From Elioraea sp. (GTDB taxonomy: Bacteria; Pseudomonadota; Alphaproteobacteria; Acetobacterales; Acetobacteraceae): DNA of 64,000 nt. The DNA lies in the NCBI RefSeq assembly GCF_022842375.1, contig NZ_JALHPR010000008.1:62001-126000 (forward strand), in the 5' to 3' direction. The notes under the pieces were generated by a model. That model had not been told where the DNA came from. It searched no databases and was given only the letters and a program-made list of their open reading frames with translations. Below are positions 1 through 64,000 of the stretch, in pieces. A program made the position numbers and the translations under genes. Position 1 is the first letter of the stretch; each line of letters begins with the position of its first letter.

Positions 1-681
1 CTGCGCGCGGTATGACACCTCCATCTCCACGCGCACCGCCTCGGGCGGGTGACGGCAGATGCGCTCGGCGATGCCCAGCGCCTCGTCCATGAGCAGCCCG
101 GGCGGGACCACGCGATTGACGAGGAAGGCACGCTCGGCTTCCTCCGCGGTCAGAGGCTCCCCGGTCAGCAGCATCCACATCGCCACGGTCGGCGGGATGT
201 GCCGCAGCAGCCGCGTCGAGCCGCCGGCCCCCCCCATGCCATAGGCGATCTCGGGAAAGCCGAAGCGCGCCGTGGTGGCGGCGATGCGGATGTCGGTGAG
301 CGCCAGCAGATAGATCAGCCCCATGCCGACACACCAGCCATGCACAGCGCCAATGATCGGCTTGAACCTCTCCATGGCCAGGACGTCACGCGACCACGAG
401 AAATCATGCGGCGCATCGCGTTCCGTCGCGTGCGGCCAGAGATGGTCGCGAAGCTGCTCGCGCGGCGTCGCGTCACGCCGCGGCGTCTTGATGTCGTCGC
501 CGGCGGAGAAGGCACGCTCGCCCGCGCCGGTGAGGATGCCGCAGCGGATGGCAGGGTCACGCAGGAAGGCGGTGAGTGCTGCGTGCAGTTCCTTGTGCAT
601 CGAGGGCGTGGTGGGGTTCACCGCGCCGTTCTCGATGGTGAAGATGCCGACAGCGCCTTCGGTTCGGTAATGGATCGGCAT
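1..681 (-). CDS. enoyl-CoA hydratase/isomerase family protein (C-terminus runs off the left edge)
   Basis: Reverse-complement translation from ATG at 681: MPIHYRTEGAVGIFTIENGAVNPTTPSMHKELHAALTAFLRDPAIRCGILTGAGERAFSAGDDIK...FKPIIGAVHGWCVGMGLIYLLALTDIRIAATTARFGFPEIAYGMGGAGGSTRLLRHIPP. Crotonase fold motifs. Missing from the ORF track because no stop lies in the window. Confidence 0.9.
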   Translation of the reverse strand, partial: MPIHYRTEGAVGIFTIENGAVNPTTPSMHKELHAALTAFLRDPAIRCGILTGAGERAFSAGDDIKTPRRDATPREQLRDHLWPHATERDAPHDFSWSRDVLAMERFKPIIGAVHGWCVGMGLIYLLALTDIRIAATTARFGFPEIAYGMGGAGGSTRLLRHIPPTVAMWMLLTGEPLTAEEAERAFLVNRVVPPGLLMDEALGIAERICRHPPEAVRVEMEVSYRAQ

Positions 682-685
682 CGCC

Positions 686-2365
686 TCAGCCCTCCGCCAT
701 GGCCAGCCGGTCGGTCGCGCCCTCGCGAAGGTCGGCCCGCTCGGCCACCAGGAGATGCTTGGCGACCTTCTGGGACGGCGTCTTCGGCAGGCTTGCGCGG
801 TACTCGAGGAAGCGCGGCACCTTGAAGCGGGCGAGCCGCAGGCCGCAGTGCGCGAACACCGCCTCGGGCGGCAGGTCGGCCGGTGTGAGGCCGGGCTTCA
901 GCACCAGGCAGGCCTTCACCTCCTGGCCGCGATCAGCGTCGGGCACGCCGATCACCGCTGCCTCCTCGACGGCTTCGAGCGCAAGCAGCGCTGCCTCGAC
1001 CTCGCGCGCGGCGATGTTCTCGCCGGAGCGGCGGATCATGTCCTTCACGCGGCCAACGATGAAGTGGAAGCCGCGCTCATCCCGCCGGAACAGATCGCCG
1101 GTCCTGAACCAGCCATCGCCCGGGAATGAGGAGGCGTTCGCCTCCGGCTTGTTCCAGTAGCCCTGGAGAATTCCAGGACCGCGGATCCAGAGCTCGCCCA
1201 CCTCACCCGCGCCGAGTTCACGGCCCTCCCCATCGCGGATCGACGCCTCGCGGAACGGCGAGGGAAGGCCGCACGTGCCGCTGCCCACCATGTCGACCGC
1301 CTCTGGCGGTGTCATCAGGCCGGAGCCGATTTCGGTCATGCCGAAGCTTTCGCGCGCGATGCACCCGAATCGACGCTCAAGTGCGACGTGCATGTCGGAC
1401 CTCAGCCCGAAGATGGAAACGCGCTTGAGCGGCGTCTCGGCATCGTCTGGCCTTGCGGGTTGCTTCAGCACGATCTGGGGAAAGATGCAGTACTCGACAC
1501 CCTCGCGCCTGATCCAGTCGAGGAAGCGCGTGGCGGATGGTTTCGGCGCCACCACCAGCCGTCCACCGAGGGTCATCGCCATCAGCAGGTGCCACTGCGG
1601 GTCCATGTAATAGAAGGGCTGGGCAGCGAGCATCACGCGCACATCGCCCGCCCGCCCGGCAGCGACGCGCGCGAGCGTCAGCCAGTAGCGGTGGCTGAGC
1701 ATGCAGCCCTTCGGGAAGCCAGTAGTTCCGGAGGTGTATTGAAGATTGATCAGGTCGTCGAGCGCCGGTGCCGGCCCCGGCACGTCTCCGTCCGCGCCCA
1801 GCAGGCTCTCCCAGGTGCGCATGCCCTCGGGCGGCCGGCCGAGCACATGGACCGACTCCCGCGCAACGATGGGCCGTTCCGCGAGGAGATCGAGCACCAC
1901 CGGCAGACAGGCTTCGTCGACCACCAGGTGGGCGGCCCCGCCATCGCCGAGCACGTAGGCGAGTTCGGTCGCCGTGTAGCCGGTGTTGACCGGGATCATC
2001 ACCGCGCCAAGCCGCGCGAGCGCAAGCCATGTGACGGGGAAGGCCGGCACGTTCGGCAGCATCACGCCAACACGCTCTCCCCGGCGGACGCCTGCTGCCG
2101 CAAGCCCGGCCGCAACGCGGCGCGTCGCGTCGGCAAGCCCGGCATAGGTGATCTCGCGCAGCAGCGTATCGCCAGGCGCATCGATGAAGCGCCAGAGCAG
2201 CGTTCCGCCCATCCGGGCGGCAGCATCGTCGACGAAGGTGCCAAGCGAGGTGGCAAAGGGTGCGGCTTCGATCCGATGCCGGAACATGGCATGCGCCAGC
2301 AGGAGCGGATCATTCGCCCGCGCCGCAGGCGCCTCCGCTGCCACCAGCCGGTCTGATGCGTCCAT
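686..2365 (-). CDS. AMP-binding acyl-CoA synthetase/ligase
   Basis: YTSGTTGFPKGCMLSHRYW, GYWNKPEAN, GWFRTGDLFRRDERGFHFIVGRVKDMIRRSGENIAAREVE motifs; start at MDASDRL (cat 2363-2365). Confidence 0.93.
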   Translation of the reverse strand: MDASDRLVAAEAPAARANDPLLLAHAMFRHRIEAAPFATSLGTFVDDAAARMGGTLLWRFIDAPGDTLLREITYAGLADATRRVAAGLAAAGVRRGERVGVMLPNVPAFPVTWLALARLGAVMIPVNTGYTATELAYVLGDGGAAHLVVDEACLPVVLDLLAERPIVARESVHVLGRPPEGMRTWESLLGADGDVPGPAPALDDLINLQYTSGTTGFPKGCMLSHRYWLTLARVAAGRAGDVRVMLAAQPFYYMDPQWHLLMAMTLGGRLVVAPKPSATRFLDWIRREGVEYCIFPQIVLKQPARPDDAETPLKRVSIFGLRSDMHVALERRFGCIARESFGMTEIGSGLMTPPEAVDMVGSGTCGLPSPFREASIRDGEGRELGAGEVGELWIRGPGILQGYWNKPEANASSFPGDGWFRTGDLFRRDERGFHFIVGRVKDMIRRSGENIAAREVEAALLALEAVEEAAVIGVPDADRGQEVKACLVLKPGLTPADLPPEAVFAHCGLRLARFKVPRFLEYRASLPKTPSQKVAKHLLVAERADLREGATDRLAMAEG

Positions 2366-2427
2366 GCTGCCCCCGCCCTGGAATGGTGGCGTTGACGGAA
2401 CGGTCACAATAAATGACACTGATGTCA

Positions 2428-3204
2428 ATGTCAGATCGTCGGGCCACGTCACGCACGCCGGCCCCTCGCGCCGATGACGATGCGCGCGGGCCGTTCTGCT
2501 ATCGTGCCGAACTCGCTGCCCGCGTGGAGGCGGCACGCTCGTCGGCCAAGACGGCGCAGACGCGACTTCGCCTGATGCTCGCGCTCACCGCCGTGCTGGA
2601 GGAGGGCGACATCCACACCCTACGCGTGGCTGACTGCGTGGCGCGCGCCGGCCTCGCGCATGGCACCTTCTACCGCTACTGGGATGATGCCGGCACTGCC
2701 GCGCAGGAGGTGCTGTCCGACTTCATGGCGACCATCACGGCACGCCGGCCGGCACTGCCCCGTGGGACGGGGCTGCCCGCCCGGATCATCGCGGCCAACC
2801 GCTACTATGTGCGGGTGTATCGGCTGAATGACGGGTTGATGCGGTGCCTGATGCAGCTCGGCAACATGCGCCCCGAGTTCGCGCGCATCGGCCAGGCCGC
2901 CAACGTGGCGCTGGCGAAACGGGTCGTCCGCGCGTGGGAGCGGGAGGAGCCGGCGACCTCTGCCCTGCCGATGCCGCTTCGGATGGCACGGGCGCTCGCC
3001 TGCATCGCGATGGTCGAGGGCGTGCTGCGTGATCGGCATGTGCGGAGCCCGCTGGAGCCGCTCGCCTCGATGTCGGATGACGCTGTCGCCGACCTCCTGT
3101 CGGAGGGCTGGTATCGCCTGCTGTTCGGCAGGCCCATGCCGGTACGGGACCAGCGGCGCCAGAAGCCCGGCGCAGCCGCGCGCGCGCGGCTCCACGTTGC
3201 GTGA
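2428..3204 (+). CDS. TetR/AcrR family transcriptional regulator
   Basis: N-terminal HTH-like VADCVARAGLAHGTFYRYWDD; divergent from the acyl-CoA ligase. ATG 2428 chosen, alternatives at 2413 and 2422. Confidence 0.8.
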   Translation: MSDRRATSRTPAPRADDDARGPFCYRAELAARVEAARSSAKTAQTRLRLMLALTAVLEEGDIHTLRVADCVARAGLAHGTFYRYWDDAGTAAQEVLSDFMATITARRPALPRGTGLPARIIAANRYYVRVYRLNDGLMRCLMQLGNMRPEFARIGQAANVALAKRVVRAWEREEPATSALPMPLRMARALACIAMVEGVLRDRHVRSPLEPLASMSDDAVADLLSEGWYRLLFGRPMPVRDQRRQKPGAAARARLHVA

Positions 3205-3228
3205 TGCGCGGCGGCCTGGCCGTGCCGG

Positions 3229-3966
3229 TCAGCTGGCGTAGGACGGCTCTTCCTCATCGAGGATGCCGCGGATGGCGGCGAGGAACATGCGGGCGTTCTC
3301 GCGCCGCGTCGGGAAGTCGCGCAGCGCCAGCGCCTTCTCATCCGGAATGATCATGAGCGGGCGGCCTGTCGACATCGCCAGCACCTGCACCTCGCAGGCG
3401 CGCTCGAGGTAATAGAGATCGTCGAACGCATCGGCGACGGTCTCGCCAGCCACCACCACGCCGTGGTTGCCGAGGAACAGCACGCGGTTGCCCTGCATCA
3501 TGCCGGCCATGCGCGAGCCCTCGTCGGTGCCGAGCGCGAAGCCGTTGAAGTCACGGTCATAGGCGCAGAGGCCGTAGAAGCGCCCGGCATTCTGGTGAAC
3601 CATTTCTAGCGTCCCGTCGCGCAGGCAGGTCAACGCGGTGGCATAGGGCATGTGGGTATGCAGGATGACGCGGTGCCCCGTCTGCCGGTGCATGGGCACG
3701 TGGATGTTGAATCCGGTCATCGCCGGCCTGCCCTCACCCTCGACCACGGTATTCCGGTCATCGATAACGAGCAGTTCGCTCGCCCTCGCTTTCGACCAGT
3801 GCATCCGATGGGCGTTGATGAGGAAACGGTCCGGCGCGAGCATGACCGAGAAGTGATTGCAGACACCCTCGTGCAGGCCGAGCCGGGAGGCCCAGCGCAG
3901 GGACGCTGCAAGATCAAGTCGCGCTTGTTGCCATTCGGGATTGTTGCTGGACATGATCGACCCCAT
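3229..3966 (-). CDS. class II aldolase/adducin family protein
   Basis: LRWASRLGLHEGVCNHFSVMLAPDRFLINAHRMHWSKARASELLVIDD...HVPMHRQTGHRVILHTHMPYATALTCL...VLFLGNHGVVVAGETVADAFDDLYYLERACEVQ; start MGSIMSSNN at 3966 or MSSNN at 3954. Confidence 0.9.
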   Translation of the reverse strand: MGSIMSSNNPEWQQARLDLAASLRWASRLGLHEGVCNHFSVMLAPDRFLINAHRMHWSKARASELLVIDDRNTVVEGEGRPAMTGFNIHVPMHRQTGHRVILHTHMPYATALTCLRDGTLEMVHQNAGRFYGLCAYDRDFNGFALGTDEGSRMAGMMQGNRVLFLGNHGVVVAGETVADAFDDLYYLERACEVQVLAMSTGRPLMIIPDEKALALRDFPTRRENARMFLAAIRGILDEEEPSYAS

Positions 3967-4071
3967 GCTGCGTGCGGATGCAGGCTCGCAAGGCGGGTGC
4001 TCCGCGTCAACACACCGGCCGTCACCCGCGCGCGGTCGCCGCGGCGTCACAAGAGATTGAAGGAGGCAGCA

Positions 4072-5046
4072 ATGACCACACGACGCATCATGCTCGGCCT
4101 GCTGGGGGCACCACTGCTGATGCGCGCGCCCGCAGCGTTCGCGCAGGCTGGGTTCCCCGACAAGCCCCTGCGCCTGGTCGTGCCGTTCCCCCCGGGGGGA
4201 CCAACCGGCGTGCTTGGGCGGCTGCTGGCGGAGGAACTCTCGAAGCTGCTCGGCCAGCCCGTCGTCGTCGACAATCGCGGCGGTGCGGGTGGTGCGATCG
4301 GCAGCGAGGCGGTCGCACGCAGCAGGCCGGACGGGCTGACGCTGCTGTTCGCGACGGCCGGGACGCACGCGATCAACCCAGCGGCGAACCCGCAACTCAG
4401 CTACGACCCTGTACGTGACTTCGCCCCCATCGCCGCGACGTTCGTGTCGGCGAACATCGTGCTCGTGCATCCCTCGCACCCCGCGCGCACGTTGGCCGAA
4501 TTCATCGCCGGCGCGAAGGCCGCCGCGCAGCCATGGAGCTTCGCCTCCGGGGGCGCGGGGACAACGCCGCACATGACGATGGAACTCCTGCGCGCGCGCA
4601 CCGATCTGACGCTGACCCACGTGCCCTACCGCGGCAGCGGGCCCATGCTCACCGACCTTCTCGGCGGCCATGTCACGATCGGTGCCGATGGCATCTCCAC
4701 GGCACTGCCGCATCTGCGCGCGGGCACGCTGCGGGGGCTCGGCGTCAGCTCGCGCGCCCGCTCAACGCTCCTTCCTGACCTGCCCGCGATCTCGGAAACC
4801 ATACCCGATTTCGAGGCGGCGGCCTGGTGGGGCCTGTTCGCGCCGGCCGGGACGCCGGAGCCTGTCATCGCCGTGCTGAACGCAGCGACCAATCGCTTGC
4901 TGGCCTCTGACGAGATCAGGACGCGGCTGTCGCAGATGGGCGTCGAGCCGCTGGGCGGCACGCCGGCGGAGCTCGCTGCGCGCGTGGTGCGCGAACGTGC
5001 GCAGTGGGCCGAGGTGATCGCCAAGCTCGGCCTTCGGTTCGACTGA
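4072..5046 (+). CDS. tripartite tricarboxylate transporter (Bug/TctC-type) substrate-binding protein, orphan
   Basis: MTTRRIMLGLLGAPLLMRAPAAFAQAGFPDKPLRLVVPFPPGGPTGVLGRLLAEELSKLLGQPVVVDNRGGAGGAIGSEAVARS, the Bug-family N-terminus; AGGAGG ribosome-binding site upstream of ATG 4072. Confidence 0.93.
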   Translation: MTTRRIMLGLLGAPLLMRAPAAFAQAGFPDKPLRLVVPFPPGGPTGVLGRLLAEELSKLLGQPVVVDNRGGAGGAIGSEAVARSRPDGLTLLFATAGTHAINPAANPQLSYDPVRDFAPIAATFVSANIVLVHPSHPARTLAEFIAGAKAAAQPWSFASGGAGTTPHMTMELLRARTDLTLTHVPYRGSGPMLTDLLGGHVTIGADGISTALPHLRAGTLRGLGVSSRARSTLLPDLPAISETIPDFEAAAWWGLFAPAGTPEPVIAVLNAATNRLLASDEIRTRLSQMGVEPLGGTPAELAARVVRERAQWAEVIAKLGLRFD

Positions 5047-5049
5047 GCC

Positions 5050-6021
5050 ATGCCCCAGGCCAGCGAAATCCTCTACCTGAGCCGCGCCGACATTGAACGC
5101 CTTGCGCTGACGCCGTTATCCTGCCTGCCGGTCATCGAGGCGGCCTTCGCCGCGCTTGCGTCGGGTGACGCCGTGAATGGCAGCAAGACGGGGCTTTTCG
5201 CGAGCGGGACGAGCTTCTCGTATGCGATGCCGGCGCTGCTTCGGGCCGAGGGCGTCGCCGGCGTGAAGTGGGTGAGCGGGGCCGACAACACGGCGCGTGA
5301 CCTGCCCGGCATTGCGGGGATCATCGTGCTCTCCGATGTCGAGACCGCTGCCATCACGGCGGTTCTCGATGGCGATCTCATCACCGCCGTGCGCACGGCT
5401 GCCGTCACCCTCGCCGGCGCCCGCCGCCTCGCGCGGCGCGACAGTGAGCGGGCCGGGTTTGTGGCCTGCGGCGTGCAGGCCTGGGCGCATTTCGACGCGC
5501 TGCGCGCTGTCTTTCCGTTGGCGGATGTCCGCTGCTTCAGCCGCAGCCGTGCTACGGCCGAGCGTTTTGCCACGATGGTGCGGGGCCATGGCATCACCGT
5601 CACCGTGGTCGAAACGGCCAAGGATGCCGTGGCCGAGCGTGACATCGTGATCACCAGCGTGCCGCGCGGGGAAGGCCTGCGGCAGGAGCTGTCGCCGGCG
5701 GATCTCGCAGCCGGCACCTTTGTCGGCGCACCCGACCTTGCGCGCACCTGGATCGGTGCGGACGCGCTGGCGTTCGACCGGATCCTGACCGACGACGTCG
5801 CGCAGAGTCGCACACTCGGCAACAAGGGCATGATCCCGTGGCGGGAGCGGTTCGACGCCGGGCTTGCCGAGCTGATCACCGGCACCTGTGCGTGGCTGCC
5901 CGATCCCCAGGCCCGTACGATGTTCGTGCACGCGGGCATCGGCCTCGGTGATGTTGCGGTAGCGAAATACGTGGTCGATCGTGCGAGGGAACGCGGCGTC
6001 GGCATGATCCTGCCGCGCTGA
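5050..6021 (+). CDS. ornithine cyclodeaminase / mu-crystallin family protein
   Basis: 323 aa; VNGSKTGLF...GVAGVKWVSGADNTARDLPGIAGIIVLSDVETAAITAVLDGDLITAVRTAAVTLAGARRLAR; OCD family pattern. Confidence 0.88.
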   Translation: MPQASEILYLSRADIERLALTPLSCLPVIEAAFAALASGDAVNGSKTGLFASGTSFSYAMPALLRAEGVAGVKWVSGADNTARDLPGIAGIIVLSDVETAAITAVLDGDLITAVRTAAVTLAGARRLARRDSERAGFVACGVQAWAHFDALRAVFPLADVRCFSRSRATAERFATMVRGHGITVTVVETAKDAVAERDIVITSVPRGEGLRQELSPADLAAGTFVGAPDLARTWIGADALAFDRILTDDVAQSRTLGNKGMIPWRERFDAGLAELITGTCAWLPDPQARTMFVHAGIGLGDVAVAKYVVDRARERGVGMILPR

Positions 6022-6048
6022 TCGCCTGCTGCTGATCGGGGCCTGGGG

Positions 6049-7791
6049 CTATCGCACCTCGCCACGGCGGCGCATCCACTCCGCGAGGACGAGCAGCGTG
6101 GTCACGAGCACGAACACGACAGTCGACACGGCGGCAAGCGTCGGGTTCAGCTGCAGGATCATGTCGTCCCACATCTGCTTCGGCAGCGTCACGGTCACGC
6201 CGCCGCTGACGAACAGCGCCACAGTGAGATCGTCGAACGACGTGATGAAGGCAAACAGGAACGCAGCGATGAGTCCCCCCTTGAGCAGGGGCACGGTGAT
6301 CTCGACCAGCACGCGGAGACGCGAGGCGCCGAGGGTCGCTGCCGCCTGGTCGAGCCGCCAGTCATACCCCTTCAGCACCGCAGCGACCGTGATGAACACG
6401 AACGGCATGGCCAGCACGGCATGGCCGAGGATCATGCCCAGTTCCGTCGCGACAAGGCCCAGCTGCGCGAACAGGTAGAAAAGGCCGAGTGCGATCACGA
6501 TGCGCGGCACGATCATCGGCGCGATCAGCAGTCCGAACAGGGCTGCCTGCCACCGCCCCGAGCTGCGCGCGAGCGCGAGGGCAGCGAAACCGCCAAGCAG
6601 CGTGGCGAGGCAGGCCGTGCCGAATCCGACGACAAACGAGCGCAGCGTCGCGCCAAGCCAGAGCGGCGAGCCGAAATAGGTCTCGAACCACCGCAGGCTG
6701 AAGCCTGGCGGCGGGAAGGACAGGAAGCTCGAATCAGTAAAGCCCATCGGCACCACGATGAGCGTGGGCGCGCACAGGAACAGCAGCACCAGCACGACAT
6801 AGGCCGGAAGGAAGGTGCAGAGCACGCGCCTGCCGAGAACGCGCGCCATCGCTCCGCCGATCGCGGCATGCACCGCGGCGACCGCCGAGAGGAGGCCGAT
6901 GCCGACGCCGCGCAGCAACAGCGTCCCACGCCGGTCGGACGCCGTGGCCTCGCCAGCGACGGTGGAAAGCCCGAAGAGACGGTCATACACCCAGCATGTG
7001 ACCAGTGCCGCGAGCAGCATCATCACCGCGAGCGCGCCGGCGAAGCTCCAGTTCATCATCTCCTGCACCTGGGCGATGATCAGCTGGGCCAGCATGGTCT
7101 CGCGCGGACCGCCGAGCAGAGCTGGCGTGATGAAGAAGCCAAGCGAGGTGATGAACACGAGCAGCCCCGCAGCCGCCACGCCCGGCAGCGAGAGATGGAA
7201 GAAGACGCGCCAGAAGATCTGTCCAGGCGGGGCGCCCAGCGTCGCCGCCGCGCGCGGCAACTGGCGCTCGACGCTGAGCATCACCGGCAGCATCGTCAGC
7301 ACCGCGAGCGGCAGCATCGCATGGATCATGCCGATCCTCACACCCATGCGCCCGTGCAGCACATCGATCGGCGAAGGCACGATTCCGGCGCCAACGAGCG
7401 CACGGTTCATGATGCCGGACTGATCAAGCGTGATCATCCACGCGAAGGTCTTGACGAGATAACTCGTCCAGAACGGGATCAAGACTAGCATCAGCAGCCA
7501 GCCGCGTCGTGACAGCGGCTGCCGCGCAAGCCAATAGGCCAGCGGATAGCCAAGCACGACCGCACCCAGCGTCGTCTCGCCCGCGACACCGAAGGTGATG
7601 CCCAGCACGCGGACGTAGACCTCCGCCGTCAGCGCGCGGTGGAAATGCTCCGTGGTCAGTTCGCCGGTCGCTTCGATCTGGACGCTGAGCAGCAGCAGCC
7701 GCAGCACCGGATAGAGGAAGAAGACGGCCAGGAAAACGACAGCCGGTGCCGCGTACCAGGCCGCGCCGAAGCGGTGACGCCGCGCACTCAC
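6049..7791 (-). CDS. ABC transporter permease, two PotB/PotC-type permeases fused in one polypeptide
   Basis: Two consecutive permease modules: ...AATLGAPPGQIFWRVFFHLSLPGVAAAGLLVFITSLGFFITPALLGG... and ...AATLGASRLRVLVEITVPLLKGGLIAAFLFAFITSFDDLTVALFVSG..., with no intervening stop. GTG start 7791 overlaps the ATPase stop. Confidence 0.9.
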   Translation of the reverse strand: MSARRHRFGAAWYAAPAVVFLAVFFLYPVLRLLLLSVQIEATGELTTEHFHRALTAEVYVRVLGITFGVAGETTLGAVVLGYPLAYWLARQPLSRRGWLLMLVLIPFWTSYLVKTFAWMITLDQSGIMNRALVGAGIVPSPIDVLHGRMGVRIGMIHAMLPLAVLTMLPVMLSVERQLPRAAATLGAPPGQIFWRVFFHLSLPGVAAAGLLVFITSLGFFITPALLGGPRETMLAQLIIAQVQEMMNWSFAGALAVMMLLAALVTCWVYDRLFGLSTVAGEATASDRRGTLLLRGVGIGLLSAVAAVHAAIGGAMARVLGRRVLCTFLPAYVVLVLLFLCAPTLIVVPMGFTDSSFLSFPPPGFSLRWFETYFGSPLWLGATLRSFVVGFGTACLATLLGGFAALALARSSGRWQAALFGLLIAPMIVPRIVIALGLFYLFAQLGLVATELGMILGHAVLAMPFVFITVAAVLKGYDWRLDQAAATLGASRLRVLVEITVPLLKGGLIAAFLFAFITSFDDLTVALFVSGGVTVTLPKQMWDDMILQLNPTLAAVSTVVFVLVTTLLVLAEWMRRRGEVR

Positions 7792-8837
7792 AACGGAACC
7801 ATCACCGCAGCACCAGGCTCCCACGTCGCGGTGACTGCGGCACCGATCGGTGGTGGCGGCATGCCGATCGGCAGCCGCAGCACCGCATCCGTGCCGGTGG
7901 CGAGGCGGAACAGCAGCCGCGTCTCCGCCCCAGCGTAGACGGACTCCGTCACGGTTCCCGCAATCACGTTCGTACCCTGGCCCAGCGCGAGCCGTTCCGG
8001 GCGGATCACGAGAAGCGCGTCCGATCCCTCCACGCCCACGGCCTCCGGCGGCAGATGGAAACGGCCCTCCGGCGTCTCGATCATGCCGCCAAGGATGCGC
8101 CCGCGCAGGGCAGTCGAGATGCCGATGAAGTCAGCGGCGAAGGCCGTCAGCGGCCGCTCGTAGATCTCACCCGGGGTTCCGATCTGTTCGATCCTGGCGT
8201 GGTTCATCAGGCAGATGCGGTCGGAGAGGGCGAGTGCCTCCTCCTGGTCGTGGGTCACGTACATGATGGTCGCGCCCGTCGCGCGATGCAGGCGCTTGAT
8301 CTCGATCTGCATGTGCTCGCGCAGCTTCTTGTCCAGTGCGCCGAGCGGCTCGTCCATCAGGATCACGGAGGGCTGGTACACGAAGCATCGCGCGAGTGCG
8401 ACGCGCTGCTGCTGGCCACCCGACAGTTCGCGCGGAAAGCGTCTCGCGAGGTGCCCGAGCTGCACCATGTCGAGCGCGTCCTGTACGCGTCGCTTCGTCT
8501 CTGACGCCGAAACACTCCGCATACGCAACGGAAACCCCACGTTTTCGCCAACCGTCAGATGCGGGAACAGCGCATAGTTCTGGAAGACGAGGCCGACGTC
8601 GCGCTGGTGCACGGGCGTGTCGGTCTGGTCACGGCCATCGACGAAGATGCGGCCCTGGTCCGGCTCCACGAGCCCGCAGATGATCTGCAGAAGCGTCGTC
8701 TTGCCGGAGCCTGACGGACCCAGAAGCGTCAGCAGCTCGCCCGCCCTGACTTCGAGGCGGACGGGCTCGAGCGCGACGACGGGGCCGTATCGTTTGCTGA
8801 CCCCGTCCGCCAGCAGCTTTACGCCCTCTGCCCTCAC
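7788..8837 (-). CDS. Pot-type ABC transporter ATP-binding protein
   Basis: Walker A GPSGSGKTT, LSGGQQQRVALAR signature, VILMDEPLGALD, TOBE-like C-terminus; GTG start 8837. Confidence 0.93.
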   Translation of the reverse strand: MRAEGVKLLADGVSKRYGPVVALEPVRLEVRAGELLTLLGPSGSGKTTLLQIICGLVEPDQGRIFVDGRDQTDTPVHQRDVGLVFQNYALFPHLTVGENVGFPLRMRSVSASETKRRVQDALDMVQLGHLARRFPRELSGGQQQRVALARCFVYQPSVILMDEPLGALDKKLREHMQIEIKRLHRATGATIMYVTHDQEEALALSDRICLMNHARIEQIGTPGEIYERPLTAFAADFIGISTALRGRILGGMIETPEGRFHLPPEAVGVEGSDALLVIRPERLALGQGTNVIAGTVTESVYAGAETRLLFRLATGTDAVLRLPIGMPPPPIGAAVTATWEPGAAVMVPL

Positions 8838-8838
8838 C

Positions 8839-9900
8839 TCAGCGCAGCACCCAGGCATTGAACCGCTCGGTCACCGCGGCACGGTTGGAACTCCACCAAT
8901 CCTCGTCGGCGAGCTTCATCACTGCGAGGTTCTGCGGCGCGGTTGGCAGCACCGCCGCGCGCTCGGCCGGGATGTGGTTGTACGCCTTGAGGTTCGTCGG
9001 GCCGTAGGCGAGGGCGGGCGTGTATGCAGCCTGGCGCTCGGCATCGGCGCAGAAGCGCACGAACTGCCGTGCCGCGTCCGCGCGCGGGCCGCCGCGCGGC
9101 AGGCCCCAGCCCTCGATCGAGTAGAGCCCCTGGTTCCAGATGATCTTCGCCGGCAGCTTCGCATCGAGCACGGGCTGCGCGCGCCCGTTCCACGTCGGGA
9201 TCATTGCGACCTCGCCTGCCTGCAGCATCTGCGTCGTCTGTGCCCCGCCCGTCCACCAGGCCGTGATCTGCGGCTTGATTCGATCGAGCGCGCGGAAGGC
9301 GCGGTCGACGTCGAGCGGGTAGAGATCGGCCTGCGACACGCCGTCTGCCATGAGCGCCTGCTCGAGCGTATCGATGGGGTTGCGCCGCAGCGCGCGGCGG
9401 CCGGGGAAACGCTGCGCATCCCAGAAGTCGGTCCAGGACTTGGGTTCGGCACCCTGCAGCCTGTCGGTCCTGACCGCCAGGATGGTGGCGTAGACATCCG
9501 TCCCCATCCAGTGCGAGTGCATCGCCTCCGGCATCAGGTCGGGCACGTCGGCGTGCGTGAACCCGATCGGATCGAGCAGGTTCTGCTGCAGCAGGATGTC
9601 GCGCGCGGACAGCGTGAGGATGCAGCAATCCCAGGTATAGGCGCGGGTCTCGACCATCGCACGGAACTGCGCGGTCGGCTCCGCGGCACGCGCGACGTTG
9701 ACCACGCGGATGCCGGTCGCCTGTTCGAAGGGGCGGTAGAATGCAGGCCCGAACGCCTCGCCGAACGGACCACCCGGGTCGGCCACCGTGATCTGCCTCG
9801 TCTGGCCGATGGCGTCCCACGACACCAGGGCGGGCGTCGCCAGCGCGCCAAGCGCGAGCACCCCGCGGCGGCCCAGGCCCTTCCTGTCGGATTGGGTCAT
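8839..9900 (-). CDS. extracellular solute-binding protein (PotD/PotF-like)
   Basis: LGRRGVLALGALATPALVSWDAIGQ leader, ITVADPGGPFGEAFGPAFYRPFEQATGIRVVNVARAAEP; adjacent to ATPase and permease. Confidence 0.88.
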   Translation of the reverse strand: MTQSDRKGLGRRGVLALGALATPALVSWDAIGQTRQITVADPGGPFGEAFGPAFYRPFEQATGIRVVNVARAAEPTAQFRAMVETRAYTWDCCILTLSARDILLQQNLLDPIGFTHADVPDLMPEAMHSHWMGTDVYATILAVRTDRLQGAEPKSWTDFWDAQRFPGRRALRRNPIDTLEQALMADGVSQADLYPLDVDRAFRALDRIKPQITAWWTGGAQTTQMLQAGEVAMIPTWNGRAQPVLDAKLPAKIIWNQGLYSIEGWGLPRGGPRADAARQFVRFCADAERQAAYTPALAYGPTNLKAYNHIPAERAAVLPTAPQNLAVMKLADEDWWSSNRAAVTERFNAWVLR

Positions 9901-9968
9901 GTCAGTTCTCCTCTCCCTGTTCGTGAACCCGCCCCACCCGCTGATGTGGCGCCCCGTTTCGCGGTGAA

Positions 9969-9989
9969 CGTAATCGCTATGCGATCACG
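9969..9989. promoter_or_regulatory. palindromic candidate operator CGTAATCGC-TAT-GCGATCACG
   Basis: 9-bp arms with one mismatch, 3-bp spacer, 69 bp upstream of the binding-protein start (9900, minus strand); same motif at 14903-14925. Confidence 0.65.
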
Positions 9990-10036
9990 TCAACCCGATA
10001 GTATTCAGGCCAGTATTTGTTCGCAGCCGTAGCGAG

Positions 10037-11251
10037 TCAACGCGTGCGTTGCGCCCCCGGGTGGGCGACGGCCTGCACCTGCAGGCTCCTGTCGAACTCG
10101 CGTGTGAAGTGCTCCGCAACCTCCGCGCTCCCGTCGGCGAAGCGGCCGATCGAGAACCTGTCGAGCGGCGTGCGGCTGCTCCCCTCAAGGACGAGATCGG
10201 CCAGCACGTCGCCAACGCCTGGGGCGAGCTGGAAGCCGTGGCCACAGAAGCCGAAGGCGTGCACAAGGCGCGGTGTCGTCCCGCTTGGCCCGATCACGGG
10301 CAGCATGTCGGGCAGGTATCCCTCGATGCCCGACCATACGCGCAGCAGTGTCGCACCCTCCAGCGCCGGCACCGCGCGCAGCAGGTGGCCCATCGCGTTG
10401 ACGATCTTGCGCGCGTCCACGGGTGCGCGGTTGGCGACGGGATCGGAGGGGCTGCGCGGATAGCCGGCGACGACGACATGGCCCTGCCGCACCTGGCGGA
10501 AGATCACCGTGCCGTCGACCGCCTGGACGGAGGGACGGATGAAGTACGGCACCGCATCGGTGACGAATTGCGGTGGCCCGGCGGGCACGATCGGGGCACC
10601 CTCACCGAACCAGCCCGCCACCTCAGGTGCCCAGGCGCCGGCGGCGTTGATGAGCGTGTCGGCCTCGATCGTCAGCCCGCCGGCGGCGTCGATGCGGAAC
10701 ACCGCACCTGTCCGCGCCGCGCCGTGCACGGCAGTGTCCTCGTGGATCAGCGCGCCGTGCGCGCGCGCGGCCCGCGCGACGGCGGGTGTCACGAGGCGAG
10801 GATTCGCGATCGCATCGCGCGGCGACCACGAAGCCATGGAGAAACCGTTGAGCCAGGGCCAGCGTTGCGCAAGCGCGCGGGCGTCGAGCAGCTCCGTCGC
10901 AAGCCCTGCTTCGCTTGCCTGCCGCGCCGCGGTCTCGACCTTCGCGATCTCCCTCGCATCATCGCGCGCTGCGTAGAGATGGCCGGTGGCATCGAACTCG
11001 CAGCCCTCGCCGATGAGATCGGGGAGCCGTTCCCACAGGGAGGCTGCACGGAGCGAGAGTGGTAGCTGCCCGGGGTGGCGCCCCTGGATGCGCAGATTGC
11101 CGTAGTTCACCCCGCTTGCCTGGGCGCCGACCTTGCCCTTCTCGATCACGCAGACGCAATGACCCGGGTCGCGGCGCCGGAGCATCAGCGCCGTCCAGCA
11201 GCCCATGAGCCCGCCGCCGACGATCGCGGTGTTGACGCGCAGCACCGTCAT
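10037..11251 (-). CDS. FAD-dependent oxidoreductase, DAO/HcnC-like (opine/amino-acid oxidase beta type)
   Basis: VNTAIVGGGLMGCWTALMLRRRDPGHCVCVIEKGKVGAQASGVNYGNLRIQGRHPGQLPLS...GIEGYLPDMLPVIGPSGTTPRLVHAFGFCGHGFQLAPGVGDVLADLV. Confidence 0.88.
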   Translation of the reverse strand: MTVLRVNTAIVGGGLMGCWTALMLRRRDPGHCVCVIEKGKVGAQASGVNYGNLRIQGRHPGQLPLSLRAASLWERLPDLIGEGCEFDATGHLYAARDDAREIAKVETAARQASEAGLATELLDARALAQRWPWLNGFSMASWSPRDAIANPRLVTPAVARAARAHGALIHEDTAVHGAARTGAVFRIDAAGGLTIEADTLINAAGAWAPEVAGWFGEGAPIVPAGPPQFVTDAVPYFIRPSVQAVDGTVIFRQVRQGHVVVAGYPRSPSDPVANRAPVDARKIVNAMGHLLRAVPALEGATLLRVWSGIEGYLPDMLPVIGPSGTTPRLVHAFGFCGHGFQLAPGVGDVLADLVLEGSSRTPLDRFSIGRFADGSAEVAEHFTREFDRSLQVQAVAHPGAQRTR

Positions 11252-12627
11252 GGCGTGTCCTCATCGACGAGCGTGGCATCGAGCGGGATTGGCTTGACCG
11301 GCGCCTGGCTGCGGTGGCGACCCATGGTCGCCACCGGCGCGGCGAGCGCATGGGCCATGAGCTCGGCAGTCGCGAGGCCGCAGAAGCGTGCCTGGCACCG
11401 CCCCATGCCGCAGCGGGTCAGCGCCTTGGCGCGGTTGACCTCGCGCGGGCCGAGTGGCGCAGCAACGGCCGCCCGCACCACACCGACCGTCACGTTCTCG
11501 CACCGGCAGAGCACGGTGTCGTCGCGGGCATCCGCGAGCCAGTGCGCCGGCCATGCGAACGCGCGCGACAGCGCACGCTGGAATGCGCGCAGCCGTGCGA
11601 GGCGTGCGCGAAGCATCGCGACCTCGGTAGCGGGAACGGCCACGCCGCGGTCAGCCAGGATGGCGTAGGCAGCAAGCCTGCCGCTGATCGCAGCAGCCGC
11701 GGCCCCGCCGATCGTGCAGCCATCACCCGCCGCATAGAGCCCTGGTGCCGCACGGCCATCGCCATCGACGATCGGCAGCCACTGGCGGAAATCCACGTCG
11801 AACGCCAGCGGCACGCCGGCGAGGTCAAGCAGCTGCGTCTCTGCGCGGAGCCCGAAGCCGAGTGCGACCGCATCGACGGCGAGGTCGTGCTCGGCGCCGC
11901 GGGAACAGCGAAACCGTACGCGCTCGGCGTAGTCCTGGCCCTCGATGCCGAGCGCGGTCACGCCATGGAAGATGGCCACGCCGCCGGCGCGCAGCCGCGC
12001 CATGTAGGAGAGGCCGCGTGCGAGAACGCGCGGTGCGGCCGCCGCGAGCGCCGGCGTTGCACGCAGCTTCTCCGGCAGGGCGGTGGTGTCGAGCACGGCC
12101 ACGACCGTGGCGCCCATCGCCTTGTACTGGAGCGCGGCGAGATAGAGCAGCGGCGAGGCACCGGCAAACACCACGCGCCTTCCGATCAGCGCGCCCTGGT
12201 CCTTCAGCAGGGTCTGCGCCCCGCCGAGCGAGAAGACGCCAGGCAGCGTCCACCCCGGAACGGGCAGGAGCCTGTCGGTCGCGCCCGTCGCGAGCAGCAG
12301 TGCACCATAGCGCAGGGGCCGGATGCGCCGATGCTCGATCACGAAGAGCTCGCCGCCCTGGAGGTTCCAGGCGAGGTGTCGTGGCCGGTGGTCGACCGAT
12401 GCGGCGATGGACGCGAACTCGGCATGCGCCTGCTCGTGCTCAGCCGCGGCCGCGCGACCGAGGATACGCGCGAGCGCTGGCTGGAGAGGCGCAGCCGGCT
12501 TGCGCCAGACCTGCCCTCCAGGCTGTTCCGCCTCGTCAACGATGATCGGGTGTTCCCCGGCCCTGGCGAGCACCACCGCCGCGGCCATCCCCGCCGGCCC
12601 GGCACCGACGATGACGGTGCTATGCAT
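11248..12627 (-). CDS. NAD/FAD-dependent oxidoreductase, HcnB/OoxA-like
   Basis: TVIVGAGPAGMAAAVVLARAGEHPIIVDEAEQPGGQVWRKP...LPVPGWTLPGVFSLGGAQTLLKDQG; C-terminal Cys motif CRCENVTVGVVRAAVAAPLGPREVNRAKALTRCGMGRCQARFCG (BFD-like). Confidence 0.9.
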   Translation of the reverse strand: MHSTVIVGAGPAGMAAAVVLARAGEHPIIVDEAEQPGGQVWRKPAAPLQPALARILGRAAAAEHEQAHAEFASIAASVDHRPRHLAWNLQGGELFVIEHRRIRPLRYGALLLATGATDRLLPVPGWTLPGVFSLGGAQTLLKDQGALIGRRVVFAGASPLLYLAALQYKAMGATVVAVLDTTALPEKLRATPALAAAAPRVLARGLSYMARLRAGGVAIFHGVTALGIEGQDYAERVRFRCSRGAEHDLAVDAVALGFGLRAETQLLDLAGVPLAFDVDFRQWLPIVDGDGRAAPGLYAAGDGCTIGGAAAAAISGRLAAYAILADRGVAVPATEVAMLRARLARLRAFQRALSRAFAWPAHWLADARDDTVLCRCENVTVGVVRAAVAAPLGPREVNRAKALTRCGMGRCQARFCGLATAELMAHALAAPVATMGRHRSQAPVKPIPLDATLVDEDTP

Positions 12628-12931
12628 CCGCGGGGCCTGCTGGCGGGCCCGTCAACACGGCCATGCCATCCACGACGCGGGTCGTGCAGGCGCGGATGCG
12701 ATGTCCGTCCGCCAGCCACACCCAGCAATCCTGGCAGGCACCCATCAGGCAGAACCCGGCGCGGGGCGCACCATCGACTTCGTGCGTGCGGAGCCGCGTC
12801 GTGTGTGCCAGCACGGCGACGAGTACGCTCTCTCCCGCGAAGGCCTGCACGACGTCGCCGTCAATCGTGATGGTGGCGCTGGCTGCGGTGCGATCAAGCA
12901 CCCTGACCAGCCGTGGCTTCGCCGGCATCAT
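12620..12931 (-). CDS. (2Fe-2S)-binding protein, HcnA-like small subunit
   Basis: 103 aa; ITIDGDVVQAFAGESVLVAVLAHTTRLRTHEVDGAPRAGFCLMGACQDCWVWLADGHRIRACTTRVVDGM; overlaps the next gene. Confidence 0.88.
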   Translation of the reverse strand: MMPAKPRLVRVLDRTAASATITIDGDVVQAFAGESVLVAVLAHTTRLRTHEVDGAPRAGFCLMGACQDCWVWLADGHRIRACTTRVVDGMAVLTGPPAGPADA

Positions 12932-14016
12932 CGCGCCTGCAGCCTGGCGCGGAGTGCGGCCATCTCGACATGGACGGCTTCGAGGTCCCCGAGCGCGAAG
13001 CCGGCCGCGAGCGTCGGGCTCAACGCCAGCAAGCGGTCATGCAGCACGCCGGTATAGGTGGCCTTGCCATCGGCCGACACGAGGAGGCCGTTGCGCTGCT
13101 CGAAGGACTGGTTCCACGCAACGGCTTCGTCCTGCGAAAGGCCGGGCGGGAGATCGAGCGAGAGCGCACCTTCGGCCCAGCGGACGGGATAGCCGCCCGG
13201 AAGCCCGAGCGCACCCGGCGCGTGGGCGGCGAGCGTCGTGCCCGGTGTCGCCATTGCCACGAGCAGCGGTACGGAGGCTGAGCCGGACACCTCGAGGGCC
13301 GGCTCCGGCGTCAGCCGCAGGGCGGCGAAGCGGATGTGGACATCGTCGATCTCGGCGTCGTCGATCCAGACGCGCGGCGTGGGCATGCCAGCGCGCTCGC
13401 CCATGTTCCGCCGCCACGCACCGATCGTCTGGTAGTGCGCCAGAACCTTTACCCGCCGGATGCCGCCGGGCCCGAGGGCGCCGGCGAAGCACGACGACAG
13501 GATGCCGACATTGCCGACGCCACAGGCCACGGGCAGGCCGAGGCAGGCGAGCATCGTGTTGACCACATCGGGGAAACAGCAATTCACCAGCACCGCACCT
13601 GGTGTGGCCTGACGCATCGCCCCGCCGACGCGGGCAGAGAGCAACGCCTGGAACACAGCCGTCGCGCTGAGCCCGCCCTCCGCGACGAGCCTGCTCCAGG
13701 CATCGTCGCTGCGGGCGATGACGGAGGCGGTCTGCACCGAGGCCGCCTGCACCACCACATCGGGCCGGATGGATGCGAGCATGGGCGCGATGGACCCGAC
13801 CGAGGAGAGATCGACCATGGCGGCGCTGGTCTCGACGCCTGTGCCGAAGGTGGCTGCGCGCGCGTTGCAGGCCGTGGTGAGCCACGCGAGCCGATCGCCG
13901 TTGCGGCCGGCGATGACGAGCCGCACCGGATGCTGCGCGCCGGCGGCGATGTCGCATGCGATGCGGGCGGCGAAGGCGCCGGTGCCGACGATGAGGATGG
14001 TGCCGCGCGCGGTCAT
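12928..14016 (-). CDS. saccharopine-dehydrogenase-like NAD(P)-binding protein
   Basis: MTARGTILIVGTGAFAARIACDIAAGAQHPVRLVIAGRNGDRLAWL...DVVVQAASVQTASV; ATGA overlap with the IclR gene stop. Confidence 0.65.
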   Translation of the reverse strand: MTARGTILIVGTGAFAARIACDIAAGAQHPVRLVIAGRNGDRLAWLTTACNARAATFGTGVETSAAMVDLSSVGSIAPMLASIRPDVVVQAASVQTASVIARSDDAWSRLVAEGGLSATAVFQALLSARVGGAMRQATPGAVLVNCCFPDVVNTMLACLGLPVACGVGNVGILSSCFAGALGPGGIRRVKVLAHYQTIGAWRRNMGERAGMPTPRVWIDDAEIDDVHIRFAALRLTPEPALEVSGSASVPLLVAMATPGTTLAAHAPGALGLPGGYPVRWAEGALSLDLPPGLSQDEAVAWNQSFEQRNGLLVSADGKATYTGVLHDRLLALSPTLAAGFALGDLEAVHVEMAALRARLQAR

Positions 14017-14843
14017 CGCCGCTGCTCGCGCGGGAGGGATTGCGACATGGCCGCTGCCGCGGTGACGACAAGGGCGGAATACCGCTCCACCGCCGCCTCG
14101 GGTTGGCAGCGGGACAGCGAGACAGCCACGTTCACCGCCGCACAGGGCTCGCCTTCCGCGCCGAGCACGGCGGCGGCGATGGAGACATCGCCCGGATAGA
14201 TCTCCTGCACGGTCAGCACGAATCCCTGCCGTGCCGCCACATCGAGCTTCGCGACCAGCGCAGGCATCGCGGTCGTCGTGTGCGGCGTGTAGGCGCGGCG
14301 GTCGGACCGGTCGAGGATCCGCTTCGCCTCGGCGCGCGGCAGCCGCGACAGCATCGCAAGGCCCGGTGCCGTGCAATAGGCCGGCAGGCGGCTGCCGACC
14401 TGCACGTTCGTGTTGAGCATGTAACGGCTGAGCAGCCGCGAGAGATACACGACCTCGGTCTCGTCGAGCATCGTCAGGCTGACTGCTTCCTCCGTCGCCC
14501 GGCTCAGGTCGAGCAGGTATGGGGCCGCACGTTCGACGATCGCGCTGGAGCGGATGTAGCGATGGCCCAGATCGAGCGTCCGCACGGTCAGTTCGTAGTG
14601 GCGCGTTCGCGGGTCCTTCCGCAGGTAGCCGAGGCGTTCGAGCGTGTGCGTGAAACGCTGCGCGGCGCTGCGGTCGAGCCCCGACGCCGCGGCGATCTCG
14701 GACAATCCCAGGCTGCGCTGCCCATTGCCGAATACGTCGAGCACGCGGAACGCCTTCTCGACCGAGTTGACGAACAGCCCGTCCTCGATCGTCTCGGCCG
14801 GGGCGGGCGGTGGTTTCCGGCGCGGGAGGCTGGCAGCGGCCAC
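14013..14843 (-). CDS. IclR family transcriptional regulator
   Basis: FVNSVEKAFRVLDVFGNGQRSLGLSEIAAASGLDRSAAQRFTHTLERLGYLRKDPRTRHYELTVRTLDLGHRYIRSSAIVERAAPYLLDLSRATEEAVSLTMLDETEVVYLSRL; GTG start 14843. Confidence 0.92.
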   Translation of the reverse strand: MAAASLPRRKPPPAPAETIEDGLFVNSVEKAFRVLDVFGNGQRSLGLSEIAAASGLDRSAAQRFTHTLERLGYLRKDPRTRHYELTVRTLDLGHRYIRSSAIVERAAPYLLDLSRATEEAVSLTMLDETEVVYLSRLLSRYMLNTNVQVGSRLPAYCTAPGLAMLSRLPRAEAKRILDRSDRRAYTPHTTTAMPALVAKLDVAARQGFVLTVQEIYPGDVSIAAAVLGAEGEPCAAVNVAVSLSRCQPEAAVERYSALVVTAAAAMSQSLPREQRR

Positions 14844-14902
14844 GGCGTGTTTCCTTGGCGACGTTGACAGGGCGCCAACCCGGGGACGATAGTTTTTGAT
14901 AA

Positions 14903-14925
14903 GCGTAATCGCAAGGCGATTACGC
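14903..14925. promoter_or_regulatory. perfect palindrome GCGTAATCGC-AAG-GCGATTACGC, candidate IclR operator
   Basis: 10-bp perfect arms, 3-bp spacer, in the divergent IclR / enoyl-CoA hydratase intergenic region. Confidence 0.75.
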
Positions 14926-14952
14926 AGCTTGACGACCGCAAAGGAGCGCGCG

Positions 14953-15729
14953 ATGGCCACCTTCATCCTGACCGAGACGCGGGGGGCGGTTGCGATCATC
15001 ACGCTGAACCGCCCCGAGGTGCTCAACGCCTGGCACAGCGCGATGCGCGACATGCTTGTCGCGGCGCTCGACGCGGCGGAGGGCAACGAGGCGGTGCGTG
15101 TCATCATCTTGACCGGCGCCGGCGACCGCGCCTTCGGTGCGGGCCAGGACCTGAACGAGACCAAGACGTTCGATCCCGACAGGGCGGAGCTCTGGATCGG
15201 CGAGTGGGAACGGCTCTATGACCGCATCCGGTCGCTCTCGAAGCCCCTGATCATGGCGTTGAACGGGGTTGCGGCCGGCTCGGCCTTCCAGGTGGCACTG
15301 CTGGGCGATTTCCGCATCGCCCATGCCGGCGTCACGATGGGTCAGCCCGAGATCAATTCCGGCATCGCAAGCACGACGGGGCCGTGGATCATGATGGAAA
15401 TGATCGGGCTCGCGCGCACCATCGACCTCACCCTCACCGGCAGGATGATGGACGCCTCGGAAGCGCACGCGCTTGGCCTCATCAACCGCATCGTTCCGCA
15501 GGAGACGGTGATGGACGAGGCCCTTTCCCTTGCAGCGGAGCTGGCAGGGAAGCCGCCGATCGCGATGCGGCTGAACAAGGCGCGGTTCCGCGAGGTCACG
15601 GAGCCGGGCTTCCGCGATTGCCTCGCCGCCGGTGTGCGCAACCAGCGCATCAGCTACGCCACCGGAGAGCCGGCACGGATGATGGAGTTGTTCCTTGCCA
15701 CCCGCGCGGCCCGCAAGGCCGCGGGCTGA
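14953..15729 (+). CDS. enoyl-CoA hydratase/isomerase family protein
   Basis: MATFILTETRGAVAIITLNRPEVLNAWHSAMRDMLVAALDAAEGNEAVRVIILTGAGDRAFGAGQDLNET...GVAAGSAFQVALLGDFRIAHAGVTMGQPEINSGI. Confidence 0.93.
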   Translation: MATFILTETRGAVAIITLNRPEVLNAWHSAMRDMLVAALDAAEGNEAVRVIILTGAGDRAFGAGQDLNETKTFDPDRAELWIGEWERLYDRIRSLSKPLIMALNGVAAGSAFQVALLGDFRIAHAGVTMGQPEINSGIASTTGPWIMMEMIGLARTIDLTLTGRMMDASEAHALGLINRIVPQETVMDEALSLAAELAGKPPIAMRLNKARFREVTEPGFRDCLAAGVRNQRISYATGEPARMMELFLATRAARKAAG

Positions 15730-15734
15730 TCATC

Positions 15735-17309
15735 ATGCCTGAGCAGACCACCATGGCCGAACAGGGCTTCTGGCCGCTTTTCGCAGCGATTGCGGCGACG
15801 GAGGGCGAGCGCGTCTACGCCCGTTTCGATGGAAGCGCGATCACCTTCGCGATGCTCGACCAGATGTCCTCATCCGCCGCCGCGTCGCTTGCCGCGCTCG
15901 GTGTCGCGCCAGGCGACCGGGTCGCGGTGATGATGCGCAACAGTCCCGCGTCGCTCGCACTGATCTTCGCGATCGCCCGTGCCGGCTTCGTCTGGGTGCC
16001 GGTCAACGCCCAGCTGCGCGGCGAAGGCCTGCGCCACGTGCTGAGCCATTGCGACCCGCGCGTCGTGATCGCTGACAGCGATGCCCTGCCGCGCATCACA
16101 GAGTGCGGTTGTGCACTGGAGGGGATTCCGATCGTCGTTGCCGGAGATGCCTCCTCGGCCCTGCCGCTCGAGCCCATGCTCGCCTCCGGCGGGCGCCACG
16201 CGGGCGCGCCACCGTCGCCCAGCGATCTCTTCGCCATCATGTACACATCCGGAACGACAGGCCCGGCCAAGGGCGTGATGGTGACGCATCGCATGCTGCG
16301 CCTTGCCGGCGAAGGCGCGCTGCTTGTCGCTGCGGCGCGCGACGGCGATGTGCTCTTCGTCTGGGAACCGCTCTATCACATCGGCGGGGCGCAGCTGATC
16401 GTGCTGCCGCTGCGCCGGCGCGTGGTGCTTGCGATGATCGGACGGTTCTCCGCCTCGCGCTTCTGGGCGGAGGCGAAGGCGGAGGAGGCGACGCATATCC
16501 ACTTCCTCGGTGGCATCCTCCAGATCCTGCTGAAGCAGCCGGAGACGCCGCTTGACCGCACGCATGGCGTGCGCATCGCCTGGGGCGGCGGCTGCCCCAT
16601 CGACGTCTGGCGGCCGTTCGAGGAGCGGTTCGGCATGCAGCTTCGCGAGTGCTACGGGATGACGGAGGCCTCCTCGTTCACGACGTTCAACGATGCCAGG
16701 GTGGTCGGGTCGGTCGGCCGGCCCGTGCCGTGGCTGACGGTCGCGCTCCTCGATGAGCGAGGCCTCGCGGTGCCGCAGGGCACGCGCGGCGAGATCGTTG
16801 TGCGTGCGACCGACGCGACGGCTCTGACCCCCGGCTATTTCCGCAACCCGGAGGCAACGCTGAAGGCGCTGCGCGACGGGGCGCTGCATACCGGCGATAG
16901 CGGCTCCTTCGACGCGGAGGGCAACCTCATCTTCCATGGCCGCATCTCCGACAGCGTTCGCGTCAACGGCGAGAACGTCTCTGCCTGGGAGGTCGAGCAT
17001 GTGGCGGCCCAACACCCGGCGGTGCAGGATTGCGCGATGATCGGCGTCAGGGCGGAGGTCGGTGAGCAGGACATCAAGCTGTTCGTGCAGCCGCGCGACG
17101 GCATGACGGTCGACCTTGCCGTGCTCTCGGCCTGGCTCACCACGCGCCTCGCGCCGTACCAGAACCCGCGCTATCTCGCCACTGTCGCTGAGTTCGAGCG
17201 CACGCCGAGCCAGAGGATCATGAAGCACACGCTCTCGACCGCACGCGATGATTGTTTTGAACGCTTCACGAGCCGCGAGGCTTTGCGCGGGATGCGCCCC
17301 GGTACCTGA
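15735..17309 (+). CDS. AMP-binding acyl-CoA synthetase/ligase
   Basis: MYTSGTTGPAKGVMVTHRM, ECYGMTEASS, ALHTGDSGSFDAEGNLIFHGRISDSVRVNGENVSAWEVE. Confidence 0.93.
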   Translation: MPEQTTMAEQGFWPLFAAIAATEGERVYARFDGSAITFAMLDQMSSSAAASLAALGVAPGDRVAVMMRNSPASLALIFAIARAGFVWVPVNAQLRGEGLRHVLSHCDPRVVIADSDALPRITECGCALEGIPIVVAGDASSALPLEPMLASGGRHAGAPPSPSDLFAIMYTSGTTGPAKGVMVTHRMLRLAGEGALLVAAARDGDVLFVWEPLYHIGGAQLIVLPLRRRVVLAMIGRFSASRFWAEAKAEEATHIHFLGGILQILLKQPETPLDRTHGVRIAWGGGCPIDVWRPFEERFGMQLRECYGMTEASSFTTFNDARVVGSVGRPVPWLTVALLDERGLAVPQGTRGEIVVRATDATALTPGYFRNPEATLKALRDGALHTGDSGSFDAEGNLIFHGRISDSVRVNGENVSAWEVEHVAAQHPAVQDCAMIGVRAEVGEQDIKLFVQPRDGMTVDLAVLSAWLTTRLAPYQNPRYLATVAEFERTPSQRIMKHTLSTARDDCFERFTSREALRGMRPGT

Positions 17310-17322
17310 CTGGAACCGGGGC
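17296..17322. terminator. candidate bidirectional terminator hairpin between convergent genes
   Basis: GCCCCGGT (17296-17303) / ACCGGGGC (17315-17322), 8-bp perfect GC-rich arms with 11-nt loop between convergent stops; no T-tract seen. Confidence 0.5.
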
Positions 17323-17325
17323 ACG

Positions 17326-18009
17326 TCAGTCAGCCAGCTCCGTCTTGATCGCATTCTCGAGCGCTGCCGGCGTTCGGATCATCATCGCGCTGCGGGTGCG
17401 CGTCACCACGCCGCGGCGGAGCAGGCGCCCGATCTCGCGCGAGACGGCTTCGCGTCGCGCGCCGATGCGCGACGCCAGGACGTGCTGAACCGGGGGTGGC
17501 GAGATGCTGCGGCTGCCATCCGAGGCCGGCGGCCCTGCGGCGCGAAGCAGCTCCGCATAGAGGCGGTGGCGGATGTCCAGGCTCGTCAGCTCGAGCATCC
17601 TGGTGTTGGCTTCTCGGATCCGCGCGGTCAGCACCTGCATCATCCGCCGCGACAAGGCGGGCGTTCCCGAGATGATGTCCATGAAGCTCGGCCCTGGAAG
17701 GCGGCAGATCTGGCTGCGATGCAGCGCTGTCACGCTCGCTGAACGCGGCGCGCCATCGATGGCGGCCATATCGCCGAAGAAGCCGCCCGCGGTCACGTCG
17801 TCAAGGATCAGCTCCCGTCCGCCCGGCGTCCGCACGGCGATCCGCACGCTTCCCGAGAGGACGAAAAACACGTCGTCCGACATGTCGTCGAAATCGAGGA
17901 TCAGGCGTCCTGCCTCAGCCCACAGCCAGAGCGCGCGAGCTTCGTACCCTCGCAGGAGCTCGGAAGGCAGGTTGTGGAATAAGGGGATGGTGGAAAGCTT
18001 GCCACTCAT
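17326..18009 (-). CDS. Crp/Fnr family transcriptional regulator
   Basis: cNMP fold with FGDMAAIDGAPRSASVTAL phosphate-binding-cassette-like segment; HTH HVLASRIGARREAVSREIGRLLRRGVVTR; start MSGKL at 18009. Confidence 0.9.
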   Translation of the reverse strand: MSGKLSTIPLFHNLPSELLRGYEARALWLWAEAGRLILDFDDMSDDVFFVLSGSVRIAVRTPGGRELILDDVTAGGFFGDMAAIDGAPRSASVTALHRSQICRLPGPSFMDIISGTPALSRRMMQVLTARIREANTRMLELTSLDIRHRLYAELLRAAGPPASDGSRSISPPPVQHVLASRIGARREAVSREIGRLLRRGVVTRTRSAMMIRTPAALENAIKTELAD

Positions 18010-18212
18010 GCGTTCTCTCCGCAGCACGGCACCTTGGACAGGAGGTCACGCCAGGCCTTCGCTGACGCGGGCCGCTCAGGGGCCGTCCTGATCGGCTGCT
18101 GCCACGTCAACGGGGGGTCGCGCCGCGCGCGGCCTCTTCCATGCACCCCGGCGCGATCTGCGGCATCAGCGTCTCCTGCAACACGTCGCCATGCGGGCGT
18201 GACCGCCTGTCA

Positions 18213-18230
18213 ATGTGCTATTTCGCACAT
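18213..18230. promoter_or_regulatory. CRP-like palindrome ATGTGC-TATTTC-GCACAT
   Basis: Perfect 6-bp arms, 6-bp spacer, matching the TGTGN-N6-NCACA layout, in the intergenic region between the Crp/Fnr gene and the binding-protein array. Confidence 0.65.
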
Positions 18231-18394
18231 CACGGCCGCCGTCGCGACGGCAGGCTGTGGGTCTGGCATCCGTCCTCCCGCCGATAGGGCCAACCTCCAT
18301 GCAGGCTTGCTTCCCGGGTCGCGCTTGCATCTCAGCCCCGGATGCCCGGCACGGCCGGGATGTGCGCGCGAGGGACAGGCAGCAGGGCGGTCTG

Positions 18395-19360
18395 GTGCGC
18401 CGCCGGGTGGTACTGTCGGGCGCTTTCTCATTAGCGGCCGCGGATCGCGTGCGTGCACAGGGTCGTGTCCATCGCCTTTGCGTGCTGGCACCGGGGCGCT
18501 TCTCGATCGATGGCGTGCGGCGCTGGACGCTGCCCGAGCTTGCCCGGCTCGGCTTCATCGAGGGGCGGAACCTCGAGGTCCTTCTCCGCAGCACGGATGG
18601 CGATGCAGCGCCGCTGAGCAAGCTTGCCGCGGAGCTTGCCGCCGCGCGCTGCGATGCGGCGATCGCGGTGGCCAACCCGGTCGCGCACCTGCTGCGCGCG
18701 GCCGACCCGCGGCTGCGTGTGGTGATGGGGTTTGCCGGCAACGACCCGGTCGCCGATGGGTTGGCCGAGAGCCTCGCGCGGCCCGGCGGCATGGTCACGG
18801 GCATCGTCATGCTGGGCGAGGAGCTTGATGCGAAACGCCTGGAGTTCGCCCGCGACCTCGACCCTGCCGGCGGGCCGATCGGCTTTCTTGCTGGCGCGAC
18901 GCTGACGCCCGATCGGGTGGCCCGGATCCACGCGGAGGCTGCCGCAAACGGCATTGGCCTCGTGCTGGTCCGCGCCGGCGAGCCCGCGAGCTATCCCGCT
19001 GCCCTTGGCGCCTTGCGGGCGGCAGGCGTGCGCGTCATCGTCGTCGGCTCCTTCCCCGGCTTTGCCGGCAATGCCGGCCTACTTGCAGCCCAGGCGGCGG
19101 AGCACGGCCTGCCGCTGCTCTGCGATTGGCGGCACATGGCGGAAGCGGGCTGCGTAGTCAGCTATGGCGCGAGCAACGCCGAACTCCGCCGGCGCAACGC
19201 TGTGCAGGTGGCGCGCGTCCTCCGCGGCGAGCCTCCCGGCACCATCCCGATGGAGCGGCCGGAGCGTTTCGAGTTCATCCTCAACCTGCGTGCGGCGCGT
19301 GCCCTCGGCCTCGCGGTGCCAAATGCCATCCTGGCCAGGGCCGATGAGGTGATCGAATGA
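18395..19360 (+). CDS. ABC_sub_bind (PF04392/TrpX-like) periplasmic binding protein, array copy 1
   Basis: GTG 18395: VRRRVVLSGAFSLAAADRVRAQGRVHRLCVLAPG...LPELARLGFIEGRNLEV...SLARPGGMVTGIVMLGEELDAKRLEFARDL...LNLRAARALGLAVPNAILARADEVIE. Confidence 0.85.
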   Translation: MRRRVVLSGAFSLAAADRVRAQGRVHRLCVLAPGRFSIDGVRRWTLPELARLGFIEGRNLEVLLRSTDGDAAPLSKLAAELAAARCDAAIAVANPVAHLLRAADPRLRVVMGFAGNDPVADGLAESLARPGGMVTGIVMLGEELDAKRLEFARDLDPAGGPIGFLAGATLTPDRVARIHAEAAANGIGLVLVRAGEPASYPAALGALRAAGVRVIVVGSFPGFAGNAGLLAAQAAEHGLPLLCDWRHMAEAGCVVSYGASNAELRRRNAVQVARVLRGEPPGTIPMERPERFEFILNLRAARALGLAVPNAILARADEVIE

Positions 19361-19370
19361 CGGTGATCGC

Positions 19371-19674
19371 ATGATCGCACGCCGGTCGCTGCGGCCGCTC
19401 GCGGCGCTGCCGATCGCGGGCAGGGTGCGTGCGCAGGCGCCGTCCGGGCGGAAGCGCCGCATCGGGGTGATCGTCTGGAGCGCCGAGGGTGACCCGGACG
19501 CGCTGCGCCGTGCCGCCGCGCTGCGCGAGGGGCCTGCGTGGCGAGAGCCCGGGCGAACTGCCGGTACAACTGCCGACGCGGTTCGAGTTCTTCATCAACC
19601 GCCCCTCCGCCCGTGCGCTCGGGCGGGAGTTCCCGCCGATGCTGCTCGCCCGGGCCGACGAGGTGCTCGAATGA
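19371..19674 (+). pseudogene. ABC_sub_bind protein remnant (internal deletion plus frameshift), array copy psi
   Basis: N-terminus [37 protein letters not shown] in one frame, then C-terminal [40 protein letters not shown] in another; about two thirds of the gene missing. Confidence 0.85.
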
Positions 19675-19684
19675 TGGTGATGAC

Positions 19685-20641
19685 ATGATCGGCCGCCGCG
19701 GCGTTCTCGCCCTGCCGTTGCTCGCGGCTCCGGCGCTGGCGCAGGGTCAGGTGCGGATCGGCTGGGTCTCGGTCTTTCCCCTGCGCCAGGTCTCGGCCTA
19801 TCTCGATGCATTCCGCGAGGGCCTGGCTGCGCTCGGCTATGTCGAAGGGCGAAATCTCGTTCTCGATGCGGTCTCGGCCGAGGGCGACGCCTCCCGCCTG
19901 CCCGAGGTGCTGGACAGCCTGCTGCGTCGGCGGCCGGCGGTGATCGTCGCCCAAGGAGCGGCAATCTTCGCCGCCGAACGCGTCCGGACCGTGCCGGTGG
20001 TGTTCGGGTTCAGCGGCGATCCGGTGCTCGCCGGGCTCACCGACAGTCTTGCGCGGCCGAGCCGCAACCTCACGGGCATGACTTTCATGGCGGTGGACCT
20101 GAACGAGAAGCGGCTCGACCTGTTGCGCGAGCTGCTGCCCGCCTCGCGCCGGGTCGTGTTGACCGGCGACCCTGTGCATCCCGGCGCGGAGCTTGAGGTC
20201 GCAGCGTCCCGCGCCATGGCGGAGCGGCTTGGGATAGCCGCGCGGTGGGTGCCAACGGCGAGCCGCGCAATGGTGCGCGAGCTGCTCGCCGAACTGGAGA
20301 TCAACCCGCCCGACGCGCTCGTAGTGCTGCCGGACAGCGTGATGCTGCAAAGCCGCAGCGATGTGGCCGCGTTCGGGGTCGCACGTCGCACGCCCACCAT
20401 GTCAGGCTGGCGGATCTTCGCCGAGAGTGGCGGGCTGGTGAGCTATGGGCCGCATCTCGAGACGAGTTTTCAGCGCCTTGCTCACTATGCGGTACGCCTG
20501 CTGGCGGGCGCTCGCCCAGCCGAGCTCCCGGTGGAGCGGCCGACGCGTTTCGAACTCGTGCTGAACCGCCGGACGGCCGAGGCTATCCGGCTGGACCTGC
20601 CGTTGGCGCTGCTCGCCCGGGCGGACGAGGTGCTCGAATGA
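19685..20641 (+). CDS. ABC_sub_bind periplasmic binding protein, array copy 2
   Basis: MIGRRGVLALPLLAAPALAQGQVRIGWVSVFPLRQVSAYLDAFREGLAALGYVEGRNLVLDAVSAEG...[10 protein letters not shown]. Confidence 0.9.
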   Translation: MIGRRGVLALPLLAAPALAQGQVRIGWVSVFPLRQVSAYLDAFREGLAALGYVEGRNLVLDAVSAEGDASRLPEVLDSLLRRRPAVIVAQGAAIFAAERVRTVPVVFGFSGDPVLAGLTDSLARPSRNLTGMTFMAVDLNEKRLDLLRELLPASRRVVLTGDPVHPGAELEVAASRAMAERLGIAARWVPTASRAMVRELLAELEINPPDALVVLPDSVMLQSRSDVAAFGVARRTPTMSGWRIFAESGGLVSYGPHLETSFQRLAHYAVRLLAGARPAELPVERPTRFELVLNRRTAEAIRLDLPLALLARADEVLE

Positions 20642-21612
20642 TCACTCGCCGTGCCCTGCTGCTGTTCGCCCTTGCCCCCACCGTCGCCCGTTCCCAGCCG
20701 CGACGGCTGCCGGTGGTTGCTTTCGTCGGCTTCGCCTCCGCTGAGGGCGACAGGCTGACCGTCGAATCCTTTCGCGACGGCATGCGTGCGCAGGGCGAGA
20801 TCGAGGGACAGACGTGGCGTTTCGTGCATCGCCATGCCGGCGGTGATGCGGCGCGCGGGGCCGCCATCATCCGCGACCTCGCGGCCCTGCCGGTGGACGT
20901 GTTCGTCGTACCTGGCCCCGCTGCCGCCCGCGCGGTGCGGCGCGCGACGACGATTCCGCTTGTCGCTGTTGGCCTGCCGCCCGTCGTAAGCGACCCGGAG
21001 TTGTTCGCGTCCCTCTCCCACCCCGGCGGCTCCGTGACGGGGTTTGCGAGTTTCGGCGAGGAGATGTCGGCCAAGCGTATCGAATTGCTGCGCGAGGCGA
21101 TCCCGGGCCTCGCCGTGATCGGCGTGATGCACAACGCAAGCGACCCGACATTCGACGCCTGGGGAAGGCTCACCGAGGCGTCGGCGACCGCGCAGGGGCT
21201 GCGCGCGCTCCGCGTGCCGATCGCCGCGCGCGACCCGGTTTTACTTGCAGAGCGGATGCGCGGCCTCCGTGCGGCCGGTGGCACCGCGCTCGTGGTCGTG
21301 CGCGACTTCCTGACGAGCTCGCTGATTGCCGAGATCGTCGCCGCGGCGGAAGCGGAGGGCATCGCGGTGATCGGCGACCAGGCCCGCTTTGCCGAGGCCG
21401 GTGCCCTGCTCAGCTTCGGCGCCAGCCTGCCCGACCTGTTCCGCCGTGCTGCCCTCTACGTCACGCGCATCCTGCATGGCGAAAAGCCGGGGAACCTGCC
21501 AGTGCAGCTGCCGACCAAGGTCGAGTTCGTCGTGAACCTCCGCTCGGCAAGCGCGCTTGGCATCGCCGTTCCCCGTGCCATCCTCGCGCGCGCCGACGAG
21601 GTGATCGAATGA
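20638..21612 (+). CDS. ABC_sub_bind periplasmic binding protein, array copy 3
   Basis: MITRRALLLFALAPTVARSQPRRLPVVAFVGFASAEGDRLTVESFRDGMRAQGEIEGQTW...ILARADEVIE; ATGA overlap with copy 2. Confidence 0.9.
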   Translation: MITRRALLLFALAPTVARSQPRRLPVVAFVGFASAEGDRLTVESFRDGMRAQGEIEGQTWRFVHRHAGGDAARGAAIIRDLAALPVDVFVVPGPAAARAVRRATTIPLVAVGLPPVVSDPELFASLSHPGGSVTGFASFGEEMSAKRIELLREAIPGLAVIGVMHNASDPTFDAWGRLTEASATAQGLRALRVPIAARDPVLLAERMRGLRAAGGTALVVVRDFLTSSLIAEIVAAAEAEGIAVIGDQARFAEAGALLSFGASLPDLFRRAALYVTRILHGEKPGNLPVQLPTKVEFVVNLRSASALGIAVPRAILARADEVIE

Positions 21613-21622
21613 GGCCAGCCCC

Positions 21623-22573
21623 GTGATCGCGCGCCGCTCCGTCCTGGCCCTTCCGGCGCTGGCATACGCGCCCGCCGCCGCAGCGGCACCGCGCCGCCTC
21701 GGTGCGCTGCTGTTGACTGGCCGGGCGGACGTGCTGCTGCGCACCCACCTGCTGCCGGAGCTCGCGCGGCGGGGCTGGCGGGAGGGGGCAAACCTGACGC
21801 TCGATGCCCACGTCGCCGCTGCGCCCGACCAGCCTCGCGCCGCGGCGGCTCTGGTGGCGACCGCACCCGACATCATCGTCGCCGTAGGCGCGCCCGCCGT
21901 TCGCGCGGCACGGGCGGCGACCGACGCGATTCCGATCGTGATGCACGGCGCCGATGCCCGCCTGCTCGCCGGCACCTCCATGGCGCGGCCAGGCGGCAAC
22001 GCCACGGGCGTCGTGGCCAACACGCCGGAGGCGGAAGGCAAGCGGCTCGAGATGGTGGCCGAGCTCACCCCGCCCGGCACCCCCGTCGCGGCGCTGTTCC
22101 ACAGCGGCACCGACCAGCTGTCGCCACGCCTTGCCGCGATGGAGGCCGCCGCTCGGCAGGCGGGCCGTGCTTTCGTCGCGCAGCAGTGGGAAGGGACGGA
22201 GGGCGCTGCACCTGCCCTCGCCTCGCTTGCCGCGCAGGGTGTCCGCGGCGTGGCCCTCGGCGGCACACCGGAATCGCTCCGCGATGCGCGCCGGATCGCT
22301 GCCGCTGCACGGGCGATGCGGCTCGCCACGATCGGCCAATGGCGAAGCATGGTCGACGAAGGCTGCACCGCGAGCCATGGCCCGGACTTCCACGCGCTCT
22401 ATGCCCGCGTGGCGCATTTCGTGGCACTGATCCTCCGTGGCACGCAGCCGGGCGAACTGCCTATCGAGGCACCGATGCGGGTCGAGACGGTGATCGATCT
22501 CCGCGCCGCCGCCGCCCTCGGCCTCGCCGTTCCCGTTGCCCTCCTCGCCCGCGCCGACGAGGTGATCGAATGA
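21623..22573 (+). CDS. ABC_sub_bind periplasmic binding protein, array copy 4
   Basis: GTG start 21623: MIARRSVLALPALAYAPAAAAAPRRLGALLLTGRADVLLRTHLLPELARRGWREGANLTL...[10 protein letters not shown]. Confidence 0.88.
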   Translation: MIARRSVLALPALAYAPAAAAAPRRLGALLLTGRADVLLRTHLLPELARRGWREGANLTLDAHVAAAPDQPRAAAALVATAPDIIVAVGAPAVRAARAATDAIPIVMHGADARLLAGTSMARPGGNATGVVANTPEAEGKRLEMVAELTPPGTPVAALFHSGTDQLSPRLAAMEAAARQAGRAFVAQQWEGTEGAAPALASLAAQGVRGVALGGTPESLRDARRIAAAARAMRLATIGQWRSMVDEGCTASHGPDFHALYARVAHFVALILRGTQPGELPIEAPMRVETVIDLRAAAALGLAVPVALLARADEVIE

Positions 22574-22614
22574 GGCCCATCCCCCCACCGCGCGGCCATG
22601 GCAGGAGCGTACCA

Positions 22615-23655
22615 ATGTCCGACCGGCCCATCGAGGGGGGCATCGTGGCCGATGATGCCGCGGAAGCGCCCGGGACGCAGCGCAGCTTGGGACGGCGCGC
22701 CGTCGTCGCGGCCACGCTCGCCTCGCCGCTGGTGTGCCGCGTCGCGCTGGCACAGCCAGGACGGCCGCTGAGGATCGGGTATATCGTCAACGGACCGGAA
22801 CGGACGATCTTCGAGGAGAAGTTCGAGCTCGGCATGAAGGAAAACGGCTACGTGGTCGGCCGCAACCTCATGATCGACTATCGCCACCAGCTCCGCCCCG
22901 ACCATGACCTGTCCGACGTGATGCGCGGCCTCGTTGCCGCGCGGGTGGACGCGATCGTCGCCTCCACGCGCGGCGGCGTTCTCGCCGCGAAGGCGGCGAC
23001 GACGACTATCCCGATCGTATTCGGTGCGACGCGCGATGCCATCCAGGACGGGCTGGTGCAGAGCCTGGCGCGGCCTGAGGCGAACGTCACCGGGCAGTCC
23101 TTCCACGCGGGCGAGCTTTCAGCCAAGCGCGTGCAGCTCATGCGCGACGCGTTCCCGCACGAGCAGAAATTCGGTGCCATCTTCAACATCTACTACCCAT
23201 CGCAGATCCAGATCGACGAGGCGTCGCGCGCCCAGGCGCAGCTCGGCATCGATCTCGTCTTCCGGGGCATCGCCGTTCCCGAGGGGCTGGACGAGGCGTT
23301 CGGCGCGCTCAGGCGCGAGGGCGTTGCCGCGCTGTTCGTCGTGTCCGATGTCTCGACCATCTCGAACCGCCTCACGCTCGGCGAGGTCGCGATCCGGCAC
23401 CGCATGCCGCTGATGCTGTCGAACCGCCGCTACCTTACCGGTGGCGGGCTCATGAGCTACGGGCCCGACATCAGCGACGGGTTCCGCCGCGCGGCACGGC
23501 AGGTGGTGCGGGCAGCGACGGGAACGCCGATCAGCCACATCCCCGTCGAGAACCCGACGCATTTCGAGCTCGTGATCGACCTCCGTGCGGCCAGGGCGCT
23601 CGGCGTCGAGATCGATCGGTCCGTTCTCGACCGTGCCGACGAGGTGATCGAATGA
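22615..23655 (+). CDS. ABC_sub_bind periplasmic binding protein, array copy 5
   Basis: MSDRPIEGG...LGRRAVVAATLASPLVCRVALAQPGRPLRIGYIVNGPERTIFEEKFELGMKENGYVVGRNLMIDYRHQ...VLDRADEVIE; alternative ATG 22570. Confidence 0.88.
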   Translation: MSDRPIEGGIVADDAAEAPGTQRSLGRRAVVAATLASPLVCRVALAQPGRPLRIGYIVNGPERTIFEEKFELGMKENGYVVGRNLMIDYRHQLRPDHDLSDVMRGLVAARVDAIVASTRGGVLAAKAATTTIPIVFGATRDAIQDGLVQSLARPEANVTGQSFHAGELSAKRVQLMRDAFPHEQKFGAIFNIYYPSQIQIDEASRAQAQLGIDLVFRGIAVPEGLDEAFGALRREGVAALFVVSDVSTISNRLTLGEVAIRHRMPLMLSNRRYLTGGGLMSYGPDISDGFRRAARQVVRAATGTPISHIPVENPTHFELVIDLRAARALGVEIDRSVLDRADEVIE

Positions 23656-24626
23656 TCCCGCGCCGCACGATGCTCGGCGGCAGCCTCACCGCCACCGCAC
23701 TCACGCGACCTGCCCACGCCCGGCCCGTTCCCTTGCGAATCGGGTGGCTGACGATGCAGCGGCCCGCGTCGCTCGCACCCTTCATCCCGGCGCTGCGCGC
23801 GGGGCTTGCCGAGCGGAACCTGGTCGAGGGGCGCGACCTCATCCTTGATTTTCGCTTCGGCAACGATGATCGGGCGCGCGTGCCGGCATTGCTTGATGAG
23901 CTGATGCGCGTTCCGGTGCGGCTCCTGCTCGTGCAGGGTGCTGCGGCGGCACCTGTGATCCGCGCGCGGCCGCCCGTACCGGTGGTGTTCGTGATGAGCA
24001 GCGATCCGGTCGCGGCCGGTCTGGCGGACAGTCTCTCCCGTCCGCCGGCTGGCGTCACCGGCATCACTTTCCTGTCCGCTGCGCTGAACGGCAAGCGTGT
24101 CGAGCTGCTGCACGAGCTGCGTCCTGGCCTCCAGCGTCTCGCCGTGCTCAGCAACCCTGGCCATCCCGGCGAAGCGCTGGAGCGTGCCGAGGCGGAGGCG
24201 GCGGCGCGCCGGCATGGCATGGCGGCACGTTTCCATCACGTACAGAATGAGGCAGAGCTCGATGCTGCCTTCGCGGTCATGGCCGCCGACGATGCCGAGG
24301 GGATGGTGGTGTTCGCTGATGGGTTCGCGCTGCAGAACCGCACGGCAATCGCTGCCTTCGCGACGGCGCGGCGCATCCCGCTGATCTCCGGCTGGCGTGC
24401 CTTCGCCGAGGCGGGCGCGCTCGTCAGCTATGGCCCACGGCTCGAGGACGCCTACCGGCGCCTTGCCCATTTCGTCGCCCGCATCCTGCGCGGTGCGCGG
24501 CCGGAGGATATGCCGATCGAGCAGCCGCGCGTGTTCGAGCTCGTGGTGAACCAGCGGAGCGCCGAGGTCATCGGGATCGAAATTTCGACAGCCCTGCTCG
24601 CCCGCGCAGACCTGGTGCTGGAATGA
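23652..24626 (+). CDS. ABC_sub_bind periplasmic binding protein, array copy 6
   Basis: MIPRRTMLGGSLTATALTRPAHARPVPLRIGWLTMQRPASLAPFIPALRAGLAERNLVEGRDLILDFRFGNDD...LLARADLVLE; ATGA overlap. Confidence 0.9.
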   Translation: MIPRRTMLGGSLTATALTRPAHARPVPLRIGWLTMQRPASLAPFIPALRAGLAERNLVEGRDLILDFRFGNDDRARVPALLDELMRVPVRLLLVQGAAAAPVIRARPPVPVVFVMSSDPVAAGLADSLSRPPAGVTGITFLSAALNGKRVELLHELRPGLQRLAVLSNPGHPGEALERAEAEAAARRHGMAARFHHVQNEAELDAAFAVMAADDAEGMVVFADGFALQNRTAIAAFATARRIPLISGWRAFAEAGALVSYGPRLEDAYRRLAHFVARILRGARPEDMPIEQPRVFELVVNQRSAEVIGIEISTALLARADLVLE

Positions 24627-25585
24627 CACCGCGGCGCACCGCCCTCGCGCTGCCGCTGGCGTGGCTTGCGCGACCGGCCCGCGCACAGTTGCGGCGGCCG
24701 CCGCGGGTGGGGTACCTCCACTCCGTCAGCATCGGTCCTGCCAACAATGCGACGCGGCTGATCGTCGGCGCGCTCAAGGCGCGCGGCCTCGTCGAGGGAC
24801 AGACGATCTTCCTGCGCGCCGGACGAGGCGAACCCGCAATCCTCGCGCGCGTGCTCGATGAACTCGTGGCGATCGATCCCGATGTGCTCGTCGCCGTCGG
24901 CGCGCCAGCCGTGCTTGCCGCGGCACAGCACGTGCGTCGCCTGCCTGTGGTCGGCGTCGACCTCGAGACGGATCCTGTCGCGGCCGGGCTGGCCACCTCC
25001 GTTGCGAGGCCAGGCGGGCACGTCACGGGGCTGTTTCTCGATCAGCCCTCGATGGCAGCGAAGTGGCTCGACCTGCTGCTCGAACTCGCGCCCACCGTAC
25101 GGCACGTGGTGTTCATCTGGGACGCGATGACGGGGCCGCACCAGCTGCACGCCGCGACCGCGCAGGCCATGCGGCGGCGTCTGACGAGCGACGTCGTGAA
25201 CCCTTTCGACCCAGATGCCCTGCCGTCGGCACTTGCGACCCGCACGCCGGGCACCACGGGTGTTGTGATGCTGACGGCGCCCGGCATCACCGAGCACCTG
25301 CCGCGCATCGGCGTATCCCTCCGCGCCGCGCGGGTTCCGGGCGTGACCTTCCTTCCCAATTTCGTGGGCCATGGCTTCGCGATGGGCTACGGCATCGACC
25401 AGGCGCACTACTATGCCCGCGCCGCGGCGATCGTCGACCGCATCCTCGATGGCGATGACCCGGGCGCCATTCCGATCGAGCGGCCGACGCGCTTCCGCTT
25501 CGCCATCGACGTCCGCATCACCGATGCGCTCGGCCTCGTCGTCCCCAACACGCTTCTCGCGCAGGCCGACGAGGTGCTGGAGTGA
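24623..25585 (+). CDS. ABC_sub_bind periplasmic binding protein, array copy 7
   Basis: MTPRRTALALPLAWLARPARAQLRRPPRVGYLHSVSIGPANNATRLIVGALKARGLVEGQTIFLRAGRGE...LLAQADEVLE; ATGA overlap. Confidence 0.9.
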   Translation: MTPRRTALALPLAWLARPARAQLRRPPRVGYLHSVSIGPANNATRLIVGALKARGLVEGQTIFLRAGRGEPAILARVLDELVAIDPDVLVAVGAPAVLAAAQHVRRLPVVGVDLETDPVAAGLATSVARPGGHVTGLFLDQPSMAAKWLDLLLELAPTVRHVVFIWDAMTGPHQLHAATAQAMRRRLTSDVVNPFDPDALPSALATRTPGTTGVVMLTAPGITEHLPRIGVSLRAARVPGVTFLPNFVGHGFAMGYGIDQAHYYARAAAIVDRILDGDDPGAIPIERPTRFRFAIDVRITDALGLVVPNTLLAQADEVLE

Positions 25586-27522
25586 GCGGCCCGACGCTTT
25601 CGCTCGCGCAACGGCTGACGCTGGCCTTCCTCGGCCTTGTGGCTGCCGTGCTGCTCGTCAACGGCAGCATCTCGATGTGGTTTGCCTACCGCGAGGCCAC
25701 CGAGGCTGCGGTGCGCGTCGAGCAGGAGAAGGCCGATGCGGCGGCCGAACGCGTCGCGCAGTTCATCGCCGAGCTCGAACAGCAGATCGGCTGGACCACG
25801 CGGGCCGACTGGGCGCGCGTGCCGATGGAACAGCGGCGCTACGACTTCATCCGCCTGCTGCGCCAGGCACCGGCGATCACAGAACTGCTCTTCGTCGACG
25901 GCGGCGGGCATGAGCGGCTGCGCCTCTCCCGCCTCGAACCCGATGTGCTCGACAGCGGCACCGACCTCTCAGCCGATCCACGGTTTCGGGGTGCCCGCGA
26001 GAACCGCGTCTGGTACGGGCCGGTGACGTTCCGGCGCGGCTCCGAACCCTACATGCCCGTCGCGATGGCACATGCCGGGCGCAACCCGGGTGTCACGATC
26101 GCCGATGTGAACCTCAAGCTGATCTGGGAGGTGATCACCGCGATCCGCGTTGGCGGCACGGGCTATGCCTTCGTCACCGATGCCGCAGGCCGCCTCGTCG
26201 CCCACCCCGACATGAGCCTCGTGCTGCGCGAGACGGACCTCTCGCGCCTGCCGCAGGTGGCGAGTGCCATCACAGGCGCGGGCGAGCGCGTGCGCACGGC
26301 ACGGGGCCTTAACGGGCGCTCGGTGCTTTCGGCGCATGCCACGATCCCGCGCCTTGGGTGGCTCGTGTTCGTCGAACAGCCGACGGTGGAGGCGCTGGCG
26401 CCCGTCTATGCGGCGGCCTACCAGACATTGGCGTTGCTCTCCCTCGGCGTCGTGCTCGCACTCGGCGCGGGCGTGTTCCTCGCACGCCGCCTCACCGGCC
26501 CGATCCGGGCGTTGCAGGCGGGGGCCGAGCGGGTCGGCCAGGGCGACCTCACGCAGCGCATCGATGTCGGTGCAGCCGATGAGATCGGCACGCTCGCGCT
26601 GCGGTTCAACGAGATGGCGGCTCGCATCCAGGAGGCGCAGGAGACGCTCGAGGCCAAGGTCGAGGACCGCACGCGTGAGCTCGCGCAATCGCTCGACGAG
26701 CTTCGTGCGGCACAGGATCGGCTGGTGCAGACCGAGAAGCTTGCCTCTCTGGGGCAGCTGACCGCGGGCATCGCGCACGAGATCAAGAACCCGCTGAACT
26801 TCGTCAACAACTTCGCCGACCTGTCGCGCGAGCTGATCGAGGAACTAAGCTCGACGATGGAAAAAGCTGGACCGGCGCTCGACCCTGCGCTGCGGGCAGA
26901 CGTGGAGGAGGTGTGCGGTACGCTGCGCAACAACCTCGACAAGATCACCACGCATGGCAAGCGTGCCGACAGCATCGTGCGCAACATGCTCGCCCACTCC
27001 CGGGAGGGAAAGAGCGAGCGCCGCAGCGTCGAGCTCAACGCGCTGGTCGAAGAGGCGTTGAATCTGGCCTGGCATGGAACCCGGGCCGAGCGGCCAGGCT
27101 TCAACATCACACTCGAGAAGCGTCTCGACGCGGGCCTTGGGCAGGTGCAGATCTTTCCGCAGGAACTCACCCGCGTCCTGCTCAACCTGTTCGGCAACGC
27201 CTTCTACGCCGTTCAGAACAAGGAAGGGGTGGGTTTTCAGCCACACCTGCTCGTCACGACAGAGCAACGGTCCGGTAGCGTGGTGGTGCGGGTCCGAGAC
27301 AATGGCACCGGCATTCCGGAGCCGGTGCGCACCCGCATCTTCGAGCCGTTCTTCACGACCAAGCCGCCCGGCCAGGGGACTGGGCTCGGACTCTCGCTTT
27401 CGCACGATATCGTGGTGCGCCAACATGGTGGCGAGCTCGCTGTGGCGACCGAACCCGGCGCCTGGACCGAGTTCACCATCACGCTGCCCCGCGGCCCGGT
27501 GCTTGAGGGGAGAGCGGCATGA
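25582..27522 (+). CDS. sensor histidine kinase with Cache-like extracytoplasmic sensor, HAMP, HisKA and HATPase
   Basis: N-terminal TM, SADPRFRGARENRVWYGPVTFRRGSEPYMPVAMAHAGRNPGVTIADVNLKLIWEVITAIRVGGTGYAFVTDAAGRLVAHPD (Cache-like); RRLTGPIRALQAGAERVGQGDLTQRI (HAMP); LGQLTAGIAHEIKNPLNFVNNFADLS (H box); GTGLGLSLSHDIVVRQHGGEL. Confidence 0.93.
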   Translation: MSGPTLSLAQRLTLAFLGLVAAVLLVNGSISMWFAYREATEAAVRVEQEKADAAAERVAQFIAELEQQIGWTTRADWARVPMEQRRYDFIRLLRQAPAITELLFVDGGGHERLRLSRLEPDVLDSGTDLSADPRFRGARENRVWYGPVTFRRGSEPYMPVAMAHAGRNPGVTIADVNLKLIWEVITAIRVGGTGYAFVTDAAGRLVAHPDMSLVLRETDLSRLPQVASAITGAGERVRTARGLNGRSVLSAHATIPRLGWLVFVEQPTVEALAPVYAAAYQTLALLSLGVVLALGAGVFLARRLTGPIRALQAGAERVGQGDLTQRIDVGAADEIGTLALRFNEMAARIQEAQETLEAKVEDRTRELAQSLDELRAAQDRLVQTEKLASLGQLTAGIAHEIKNPLNFVNNFADLSRELIEELSSTMEKAGPALDPALRADVEEVCGTLRNNLDKITTHGKRADSIVRNMLAHSREGKSERRSVELNALVEEALNLAWHGTRAERPGFNITLEKRLDAGLGQVQIFPQELTRVLLNLFGNAFYAVQNKEGVGFQPHLLVTTEQRSGSVVVRVRDNGTGIPEPVRTRIFEPFFTTKPPGQGTGLGLSLSHDIVVRQHGGELAVATEPGAWTEFTITLPRGPVLEGRAA

Positions 27523-27917
27523 GCGTCCTGGTACTCGTCGTGGACGACGAACCGGACATCGCCGATCTGTTCCGGCAGCAGTTCCGCCACGATCTGCGGC
27601 AGGCCCGCTTCGCGCTGGGCTTCGCCACGTCAGGACCGCAGGCACTCGGGCTCATTGCAGCGGCCCAGGGGCGCGACATCATCCTCCTGCTCTCCGACAT
27701 CAACATGCCTGGAATGAGCGGGTTCGACCTGCTTGCCCGCGCCCGCGCGCTGCGTCCTGACCTGCCTATCATCATGATCACCGCCTATGATGATGCCGCA
27801 ACACGTTCACGCGCCGTTGCCGAAGGGGCCGAGGGGCTCGTCGCCAAGCCGATCGATTTCACGCTGCTGCGCATTGAAATCGAGCGCCGCCTCGCAGTAC
27901 GGGAAGCCCGGCGATGA
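27519..27917 (+). CDS. stand-alone response regulator receiver
   Basis: 132 aa, [14 protein letters not shown]...[17 protein letters not shown]...MITAYDD...[10 protein letters not shown]; no output domain. Confidence 0.93.
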
Positions 27918-29155
27918 GTCTCATTCTAGTGGTCGATGACGAGCCGGATCTCGAGGTCCTGATCCTGCAGAAGTTCCGCCGCGAGGCCCGTGAGGGACGA
28001 TTCGCCTTCCACTTTGCGCGTGATGGCGTCGAGGCGCTGGAGCGGTTGGCCGCAGCGCCCGAGACAGCGCTTCTGCTTGCCGACATCAACATGCCGCGGA
28101 TGGATGGCCTCACGCTGCTTGCGCGTCTGCAGGAAAGGCCGGACCCGCCGGCCACCGTCATCGTCTCGGCCTACGGCGACATGGCGAACATCCGCACCGC
28201 GATGAACCGAGGGGCCTTCGACTTCCTCACCAAGCCGATCGACTTCGCCGATCTCGATGCGACCATGGCCAAGACGCTGCGCCATGTCGGCGAGCGGCGC
28301 GCGGCGGAGGCGCGGCGGCTGGCGGCGGAACGCGCGCATGCAGCGCTTGCGCGCTACTTTTCGCCCAACCTCGCCCGGCAACTGGCCGATGCGGCGCGCG
28401 CGCTGGATCTCGGCGGCCAGCGGCGGGACGTCAGCGCGCTGTTCACCGATATCACCGGCTTTACGGCTTTGGTCGAGAGCCTTGATGCAGCCGCACTTGC
28501 GGCGATGCTGAACGCCTATCTCACAGGCATGACCGACATCGCCTTCGCCCATGGCGGAACCGTGGCGAAGGTCATGGGCGACGGCATGCTGCTGCTGTTC
28601 GGCGCGCCGGATGACCAGCCCGACCACGCAGCGCGCGCCGTGGCCTGCGCACTTGCGCTTGATGTCTTTGCCGAATCATTCCGCGGCGGCCACTCCGCAA
28701 AGGGGCTCGCGCTCGGCGCCACGCGCATCGGCGTCCACAGCGGCCCGGCCCTGGTCGGGGATTTCGGTGGCGGCAGGCATTTCGATTACACGGCGTATGG
28801 AGAGACGATCAACCTCGCCTCGCGGCTCGAAACCGTGAACAAGGCACTTGGCACAAGGCTGCTCGTCTCGGCGTCGACAGTGCAGCGGATCGGCGGCTTC
28901 CAGGGGCGCCCGGTTGGCGATCTGCTGCTGCGCGGGGTCGGCCAGCCGCTCACTGCCTTCGAGCCGCTGACGCATGACCGTGTGCGCACCGCCGCGATCT
29001 GTGCCTACCAGGAGATCTTCGCCCGGCTCGACGGCGCCGATGCTGGCGTGGGGGTAGCGATGGCGCGGCTTGCAGCGGCGGGCGACCCGCTTGCCGCTTT
29101 TCATGCACAGCGGCTCGCGGCCGGTGCCGCGGGCCGGCTGATCGATCTTCGATGA
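27914..29155 (+). CDS. response regulator with class III adenylate/guanylate cyclase domain (REC-CYCc)
   Basis: [13 protein letters not shown]...[16 protein letters not shown]...[28 protein letters not shown]...[19 protein letters not shown]...[38 protein letters not shown]. Confidence 0.94.
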
Positions 29156-31257
29156 CGCGCGCGACTGAGGCAGGTGCCGGGCTCCATGCCGGCATCCTCG
29201 CCGCGACGCAGTCTCTGACGCATGGCATGATCGCCTTCGCCGCCCTTGGCACGGCCGGCGTCGCCTTCGGCATGGCGGCGGCGCTTGCAGCCTCGGCGCT
29301 GGCGGGCCTCTCCATTGCGCTTCTCGGCTCAAGCCGCCCGTTGATGGGGAATACCTCGGCGGCCACGGCGCTGATCGCCGGAGGGCTGCTCGCCGCCCTG
29401 GAGCCGTCCAGTTTCGGCCATGCCATCGCGATGGCCATGCTCCTTGCTGGTGCTGCCGGGCTGCTGATGCTGGCCGCGAACCGCCTCGCCGGCGTCGCCG
29501 CGCTGGTGCCGACACCTGTCGCGCAGGGGCTCGGCAATGCGATCGCGCTCCTGGTCATGATCGCCCAGGCGCCGATCCTGCTGGGCGCCGCGCCGGGTGA
29601 GGCTGCGCCCTGGGCTGCGCCGGTGCCTGGCGCCATGGCAGTGGCCGCCCTCGCCCTGCTGCTGATGCTGCGCCCGCTGCCTGGCCTGCCGGCACCGCTC
29701 GTTGCCCTGGCGGTGGCGAGTGGGCTGCATCATGTGCTTTCCGATGCCGGGATCGCAACGGGGCCGGTCGTCGGCATCGCGCCGACGGTGCACACCTTCG
29801 TTGCCGGGATCGCTGCTGCCACTGCCGGACGGCCGCACGCGCTTCACATCGCGCGGGTGCTGCCAGCCGCGCTGTCGCTTGCGCTGCTGGCGACCATCGA
29901 GACGATGGCCGCTGCCGCCGCCCTGCGCGAGGCGTCCGGCAGGCGCGGCGACCATCACAGCGACCTGCGTGGCGCAGCGCTCGGCATGCTCAGTAGTGCG
30001 GTGGCCGGCGGCATGCCAACCGTCGGATTGATGGTCCCGAGCATGGCCTGTTGGCGTGCCGGTGGCCGCGGCCGCGCAGCGCAGCTCTGGCGACTGCCGG
30101 TCCCACTTGCCGTGCTTCTGGCGGGAGGCGCGCTGGTAGCGATGCTGCCTTTTGCTGCGCTGTCCGGCGTTCTCTGCGGTGCGGTGCTGCGGCTCATCAA
30201 GGTCCCGCCTTCGCCGCTGTCGCGCGCCCCGGGGCGCGCGCGGCGCGCAGGCGATGCGCTCGTCGTGCTGTCGGTGATGGCAACGGCGCTTGCCTTTGGC
30301 CTCGTCGCAGCAGTGGGGGCCGGGATGCTGCTCGCCATGGTAATCTTCACTGCCTCCATGGCGGCCTCGCCTGTACGCCGCGTCTCGCGCAACCCTGTCG
30401 GGCGATCACGCATCCGGCGCCCAGCCGGACAGGAGCGTGCGCTCCGCGATGCCGGCGAGGCAATCGCGTTGATCGCGTTGGAGGGTGCGATCTTCTTCGG
30501 TAGCGCCGAGCACGCGCTGCAGCGGGCGGAGGCTGAGCGTTCGGCGGGCGCAGCTCTGCTGATCCTCGACCTCACGCGCGTCACACGCCTGGATCTCTCC
30601 GGTGGGCGGCGGCTGATCGAGATCTGCCGCGTCATGCCGGGCCGGGTTCTGCTGGCGCCGCTGCATCCATGCAGCCGCGTGGCCATGGAACTGGAGGCGC
30701 TCGGCCTGCTCGCGAGGCTGCCTCCAGCTGCCGTCTTCGCCGACCTGCCTGCCGCGGTTGAGGCCGCGGAAGCCATCGTCCTGTCAGCGATCGAGCCCGA
30801 CGAACGGGCCTGGCCTGCAACACCGCGCGCGGCGCTAGAGGCCCTCGGCGTGCCCTCCTCTGAGGTGGGGCCGCTGCTTGCACTCTGCACCGAACAGCAT
30901 TTCGCCGCGGGTGCGCCGATCCTTCGCCGTGACGAACTGGCGGATGCTGCCTATCTGCTGCTTTCCGGGGAGGTGCTGATCAGTCTGCCGTCGATCGGGG
31001 CACGGCCGGCAACGCGTCTCGCGGTGCTGGTGCCTGGCGTGCTGTTCGGCGAGTCCGCTCTCCTCGGGCAGATGCGGCGCAGCGCCGACGCCACCGCCCG
31101 GTCCGCTGTGCGGTGTCTGCGCCTGGATGCTGTCGCCGTCGACCGGCTGCGCAGCGAGGCACCGCAGGTGGCATGGCACCTGATGACGACCGTGGCGCGG
31201 CAACTCGGGGTTCAGGTCCGGGCCGCGAATGCCACGATTGACCGGCTCGAGGAATGA
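29152..31257 (+). CDS. SulP-family transporter with C-terminal STAS and cyclic-nucleotide-binding domains
   Basis: SulP-like polytopic N-terminus; STAS-like [19 protein letters not shown]...[23 protein letters not shown]; cNMP domain [49 protein letters not shown]. Confidence 0.87.
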
Positions 31258-31560
31258 CGACCGGACCGCCGCGCTTTCCACAGGCTTGTCGAGAGTATCG
31301 TATCAGGCTTGAGGGTGGCCCCAGGCCTGCCGAGGTGGCAGCCGCCCTTCTCGCGGTCGAAGCCGAAGGGGACCTCCGAGCGGGCGTTGTTGGCGGGCAG
31401 GGTGCAGGCACTCGGTGCTGACAAATTGCGCAGCTGCCCAGACGCGCGGCGGCCGGCCCGCAGTTCACCACGCCGGCGCACGCGAGATCCTGCCATGGCA
31501 CGGCGCTTGCCTGCCACGGTAGCGCTCGATGGGGTCCGTCTGCACGTGAGAGGGCTTGGA

Positions 31561-32622
31561 GTGACCATTCCGACGATCGACCTCGGCCGGTTCCGCGGCG
31601 GCGGCATTGCCGAGCGCGCGGCCATCGCCGCCGAGATGGACGCAGCAGGACGCCATCTGGGCTTCCTGCGCGTGGTCGACCCCAGCTTCCCAACCGCGGT
31701 GGTCGATGATCTCACCGCCGCGGCGCGCGCCTTCTTCTCCCTGCCGGTGGCCGAGAAGCGCGCCTGCGCCATTGGAAGCGAGGAGCGCTTCAACGGCTAC
31801 TGGGGCGTGGAAAGCGAACTCAGCGGCGCGCTCTTCGGCTCCGCCGGCGCGTTCGACCTCAAGGAGAAATTCAAGATCAGTCGCCCGGTCGACAACGACG
31901 CCCACGACCCCGCCCGCCCCGAGGTGGGCTGGGCGTACCAGCCGAACGTCTGGCCCGCTGCGCTGCCGTCGTTCCAGCTTGCCGCCGAGGCCTTCTACGT
32001 CGAGATGCAGCGCGTCGGTGACAGCATCATGGAGGTCGCCGCCGCGGCGCTCGGGCTTGGCGAAGGCTGGTTCGCACCGGCCCTGGCGCTGCAGGAGAGC
32101 ACCGCGAGCTGCCTCTGGTATCCCCCCGTCACGGCCGCGCTGCCGGCGGGCCAGATGGGGGCGAGCGCGCACCGCGACATCGGCTCGCTGACCCTGCTCG
32201 TCGAGGCGTCCGGGCCCGGCCTCGCGCGCGGCGGTCTCGAGATCATGGACGAGGCCGGGGCCTGGATCCCCGCTGCCTACGAGCCGGGCACGATCATGGT
32301 CAACGTGGGCGATCTGCTGCGGCGCTGGACCAATGACCGCTGGACCTCGTCGCTCCACCGCGTCGTCAGCCCGCGTGGGGCGGCGGGCGGGCGCATGTCC
32401 TTCGGCTTCTTCCAGAAGCCCGCCTTCGCAACCGTGGTCGAGGCCCTTCCCACCTGCACCGGACCGGCGAACCCGCCCCGCCATCCGCCGATGACGGCGG
32501 GCGAGTACATGCGCATCCGGATGCTGCACAGCGTCGGCGTGCGCGAGAACGTCGAGCGCGTCCTCGAACCCGCGCTGATGACCGAGGCCGATCCCGCCTA
32601 TGGGCGACCCGCGCGTGCGTGA
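31561..32622 (+). CDS. 2-oxoglutarate/Fe(II)-dependent (isopenicillin N synthase-like) oxygenase
   Basis: IPTIDLGRFRGGG...ARAFFSLPVAEKRACAIGSEERFNGYWGVESE...GASAHRDIGSLTLLVEASGPGLARGGLEIMDEAGAWIPAAYEPGTIMVNVGDLLRRWTNDRWTSSLHRVVSP (HxD...H). Confidence 0.92.
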   Translation: MTIPTIDLGRFRGGGIAERAAIAAEMDAAGRHLGFLRVVDPSFPTAVVDDLTAAARAFFSLPVAEKRACAIGSEERFNGYWGVESELSGALFGSAGAFDLKEKFKISRPVDNDAHDPARPEVGWAYQPNVWPAALPSFQLAAEAFYVEMQRVGDSIMEVAAAALGLGEGWFAPALALQESTASCLWYPPVTAALPAGQMGASAHRDIGSLTLLVEASGPGLARGGLEIMDEAGAWIPAAYEPGTIMVNVGDLLRRWTNDRWTSSLHRVVSPRGAAGGRMSFGFFQKPAFATVVEALPTCTGPANPPRHPPMTAGEYMRIRMLHSVGVRENVERVLEPALMTEADPAYGRPARA

Positions 32623-32661
32623 CCATCGCCGCCCCACCAGACCCACACGGACGAGGAACCA

Positions 32662-33708
32662 ATGACACAGATCACCCGCCGTCGCCTCGGCCTCGGCGCG
32701 CTCGCCGCCTCCACGACGCTTGCCGCGCCGCACGTTGCCTGGGCGCAATCGCGCGAGCTCGTGATGGGAAGCCTCGGCGGCACGCTCGACGCGCCCTATC
32801 GTCGCGCCGCCGATGCGGTGGAACGGCGCAACCGCGGCGTCTCCATCCGCCTGGTGCCGAGCCTCTCGGCGGAGGTGATCGCGCGGGTGAAGGCGGCGCG
32901 CGGCGACAGCCCGTTCGACATGACCACCATGGAGGCGCCAGCCCTGCTGCTCGGTGTCCAGGAGGATGTGTTCGAGCGCATCGACCTGTCCAGGATCCCC
33001 AACGCGGCGCGGCTCGATCCGAAATACCTGCCCGAAGCCCATGGTTGGGGCGTGCCCACGTTCTACACCGGCATCGGCATCGCCTATAACAAGTCCATGG
33101 TGCCGAACCCGCCCACCTCCTGGGCGGATCTCTGGAACCCGGCGTTCCGCGGCAAGATCGGCCTCGCGCGCCCCTCGTCCAACCTTGGCCTCGCCTCGCT
33201 CGCCGTCGCGACGTCTGTGGCCGGCGGCACGGATGCCGACCTCGGCCCGGGGATGGCCAAGTGGCGCGAGCTCCAGCCGGTCATCGCGCGCAGCCCAGCG
33301 ATCCTGACGCAGATGCTCGAGCGCGGCGAGATCGCGCTCTGCATCCTCTGGCACAGCAACACCGCGATCGCGGCCAGCAAGGGCCTGCCGATCGGCTTCG
33401 TGAAGCCCGCGCCGCTGGGCATGATGGTGCTCGCCTCCTCGGCGGTCGTGTTCCGCACGAGCGCGAACAAGGAGCTCGCCTACGAGTACATCAACGAGCT
33501 GATCGCGCCCGAGCAGCAGCGCTTCGCCGCGGGGTCCCCCTACTTCTTCGGCATCACCGTCACCGGCGTGGCGCCGCCGCCCGACAGCGCCGCGTTCCTG
33601 CCGGCGAACCCGCAGGAGGTCTCGCAGATCAAGGAGATCGACTGGACGAAGATCGTTCCGGTCCGTGGGCGTCTCGTCGAGGCGTTCGATCGGATGTACT
33701 CGCTCTGA
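32662..33708 (+). CDS. extracellular solute-binding protein (PotD-like)
   Basis: MTQITRRRLGLGALAASTTLAAPHVAWAQSRELVMGSLGGTLDAPYRRAADAVERR; followed by ATPase and permeases. Confidence 0.9.
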   Translation: MTQITRRRLGLGALAASTTLAAPHVAWAQSRELVMGSLGGTLDAPYRRAADAVERRNRGVSIRLVPSLSAEVIARVKAARGDSPFDMTTMEAPALLLGVQEDVFERIDLSRIPNAARLDPKYLPEAHGWGVPTFYTGIGIAYNKSMVPNPPTSWADLWNPAFRGKIGLARPSSNLGLASLAVATSVAGGTDADLGPGMAKWRELQPVIARSPAILTQMLERGEIALCILWHSNTAIAASKGLPIGFVKPAPLGMMVLASSAVVFRTSANKELAYEYINELIAPEQQRFAAGSPYFFGITVTGVAPPPDSAAFLPANPQEVSQIKEIDWTKIVPVRGRLVEAFDRMYSL

Positions 33709-33712
33709 TGCG

Positions 33713-34786
33713 ATGAGCGGGCAGGGGGTGGCGGCGTTCCTGGACGTCGCCGGGGTCTCGAAGGCGTTCGGCGCGCACGCAGCGCTCGATGACTGCACGC
33801 TCGCAGTGCGGCAGGGGGAGATCGTCACCCTCCTCGGCGCATCGGGCTGCGGCAAGACGACGTTGCTGCGCATCATCGCCGGCTTCGTCGCACCCGATTC
33901 CGGCACCGTGCGGCTCGGTGGCCAGGATGCGCTCGCGATGCCGGTGAACCGGCGGCCCATCGGTGTCGTGTTCCAATCCTATGCGCTGTTTCCGCACATG
34001 ACGGTCGCGCGCAATGTGGGCTACGGCCTGCGCGTGCGGGGGGTGCCGCGGGAGGAGCAGCGCCGGCGCCTCGCGGAGGCGCTCGAGCTCGTCTCGCTCA
34101 CGGCGTTCGCAGACCGCTACCCCGCGCAGCTCTCCGGCGGGCAGCAGCAGCGGGTGGCGCTCGCCCGCGCCCTCGTGCTCGCGCCGCAACTCCTGCTGCT
34201 CGACGAGCCGTTCAGCGCGCTCGATGCGAAGCTGCGGGCGGCGATGCAGTCTGAGGTGCGGCGGCTCATCAAGTCGGTCGGCATCACGGCGGTGTTCGTG
34301 ACGCACGACCAGGATGAGGCGATGGGCATCTCCGACGCGATCGCGGTCATGCGCGGCGGCCGGATCGAACAGGCAGGCCCGCCGGCTGAGGTGTATGACC
34401 GCCCGGCTTCCGCCTTCGTCGCCGATTTCGTCGGCGCGGCGAACCACTGGCCGGATGAGGCGCGCGGCGGCCGCGTGACGCTGCCCGCAGGGCTCAGCGT
34501 TCCCTCCCGCGTGATCGGCCGTGTGTCAGTGATGGTGCGCCCGCACAACCTCGAGCCCTGCCCCGTCGGCGCGGAGGGCGCTGCCTGGCGCGGCCGCGTC
34601 GCCTTCGTCCGCCCCTCGGGGCCGTTCCTCGAGATAGAGGTGCTGGTGGAAGGCGCGCCCTTGCCCTTCCGCGTCACCGTTCCGCGTGCCGGTGCGGTTC
34701 CCGCGCCAGGCGAGGCGGTGGCCCTGCGCGTGCGCGACCTCTCGGCCTGCTTCGTGTTCCCCCGGCTCGACCAGGCCGCCGCATGA
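33713..34786 (+). CDS. Pot-type ABC transporter ATP-binding protein
   Basis: GASGCGKTTLLRIIAGF, LSGGQQQRVALARAL, LLLLDEPFSALDAKLR, TOBE-like C-terminus. Confidence 0.94.
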   Translation: MSGQGVAAFLDVAGVSKAFGAHAALDDCTLAVRQGEIVTLLGASGCGKTTLLRIIAGFVAPDSGTVRLGGQDALAMPVNRRPIGVVFQSYALFPHMTVARNVGYGLRVRGVPREEQRRRLAEALELVSLTAFADRYPAQLSGGQQQRVALARALVLAPQLLLLDEPFSALDAKLRAAMQSEVRRLIKSVGITAVFVTHDQDEAMGISDAIAVMRGGRIEQAGPPAEVYDRPASAFVADFVGAANHWPDEARGGRVTLPAGLSVPSRVIGRVSVMVRPHNLEPCPVGAEGAAWRGRVAFVRPSGPFLEIEVLVEGAPLPFRVTVPRAGAVPAPGEAVALRVRDLSACFVFPRLDQAAA

Positions 34787-35673
34787 GCACGCAGCGTGCC
34801 GGGGGCTGGGCTTCGGGCGGCGCGTTGCTCGCGCTGCCGTCACTCGCCTTCGTGCTCGTCGTCGCGGGGTTGCCGCTCGCGCTCCTGCTGTCCTTCGCGG
34901 TGTCGGATGTGGGGATGTCGCGCGGCGCGATCGTATCGTGGTCGCTGACGACGGAGCATTTCATCGCTGCCGTCGGCGACCCGCTCTACCACGCTGCCTT
35001 CGCGCGCTCGTTCACGCTCGCGGCTTCCGTCACGGTGCTCTGCCTGCTGTTCGGCTTCCCGATCGCCTATCTGCACCTGCGCAGCCCGGGCTGGCTCCGC
35101 ACCGTGATCCTTGTGGCGACCATCGCGCCGCTGCTGACAAGCGCGATCGTCCGCACATACGCGTGGATCGTGATCCTCGGCCGCCAGCGCGGCCTCCTGA
35201 ACCAGGCGCTGCTCGGCCTCGGCCTGATCGACGAGCCGCTGCGGCTGATCAACACCCACTGGGCCGTGCTGATCGGGATGACGCAGATCCACCTGCCCAT
35301 CATGGTGCTGCCGCTGATCGCTGTGATGTCGCGCCAGGACCCGCGGCTCGAGGACGCTGCCCTCAATCTCGGCGCGAGCCGGCTGCGCACGCTCCGCGAC
35401 GTGACGCTGCCGCTCGCGGTGCCGGGCATCGGCGCCGGCGCGAGTCTCGTGTTCGCGCTCTCCTACACGACGTTCGTGGTGCCGCAGCTGCTCGGCGGCG
35501 GCAACTATCTCAACGCCGCGACGATGATCTACGAACAGATGATCTTCGCGCTCGACTGGTCGAAGGGGGCCGTGACCGCCGCCATCATGCTCGCCACATG
35601 CCTCGCGACCGTCTTTGCCATCACCATGGCGACACGGCGGGCGATGCGCTGGTCAGACCAGGCCCGGGCGTGA
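34783..35673 (+). CDS. ABC transporter permease (PotB-like)
   Basis: Polytopic; DAALNLGASRLRTLRDVTLPLAVPGIGAGASLVFALSYTTFVVPQLLGG EAA-like loop. Confidence 0.92.
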   Translation: MSTQRAGGWASGGALLALPSLAFVLVVAGLPLALLLSFAVSDVGMSRGAIVSWSLTTEHFIAAVGDPLYHAAFARSFTLAASVTVLCLLFGFPIAYLHLRSPGWLRTVILVATIAPLLTSAIVRTYAWIVILGRQRGLLNQALLGLGLIDEPLRLINTHWAVLIGMTQIHLPIMVLPLIAVMSRQDPRLEDAALNLGASRLRTLRDVTLPLAVPGIGAGASLVFALSYTTFVVPQLLGGGNYLNAATMIYEQMIFALDWSKGAVTAAIMLATCLATVFAITMATRRAMRWSDQARA

Positions 35674-35683
35674 GGCTGCTGCG

Positions 35684-35743
35684 ATGAGACGGGCGCGATG
35701 AGACGGGCGCGATGAGACGGGCGCGATGAGACGGGCGCGATGA
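35684..35743 (+). repeat. 14-bp tandem repeat (ATGAGACGGGCGCG)n carrying serial ATGs before the second permease
   Basis: ATGs at 35684, 35698, 35712, 35726 and 35740 spaced exactly 14 nt; first four each read MRRAR-stop with the TGA overlapping the next ATG. Confidence 0.92.
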
Positions 35744-36555
35744 AGCGGGGGGCGCGGACCTCGATCGGCGACAGGATCGGCGTGGGGCTCGTGCTCGCGC
35801 TGGGCGTGCTCGGCCTCGCGGTGCTGGTCGTCCCCTCGCTGATCGTGCTTGCGGTGTCGTTCGACACGCGCGCCTTCGTCTCGTTCCCGCCGCAGGGCTT
35901 CACGCTCCGCTGGTACGCAGCACTCGCCGACAACGCGCAGCTTGTCCGCGCGATCGTCAACAGCCTCTGGTCGGGGCTCGTGGTGATGGTGCTCTGCATC
36001 CTGCTGGGCGTTCCGGCGGCGCTGGCGAGCGGCCGCGGGCGGTTCCGCTGGCGCGGCGCCGTGCCGGTGATCGTCCTCCTGCCGCACGCGGTGCCGGGGG
36101 TCGTGCTTGGCGTGGCGGTGCTGTTCGCCGGTTCCGCCGTCGGGCTCAGGCCCTCGCTGGCGCTGCAGTCCTTCGCGGTGACGGCCTTCATCCTTGCGGT
36201 GCTGGTGCGCACCGTGCTCGCGCGGCTCGAGCGGCTCGACCCGGCCCTTGAGGAGGCGGCGGCGAACCTCGGCGCCGGGCGTGCGCGCGCCTTTCGCGAC
36301 ATCACCCTGCCGCTCCTGCTCCCGGCCATCCTTGCTGGCGCTGCCTTCACCTTCATCGAGGGGTTCGACAACATCTCGATCGCGATCTTTACCCATGGGA
36401 TGCGCAATCCGCCGCTGCCGGTGGAGTTGCTCGGCATCGTGCAGACGGAGACGACGCCGCTGGTCGCCGCCATCTCGGGCGTCCAGATCCTGCTCTCGAC
36501 CCTTCTCGTCGCGATCGTCGCCGCGACGATCGGGCTGCGTCATGTCAGCGACTAG
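35740..36555 (+). CDS. ABC transporter permease (PotC-like)
   Basis: MKRGARTSIGDRIGVGLVLALGVLGLAVLVVPSLIVLAVSFDTRAFVSFPPQGFTLRWYAAL...AAANLGAGRARAFRDITLPLLLPAILAGAAFTFIEGFDNISIAIF. Confidence 0.92.
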   Translation: MKRGARTSIGDRIGVGLVLALGVLGLAVLVVPSLIVLAVSFDTRAFVSFPPQGFTLRWYAALADNAQLVRAIVNSLWSGLVVMVLCILLGVPAALASGRGRFRWRGAVPVIVLLPHAVPGVVLGVAVLFAGSAVGLRPSLALQSFAVTAFILAVLVRTVLARLERLDPALEEAAANLGAGRARAFRDITLPLLLPAILAGAAFTFIEGFDNISIAIFTHGMRNPPLPVELLGIVQTETTPLVAAISGVQILLSTLLVAIVAATIGLRHVSD

Positions 36556-37804
36556 AGCCGGCGAGGCGGAGCCAGTCCTCGCGCAGGCACGCGACGACCT
36601 GCGCGACCGGCGCGTCACCCTTCAGCACCTCGTGCTCGATGCGCCGCGCAAGTGCCGCCGACCACGCCATGTAGCCGGGCGCGCGGACGAGCGGCGGGGC
36701 GGCGGCACGGGTGCGCTGCGCGTCCTGCCAGGCAAGCGCGCTGGCGGCGAGGCCAGGCGGCAGGAAGGAGCGCCGCGCCGCGCGCACGGCCTCGTCACGA
36801 TCGATCTCCTCGTACGGCGTCCAGAGGTTCATCTCGCACGCCCAGCGCCGGTGCACGAAAAGCGTTCCGTCATCGTCGCGATGACCCAGGAAACGCAGGA
36901 GCCGCCAGGCATCGGAGAGCCGCGCGGCCGGCATCGGCGTGGCCGACAGGCAGAGAATGGCGTGGCCGAGCAGGAGCGTGTCGCCCGTGGCGCCGGGATA
37001 GGTCGCGTTGATCGAGAACCGGCCAGGCGCGCGGGCGCTGTAGGCCGCGGTGAGATAGTCCATCGTTGGATAGAAGGCGTGGCCGCCCGCGCACCAGGCG
37101 TCGTCGATGGAGACGTCGTCGTGGTCGAGGGCAGCGAGCGGGGCAAGGCCCTCGCGGACGAGGCGGCGCCAGCGCGCGAGCACCATCGCTGCTGGCGTGT
37201 CCGGGCCCAACAGGGGCTCCCACGCCGCGTCCACCAGGCGCTCGCCCTCCGCGGCGCAATCGGCGAGGAAGGCCCAGGGCAGGCCGGTCGGCGCACGATA
37301 CCAGCGCATCAGGATCGGGTGGTCGGAGAGGCCGCGCGCGCGGATGCTGCGCGCCATCGCCTCAACCTCCTCCCACCGGCGCGGGTGGGTGGCCTCGTCG
37401 CTGGCGGTGCCAAAACCCGCCGCGGCGAGCAGCGCCTCGTTGCGGAACAGGGCGAAGGGTCCGGCGTTGTAGTAGGTGAGGCCGATGATGCGACGATCGT
37501 CCGCACGCGCGCTCGCGGCGATCAGCGGGCGGTGCTCGGCCAGGATGGCGTCGGCCCCATCGAGCCCGTCGAGCGGGCGGATCAGCCCGTCGGTGAGCCA
37601 GCGCGAGGCTTCGCCGCGCTGGGCGTAGAACACGTCGGGTCCCTCGCCGGAGGCGAACGCAGCCTCGATGGCGGCGGCATAGTCGCCCTCGATCGGCACG
37701 GGCGTGACGGCGATGCCCGTGCGGGCCGAGAACGTCGCAAGATTGTCGGTGACGATGTCGGCCCGCACGGGCCAGAACGCCATCCGCAGGGGCTCCGTCC
37801 GCAA
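36545..37804 (-). CDS. family 1-like extracellular solute-binding protein without evident signal peptide
   Basis: FSARTGIAVTPVPIEGDYAAAIEAAFASGEGPDVFYAQRGEASRWLTDGLIRPLDGLDG...LTYYNAGPFALFRNEALLAAAGFG...; 3' end overlaps the converging permease by 11 bp. Confidence 0.8.
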   Translation of the reverse strand: MRTEPLRMAFWPVRADIVTDNLATFSARTGIAVTPVPIEGDYAAAIEAAFASGEGPDVFYAQRGEASRWLTDGLIRPLDGLDGADAILAEHRPLIAASARADDRRIIGLTYYNAGPFALFRNEALLAAAGFGTASDEATHPRRWEEVEAMARSIRARGLSDHPILMRWYRAPTGLPWAFLADCAAEGERLVDAAWEPLLGPDTPAAMVLARWRRLVREGLAPLAALDHDDVSIDDAWCAGGHAFYPTMDYLTAAYSARAPGRFSINATYPGATGDTLLLGHAILCLSATPMPAARLSDAWRLLRFLGHRDDDGTLFVHRRWACEMNLWTPYEEIDRDEAVRAARRSFLPPGLAASALAWQDAQRTRAAAPPLVRAPGYMAWSAALARRIEHEVLKGDAPVAQVVACLREDWLRLAGSSR

Positions 37805-37853
37805 CCTTTCCTCCCTTTCCCCCGCCCCAGCCAGCAGAGCAGCATGCAGGTCG

Positions 37854-38747
37854 ATGATGACAACCGATCGTGACTTCGTCGGCTATGGCCGCAATCCCCC
37901 CGATCCGCAATGGCCGGGCGGGGCGCGCGTGGCGGTCTCGCTCGTGCTGAACATCGAGGAGGGGGCGGAATACGCGCTGGCAGACGGCGACCCGCATAAC
38001 GAGTCGATGTACGAGATCCAGGAGGAGGTGGCCGGCGCGCGCCACCTCGCCCTCGAGAGCCATTTCGAGTTCGGCAGCCGTGTCGGCTACTGGCGGCTGA
38101 TGGAGGTGATGGAACGATACGGCGCCGTTTCCACCCTCAACGCCTGCGCCCGTGCGATGGAGCGCACGCCCTGGCTCGGGCGCGACGCGGTCGCGCGCGG
38201 CCACGAGGTCTCCTGCCACGGCTGGCGGTGGGAGAACCACGTCCACATGGCCGAGGCGGAGGAGCGCGATGTGATCGCACGCTGCGTCGCCTCGCTGCGC
38301 GAGACCTGCGGGGTGAGGCCGGTGGGCTGGCATGTCCGCTCGCTGACGTCGGAGAACACGCGGCGGCTGCTCGTCGAGGAGGGGGGCTTCGCGTACGACA
38401 GCAACGCCTACAATGACGAGCTGCCCTACTTCGTTGAGGTCGGCGGCCATCGCCACGTGGTGCTGCCCTACAACTTCGACACCAACGACATGCGCTTCTT
38501 CGGCAACCGCGGCTTCGCGCTCGCCGAGCACTTCGAGCGGTACTGCTGCGACGCGTTCGACTGGCTGTGGGAGGAGGGCGCGCGGCGGCCGCGGATGATG
38601 ACCGTCGGGCTGCACACGCGCGTCATCGGTCGGCCGGGCCGCATCGCCGGGCTCGACAGGTTCCTCCGCCACGTGCGCGCGAAGGGCGGCGCCTGGATTG
38701 CCCGGCGCGACGAAATCGCGCGCCACTGGCGCGCCGTGCACGGTTGA
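37854..38747 (+). CDS. polysaccharide deacetylase family protein (PuuE/allantoinase-like)
   Basis: DFVGYGRNPPDPQWPGGARVAVSLVLNIEEGAEYALADGDPHNESMYEI...RGHEVSCHGWRWENHVHM...LHTRVIGRPGRIAGLDRFLRHVRAKGGAWIARRDEIARHW. Confidence 0.9.
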   Translation: MMTTDRDFVGYGRNPPDPQWPGGARVAVSLVLNIEEGAEYALADGDPHNESMYEIQEEVAGARHLALESHFEFGSRVGYWRLMEVMERYGAVSTLNACARAMERTPWLGRDAVARGHEVSCHGWRWENHVHMAEAEERDVIARCVASLRETCGVRPVGWHVRSLTSENTRRLLVEEGGFAYDSNAYNDELPYFVEVGGHRHVVLPYNFDTNDMRFFGNRGFALAEHFERYCCDAFDWLWEEGARRPRMMTVGLHTRVIGRPGRIAGLDRFLRHVRAKGGAWIARRDEIARHWRAVHG

Positions 38748-38752
38748 ACGCG

Positions 38753-39847
38753 ATGGACCCGATGCCGTTTCCCGATGGCCCCATGGCCGCCGACATCGCG
38801 CGACAGCCCGCGGTGCTCCGTACCCTGCTCGCGCGCGCCGACGAATTCGCCGCATTCGGGGCGGCCTCCCTCGCACCCGCGCCAGGGGGCCGCGTCGTGG
38901 TGACGGGCTGTGGCGACGGGCTGTTCGCCGCAGCCGCGATGGCCGGCTTCGCACGCGACCGGCTTGGCCTCGCGTGGTGTGCCGAGGGAGCGATGACGGT
39001 GGCGCTCGGCGCCGCCGGAAGGCTCGGTGCCCAGGATCGCGTCCTTGCCATCTCGATGTCGGGCAACGTCGACCGGACGGTGGAGGCGGCGACGGCGGCA
39101 GCGGCATCCGGCGCGCGCGTGGCCGTGCTGTGCAACGGGGCAGGCGGGCGGCTCGGGCAGATCGCCGCGGCCAGGGTCTCGCTCGATATCGCCGACCTCG
39201 CCCCGTTCCTCTGCGGCACCACCAGCTACACGGCGACGCTGCTTGCGCTTGCGTTGATCGCCGCTGGTGCGGCCGGTGCCCAGGTTCCGCATGCGGGGCT
39301 TGCCGCGGCGATCGACGCCGTCGCGGCATCCCTGGTGCCCGACATCGCCGCGATCGCCGGGCCCGCTCCGCGCGGCGTACGCATCCTGACCGCGGGCGCC
39401 GATACGGGAACGGCACAATACGGCGCGGCGAAGCTTGTCGAGCTGACCCGGACGCCGGCCTGGGCGGGCGACATCGAGGAGTTCGCGCACAGCCAGTTCT
39501 GGGCGGTTGAACGGGGCGAGCTCATCATCATGCTCGCGCCATCTCGCGCGATCGCTGCCTATGCCAACGCGAACGCGCGCGCGCTCGGCGCCATGGGGCT
39601 GCGCGTCGTCTCGGTCGAGACGGCGGAGGCGCCGGTGCCGGCAGCTTCCGCGCGGGTCGGTCTCGGCCCGATCGACGCCGATGTCGCGCCGATCGCGTCA
39701 GCGGTTGTGCTGCAACGCCTCGCGCACCATATCGCCCGCGCAACGGGCTTCGATCCCGATACGCGCCGGCACCTCAAGGACGATGGCGCCCGCTTCGCCG
39801 CAAGCCGTGCGATGACGCGCCGCTCGCTGCTCGGCACGGGGCTGTGA
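38753..39847 (+). CDS. SIS-domain sugar isomerase/deglycase-like protein
   Basis: VVVTGCGDGLFAAAAMAGF...VLAISMSGNVDRTVEAATAAAASGARVAVLCN...DIEEFAHSQFWAVERGELIIMLAPS. Confidence 0.82.
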   Translation: MDPMPFPDGPMAADIARQPAVLRTLLARADEFAAFGAASLAPAPGGRVVVTGCGDGLFAAAAMAGFARDRLGLAWCAEGAMTVALGAAGRLGAQDRVLAISMSGNVDRTVEAATAAAASGARVAVLCNGAGGRLGQIAAARVSLDIADLAPFLCGTTSYTATLLALALIAAGAAGAQVPHAGLAAAIDAVAASLVPDIAAIAGPAPRGVRILTAGADTGTAQYGAAKLVELTRTPAWAGDIEEFAHSQFWAVERGELIIMLAPSRAIAAYANANARALGAMGLRVVSVETAEAPVPAASARVGLGPIDADVAPIASAVVLQRLAHHIARATGFDPDTRRHLKDDGARFAASRAMTRRSLLGTGL

Positions 39848-40707
39848 CACGGCCGCTCGCCATCATCGGCCATGTCTCGCTCGATGCGATCCGGACACCC
39901 GCGGCGGAGGCAGGCGACGTCCCGGGTGGAGCGGCGCTCTACGCCGCGCTCGGCGCGCGGCATGCGGGGGCGGCGGTCACGCTGTTCGCCCGCACCGGCG
40001 CGGACTGGCCCGCCGCCGCGACCGCCGCGCTGGCGGCCTCGGGGATCGACACGACAGGCCTGGTTGCGGGACCGGGCCTGACGCGACGATCGGTGCAGCG
40101 TCACGACCGGGCGGGCAATCGGCGGTCGGCCCATCACGACGATGAGGTGTGGTGGGAGCGCACGCGCGCGCTTCGTCCGCCGCTGCCCGATGCGTCGTCT
40201 CGCTGGGCAGCCTGGGTGGTGATGCCGGTTCTGCCCGAGACGCTGGCCACAGCCATCGAAGCGGCCGCCCCGGCCGGCATTCCCGTCATCGCCGACACGA
40301 GCGAGGCCTTTGCCGCGCGCGCGCGCGAGGCGCTCCTCGCCGCCGTGCCAGGGCTCGCGGCGTTCTGCCCGAGCGTCGCCGAAACGCGGCTCCTGCTTCC
40401 CGGGCGTGGGGATGACGATGCGGCCGATGTACTTGCCGCGCTCGGCACGGTGGTGCTGCAGAAACGTGGTGCCGACGGCGTTCTGCTCGTCGACAGGGCT
40501 GGGCATCGCCGGATCGCGGTTGAGCCGGTGGATGCCGTCGATCCGACCGGCGCCGGCGACGCGACCGTCGGCGCCTTCGCCGCCCATCTCGCCGCTGGCC
40601 TTCCGCACGCGGAGGCGGCGCGGCGCGCGATGGCGACAGGTGCCGCCGCTGTCGGCGGCATTGGCCCGGCGGGGCTTCTCGCCGCGATCTCCTCGCTCAG
40701 CCGGTGA
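39844..40707 (+). CDS. PfkB family carbohydrate kinase
   Basis: GTG 39844; VPGGAALYAALGARHAGAAVTLFARTGADWP...VEPVDAVDPTGAGDATVGAFAAHLAAGLP (PfkB signature 2). Confidence 0.92.
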   Translation: MTRPLAIIGHVSLDAIRTPAAEAGDVPGGAALYAALGARHAGAAVTLFARTGADWPAAATAALAASGIDTTGLVAGPGLTRRSVQRHDRAGNRRSAHHDDEVWWERTRALRPPLPDASSRWAAWVVMPVLPETLATAIEAAAPAGIPVIADTSEAFAARAREALLAAVPGLAAFCPSVAETRLLLPGRGDDDAADVLAALGTVVLQKRGADGVLLVDRAGHRRIAVEPVDAVDPTGAGDATVGAFAAHLAAGLPHAEAARRAMATGAAAVGGIGPAGLLAAISSLSR

Positions 40708-42214
40708 GCCTGCGCCGCAGCCCGACATCGCGGGCATGGGCGCGCGCGACCATCGCGCGATAGGCGGGCTCAAGCCGCCTCGCTTCCTCGAGGGCAGGAC
40801 CGAGCGACTGGCGGTAGCCCGCCATCAGGGCCCGCGCCTCCGCCCTGAGCGCGGCTTCGTCGATGGTCGTCACGCGCCCATCCTCGAACACCACGCGACC
40901 CGCTGCGATCGTCATCCGCACGGATGATCCGCTCTCGCAATAGACGAGCTGGCGGCGGAGGTCGTTCAGCGGCGTGAAGGCGTAGGTGTCGAGATCGAGC
41001 AGCGCGATGTCGGCCTTCGCTCCGACGGTGAGATGGCCGATGTCCGGCCAGCGCAGCGCCCGCGCCCCGCCGCGCCAGAGGCAGGAGAGGATCTCCGGCG
41101 CCGCAGGCCAGCGCTCATACTCGTCGTCGGAAAGGGTGTGGACCAGGCCCGCCTGCTTGATGACGCCCCAGAGATTGACCGTATCGTCCACCGTCGCCTC
41201 GTCGGTGCCGAGGGCGATCGGCACGCCGGCATCGGCGAGCGCGCGGAACGGCATCACCCCGCTCCCGAGGCGGAGGTTGCAGAGCGGGTTGTGCGCCACG
41301 GTCGCGCCCGAGCGGGCGAGCAGTGCCATGTCGTCCTCGTCGATCCAGATGGCATGGATCACGACCATGCGCGCATCGAGATGGCCGAGGTCGTGCACGT
41401 AGCGCACCAGGCTCCTTCCGTACTTCTCCTCGCCGAGCACGCGCTGAAGCTTCGATTCGAGGATGTGGCAGTTGAACGGAAGATCATGCCGCTCCGAGAG
41501 CTCCGAAAGACCGACGAAGTAGGGCAGCGTCACGCGCTGCGGCGCCGAGCAGGAGAGAGCGGCGCCGATGCGCCCGTCTCCCGCGCCGTCCCACGTCGAG
41601 ACGAGGTGCGCGTAGAGGGCGAGCAGCTCCTCGTCCGTCTGCCGCGGCGCTGATTCCATTGCCGCGCGCATCGCGGGCGTGAGCAGGTCGTGCAGGAAGG
41701 GATACTTCTCGTACTCGACGACATTGGGCTGGTCGATCGCGAGGCGGGCACGCATGCCGATGTCGCGATAGGCGCGCGCGATGCCGTCGATCCCCTCGGC
41801 GGAGGCAACCGGAACATGGAACGCATCATCCATCACGGACGTGATGCCGAGCCTCAGCATCTCGGCCGCACCGAGAAGGGTGCGCACGTAGTTGAGGTGC
41901 CCGACCGGAACGCCGGCGGCGAGCGGCGGCACCTCGTAGAGCATGAAGATCTCGAGCGGAAGCCCGTCAAGCATGCCGCGCATCAGGTTGCCCGGCGAGT
42001 GGAAGTGGGCGTTTATCAGGCCGGGTATGGCGAGCATGCCCTTCGCCTCGATCACGCGCCCGATGGGCCCCTCGACGGCAAGCCCCGGCCCGATCGCGGC
42101 GATCCTCCCGGCCTCGATCAGGATGTCGGCGCACGGCCACTGCGTGCCTGCGTCATCGGCGGCAAACACATGGGCATCGCGGATCAGCAGGCGATCTGGT
42201 GTGCTCGTGGTCAT
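40697..42214 (-). CDS. amidohydrolase family protein (SsnA/AtzB-like)
   Basis: MLAIPGLINAHFHSPGNLMRGMLDGLPLEIFML...GLSELSERHDLPFNCHILESK...ATVAHNPLCNLRLGSGVMPFRALADAGVPIALGTDEATVDDTVNLWG. Confidence 0.92.
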   Translation of the reverse strand: MTTSTPDRLLIRDAHVFAADDAGTQWPCADILIEAGRIAAIGPGLAVEGPIGRVIEAKGMLAIPGLINAHFHSPGNLMRGMLDGLPLEIFMLYEVPPLAAGVPVGHLNYVRTLLGAAEMLRLGITSVMDDAFHVPVASAEGIDGIARAYRDIGMRARLAIDQPNVVEYEKYPFLHDLLTPAMRAAMESAPRQTDEELLALYAHLVSTWDGAGDGRIGAALSCSAPQRVTLPYFVGLSELSERHDLPFNCHILESKLQRVLGEEKYGRSLVRYVHDLGHLDARMVVIHAIWIDEDDMALLARSGATVAHNPLCNLRLGSGVMPFRALADAGVPIALGTDEATVDDTVNLWGVIKQAGLVHTLSDDEYERWPAAPEILSCLWRGGARALRWPDIGHLTVGAKADIALLDLDTYAFTPLNDLRRQLVYCESGSSVRMTIAAGRVVFEDGRVTTIDEAALRAEARALMAGYRQSLGPALEEARRLEPAYRAMVARAHARDVGLRRRLTG

Positions 42215-42230
42215 GGTGTCCAAGGGACGC

Positions 42231-42247
42231 GGGGGGGGGGGAGGGGG
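42231..42247. repeat. poly-G homopolymer tract G11-A-G5
   Basis: Run of G at 42231-42241 then A then five G, 16 nt upstream of the amidohydrolase start on the opposite strand. Confidence 0.9.
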
Positions 42248-42582
42248 TGTCTGATCTGACACGTTGCCACGACCGTGATCAGGGAAGCTATCTGGAGATT
42301 GAATGCCGGTGAGCGATTCGTTCCGACCAGGTTCGCCCCCGAGCATGAGAACCGAGTGCCGTGGCGGTTCGGCTCAGCGTGCGCATGCTGGCTGGCATTG
42401 CTGTTCCACGCACGCGATCAGAGCCCCAGGCGCCCGTCTCGCCATGGCTGGCGTGTAGCCGAAGTTCTGCAGGTATGAGAACGCCACGCCGTGCAGCGCC
42501 GCCGCGCGGGGTGAGGCGGCCCGGTTCCATCCATTCCGGTCAGCGGGCTTCGTCGCCCCGAGGGAGCAACTGCGATCCTCCC

Positions 42583-42597
42583 TGACACACTTTGTCA
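42583..42597. promoter_or_regulatory. candidate operator TGACA-CACTT-TGTCA upstream of the CusB-like gene
   Basis: 5-bp inverted arms; near-identical motif at 50005-50019. Confidence 0.6.
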
Positions 42598-42658
42598 CGA
42601 TCCGGCGCGGTGTCGTCGCATTGCCCGGGGCAAGAGAGCGTGCCCCAGGGAGCTCCCC

Positions 42659-44356
42659 ATGCGCTGTCGTATTGCCTCAAGCCATCTGCCGGCCGCTTTC
42701 GGCCTCGCTGCCATAAGTCTGCTGGGCCTGCTTCTGCTTGCCTGGCCCGCCGCCGCGCATGAGGGGCATGATCACGGCGCCGCGCCGGAGCCGGTCGCCA
42801 CGGCCCTGCCGCGCGCGGAGGCGCACAGCGATCTGTTCGAAGTCGTCGCGGTCCTTCAGCTGGGCGGCGCGCTGACGGTCACGCTCGACCGCTACGCCGA
42901 TAACGCACCGCTGGACGGCTCCATCACGCTCTCGCTCGATGGCCAGGACATACCGGCAGAGCGCCAGGGAATCGGCCTTTTCGTGGTGCGGCATCCGCTG
43001 CTGGAACGAACTGGTCGGCGCGACATCGTCTTCACGGTGACGGCAGGGGATGAGATGGACCTGCTGACCGCGACGCTCGATGTTCCCGCGCTGCCTGCGG
43101 CATCCGGTAACGCCATCACAGCGCTCGCGCTGTTGCGGGACAGCACGGTGCAGATCGGCATCGGGGTCGGGCTGCTCGTGCTGGGGCTGCTTCTCGGGCG
43201 TGCCTCCGTCCGACGCCTCCTGCCGCCGATGGTCGAAGAGGCACGCCCCAACCGTCAGGTCGAGGCCTTGCCGTCCGGGGCGCGGCGCGCCGCCGCATTG
43301 CTGCTGGCAGCACTCACTGCCGCCGCACCGGCCGTCGCCCAGCAGGCGCTGGTGACCGGGGAGGCACCGCGCCGCCTGCAGGACGGCGCCATCTTTGTCC
43401 CGAAGCCGTCGCAGCGCCTGCTCGGCGTGCGGACACTGCTGACGGAGAATGGCGAGGCATCGGCCGCGCTGCGAATGATCGGCACGCTGGTGCCGGACCC
43501 GAACGCCTCTGGCCGGGTACAGGCCAGCCAGAACGGACGGCTCGAGCCTGGCGACGCGGGCTTCCCCACGCTCGGCCAGCGGGTCGAGCGCGGTCAGGTC
43601 CTCGCCTACGTCACGCCGACCTACAGCGCCGCAGAACGCGGTGGCCTCATCCAGAACGCCGCCGAACTGGATGCGCAGATCACCATCCTCGAAGCCCGCG
43701 TCCGTCGCCTCACCTCGCTGCGCGGGATGGTGGCGGAGCGCGAGATCCAGGACGCCCAGGCCGAGCTTGCCGGTGCGCGGCAGCGGCGCACCGCGATCCA
43801 GCCGGCGCTGTCGGGGCGGGAAGCGCTGGTCGCACCCGTCTCCGGCATCGTCTCGACCGTCCGCGGCGCCGTGGGGCAGATCGTCGACAGCGCGACCACC
43901 ATCGTCGAGATCGTCGACCCGAGCCGGCTCTGGGTGGAGGCGCTCGCCTTCGATCGTGCTGCGCTGGAGCGCATCACGGGCGCGAACGCGACGCTGCCGG
44001 ACGGCCGCGTGCTGGACCTCGCCTTCGTGGGAAGGGGGCTGACGGTGCGGCAGCAGGCGGTCCCCGTGAACTTCCGCGTGGATGATCCGCCGGCCGATGC
44101 GCCGATCGGCATCTCGGTGCTCGTGACGCTGCGCACGGCCCGCGCCGTGCAGGGGGTCGTGCTGCCCGCCGACGCGGTGGTCCGCAGCGCGGAAGGCCCG
44201 CCCGTCGTGTTCGAGCACGCGACCGCGGAACGCTTCATCCCCCGCCAGGTGCGGGTGCAGCCGCTTGACGGCACGCGCGTCGTGGTGACGGCCGGGCTCG
44301 AGGCCGGGCAGCGCGTGGTGGTGCAGGGTGCTGCGCTGATCGCCCAGGTCCGCTGA
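42659..44356 (+). CDS. RND efflux periplasmic adaptor (CusB/HlyD-like) with an N-terminal His-containing, TM-anchored extension
   Basis: N-terminal signal plus AHEGHDHG, beta-rich domain, TM VQIGIGVGLLVLGLLLG, second hydrophobic segment RRAAALLLAALTAAAPAVAQ, then adaptor LGQRVERGQVLAYVTPTYSAAERG...ALVAPVSGIVSTVRGAVGQIV. Confidence 0.88.
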   Translation: MRCRIASSHLPAAFGLAAISLLGLLLLAWPAAAHEGHDHGAAPEPVATALPRAEAHSDLFEVVAVLQLGGALTVTLDRYADNAPLDGSITLSLDGQDIPAERQGIGLFVVRHPLLERTGRRDIVFTVTAGDEMDLLTATLDVPALPAASGNAITALALLRDSTVQIGIGVGLLVLGLLLGRASVRRLLPPMVEEARPNRQVEALPSGARRAAALLLAALTAAAPAVAQQALVTGEAPRRLQDGAIFVPKPSQRLLGVRTLLTENGEASAALRMIGTLVPDPNASGRVQASQNGRLEPGDAGFPTLGQRVERGQVLAYVTPTYSAAERGGLIQNAAELDAQITILEARVRRLTSLRGMVAEREIQDAQAELAGARQRRTAIQPALSGREALVAPVSGIVSTVRGAVGQIVDSATTIVEIVDPSRLWVEALAFDRAALERITGANATLPDGRVLDLAFVGRGLTVRQQAVPVNFRVDDPPADAPIGISVLVTLRTARAVQGVVLPADAVVRSAEGPPVVFEHATAERFIPRQVRVQPLDGTRVVVTAGLEAGQRVVVQGAALIAQVR

Positions 44357-44373
44357 TCGGGGTGCGCTGAGCC

Positions 44374-47300
44374 ATGCTGTTCAACGCCATCGTCGGGTTC
44401 TCGCTGCGCAACCGGCTTTTCGTGCTCGTTGCCGCGCTGCTGGTCAGCGTCTACGGCATGTTCACGTTGTCGCGCATGCCGGTCGATGTCTTCCCCGATC
44501 TCAACAAGCCGACCGTCACGCTGATGACCGAGGCCGAGGGCTTCGCCCCGGAGGAGGTCGAGCAGCTTGTCTCGTTCCCGATCGAGACCGCGGTGAACGG
44601 GCTGCCTGGCGTGACGCGGGTGCGGTCCGTTTCCTCGGTCGGGCTCTCGATCGTCTTCGTCGAGTTCGACTGGGGTGCGGACATCTGGCGCGCGCGCCAG
44701 CAGGTGAGCGAGCGGCTCGGCCAGATCCAGGCGCAGCTTCCCCCGCGCGTGCTGCCCACCATGTCGCCGGTCTCCTCCATCATGGGGGAGATCATGCTGG
44801 TGGCGATGACCGCGCCCGCGGACGGCTCGGTTGGGCCAATGGAGCTGCGCGACCTCGCAGACTGGGTGATGCGCCCGCGACTGCTGACCATCCCCGGCAT
44901 CTCGCAGGTCATTCCGATCGGCGGTGCGGTGCGGCAGTTCCGCGTCATGCCGGACCTCGACCGGCTGCACGCGCTGGACCTGACGAACGACCAGCTCATC
45001 GCCGCGCTGCGCCAGTTCGGTGGCAATGCCGGCGGCGGTTACGTGGACCAGGCGGGCCGCGAGTTCCTGATCCGCAACATCGGCCGCACCACCTCGCTCG
45101 AGGACCTGCGCAACGCGACGGTCGGGTTCCGGGAAGGGCAGCCCATCGCGCTGCGCCAAGTGGCGCGTGTCGAGTTCGGCCCGCGCTTCAAGCGCGGCGA
45201 GGCGGGGGTGGACGGCCAGCCCGCGGTGATCCTTGCCATCGCCAAGCAGCCGGGCGCCGACACGATCCGCCTGACGCGCGCGGTGGAAGCGGCGCTCGCG
45301 GATTTGCAGGCCGGCATGCCGCGCGGCGTGGTGGCTGACCGCGTCAAGTTCCGCCAGGCCGACTTCATCGCGCAGTCGATCGCCAACCTGCAGCAGGTGC
45401 TGGCCGAGGCCTTCGTCGTCGTGGCGATCGTGCTGTTCGCCTTCCTGCTGAACACGCGCACGACCATCATCTCGCTGACGGCGATCCCGCTCTCGATCCT
45501 GCTGACGGCGATCGTGTTCGCGGCCTTCGGCCTCTCGATCAACACCATGACACTGGGCGGTCTCGCCATCGCCGTGGGCGAACTGGTGGACGACGCGGTG
45601 GTGGACGTCGAGAACATCCTGCGACGCCTGAAGGAGAACGTCGCGCGGGCCGTGCCCGAACCGGTGATGCAGGTCGTCGTTTCGGCCAGCGCGGAGGTGC
45701 GCTCCGGCATCGTCTACGCCACGCTGATCATCGTGCTGGTCTTCCTGCCGCTCTTCGCGCTGACCGGGATCGAGGGTCGGCTGTTCGCGCCGCTCGGCAT
45801 CGCCTACATCGTTTCGATCCTGTGTTCGCTTCTGGTGGCGATCACCGTCACACCGGTGCTGTCTTATTGGCTGCTGCCACGGATGCGGCGCATGCATGCG
45901 GGCGACGGTGCGCTGGTGCGGGGGCTGAAGGCAGGGCAGGAACGCCTGCTGCGCTGGGCCTTCGCGCACCGCTCGATGGTGCTCGGCCTTGCGTTCGGTA
46001 GCGTCCTGGTCGCCGCCTCCAGCGTTCCACTTCTGCCGCGCGCCTTCCTGCCGCCGTTCAACGAGGGCACGCTCGTCATCAACGTCACATACCAGCCGGG
46101 CATCTCGCTCGCGGAATCGGACGCGCTCGGACGCGTCGCGGAGCGCCTGCTGATGCAGGTGCCCGAGGTGAAGGGTGTGGGTCGCCGCACCGGCCGGGCG
46201 GAGCTCGACGAGCATGCGGAGGGCGTGCATTCCTCCGAGCTCGACCTCGATCTCAGCGACGGTGGCCGCTCTCGCGCCGAGGTGCTGGCCGATATCCGAG
46301 CGCGGCTGGCGGCGCTGCCGGCGGCGGTGAACATCGGCCAGCCGATCAGCCACCGGCTGGACCACATGCTCTCCGGCGTGCGGGCACAGATCGCGCTGAA
46401 GATCTTCGGCGACGACCTGGACACGCTGCGCACGCTCGCCGAGACGCTGCGCGGCCGGCTGGCGGAGAACGTGCCGGGGCTGACCGACCTGCAGCTCGAG
46501 CGGCAGGTGCGCATCCCGCAACTGCGCATCGCCGTGGACCATGAGCGTGCAGGTCTCTACGGCGTCTCGGCGGCGGCGCTGACTGAAACGCTAGAATCCC
46601 TCACCGGCGGCACGGTGGTCAGCCAGATCCTGGACGGCGCGCGCCGCTTCGACGTGGTGCTGCGCCTGGCCGACGAGGATCGCACCACGACCCGCCTGGC
46701 CGAGGCGCTGGTGCCGACGCCACATGGCCGCGTGCCGCTCGGCCTGCTCGCGCGCGTGGAGGAGGGCGATGGCCCGAATCAGATCCTGCGCGAGGGCGCG
46801 CGCCGCCGTATCGTGGTGCTCGCGAATACGACGCCCGATGCCGACATGGCAGAGGTGATCGCCGGCATCCGCGCCGAACTCGCGCGCGCGCCCATGCCCA
46901 CCGGCTACACCACCGCACTGGAAGGGACCTTCCAGGCACAGGAAGAGGCGATGCGCACCATCGCCGTCCTCGCCCTGATCTCGCTCGGCCTGATCTTCGT
47001 GGTGCTCTATTCGCGCTACCGCTCGGCCATGCTGGCAGTGATCGTCATGGGCAACGTGCCGCTGGCGCTGATCGGCGCGGTCGCGGCGATCTGGATCGCC
47101 GGGCAGCCACTGTCGGTCGCGACGCTGGTGGGCTTCGTCACGCTCACCGGCATCACGACACGCAACGGCATCCTGAAGGTCAGCCACTACCTGAACCTGG
47201 CGCTGCACGAGGGCGAGCGGTGGGGCCTGGCGCTCGTCCTGCGCGGCTCGGCAGAGCGGCTGACGCCGGTGCTGATGACGGCGCTCTCCGCTGGCCTCGC

Positions 47301-47517
47301 GCTCATTCCGCTTGCAATCGGTGCCGACGCACCGGGCAAGGAGATCCTGCATCCCGTCGCCATCACCATCCTGGGTGGCCTGGTCAGCGCCACGTTGCTC
47401 GATACGCTGGTGACGCCGATCCTGTTCCACCGCTTCGGCCGCCCGGCGCTGGACCGCCTGCGCGCGGAGGCCGAGGAACGACGGATTGGCGGGGCGCTCG
47501 CCCCCGAGACATTCTGA
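44374..47517 (+). CDS. cusA: heavy-metal RND efflux pump (CusA/CzcA family)
   Basis: 1047 aa; [99 protein letters not shown]. Confidence 0.93.
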
Positions 47518-47532
47518 GGCCTGGAGACACCG

Positions 47533-47946
47533 ATGCCGACAAAGCGCAGTCTGATGATCGCCGCCGCCATGCTGGGCCTGCCATCGCTGGCGCCGGCGCC
47601 CCCGGCCTTTGCGCACGGCCCGTCCCGTGGCCCGAATGGGGGCCAGATGCAGGACATCGGCGCATATCACGGGGAGCTGCTTGCGGAGGGTGGCCGGTTG
47701 ACGTTCTTCCTGTTCGACGCGAACGACCGCCCGCTGTCCGCGACTGGTGCCACCGCCACGGCCATCGTGCTTGCGGGCGGCCGCCAACAGACGCTGGCAT
47801 TTGCGCCACGGCCCGACGGCACGGCGCTGGTCGCCACCGGGGACTTCAGGGCAGACCCCAGCCTACGCGTCGTCGTGCAGCTCGTTCCCGCGGCAGGACA
47901 GCCCCGCATCCTGGCGCGCTACGCTCCGATAGAAGCGACGAGATGA
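47533..47946 (+). CDS. small periplasmic protein of unknown function in copper operon
   Basis: 137 aa with signal peptide; HGPSRGPNGGQMQDIGAYHGELLAEGGRLTFFLFDANDRPLSATGA; sits between pump and two-component genes. Confidence 0.8.
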   Translation: MPTKRSLMIAAAMLGLPSLAPAPPAFAHGPSRGPNGGQMQDIGAYHGELLAEGGRLTFFLFDANDRPLSATGATATAIVLAGGRQQTLAFAPRPDGTALVATGDFRADPSLRVVVQLVPAAGQPRILARYAPIEATR

Positions 47947-48695
47947 CCGATACCGCAGAGCGCCGTCTGCTCGACCCCGAGGCGCACATCCTCATCGTCG
48001 AGGATGACGGCGAGATGCGGAACCTTGTCGCACGGCTGCTGCGCGACGCCGCGTTTCGTGTGTCGGCCGCACGTGACGGCCGCGAGATGTGGGACATTCT
48101 GGAAGGCCCGGCCGGCGAGCCCGATCTTGTCCTGCTCGACGTGATGCTGCCGGGCGCCTCGGGCCTCGATCTGCTGCGCCGCCTCCGGGAGCGTTCGCGT
48201 GTGCCGGTGCTGATGCTCACGGCGCGGGGTGAGGAGATGGACCGCGTGCTCGGCCTCGAACTTGGCGCCGACGACTACGTGGCCAAGCCTTTTGCGCCTC
48301 GCGAGCTTATCGCGCGCGTCCGCGCGTTGCTGCGCCGCGCCTCGCCGGCCGATGCGCACCCCGATCCGCGGTCGCGGCGACTGGCCTTCGCCGGCTGGGT
48401 GCTGGACATCGCGCGTCGGGAACTCACCTCGCCTGAGGGCGTCGCGGTCGATCTCTCCGGGGCGGAGTATGACCTGCTGATGGCCTTCCTGGAGCATCCG
48501 CAACGGGTCCTGTCGCGCGAGCAGCTGCTCGAGGTCGGCAAGCGGCGTGTCGGCACCGATCCGTTCGACCGGACGGTCGACGTCCAGGTCAGCCGCTTGC
48601 GCCGGAAGATCGAGCCGGAGGACGACAGCCCCTCCCTCATCAAGACGGTGCGCGGGGCCGGGTACGTGCTGGTGGCGGACGTGTCGCGGACATGA
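47943..48695 (+). CDS. OmpR-family response regulator (CusR/CopR-like)
   Basis: ILIVEDDGEMRNLVARLLRDAAFRV...LVLLDVMLPGASGLDLL...LTARGEEMDRVLGLELGADDYVAKPFAPRELIARVRALLRR; winged-helix RTVDVQVSRLRRKIEPEDDSPSLIKTVRGAGYVL. Confidence 0.94.
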   Translation: MTDTAERRLLDPEAHILIVEDDGEMRNLVARLLRDAAFRVSAARDGREMWDILEGPAGEPDLVLLDVMLPGASGLDLLRRLRERSRVPVLMLTARGEEMDRVLGLELGADDYVAKPFAPRELIARVRALLRRASPADAHPDPRSRRLAFAGWVLDIARRELTSPEGVAVDLSGAEYDLLMAFLEHPQRVLSREQLLEVGKRRVGTDPFDRTVDVQVSRLRRKIEPEDDSPSLIKTVRGAGYVLVADVSRT

Positions 48696-49990
48696 GGGCG
48701 CCGTGGCCCGCCAGCCTGGCCGGTCGCATCACGTTGCTGCTGCTCGGCGGGCTGATGCTGCTGCACGTCGGCAGCATGTGGGTGCATGAGCGCGCGCTGC
48801 GCGACACGGAGCAGGGTGCGCGGCTGGAACGCATGGCCGACCAGCTCGCGGCGGCGCGCGCGGCGGTCGCATCCCTGCCCGAGGCGGCGCGCGATGCGGC
48901 GGCGCATGCGATCTCGCGCCCCGGCCTCGAGATCCATTGGGATCGTATGGCACCGATGCCGGCGGCGGCACCGCCCGAGCCCCTCGCGACGGCTGCCGCA
49001 CGGCTTGGCCCCGGCGCGCGGATCGGCTGGGACCCCAAGGCCGAACCGGGCCACCGCGTGCTGGGCGCGCTGCCAGCCGAGGATGGCGGATGGATCGTCT
49101 TCTCGGCACCCTGGCTCGCCGCGGGCGGCGGGCCTCTCGACCATGGCGCCATCGCGTCCATGGTCGCCATGGCGCTCGGCATCGCCCTCGTTTCGATCCT
49201 GGTCGTGCGCTGGATCACCCGACCGTTGCGGCGCCTCGCCGCAGCGGCGGACCGCATCGGCCGCGACCCGAGCCCGCGGCCGGTGCCGCTGGACGGACCG
49301 GAGGAGGTTCGCCACGCGGCCGCGGCGTTCAATGCCATGCAGCAGCGCATCGGGCGATTACTGGAGGATCGGACGGAAACGCTGGCGGCGATGAGTCACG
49401 ACCTGCGCACCCCGCTCTCCCGCCTTCAACTGCGCGTGGCCTTCCTGCCGGAAGGTGAGGACCGCGTGCGGCTCGAGGCCGACATCGCCGAAATGGAAAC
49501 CATGATCACGCGCACATTGGACTATATCCGCGAGGGCCGCGATGCCGAGCCCGTGCGGCCGGCCGACCTCGCGGCGATCCTGCAGACCCTGGCGTCCGAT
49601 GCCGCCGATCGGGGTCACGATGTGGACTACGTGGGCCCTGGGCGGGCGGTCCTGCCGCTCCGGCGCGTCGCGGCAAAACGCGCGGTCTCGAATCTGTTGG
49701 ACAATGCGCTCCGCCACGGCGTGCCTCCGGTGCGGCTGCGCATCCAGGAGGACGGAGACATGCTCGTCGTCGAAGTCTCGGATTCAGGCGCCGGCATTGC
49801 CGAGGCCGATCGGGACCGGGCTGTCGCGCCTTTCGTGCAGCTCGACACGGCACGCGGCGGCTCAGGAGTTGGCCTGGGTCTCGCCATCGCACAGCGATTT
49901 GCGCAGGGCAGCAACGGCAGGCTTGAACTGCGGGATGCCCCAGGGGGAGGGCTGCTGGCGCGAATTCTGCTGCCCAGGCAGGCCGGCTGA
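48692..49990 (+). CDS. sensor histidine kinase (EnvZ/CusS-like)
   Basis: Two TMs, HAMP RWITRPLRRLAAAADRIGRD, AAMSHDLRTPLSRLQLRV, VSNLLDNALRHG, GVGLGLAIAQRFAQGSNGRLEL. Confidence 0.93.
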   Translation: MRAPWPASLAGRITLLLLGGLMLLHVGSMWVHERALRDTEQGARLERMADQLAAARAAVASLPEAARDAAAHAISRPGLEIHWDRMAPMPAAAPPEPLATAAARLGPGARIGWDPKAEPGHRVLGALPAEDGGWIVFSAPWLAAGGGPLDHGAIASMVAMALGIALVSILVVRWITRPLRRLAAAADRIGRDPSPRPVPLDGPEEVRHAAAAFNAMQQRIGRLLEDRTETLAAMSHDLRTPLSRLQLRVAFLPEGEDRVRLEADIAEMETMITRTLDYIREGRDAEPVRPADLAAILQTLASDAADRGHDVDYVGPGRAVLPLRRVAAKRAVSNLLDNALRHGVPPVRLRIQEDGDMLVVEVSDSGAGIAEADRDRAVAPFVQLDTARGGSGVGLGLAIAQRFAQGSNGRLELRDAPGGGLLARILLPRQAG

Positions 49991-50004
49991 ACGCCTGACT
50001 GGGC

Positions 50005-50019
50005 CGACATACTTTGTCA
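50005..50019. promoter_or_regulatory. candidate operator CGACA-TACTT-TGTCA upstream of the DUF305 gene
   Basis: 13 of 15 positions identical to the motif at 42583-42597. Confidence 0.55.
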
Positions 50020-50087
50020 TGTGGCGGAGAGGCTCCGCAGCGACGCGGGGTGCAAGGTCTGGCGGTCGTCAACCCGGAGGTCATTCC

Positions 50088-50495
50088 ATGCGCCGGCTGC
50101 TCCTGACTGCACCCCTTGCCGCTGCCCTGTTCGCCGCTGGAGCCGTCGTGGTGGCACAGCCTCAGCATGGCCCTGGACATGGCATGCCGATGATGCAGGG
50201 AGGCGGTCCTGCCGCCGCGCAGGCGCCGGCGAACGCGAGCCCGGCGACGCGCGCCTTCATGGCAGCGGACGAGAAGATGCATCGCGACATGACCATCACC
50301 TATTCGGGGAATGCCGACCGCGACTTCGTCTCCGGCATGATCCCGCACCACCAGGGCGCGATCGACATGGCGCGGATCGTACTGGAGCATGGCCGCGATC
50401 CCGACGTGCGTGCCTTGGCGGAGAGCATCATCCGCGACCAGGAGCGCGAGATCGCGCAGATGCGCGTGATCCTTGCACGGATCCCCGCGCAATGA
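50088..50495 (+). CDS. DUF305 family periplasmic protein
   Basis: FMAADEKMHRDMTITYSGNADRDFVSGMIPHHQGAIDMARIVLEHGRDPDVRALAESIIRDQEREIAQM. Confidence 0.94.
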   Translation: MRRLLLTAPLAAALFAAGAVVVAQPQHGPGHGMPMMQGGGPAAAQAPANASPATRAFMAADEKMHRDMTITYSGNADRDFVSGMIPHHQGAIDMARIVLEHGRDPDVRALAESIIRDQEREIAQMRVILARIPAQ

Positions 50496-50953
50496 TGCGC
50501 CGGGGCCTCCTCGCCAGCACCCTGCTGGTGGTGGCGGTGCCGGCAATGGCGCAGCACCGCGAGCGCGTCGAAGTGTGGCGCGACCCGAACTGCGGCTGCT
50601 GTTCGGCCTGGGTCGCGCATCTCCGCAGGGACGGCTTCGCCGTTGAGGATCGCGTCGTCGCCTCGGTCGCGCCGATCCGCAGGCTGCTGGGCACACCTGC
50701 CGATCTGCTTTCCTGCCATGCCGCGCGGGTCGGCGGCTTCGCGCTCGAGGGTCACGTGCCCGCGCTCGCGATCCGTCGCCTCCTGGGGGAACGCCCCATC
50801 GGCATCGTGGGCCTTGCCGTCCCTGCCATGCCCATCGGCTCGCCAGGGATGGAGGTGCCCGGGCAGCCGCCTGAGACGTACGACGTGATCGGCTGGCGCG
50901 CCGACGGAACCCATGCGCCCTTCATGCGGTTTAACGGGAGCGAGCCTGCCTGA
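50492..50953 (+). CDS. DUF411 metal-binding protein
   Basis: VEVWRDPNCGCCSAWVAHLRRDGFAVE...LSCHAARVGGFALEGHVPALAIRRLL...GLAVPAMPIGSPGMEVPG. Confidence 0.94.
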   Translation: MMRRGLLASTLLVVAVPAMAQHRERVEVWRDPNCGCCSAWVAHLRRDGFAVEDRVVASVAPIRRLLGTPADLLSCHAARVGGFALEGHVPALAIRRLLGERPIGIVGLAVPAMPIGSPGMEVPGQPPETYDVIGWRADGTHAPFMRFNGSEPA

Positions 50954-50972
50954 CAACGAAAGGAAAAGACCG

Positions 50973-51602
50973 ATGAGGACGCTCAGCACGCTGACGGCCA
51001 CCGCCATCCTTGCGTTGGGCCTTGCCGGAACCGCGATTGCGCAGGCGCCAGCGCCAGGCGCGACGCCCGACCCCCACCATCCCGGCAGGCCGGCCGGGTC
51101 GCCGCCGCCAGCGCCGCCGGCCGCGCAGCAAGGCACGCCGATGCCTGGCATGGGGGGGGCGGGTGGTGGAATGATGGGCGGCGACATGGGCCGGATGATG
51201 CAGCCCATGATGCAGCAGATGATGCAGGACCGCATGGCCGCGTCAGCGATGCAGCCCTTTCGCCGGATCGAGGGGCGGCTGGCCTATTTCCGTGCCGAAC
51301 TGCGGATCACCGACGCCCAGGCGCAGCCGTGGAACGCCTTCGCCGATGCCGTCCGCACGCATGCCGAACGGCTCCGCCAGGCCACGCAGCAGGCGATGAC
51401 CGGGGCCACTGAGCCCGGATCGGCACCGCAGCAGATGGAACGTCGCATCGCCCTCCTCTCCGCCCATCTCGAGTCGATGCGCGCGGTCGCAGCCGCAGCG
51501 ACCCCCCTCTACGCGGCGTTGTCGGAGGAGCAGCGGCGCACCGCCGACGAGATGATGTCCGAACACGTCCGCGGCATGCGGATGGGGATGAGGATGCCGT
51601 GA
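50973..51602 (+). CDS. Met-rich Spy/CpxP-like periplasmic protein
   Basis: GMMGGDMGRMMQPMMQQMMQDRM followed by LRITDAQAQPWNAFADAVRTHAERL and LSEEQRRTADEMM. Confidence 0.82.
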   Translation: MRTLSTLTATAILALGLAGTAIAQAPAPGATPDPHHPGRPAGSPPPAPPAAQQGTPMPGMGGAGGGMMGGDMGRMMQPMMQQMMQDRMAASAMQPFRRIEGRLAYFRAELRITDAQAQPWNAFADAVRTHAERLRQATQQAMTGATEPGSAPQQMERRIALLSAHLESMRAVAAAATPLYAALSEEQRRTADEMMSEHVRGMRMGMRMP

Positions 51603-51603
51603 C

Positions 51604-51855
51604 ATGGCGTGGACGCAGCCTGTCGGGACCGAGGCCGCGCCATCCTGGTGGCGCACGCGCACCGGCGTTGCCGCGATCGGCTTCGCACTGGTCGGCAGTT
51701 TCTATGTGCTGCGGGAGCACTGGGGCCACGCGTTCGGCGCCCTGCCCTATCTGCTGATCCTCGCCTGCCCGCTGATGCACCTGCTCATGCATCGCGGACA
51801 TCGCCAGCACGGCAGCGGCGTGGGTACGGCGCCCGGCTCTCGACCCGGGGGCTGA
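51604..51855 (+). CDS. DUF2933-like small membrane protein
   Basis: RTGVAAIGFALVGSFYVLREHWGHAFGALPYLLILACPLMHLLMHRGH. Confidence 0.85.
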   Translation: MAWTQPVGTEAAPSWWRTRTGVAAIGFALVGSFYVLREHWGHAFGALPYLLILACPLMHLLMHRGHRQHGSGVGTAPGSRPGG

Positions 51856-51913
51856 GGTCGTGGCTGTTGCGGCGCCTCCTGGCTGCTCCGCGCTGGCCAT
51901 GGCGCGGCACTAG

Positions 51914-52120
51914 CTCGCGCTGCTGCTGGTCGCGAACGTCATCTGGGAGGTCGCGCAGCTGCCGCTCTCCGGCGGAATTGGCCATACGCCACCGCCATGC
52001 CGCGCCGCCGCCGCTCGGGACCGGGCACACGCCAGTGCTCCAGTGGCTTCTGCAGCCGACCCTTTGTCTCCTTGCCGCGAGCCCGCCTGGCGCCGGCGCG
52101 CTGACAGACCCTTCGGAGCC
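51914..52120 (+). pseudogene. possible remnant of a membrane protein (LALLLVANVIWEVAQLPL...)
   Basis: Readable hydrophobic segment LALLLVANVIWEVAQLPLSGGIGHT directly after an in-frame TAG (51911), no start codon, tail degenerates. Confidence 0.4.
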
Positions 52121-52125
52121 TGGCC

Positions 52126-54501
52126 ATGAACGAACAGCACGATCGCCACCAGCACAGGAATCACGGCCACGCCGGCCAAGACGACACCGGTACGACGGTG
52201 AAGGACCCGGTCTGCGGAATGACGGTGGATCCGGCGACGACGGTGCACCATGCCGATCACCTCGGTGCGGCCTACCATTTCTGCTCGGCCGGCTGCCGGA
52301 CGAAGTTCACGGCTGACCCGGCGAAATACATCGCGCCGAAGCGCGCGCTGCGCGCCGAGCCGGCGGCTCCGGGCACGATCTACACCTGCCCGATGCACCC
52401 GCAGATCCGCCAGAACGGTCCTGGCAGCTGCCCGATCTGCGGCATGGCCCTCGAACCGGAGATGGCGACTGCCGAGGTCGGCCCCAATCCAGAGCTGGTG
52501 GACTTCACGCGCCGCTTCTGGATCGGGCTTGTCCTCGCCCTGCCGGTCGTGGCCCTGGAGATGGGCGGACATCTCACCGGCATGATGCACCTGGTCGGCG
52601 GGCCGCAGATGGGCAACTGGCTCCAGCTCGCGCTTGGGACGCCGGTGGTGCTGTGGGCGGGCTGGCCCTTCTTCGTCCGCGGCTGGCAAAGCCTCGTGAA
52701 CCGCAGCCTCAACATGTTCACGCTGATCGCGCTCGGCACGGGCGTTGCCTGGCTGTTCAGCGTGGTGGCGACGGTCGCGCCCGGGGTGTTCCCCGAGGCG
52801 TTCCGCGCGTCGGATGGTTCGGTGGCGGTTTATTTCGAGGCGGCCGCTGTCATCGTCGTGCTGGTGCTGCTCGGCCAAGTGCTGGAGTTGCGGGCGCGCG
52901 AGCAGACCGGCGGCGCAATCCGCGCGCTGCTCGACCTCGCGCCGGCGATGGCGCGCCGGGTGCGCGACGACGGATCGGAGGAGGAAGAGGTACCGCTCGC
53001 CGCCATCCATGTCGGCGACCGCCTGCGCGTGCGACCCGGCGACAAGGTGCCGTTGGACGGCGCGGTCCTGGAAGGCCGATCCAACGTCGATGAGAGCATG
53101 GTGACGGGGGAATCGGTTCCCGTGACCAAGGCCGCCGGCGATCTGGTCGTCGGCGGCACGTTGAACGGCCAGGGCAGCTTCGTCATGCGCGCCGACCGCA
53201 TCGGCCAGGATACCGTGCTGGCGCAGATCGTCCGCATGGTTGCTGGAGCGCAACGTTCCCGCGCGCCGATCCAGCGCCTTGCCGACCAGGTGAGCGGCTG
53301 GTTCGTGCCGGCCGTCGTGGTGATCGCCGTCCTCGCCTTCATCGTCTGGTCGACGTGGGGGCCCGAGCCGCGCCTCGCCTTCGCGCTGGTCGCGGCCGTC
53401 ACAGTGCTGATCATCGCCTGCCCATGCGCGCTCGGGCTCGCGACACCGATGAGCATCATGGTGGGCGTCGGGCGCGGCGCGCAGGCCGGGGTGCTGATCA
53501 AGAACGCCGAGGCGCTGGAGCGGTTGGAGCGCATCGACACGCTGGTCGTCGACAAGACCGGCACGCTCACGCGCGGGCGGCCCGAGGTCGTCGCTCTCGT
53601 CCCTGCGGAGGGGCTGGCGGAGGATGATCTGCTGCGCCTGGCGGCCGGGCTGGAGCGGCCGAGCCAGCATCCCTTGGCTGAGGCCGTGGTGCGCGCGGCC
53701 GAGGCCCGCGGCCTGGCGATACCTGCGGTGGAGGAGTTCGACGCGCCGATCGGACGAGGCGTGACGGGTATCGTCGAGGGTCGCAGAGCCGCGGTCGGCA
53801 ATGCGCGGCTGATGGCCGAGCTCGGCGTGGATCCCGGGCCGCTCGCCGCCGAGGCTGAGCGGCTCCGCAGCGACGGCGCCACGGTGTTCTTCGTGGCGGC
53901 GGATGGCCGCCCGGCCGGCCTCGTCGCGGTGGCGGATCCGGTGAAGGAGACGACACCGGCCGCGCTCGCCGGGCTGCAGGCGGAGGGCATCCGCGTCGTG
54001 ATGCTCACCGGGGACAACCGCACGACGGCTGAGGCAGTGGCCCGCCGCCTCGGCATCACCGAGGTCGAGGCCGAGGTGCTGCCAGAGGACAAGCAGCGGA
54101 TCGTCGAACGCCTGAAGGCCGAGGGCCGTCACGTGGCGATGGCCGGTGACGGCGTGAACGACGCCCCCGCCTTGGCGGCGGCGGAGGTGGGGATCGCGAT
54201 GGGTACCGGCACCGACGTGGCGATCGAGAGCGCCGGCGTGACGCTGCTCGGTGGCGATCTGACCGGCATCGTGCGGGCGCGGCGGCTATCGCGCGCCGTG
54301 ATGGGCAACATCCGGCAGAACCTGTTCTTTGCATTCGCCTACAACGCGGCGGGCGTACCGATCGCAGCGGGCGTGCTGTACCCGTTCTTCGGGATACTCC
54401 TCTCGCCGCTGATCGCTGCGGCGGCGATGGCGCTGTCCTCGGTGAGCGTCGTCGGCAATGCGCTGAGGCTGCGGTCGACGGGGCTGGAGACGAGGACTTG
54501 A
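52126..54501 (+). CDS. copA: copper-translocating P-type ATPase with N-terminal YHS and heavy-metal-binding (HMBD) domains
   Basis: [36 protein letters not shown] (YHS), [26 protein letters not shown] (HMBD), [29 protein letters not shown]. Confidence 0.96.
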
Positions 54502-54970
54502 GAGCGGAATGTCGAGACCGCTCCGGAATGATCACGCGCCCCCGCAATCGACGTGTGAGACGTTTGTCGACCAGCAGGATCCCGTCGCCCGACAGCGGCA
54601 CGCCGCGGCCGGGCCCAGTCCAGTCCGCCCAGTTCAGCGTGACGTGCCCTCGGTCCCGGCCGCCTCGGTCAGCGCGCAGCCAGTACCACGAGCCGGACTG
54701 GCCCGTTCGATCAGCACATCCGGCATTCATCACGCCTGGCGATGGCGAACGCTTGCCGGGTGATGCCGAAACCGGGTGCTCGGTGCGTTGCCCTGGCGAC
54801 GATAAACGTTGCGAAATTGCATCGACGCAGTCCATATTCATTCCGTGACGTGCACAAAACGTCAGCCGTGGTACGATCCTTGCCGTCGCGTCCGTTGACG
54901 CTTCGGGGAAGTTCAGCAAAGCTGCGCACGTAACGAGACGCGCGCAAAAGCGAGTTGGGGAGGATGAAGC

Positions 54971-55993
54971 ATGGGTATCCGTACAGCGCTACTGGCGACT
55001 GCCCTGGGGTGCGCTTTGGCCGCTTCGGATGCAGGCGCGCAGGAGTTGAACGTCGCGATCTTTGGCGGCTCGTTCGCTGACAATGTCCGCACCTGCGTTG
55101 CCGAGCCGTTCCAGCGCGCCACCAACACGCGCGTGAACTTCGTGTTGGGCAATTCCGTGCAGAACGCTGCCCGCCTGCGCGCCACGCGCGGCCGGCCCGA
55201 CGTCGACGTGGCCTACATGGACCTGCAGGTCGTGGTGCAGGCCAAGGCCGAGGGGCTGCTGGACCAGATCGACGCGACGAAGATCACGAACCTGCCGGAC
55301 ATCTATCCTTCGGCCGTCGATCCTGACCGGCAGTGGATCGGTTTCATGTACTCGGCGACCGCGATCGCGTACAACCCGCGCGAACTGCGCAACCCGCCGC
55401 AGGCCTGGGCGGACCTGTGGTCGCCAGCCTTGCGCGGCAAGCTCGCAATCGGCGACATCAGCGCGACCTCCGGCCAGCATTTCTTGATCGCTGCGGCGCG
55501 CCTGAACGGCGGGTCGGTTGAGAATGTCGAGCCGGGCTTCCGCGCAATCCGCGAGCTTCGTCCTGGCGTGGTGACACTTTACACACAGGCCGACCAGGTC
55601 GTGCAATTGATCGAGCGCGGTGACATCGCCGCCGCGGTCTGGTTCGCCGATCGGGTGGGCGCGGCCGCGCGCAACGGCGTGCCGGTGGCGGTGGTGTTCC
55701 CGCGCGAAGGCGCGATCGGGATCCTGCCGACCTTTGCGGTGCCGCAAGGAGCGCGGAACAAGGCGCTGGCCGAACAGTACATGGACCGTGCGCTGGCCCC
55801 AGACGCGCAGCGCTGCTTTGCAGAGCGTCAGTACGCCGGCCCCACCAACCGCAAGGTGGAGCTGCCCGACGACTTGGCGAAGTTGGTGCCATACCGCGAG
55901 GCGGTCGACCGCCTGTACTTCCCGCCTCCCGAGCTCGTCGCGCGGAACCTGCCGGCCTGGACCGACCGCTGGAACCGCGAGATCGCACGCTAG
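54971..55993 (+). CDS. extracellular solute-binding protein (PotD-like)
   Basis: MGIRTALLATALGCALAASDAGAQELNVAIFGGSFADNVRTCVAEPFQRATNTRVNFVLGNSVQN...; heads an ABC operon. Confidence 0.92.
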   Translation: MGIRTALLATALGCALAASDAGAQELNVAIFGGSFADNVRTCVAEPFQRATNTRVNFVLGNSVQNAARLRATRGRPDVDVAYMDLQVVVQAKAEGLLDQIDATKITNLPDIYPSAVDPDRQWIGFMYSATAIAYNPRELRNPPQAWADLWSPALRGKLAIGDISATSGQHFLIAAARLNGGSVENVEPGFRAIRELRPGVVTLYTQADQVVQLIERGDIAAAVWFADRVGAAARNGVPVAVVFPREGAIGILPTFAVPQGARNKALAEQYMDRALAPDAQRCFAERQYAGPTNRKVELPDDLAKLVPYREAVDRLYFPPPELVARNLPAWTDRWNREIAR

Positions 55994-55999
55994 GCATCT

Positions 56000-57043
56000 A
56001 TGGCAACTGTTGAACTCCGGCGCCTCTGCAAGCGTTACGGCGCCGCAGTCGCGGTCGATCGCATCGATCTTTCCATCGCGGAGGGCGAGATGATCGCCAT
56101 GGTGGGGCCCTCCGGCTGTGGCAAGACGACGGTGCTGCGCATGATCTCCGGCCTGATCGAGCCGGATGGTGGCCAGGTGCTGATTGGCGGGAATGACCTA
56201 ACGCGGGCCCCGGTGCATACCCGCAACCTGGGACTGGTGTTCCAGAGCTACGCGCTGTTCCCGCACATGACGGTGTTCGAGAACGTGGCATTCGGGCTGC
56301 GCAGACGAAGCGTGCGCGAACCCGATCTGGGGCGGCGCGTGGGCGAGGCGCTCAGCCTCGTGCGCCTTGACGCGTTCTCGGGCCGCTATCCGAGGCAATT
56401 GTCGGGGGGGCAGCAGCAGCGCGTGGCGCTGGCGCGGTCGGTCGTTACCGAACCCCGCGTGCTGCTGCTTGATGAGCCGCTCTCCAACCTTGACGCCGCG
56501 CTGCGCGACGAGATGCGCGTGGACCTGCGAAGGCTGCAGCAGCGCCTGGGCATCACCACCGTGTTCGTCACCCATGACCAGCAGGAAGCGCTCACGCTGG
56601 CTGACCGCATGGCCGTGATGCGCGCGGGCCGGATAGAGCAGCTCGGGACACCGCAGGAGGTGTACGAGCGCCCCGCCAGTGCCTTCGTCGCCGGTTTCGT
56701 CGGGCGGTCCAACCTGTTCGAGGTCGACGCGACGGCCGATGGGCTGCGCGGCCCGGATGGGATCACGTTGCGGGCCATTGGAACGGTACGCGGACGGATG
56801 CGCGCAGCCCTGCGGCACGAGAAGCTGCGGCTGCATGGAACACCCCCGCCGGGTGCCAATACGTTCGAAGCCGAAATCATGCTGCGCTCGTTTGCCGGTG
56901 CGCAAGCGCTGTACGTCGTGCGGCTTAACTCCGGCCCGGAATGGCAGGCCGAGGCGCCTTCCAATCCGCCGCTGGCGGAAGGAACGCGGGTGACCGCATG
57001 GTTCACACCCGACGATCTGATCCTGCTTCCCCTCGATGGCTGA
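56000..57043 (+). CDS. Pot-type ABC transporter ATP-binding protein
   Basis: GPSGCGKTTVLRMISGLIEPDGG, LSGGQQQRVALARSV, VLLLDEPLSNLDAALRDEMR. Confidence 0.95.
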   Translation: MATVELRRLCKRYGAAVAVDRIDLSIAEGEMIAMVGPSGCGKTTVLRMISGLIEPDGGQVLIGGNDLTRAPVHTRNLGLVFQSYALFPHMTVFENVAFGLRRRSVREPDLGRRVGEALSLVRLDAFSGRYPRQLSGGQQQRVALARSVVTEPRVLLLDEPLSNLDAALRDEMRVDLRRLQQRLGITTVFVTHDQQEALTLADRMAVMRAGRIEQLGTPQEVYERPASAFVAGFVGRSNLFEVDATADGLRGPDGITLRAIGTVRGRMRAALRHEKLRLHGTPPPGANTFEAEIMLRSFAGAQALYVVRLNSGPEWQAEAPSNPPLAEGTRVTAWFTPDDLILLPLDG

Positions 57044-57893
57044 GCCCAGGCGCGACACCACCGGCCTTCTGCTGTTGGCCCCGTTGCTGGGCGTGCTCAC
57101 CGTCGCGTTTCTGGTCCCTGTCCTGTCGCTGGTGCCGACCAGCCTGCGCCCCTATGTCGCCGGCCGTGGCATCGGCGAAGGCTGGACGCTGGAGCACTAT
57201 ACCAATGTCCTGACCGACTCGTTCTACCTGGAGATCCTTGCGCGCACGATCGGGCTCGGCTTCGTGGTCACGCTCGCAACATTGGTCATTGGCTATCCGC
57301 TGGCCTACATCCTGGCCCGGTCGGAATCACGCTGGCGGCACTGGCTGACCTTGCTGGTGATCTTCCCAATGCTCTTGAACCTGGTGGTGCGCACCTTCGG
57401 CTGGATCGCATTGCTGGCGCGCCGCGGCCTGGTGAACCAGTGGCTGATGGGGCTCGGCATCACGGATGAGCCGCTTCGGCTGATGTTCAACTTCACCGGG
57501 CTGATGATAGGCCTGACACACATCTTCCTGCCGGTGATGGTGCTGGTGCTGATCGCGGTCATCCAGAACATTCCCCGCGATCTTGAGGAAGCGGCCGGCG
57601 TGCTCGGTGCCTCCCGCGCGGCGGTGTTCGCGAAGGTGGTGCTGCCGCTCAGCGCGCCGGGGATCCTTGCCGGCTCGATCCTCGTGTTCGTGCTGACGGT
57701 CAGTGCCCTGGTCACGCCGCGCCTGCTTGGCGGTCCCACCTACAAGGTGGTCTCGACGCTGGTCTACGAACAGTTCCTGCAGCTGCTGAACTGGCCCGCC
57801 GGCTCGGCGCTGGCGCTGCTGATGACGGCTATCGTGCTGCTCCTGCTGTGGGTTGGAGCACGCGTCGCGCGGCGCTGGGAAGCCCGGGAATGA
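57036..57893 (+). CDS. ABC transporter permease (PotB-like)
   Basis: EAAGVLGASRAAVFAKVVLPLSAPGILAGSILVFVLTVSALVTPRLLGGPTYKVVSTLVYEQFLQLLNWPAGSALALL. Confidence 0.94.
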   Translation: MAEPRRDTTGLLLLAPLLGVLTVAFLVPVLSLVPTSLRPYVAGRGIGEGWTLEHYTNVLTDSFYLEILARTIGLGFVVTLATLVIGYPLAYILARSESRWRHWLTLLVIFPMLLNLVVRTFGWIALLARRGLVNQWLMGLGITDEPLRLMFNFTGLMIGLTHIFLPVMVLVLIAVIQNIPRDLEEAAGVLGASRAAVFAKVVLPLSAPGILAGSILVFVLTVSALVTPRLLGGPTYKVVSTLVYEQFLQLLNWPAGSALALLMTAIVLLLLWVGARVARRWEARE

Positions 57894-58672
57894 CGGTGCG
57901 GAAAACCCTTTCCAGCCTTTATGTTGCGCTCGTGCTGTCCTTCCTGATGCTGCCGGTGGCGGTGGTGGTGCTGGCGTCCTTCAGCACGACCTCGTTCCTG
58001 ACCATCCCGCCGCAGGGTGTGACTTTGCGCTGGTATGGGCGCGTACTGAGCAGCCCCGAATACTTGGACGCGATCTGGATCAGCGTCGCGCTCGCCACCT
58101 GCGCCACGCTGGGGGCACTTGCGGTGGGCACCGCCACTTCCTATGCGCTGGTGCGGCGCATCGTGCCGGGGCGCACGCTCATCTCCGCCTTCGTGATGTC
58201 GCCTCTGGTCTTTCCAGGGCTGGTGATCGGCGTGGCGCTGCTGCAGCTCTACGCAGCACTTGGCATGGGCGGCAGCTTCATCGGGCTGCTGCTGGCCCAC
58301 ATGGTGATTACCGTTCCCTACGTGGTACGCACCACGCTGGCGAGCCTGCAAGGCCTGGACAGGGAACTGGAAGACGCAGCCTGTACGCTTGGCGCCACGC
58401 GGCTGGAGGCATTCCGGTTTGTCACGCTGCCGCTGCTGCGCCCCGGGCTTGCCGCCGGCGGGTTGTTCGCCTTCATCACCTCGTTCGACAACGTTCCGGT
58501 ATCGATCTTCCTCACCGGCGTTGGCAGCACCACCCTGCCGGTGAAGATCTTCACCGCGATCGAGTTTGGCGTCGACCCGACAGTGGCCGCCGTCTCCTCT
58601 CTGCTGATCCTGTCCACTGCCGTCGTCCTCGTACTGGCCGAGCGGCAGGTCGGGCTGCACCGGTTCACCTGA
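57890..58672 (+). CDS. ABC transporter permease (PotC-like)
   Basis: MTVRKTLSSLYVALVLSFLMLPVAVVVLASFSTTSFLTIPPQGVTLRWYGRVL...DAACTLGATRLEAFRFVTLPLLRPGLAAGGLFAFITSFDNVPVSIFL; ATGA overlap. Confidence 0.94.
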   Translation: MTVRKTLSSLYVALVLSFLMLPVAVVVLASFSTTSFLTIPPQGVTLRWYGRVLSSPEYLDAIWISVALATCATLGALAVGTATSYALVRRIVPGRTLISAFVMSPLVFPGLVIGVALLQLYAALGMGGSFIGLLLAHMVITVPYVVRTTLASLQGLDRELEDAACTLGATRLEAFRFVTLPLLRPGLAAGGLFAFITSFDNVPVSIFLTGVGSTTLPVKIFTAIEFGVDPTVAAVSSLLILSTAVVLVLAERQVGLHRFT

Positions 58673-58699
58673 ACACCTGACCTGACAACGGGGGCATCA

Positions 58700-59524
58700 A
58701 TGCCGATCACCAAGAATGGCTTCCCGGTGATGCTGAGTTTCGACCTGGACTGCGAGACGCTCTGGACCTCGCGCGATCCGAAGAATGCCGAGCGGCCCAT
58801 CATCATGTCGCAGGGCGCCTATGGCTGGAAGGTCGGGTGCGATCGGGTGCTGGAGCTGCTCGCGCGCTACGGCCTCTCCTGCACCTTCTTCATTCCCGGT
58901 CTCGTGATCGAGCAGCGCCCCGCCCTGATGGAACGCATCCTGAATGCCGGGCACGAGATCGCGCACCATTCCTACTCGCACCGCTGGATCGTCACCCTCT
59001 CGCCGGAGGAAGAGCGCGAGGAGATGGAGAAGGGCATTGCCGCGATCGAGCGCGCGACGGGCCGCAAGCCGCGCGGCTACCGCTCGCCCGCGGCCGAATT
59101 CAGCGCCATCACCCTGCCGCTGATCCGCGACTATGGCTTCTCCTACTCCTCGAACTTCTTCGACGAGGACAGCCCCTACCTGCTTGAGATCGAGGGCAGG
59201 CAGAGCGACGTGGTGGAGTTCCCCTTCGCCTGGGTTCTCGATGACGCGCCGTTCTTCAACTACTCGATCACGCTGCCTGGGCGGACCATGCAGCCGCCCT
59301 CCTCGGTGCTCGAAGGGTGGATCGACGAATTCGACATGCTCTACGCCGAGCAGCGCTACTTCATGCTCGCGATGCACCCGGAGATCATCGGTCGCCCCTC
59401 GCGCATCGCTATGCTGGAGCGCCTGATCCGGCATATCCAGGGCCATCCGAACGTGTGGTTCACACGCTGCGACCAGGCGGCCGACGTGCTTCGCCCAATG
59501 CTGAAGGCAGGGGTGACGCGATGA
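58700..59524 (+). CDS. polysaccharide deacetylase family protein
   Basis: MLSFDLDCETLWTSRDPKNAERP...CTFFIPGLVIEQRPALMERILNAGHEIAHHSYSHRWI...GYRSPAAEFSAITLPLIRDYGFSYSSNFFDED. Confidence 0.92.
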   Translation: MPITKNGFPVMLSFDLDCETLWTSRDPKNAERPIIMSQGAYGWKVGCDRVLELLARYGLSCTFFIPGLVIEQRPALMERILNAGHEIAHHSYSHRWIVTLSPEEEREEMEKGIAAIERATGRKPRGYRSPAAEFSAITLPLIRDYGFSYSSNFFDEDSPYLLEIEGRQSDVVEFPFAWVLDDAPFFNYSITLPGRTMQPPSSVLEGWIDEFDMLYAEQRYFMLAMHPEIIGRPSRIAMLERLIRHIQGHPNVWFTRCDQAADVLRPMLKAGVTR

Positions 59525-60246
59525 GGCTCGGGGGGCGGCGCATCCTTGTCACGGGGGCTGCAAGCGGCATCGGCCGTGCCATTGCCCACCGCTTCGTCCA
59601 GGAAGGAGCGCAAGTCGCGCTGCTCGACCGCGTTCCGATCATCGACACAGCGATCGCCATTCAATGCGACCTGCTTGACCAGGCCGCAATAGCGCCCGCC
59701 GTTACCGATGCCGCTGCGCGCATGGGCGGCCTTGATGGCGTGGTGAACTGCGCCGGCGCCGACCTGATGCAGTCGCTGGAGGACATGTCCCCGGCTGCGT
59801 GGCAGAGGATCATCGATGTGAACCTCACCGCGCCCATGCTCGTCTGTCGTGCCGCGCTGCCAGCGATGAAGGCAGCCGGGCGCGGCACGATCATCGCCGT
59901 CGCCTCGGGTGCCGCGCTGCGGCCGTTGCCGAACCGCACGGCCTACTGCGCGGCCAAGGCTGGAGTGGTGATGTTCTGCAAGTCGCTGTCGATCGAGCTC
60001 TCCGCCAGCAACATTCGCGTCAACGCGGTCTGCCCCGGCATCATCGACACGCCGATGTGGCGCTCGAGCTGGGAAGGTGCACCCGACCCCGAGGCAGAAC
60101 TGGCAATGATCCTTGACCGCTACGTGATCAAGCGCGTCGGGCAGCCGCGTGAGATCGCCGATGCCGCGCTGTTCCTGACCAGCGACGAAAGCAGCTACAT
60201 GACCGGCACGGCAATTGCCGTGGATGGCGGGAGGACCTTTCATTGA
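59521..60246 (+). CDS. SDR family oxidoreductase
   Basis: ILVTGAASGIGRAIAHRF, VNCAGA, YCAAKAGVVMFCKSLSIEL, AVCPGIIDTPMW. Confidence 0.94.
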   Translation: MRLGGRRILVTGAASGIGRAIAHRFVQEGAQVALLDRVPIIDTAIAIQCDLLDQAAIAPAVTDAAARMGGLDGVVNCAGADLMQSLEDMSPAAWQRIIDVNLTAPMLVCRAALPAMKAAGRGTIIAVASGAALRPLPNRTAYCAAKAGVVMFCKSLSIELSASNIRVNAVCPGIIDTPMWRSSWEGAPDPEAELAMILDRYVIKRVGQPREIADAALFLTSDESSYMTGTAIAVDGGRTFH

Positions 60247-60992
60247 CCACCCCACGCTTCGCCGGACGCCACGTGGCGATCACCGGGGCCGCCAACGGCA
60301 TCGGCCGCGCCACCGCGCTGCGCTTCGCCCAGGAAGGGGCGAGTCTGTTCCTGCTGGATCTCGAGGAGGGACCTCTGACCGCCACCGCCGAGGACTGCCG
60401 CGGCCATGGTGCCCGGGTCGCGATCGCTACCGGCGACCTGACGCGCCGCAATGTGGTCGAGAACGCCTTCGCGACGGCCGGGCAGATCGACATCCTGTTC
60501 AACAATGTCGGGCAGAGCGCTCGCGAACGCTCGAAGCCCTTCCACGAGAGCGACCCTGACACCTGGCAGTTCGTGATCAACGTCTCGCTGCTGACCACCA
60601 TGCTCGTCTCGCGCCAGGTCGTGCCCGGGATGCGGGAGCGGGGTGCGGGAAAGATCATCAACATGTCGACCGAAAGCGCCTTCTATGGCGACGTGGGCAT
60701 GGTGGACTATGCGTCCGCCAAGATGGGCGTGATCGGCTTCACGCGGTCGCTGGCGCGTGAACTGGCCCCCCACCGCGTGAACGTCAACGCCGTGGCGCCA
60801 GGCGCCATCCGCACCCGCGCGCATGACCGGTTGCCGAAGGAAGTGATCGACAAGGTGCGGAGTTCCGTACCCATGGGTTTCGTGGCGGAGCCGGCCGATG
60901 TGGCGGGCGTGGTCGCATTCCTGGCCACCGACGATGCCTGCTACATCACCGGCCAGACGCTGCTCATCGATGGCGGACGGTGGATGATTTGA
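60243..60992 (+). CDS. SDR family oxidoreductase
   Basis: TTG start overlapping upstream [76 protein letters not shown]. Confidence 0.93.
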
Positions 60993-62386
60993 GCACGCTG
61001 CTGCGCCTCTCGGTCACCGAGGCCGCCGCCGCCGTCCGCGAACGACGCGTCTCCCCGGTTACCCTGGTCGAGGCCGTGCTCGACGGGATCGCGCGCACGC
61101 AGGGAACGCTCAACGCCTTCGTGACCGTTGATGCCGATGGCGCGCGCATCGCCGCGCGCGCGGCCGAAGCGGCGGTGATGCGTGGGGACACGCTTGGTCC
61201 CTTGCATGGCGTGCCGTTCTCGGTCAAGGACCTGACTTGGACCAAGGGTCTTCGCACCACGATGGGCTCGAAACTCTTCGAGCAGTTCGTTCCGCAGGAA
61301 GATGCCGTCCCTGTGGCACGGCTTCGCGCCGCCGGCGCCATCCTGGTTGGCAAGACCACAACGCCGGAGTTCGGGCACAAGCCGTTCACCGAATCACCCG
61401 TAAGCGGCATCTCGCGAAACCCGTGGGACCTGTCGCGCACGCCCGGTGGTTCCTCCGGTGGTGCGGCGGCGGCGGTTGCGGCGGGGCTTGGGCCGCTGGC
61501 ACTTGGCACCGATGGCGGCGGCTCGATCCGCATCCCGGCCGCCTGCTGCGGCGTTGTCGGGCTGAAGCCCACCCTCGGCCGTGTCCCGCATATCCACGCA
61601 CCGGACCTGTTTGCCAACAACTCCTACATCGGGCCGATAACCCGGACAGTGGCCGACGCGCGGCTGGCGATGAGCGTGATCGAGGGACCGGACGCGCGCG
61701 ACCCCTACGCCGTCGCCGCCATCCCGCCGCCGGCCCCCCGGCGCCTTCGCGTCGGCTGGGCACCACGGGTCGGTAATGCCCTGCTTGATGGCGAGATCGA
61801 AACGATCACCGGCGAAGCTGTGAAGGCATTGGGCTGCGCGATCGAGCTGGTGGAGATCGACTTTGTCTCTGAGGAAGACGCCTTCCTGGTGATGCTGCAG
61901 TCGAGCCTTGCGGCCCGGCTTGGCCCTCGTCTTGCCGCGGAGCGCGCATCCTTGTCACCCTCGCTGACGGAGACGATCGAGCGTGGGCTGGCGCGTAGCG
62001 CAGCCGAGGTGCTGGACGCCGCGCAGCGGCGCACGGCGCTCTATCGGAAAGTGGTTGCGCTGTTCGATCGGATCGACGTGCTGGCCACGCCAACCATCAG
62101 CGCACCGGCGCCGCCGACGGAGCTAGATCCATTCGCCCCCTTCGCCATCGGCAACGGGGCAGGCGCGCCCGGGCATATCCGCGCCACGTGGTACCCCTAC
62201 ACGTACCCGTTCAACCTCACTGGGCATCCGGCGCTGACGGTTCCGGCCGGGCGCACGCGGGCCGGGCTGCCCGTCGGGCTGCAGCTGGCCGGGCGATGGC
62301 ATGAGGACCATCTGCTGCTCGATCTCGCGCAGCGCCTGGAAGCAGCACGCCCCTGGGCAGCCGCGTGGCCGCCGCATGCCGCATGA
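60989..62386 (+). CDS. amidase (amidase signature family)
   Basis: [24 protein letters not shown]...[78 protein letters not shown] 60989 or GTG 60980 start. Confidence 0.93.
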
Positions 62387-63032
62387 ACGCTGCATAGCTG
62401 CGGACATGGGTGCCGGCATGCGCATCGCCCTCGATCCGCACAACCGGCACCGTTGCCGTGGCGCCGCGTCGCCGGCCCGGATGACGGGATCGATCATCTC
62501 GGGTCCTCAGTGCAGCCAGCCGCCGCGCGGTGCAAGCTAGCGGCTCTGAGGGGTCGTCCCAGCCGGTGCCGTCTCGAATCCCGGCGGGGGGGCGATCTTC
62601 CCAGGGGTGGGAAGCTCGCCGATCGTTTGCACCGGCGCCAGCGTCACGCCACCGCGGCCCCAGTCGCTGCCGTACATCGTCACGATCCAGCCGCCGAGGC
62701 CCGGTGCAGCCAGCGCTTCACTCGCAGCAGCCATCTCCTCGTCCGTCGACCGCGCCGCAAAGGGTGACGTGCCGTCCGTCCTGGCCGAGCACGATCCAGG
62801 AGCACTGGGCGAGAGCCATCAGGCCCCCGCCTCGATGGCGCGGATCTGCGCCTTGAGCTCCGCCAGGCGACGACGCCAGCTGCCTGATAGGGCAGGAAAG
62901 TGAGCTGCGTCGGTCACCGTCACAGTACACGTTGCGCGAGCGTAGCGAGCAGCACATCAACCGCTTTGGAGAGCAGCCTCGGCATTGTCGCACGCGACAT
63001 CAAGTCCGCCGACAGCTTCCTGGGCCAAGCGT

Positions 63033-64000
63033 TCAGCCTAGCCTAGTCAGCGCTTCAGAGATCACCGCGGACGAGTCCACCATCGCATCCGCGACGCGGT
63101 TGCGCGCACGCACGAGCTTGGTTTCGAGCATCCAGCGTGCCTCGCCAGCGGGAAGTGTCGCGAGTTCAGGGACGTTGTAGAGGCAGGGGATCATAGTGGT
63201 CTGCGGCGTGAAACCGTAGGGGTCGTGGCCGTAGGTACCGATCGCGGTGCTCTGCAGGGGAACGAGGATACGGGAGAGCCGCTTCATCGTTGCATTGAGG
63301 AGCTGTGCCGCGTCCTCCGAACCACGTCCAGCAGCGAAGGCTGACGCCTCGGTGGCCGCCCGCGTGTCGAGCCTCGCGGCCTCGGCCGCGAAGCGGTTCG
63401 CAGCGGCCAACGTGCTCTCGAGTCCGACCGTGCTGCCCGCCGGGGCGAGCTCCTGCAGACGCGCCACCACCTGCTCGGCCACCGGGGCGAAGCGGAATGG
63501 CAGCACCGGCGCCGTGCACAGCTCCCACAGATAGGCGCCGTAGACACGGATATGCTCCTGCATCAGCGTCCAGTCCATCTTGTCGAGGCGGTTCTCGACT
63601 GAGTGGTGCCACCAACCGAGGTCGGCCATCGCTGTCGCGCGCAGCTCTGCTTCTGTGAACGAACCTTCGGCATGGAACATCGGGATGCCGATGCCGAAGA
63701 AGGACGCGTCGCCATTCTTGACAGAACGCCTCCACTTCGTCCGCTTCGTGCCCAGCAGGCGTTTCTCGACCGCGTCGAGGAATGGCTTCAGCTCCGCATT
63801 CGAGGCGGTCGACCATTCCGTGGTGCCGACGAAAGCGGGCTGGTCGACCTGGAGGTAGGCCACGCAGTTGGCCCGCAGCCGATCCCAGTTGCGGTCGCAG
63901 AACCAGGATGAGCCCGCCATGGTGCCGGTCTCGTGCGCGGTCCAGAAGCCAAAGGTGATGCCGCGGCGCAACTGCTCACGATGCAGGTTGAACACGCGCG
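63033..64000 (-). CDS. M28-like metallopeptidase, N-terminus beyond the right edge
   Basis: GITFGFWTAHETGTMAGSSWFCDRNWDRLRANCVAYLQVDQPAFVG...SFFGIGIPMFHAEGSF...WWHHSVENRLDKMDWTLM; frame open to the window end. Confidence 0.75.
   Translation of the reverse strand, partial: RVFNLHREQLRRGITFGFWTAHETGTMAGSSWFCDRNWDRLRANCVAYLQVDQPAFVGTTEWSTASNAELKPFLDAVEKRLLGTKRTKWRRSVKNGDASFFGIGIPMFHAEGSFTEAELRATAMADLGWWHHSVENRLDKMDWTLMQEHIRVYGAYLWELCTAPVLPFRFAPVAEQVVARLQELAPAGSTVGLESTLAAANRFAAEAARLDTRAATEASAFAAGRGSEDAAQLLNATMKRLSRILVPLQSTAIGTYGHDPYGFTPQTTMIPCLYNVPELATLPAGEARWMLETKLVRARNRVADAMVDSSAVISEALTRLG

What the first reader, a model, noticed from the sequence alone, without database searches (positions are those of the whole stretch)
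17326..31257. Candidate new module: binding-protein array + Cache-like histidine kinase + receiver + receiver-adenylate cyclase + SulP-STAS-cNMP transporter, with a divergent Crp/Fnr regulator
Seen: seven intact and one broken PF04392-like binding proteins run in one direction, mostly with 4-nt ATGA overlaps, into a sensor kinase (25582), a lone receiver (27519), a receiver-cyclase (27914) and a SulP transporter with a C-terminal cNMP domain (29152). The four signalling/transport genes also overlap each other by 4 nt. No ABC permease or ATPase lies between 18.0 and 31.3 kb. Established: class III cyclases make cAMP/cGMP, cNMP domains bind them, and binding proteins can act as ligand-presenting co-receptors for sensor kinases. 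Inference: the array presents several ligands to one kinase, phosphorylation controls the REC-cyclase, and cAMP gates the SulP transporter and possibly the Crp/Fnr protein. I do not know a described system with this composition, but cannot search.
Basis: partly seen in the sequence, partly recalled or inferred. Interest (0 to 1): 0.93.

Follow-up and report, generated by a model that had tools for sequence, protein, structure and literature searches.

The report
Binding-protein array feeding a cAMP circuit
A bacterial gene cluster joins seven nutrient-type binding proteins to one membrane sensor, a cAMP-making switch, a cAMP-binding transporter and its own cAMP-type regulator; the same set recurs in related genera, which suggests a system that reports several outside chemicals through a single internal messenger.

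Summary
At 17326-31257 lie a divergent Crp/Fnr gene and one strand of seven intact PF04392 binding proteins (BPs) and one broken one, a dCache histidine kinase (HK), a lone receiver (REC), a receiver-cyclase (REC-CYC) and a SulP-STAS-cNMP transporter. Seven of eleven junctions overlap by 4 nt.

HK-REC-REC-CYC is a widespread alphaproteobacterial cassette. BPs sit within two genes in 31 of 50 loci whose HK has this dCache and in 0 of 28 whose HK lacks it. All seven PF04392 proteins of the genome are here, and no close relative of the permease beside canonical PF04392 proteins was found. Crp plus a BP array recurs in four genera; two of these also show SulP. Orthologous BPs (57-80%) are shared between genera; neighbours within an array are only 31-47% alike.

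New: an operator-like palindrome, ATGTGC-N6-GCACA, lies between Crp and the array, its only place in the genome; a TGTG-N8-CACA palindrome stands there in all seven such loci.

Best reading: orphan BPs act as co-receptors for one HK driving a phospho-regulated adenylate cyclase; cAMP acts on a dedicated Crp and, in some lineages, SulP. BP-HK contact and cAMP effects are inferred. A new variant of SBP-dependent sensor kinases.

The parts
17326..18009 (-). Dedicated Crp/Fnr-type regulator (cNMP_binding + HTH_Crp_2); ATG start 18009 (GTG 18027 also possible)
   Evidence: Pfam; orthologues beside BP arrays in L094, L121, L151-L154; cassette FGDMAAIDGAPRSA
18213..18230 (.). Operator-like palindrome ATGTGCTATTTCGCACAT between the Crp gene and BP1
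   Evidence: Only TGTGN8CACA match in 64 kb; ATGTGC-N6-GCACA occurs at one place in the genome; exact TGTG-N8-CACA in all 7 module intergenic regions
18395..19360 (+). BP1, PF04392 binding protein (start uncertain)
   Evidence: orthologues in L121, L151, L152, L154 at 57-59%
19371..19674 (+). Broken BP (internal deletion and frameshift) of an orthologue group intact in L151 and L121
19685..20641 (+). BP2, PF04392 binding protein
20638..21612 (+). BP3, PF04392 binding protein
   Evidence: orthologues at 70-77% in L094, L151-L154
21623..22573 (+). BP4, PF04392 binding protein
   Evidence: orthologues at 76-77% in L093 and L094
22615..23655 (+). BP5, PF04392 binding protein
   Evidence: orthologues at 78-80% in L094, L151, L152, L153
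23652..24626 (+). BP6, PF04392 binding protein
   Evidence: orthologues in L093, L094, L154 at 69-78%
24623..25585 (+). BP7, PF04392 binding protein, overlaps the HK start by 4 nt
   Evidence: groups with L093 BP3 and L094 BP5
25582..27522 (+). Histidine kinase: TM (12-30), periplasmic dCache_1, TM (283-301), HAMP, HisKA (His399), HATPase_c
27519..27917 (+). Lone receiver (phospho-acceptor Asp60)
27914..29155 (+). Receiver + class III nucleotide cyclase: Asp57; metal Asp179/Asp223; Lys219/Thr293; Asn300/Arg304
29152..31257 (+). SulP-STAS-cNMP transporter; cassette [14 protein letters not shown] at 632

Best explanation
A multi-input signalling operon. Secreted PF04392 binding proteins that have lost, or never had, an ABC transporter act as co-receptors: each, when loaded with its ligand, docks on the one periplasmic dCache domain of the HK. 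The HK phosphorylates the receiver of REC-CYC, while the lone REC competes for or drains phosphate, and so sets cAMP synthesis. cAMP acts on two outputs encoded with the circuit: a dedicated Crp-type protein that binds one palindrome between its gene and the BP operon, giving local feedback on array expression, and in some lineages a SulP-family anion transporter with a C-terminal cNMP domain. The inputs are exchangeable: BP arrays turn over, and in other species the dCache HK is replaced by a kinase without that domain (a cytosolic GAF kinase in the case scanned), whereupon BPs are absent. Shown: composition, co-conservation, intact catalytic and binding motifs, conserved operator-like site. 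Inferred: every protein-protein and ligand step.
For: (1) HK-REC-REC-CYC conserved in most of 80 loci. (2) BP within two genes in 31/50 loci with the dCache HK, 0/28 with a non-cache HK (Fisher p 6e-9, not corrected for kinship). On the tree BP linkage changes 18 times; independent pairs that differ in cache go the same way in BP in 2-3 of 3 and never the opposite way (too few for significance). (3) Linkage is not background: 7/7 PF04392 of the genome are here; 2 of 2 in G006 and G022, 4 of 5 in G001, 3 of 4 in G005. (4) No close relative of the permease beside canonical PF04392 proteins in G201, G395, G080, G006, G022, and only a weak 27% match in G000; positive controls G026, G027, G016 have it. 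(5) Array members are old, distinct orthologue groups, 57-80% between genera against 31-47% within an array, as expected if each has its own ligand. (6) REC-CYC: Asp57, Asp179, Asp223 invariant, Lys219 87/91, Thr293 71/91, Asn300 89/91, Arg304 90/91; Lys and Thr align with P. aeruginosa CyaB. HK His399 53/53. (7) SulP cassette G633, E634, R643, A645 invariant in 18 homologues. More distant SulP-cNMP genes lie beside cyclases in other settings: L130 between a GAF HK and REC/REC-CYC, L126 beside a CHASE2-cyclase. (8) Palindrome: exact TGTG-N8-CACA in 7/7 module intergenic regions, chance 0.001-0.0075 each; ATGTGC-N6-GCACA found only at the module in G000, G274, G395.
Against: 19 of 50 dCache loci, nearly all Bradyrhizobium with an RND pump upstream, have no neighbouring BP though the dCache is just as conserved, so the domain may bind its own ligand or an unlinked BP. 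SBP and kinase genes that neighbour each other do not always interact (PMC11113362). SulP-cNMP in genus g16 and others is not near a cyclase. G266 has the array and trio without SulP downstream. cAMP could also act on unlinked effectors.
Confidence: 0.55

Rival explanations
1. The BPs are ordinary uptake proteins that use shared or unlinked ABC permeases. The two-component/cyclase genes sense something else through the dCache domain and merely co-regulate scavenging.
For: PF04392 is an ABC-binding-protein family; solved relatives are 3lkv, 3lft and 6hni. A weak permease match exists in the genome. 19 dCache loci have no BP beside them.
Against: No close relative of the PF04392-type permease in six module genomes while controls have it. 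No BP was found beside any HK without the dCache. BP/HK overlap by 4 nt in ten distinct loci.
Confidence: 0.25
2. The dCache domain binds a small ligand directly; the BPs sequester, buffer or deliver that ligand rather than dock as co-receptors.
For: dCache domains usually bind ligands directly; the domain is as conserved in loci without BPs. PctA-family structures are the best sequence matches.
Against: The Asp of the published dCache_1AA motif aligns with Asp175 here but is Glu, Asn or Ser in the relatives shown, and R-x-W-Y is not kept, so no known ligand class is indicated.
Confidence: 0.15
3. SulP is a passenger and not a cAMP effector of this circuit; only Crp, or only unlinked cAMP receptors, read the signal.
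For: SulP is missing from most loci and from G266, which keeps trio, array and Crp.
Against: Intact cNMP cassette, 4-nt coupling to REC-CYC, and separate SulP-cNMP/cyclase adjacencies in L126 and L130.
Confidence: 0.3

Closest known systems
SBP-dependent sensor kinases (BctC-BctE, LuxP-LuxQ, ChvE-VirA)
   Same: A periplasmic binding protein encoded next to a membrane HK is thought to present ligand to its sensor domain (PMC9602780 for BctC-BctE; the others from own knowledge).
   Different: Seven or more distinct BPs of one family for one HK, no partner transporter, dCache sensor, and cAMP instead of a DNA-binding response regulator as first output.
Receiver-coupled class III cyclases such as cyanobacterial CyaC
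   Same: Receiver and class III cyclase in one protein (CyaC architecture from own knowledge); solved adenylate cyclase domains 1wc0/1wc1 and CyaB 3r5g matched.
   Different: HK and a second receiver are separate proteins with a periplasmic sensor and BP input.
SulP (SLC26) transporters with STAS domain, e.g. BicA, DauA, SLC26Dg
   Same: Sulfate_transp + STAS core; NCBIfam BicA 57.7 and DauA 55.8 bits, far below their cut-offs; 5da0 best structure.
   Different: C-terminal cNMP domain with intact cassette; substrate unknown.
Crp/Fnr regulators
   Same: cNMP domain, HTH_Crp_2, palindromic site of the TGTG-N8-CACA kind.
   Different: Appears to be a one-site, operon-local regulator, not a global one.
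TrpXYZ-type ABC importers (PF04392 binding protein)
   Same: Binding-protein family (NF041285 TrpX 61-84 bits, cut-off 390).
   Different: No permease or ATPase in the operon, and no close permease relative in the genome.

Membership tests
SBP-dependent sensor kinase system | Binding-protein gene adjacent to and conserved with an HK | tested here: met
   31/50 dCache loci against 0/28 others; 4-nt BP/HK overlap in ten distinct loci
SBP-dependent sensor kinase system | HK has a periplasmic sensor domain between two TMs | tested here: met
   TM 12-30 and 283-301 around dCache_1
SBP-dependent sensor kinase system | Loaded binding protein binds the sensor domain and alters kinase activity | not testable with these tools
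   Needs ITC, two-hybrid or phosphorylation assay
Receiver-coupled class III adenylate cyclase | Phospho-acceptor Asp and conserved Lys in the receiver | tested here: met
   D57 and K107 in 91/91
Receiver-coupled class III adenylate cyclase | Two metal Asp, Lys/Thr substrate pair, Asn/Arg transition-state pair | tested here: met
   D179, D223, K219, T293, N300, R304
Receiver-coupled class III adenylate cyclase | Makes cAMP under phospho-control | not testable with these tools
   Needs enzyme assay
SulP transporter with cNMP domain | Sulfate_transp and STAS domains | tested here: met
   PF00916 53.5 bits; STAS 22.0 against cut-off 22.6 in the window, above it in L125 and L130
SulP transporter with cNMP domain | Phosphate-binding cassette G-E...R-[ST]-A | tested here: met
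   G633, E634, R643, A645 invariant in 18
Crp/Fnr cAMP receptor | cNMP cassette and HTH_Crp domain | tested here: met
Crp/Fnr cAMP receptor | Palindromic target at the controlled promoter | tested here: met
   Conserved palindrome in 7/7 module intergenic regions; binding itself not tested
ABC importer (TrpXYZ type) | Cognate permease and ATPase | tested here: not met
   None in the operon; no close permease relative in module genomes, controls positive
dCache_1AA amino-acid sensor | Conserved Asp and aromatic/Arg motif | tested here: inconclusive
   Asp175 in the window, Glu/Asn/Ser in the relatives shown; R-x-W-Y variable

The most novel reading that the evidence does not exclude
A combinatorial periplasmic receptor: one dCache kinase reads an evolving set of seven or more orphan PF04392 binding proteins and turns them into one cAMP signal with its own one-site Crp regulator and cNMP-bearing transporter. 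PF04392 proteins of this group would then be sensory rather than transport proteins.
Probability: 0.45. Interest if true: 0.82.

Novelty: new variant of a known kind. Interest (0 to 1): 0.7.

Why it matters
About ten sensor kinases are known to be switched by binding proteins (PMC9602780), and the role of large redundant binding-protein sets is an open question raised there. This module gives a compact case: many binding proteins, one kinase, a readable second messenger and a one-site reporter promoter, so each binding protein could be tested singly for its ligand and effect. It would also link extracellular binding proteins to cAMP in Alphaproteobacteria and suggest cAMP control of a SulP transporter.

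Tried and rejected
Recent tandem amplification of BPs: rejected, array members are not each other's nearest relatives. Chance clustering: rejected from genome counts. Horizontal island marked by composition: GC is like the flanks. Global Crp regulon: the strict site occurs at one place in the genome, but weaker sites were not searched. A bicarbonate link (Lys/Thr cyclases are often bicarbonate-stimulated, from own knowledge; BicA-like SulP hit) was considered and left as speculation, since SulP is far below the BicA cut-off. L122: SulP lies next to an AAA_16 protein whose N-terminus looks cyclase-like to the eye, but Pfam does not confirm it, so it is not counted. L150 has the palindrome beside a Crp/cyclase pair, but downstream of Crp and picked after seeing it, so it is left out of the 7/7. 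Literature searches gave no description of this gene set; subscription papers are not held. Structure prediction was not run: it could not show the BP-HK complex.
Full report
OBSERVATION. The strand runs BP1, a broken BP, BP2-BP7, HK, REC, REC-CYC, SulP; Crp/Fnr is divergent. Overlaps of 4 nt occur at seven of eleven junctions. The array holds every PF04392 protein of the 4.82-Mb genome. The next genes downstream (2OG-Fe(II) oxygenase, then a separate ABC operon with SBP_bac_8) start about 300 bp after SulP and belong to other families.

DISTRIBUTION OF THE CORE. A scan of genome contigs with REC-CYC gave 80 loci. Nearly all have HK-REC-REC-CYC in this order. HKs come in two kinds: membrane dCache kinases, and kinases without that domain, many of them long proteins; the one scanned with Pfam (in L130) is a soluble multi-GAF kinase. 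BP genes stand within two genes in 31 of 50 dCache loci and in 0 of 28 others (L040, whose upstream side is cut off by the contig end and which was not counted, has a non-cache HK with BPs downstream). Close relatives show the swap: in genus g16, L103 and L104 have dCache+BP but L101 has neither; in Methylobacterium, L059 has neither while L002, L004, L006, L061 and L077 have both. On the REC-CYC tree BP linkage changes at least 18 times (10 on well supported branches) and the dCache label 8 times; independent contrasts agree in direction (2-3 of 3, none opposite) but are too few for a significant sign test. Most dCache loci without BPs are Bradyrhizobium with an RND pump directly upstream.

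THE FULL MODULE. In the window's family the REC-CYC is sporadic, 12 of 200 genomes, absent from two genomes of the same genus. Crp + BP array is seen in the window, L094 (G201), L121 (G395), L151 (G266), L152 (G427), L153 (G327) and L154 (G274), i.e. four genera counting the window's; L094 and L121 show the whole set through SulP, and L154 with L123 probably represent one split operon of G274; L093 has BPs through SulP with the contig ending on the Crp side. L152 and L153 end before the HK. L151 has no SulP after REC-CYC. Truncated BPs recur (window 1, L121 1, L154 3), so the array gains and loses members.

ARRAY HISTORY. The BP tree separates the array into old orthologue groups shared between genera; neighbours within an array are not sisters. 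Orthologues are 57-80% identical, paralogues 31-47% (in that table the remnant took the label BP2, so its labels BP3 to BP7 are window BP2 to BP6). L151 keeps the window's order BP1, remnant group, BP3, BP5, BP7 (BP7 by N-terminal likeness only).

NO TRANSPORTER. A canonical PF04392 operon in G026 (L136) has permease and ATPase beside it. That permease has close relatives in the controls G026, G027 and G016, none in G201, G395, G080, G006 and G022, and one weak 27% match in the window's genome. The BPs have signal-peptide-like N-termini starting with Arg-Arg and no lipobox by eye.

CATALYTIC PARTS. Searches (91 REC-CYC, 78 REC; 53 HKs) show the phospho-acceptors and catalytic residues kept. 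Lys219 and Thr293 match P. aeruginosa CyaB in the alignment, which points to ATP as substrate. The dCache domain is unusually conserved for a sensor, also where no BP is near. Its match to the amino-acid motif of PMC10104139 is incomplete across relatives.

OUTPUTS. SulP's cNMP cassette is invariant at four key positions in 18 homologues. SulP-cNMP genes at about 40% identity also lie beside cyclases in L126 (CHASE2-cyclase) and L130 (GAF HK, then SulP, then REC and REC-CYC), although other homologues do not. Genomes carry 1-4 recognised cyclases, so adjacency is unlikely by chance. The Crp orthologue is found next to the array in all seven loci where that end is visible. Its intergenic region, or in L121 the one between the outermost divergent BP and the array, always holds an exact TGTG-N8-CACA palindrome (chance 0.001-0.0075 per region); ATGTGC-N6-GCACA is found at one place only in the window's genome, in G274 and in G395. 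This points to local autoregulation.

MECHANISM AND LIMITS. The chain ligand, BP, dCache HK, REC-CYC, cAMP, Crp/SulP is the reading that explains the linkage pattern best. Only composition, conservation and motifs are shown. The sharpest caution is experimental: in P. aeruginosa, SBPs encoded beside kinases did not bind their sensor domains (PMC11113362). Nothing matching this gene set was found in the searchable literature.

Noticed in passing
L010, L009, L011 and other Bradyrhizobium loci: The same dCache HK-REC-REC-CYC cassette lies directly behind an AcrB-type RND pump gene instead of BPs, suggesting another input or output for the cassette.
   Followed up: partly
L130:165-13991: A SulP-cNMP gene sits between a 1605-aa multi-GAF kinase and REC/REC-CYC, with a Lactamase_B_2 (MBL-fold) gene on the other strand that might be a cyclic-nucleotide phosphodiesterase.
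   Followed up: partly
L126:5928-10630: SulP-cNMP gene followed by a CHASE2-class III cyclase.
   Followed up: partly
L150:1-1870: Crp orthologue (68%) directly after a class III cyclase, without BPs; the palindrome lies 13 bp past the Crp stop codon.
   Followed up: no
L154:1342-9291: Array of BPs with three truncated members, more decay than in the window.
   Followed up: no
window 10037-14016: DAO oxidoreductase, Pyr_redox_2/BFD protein and 2Fe-2S protein genes in a row, resembling an amine or opine oxidase set (likeness from own knowledge).
   Followed up: partly
L016:10679-12511: Dankookia rubra has an extra HK with two receiver stretches right after REC-CYC, and a BP on the other strand.
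   Followed up: no
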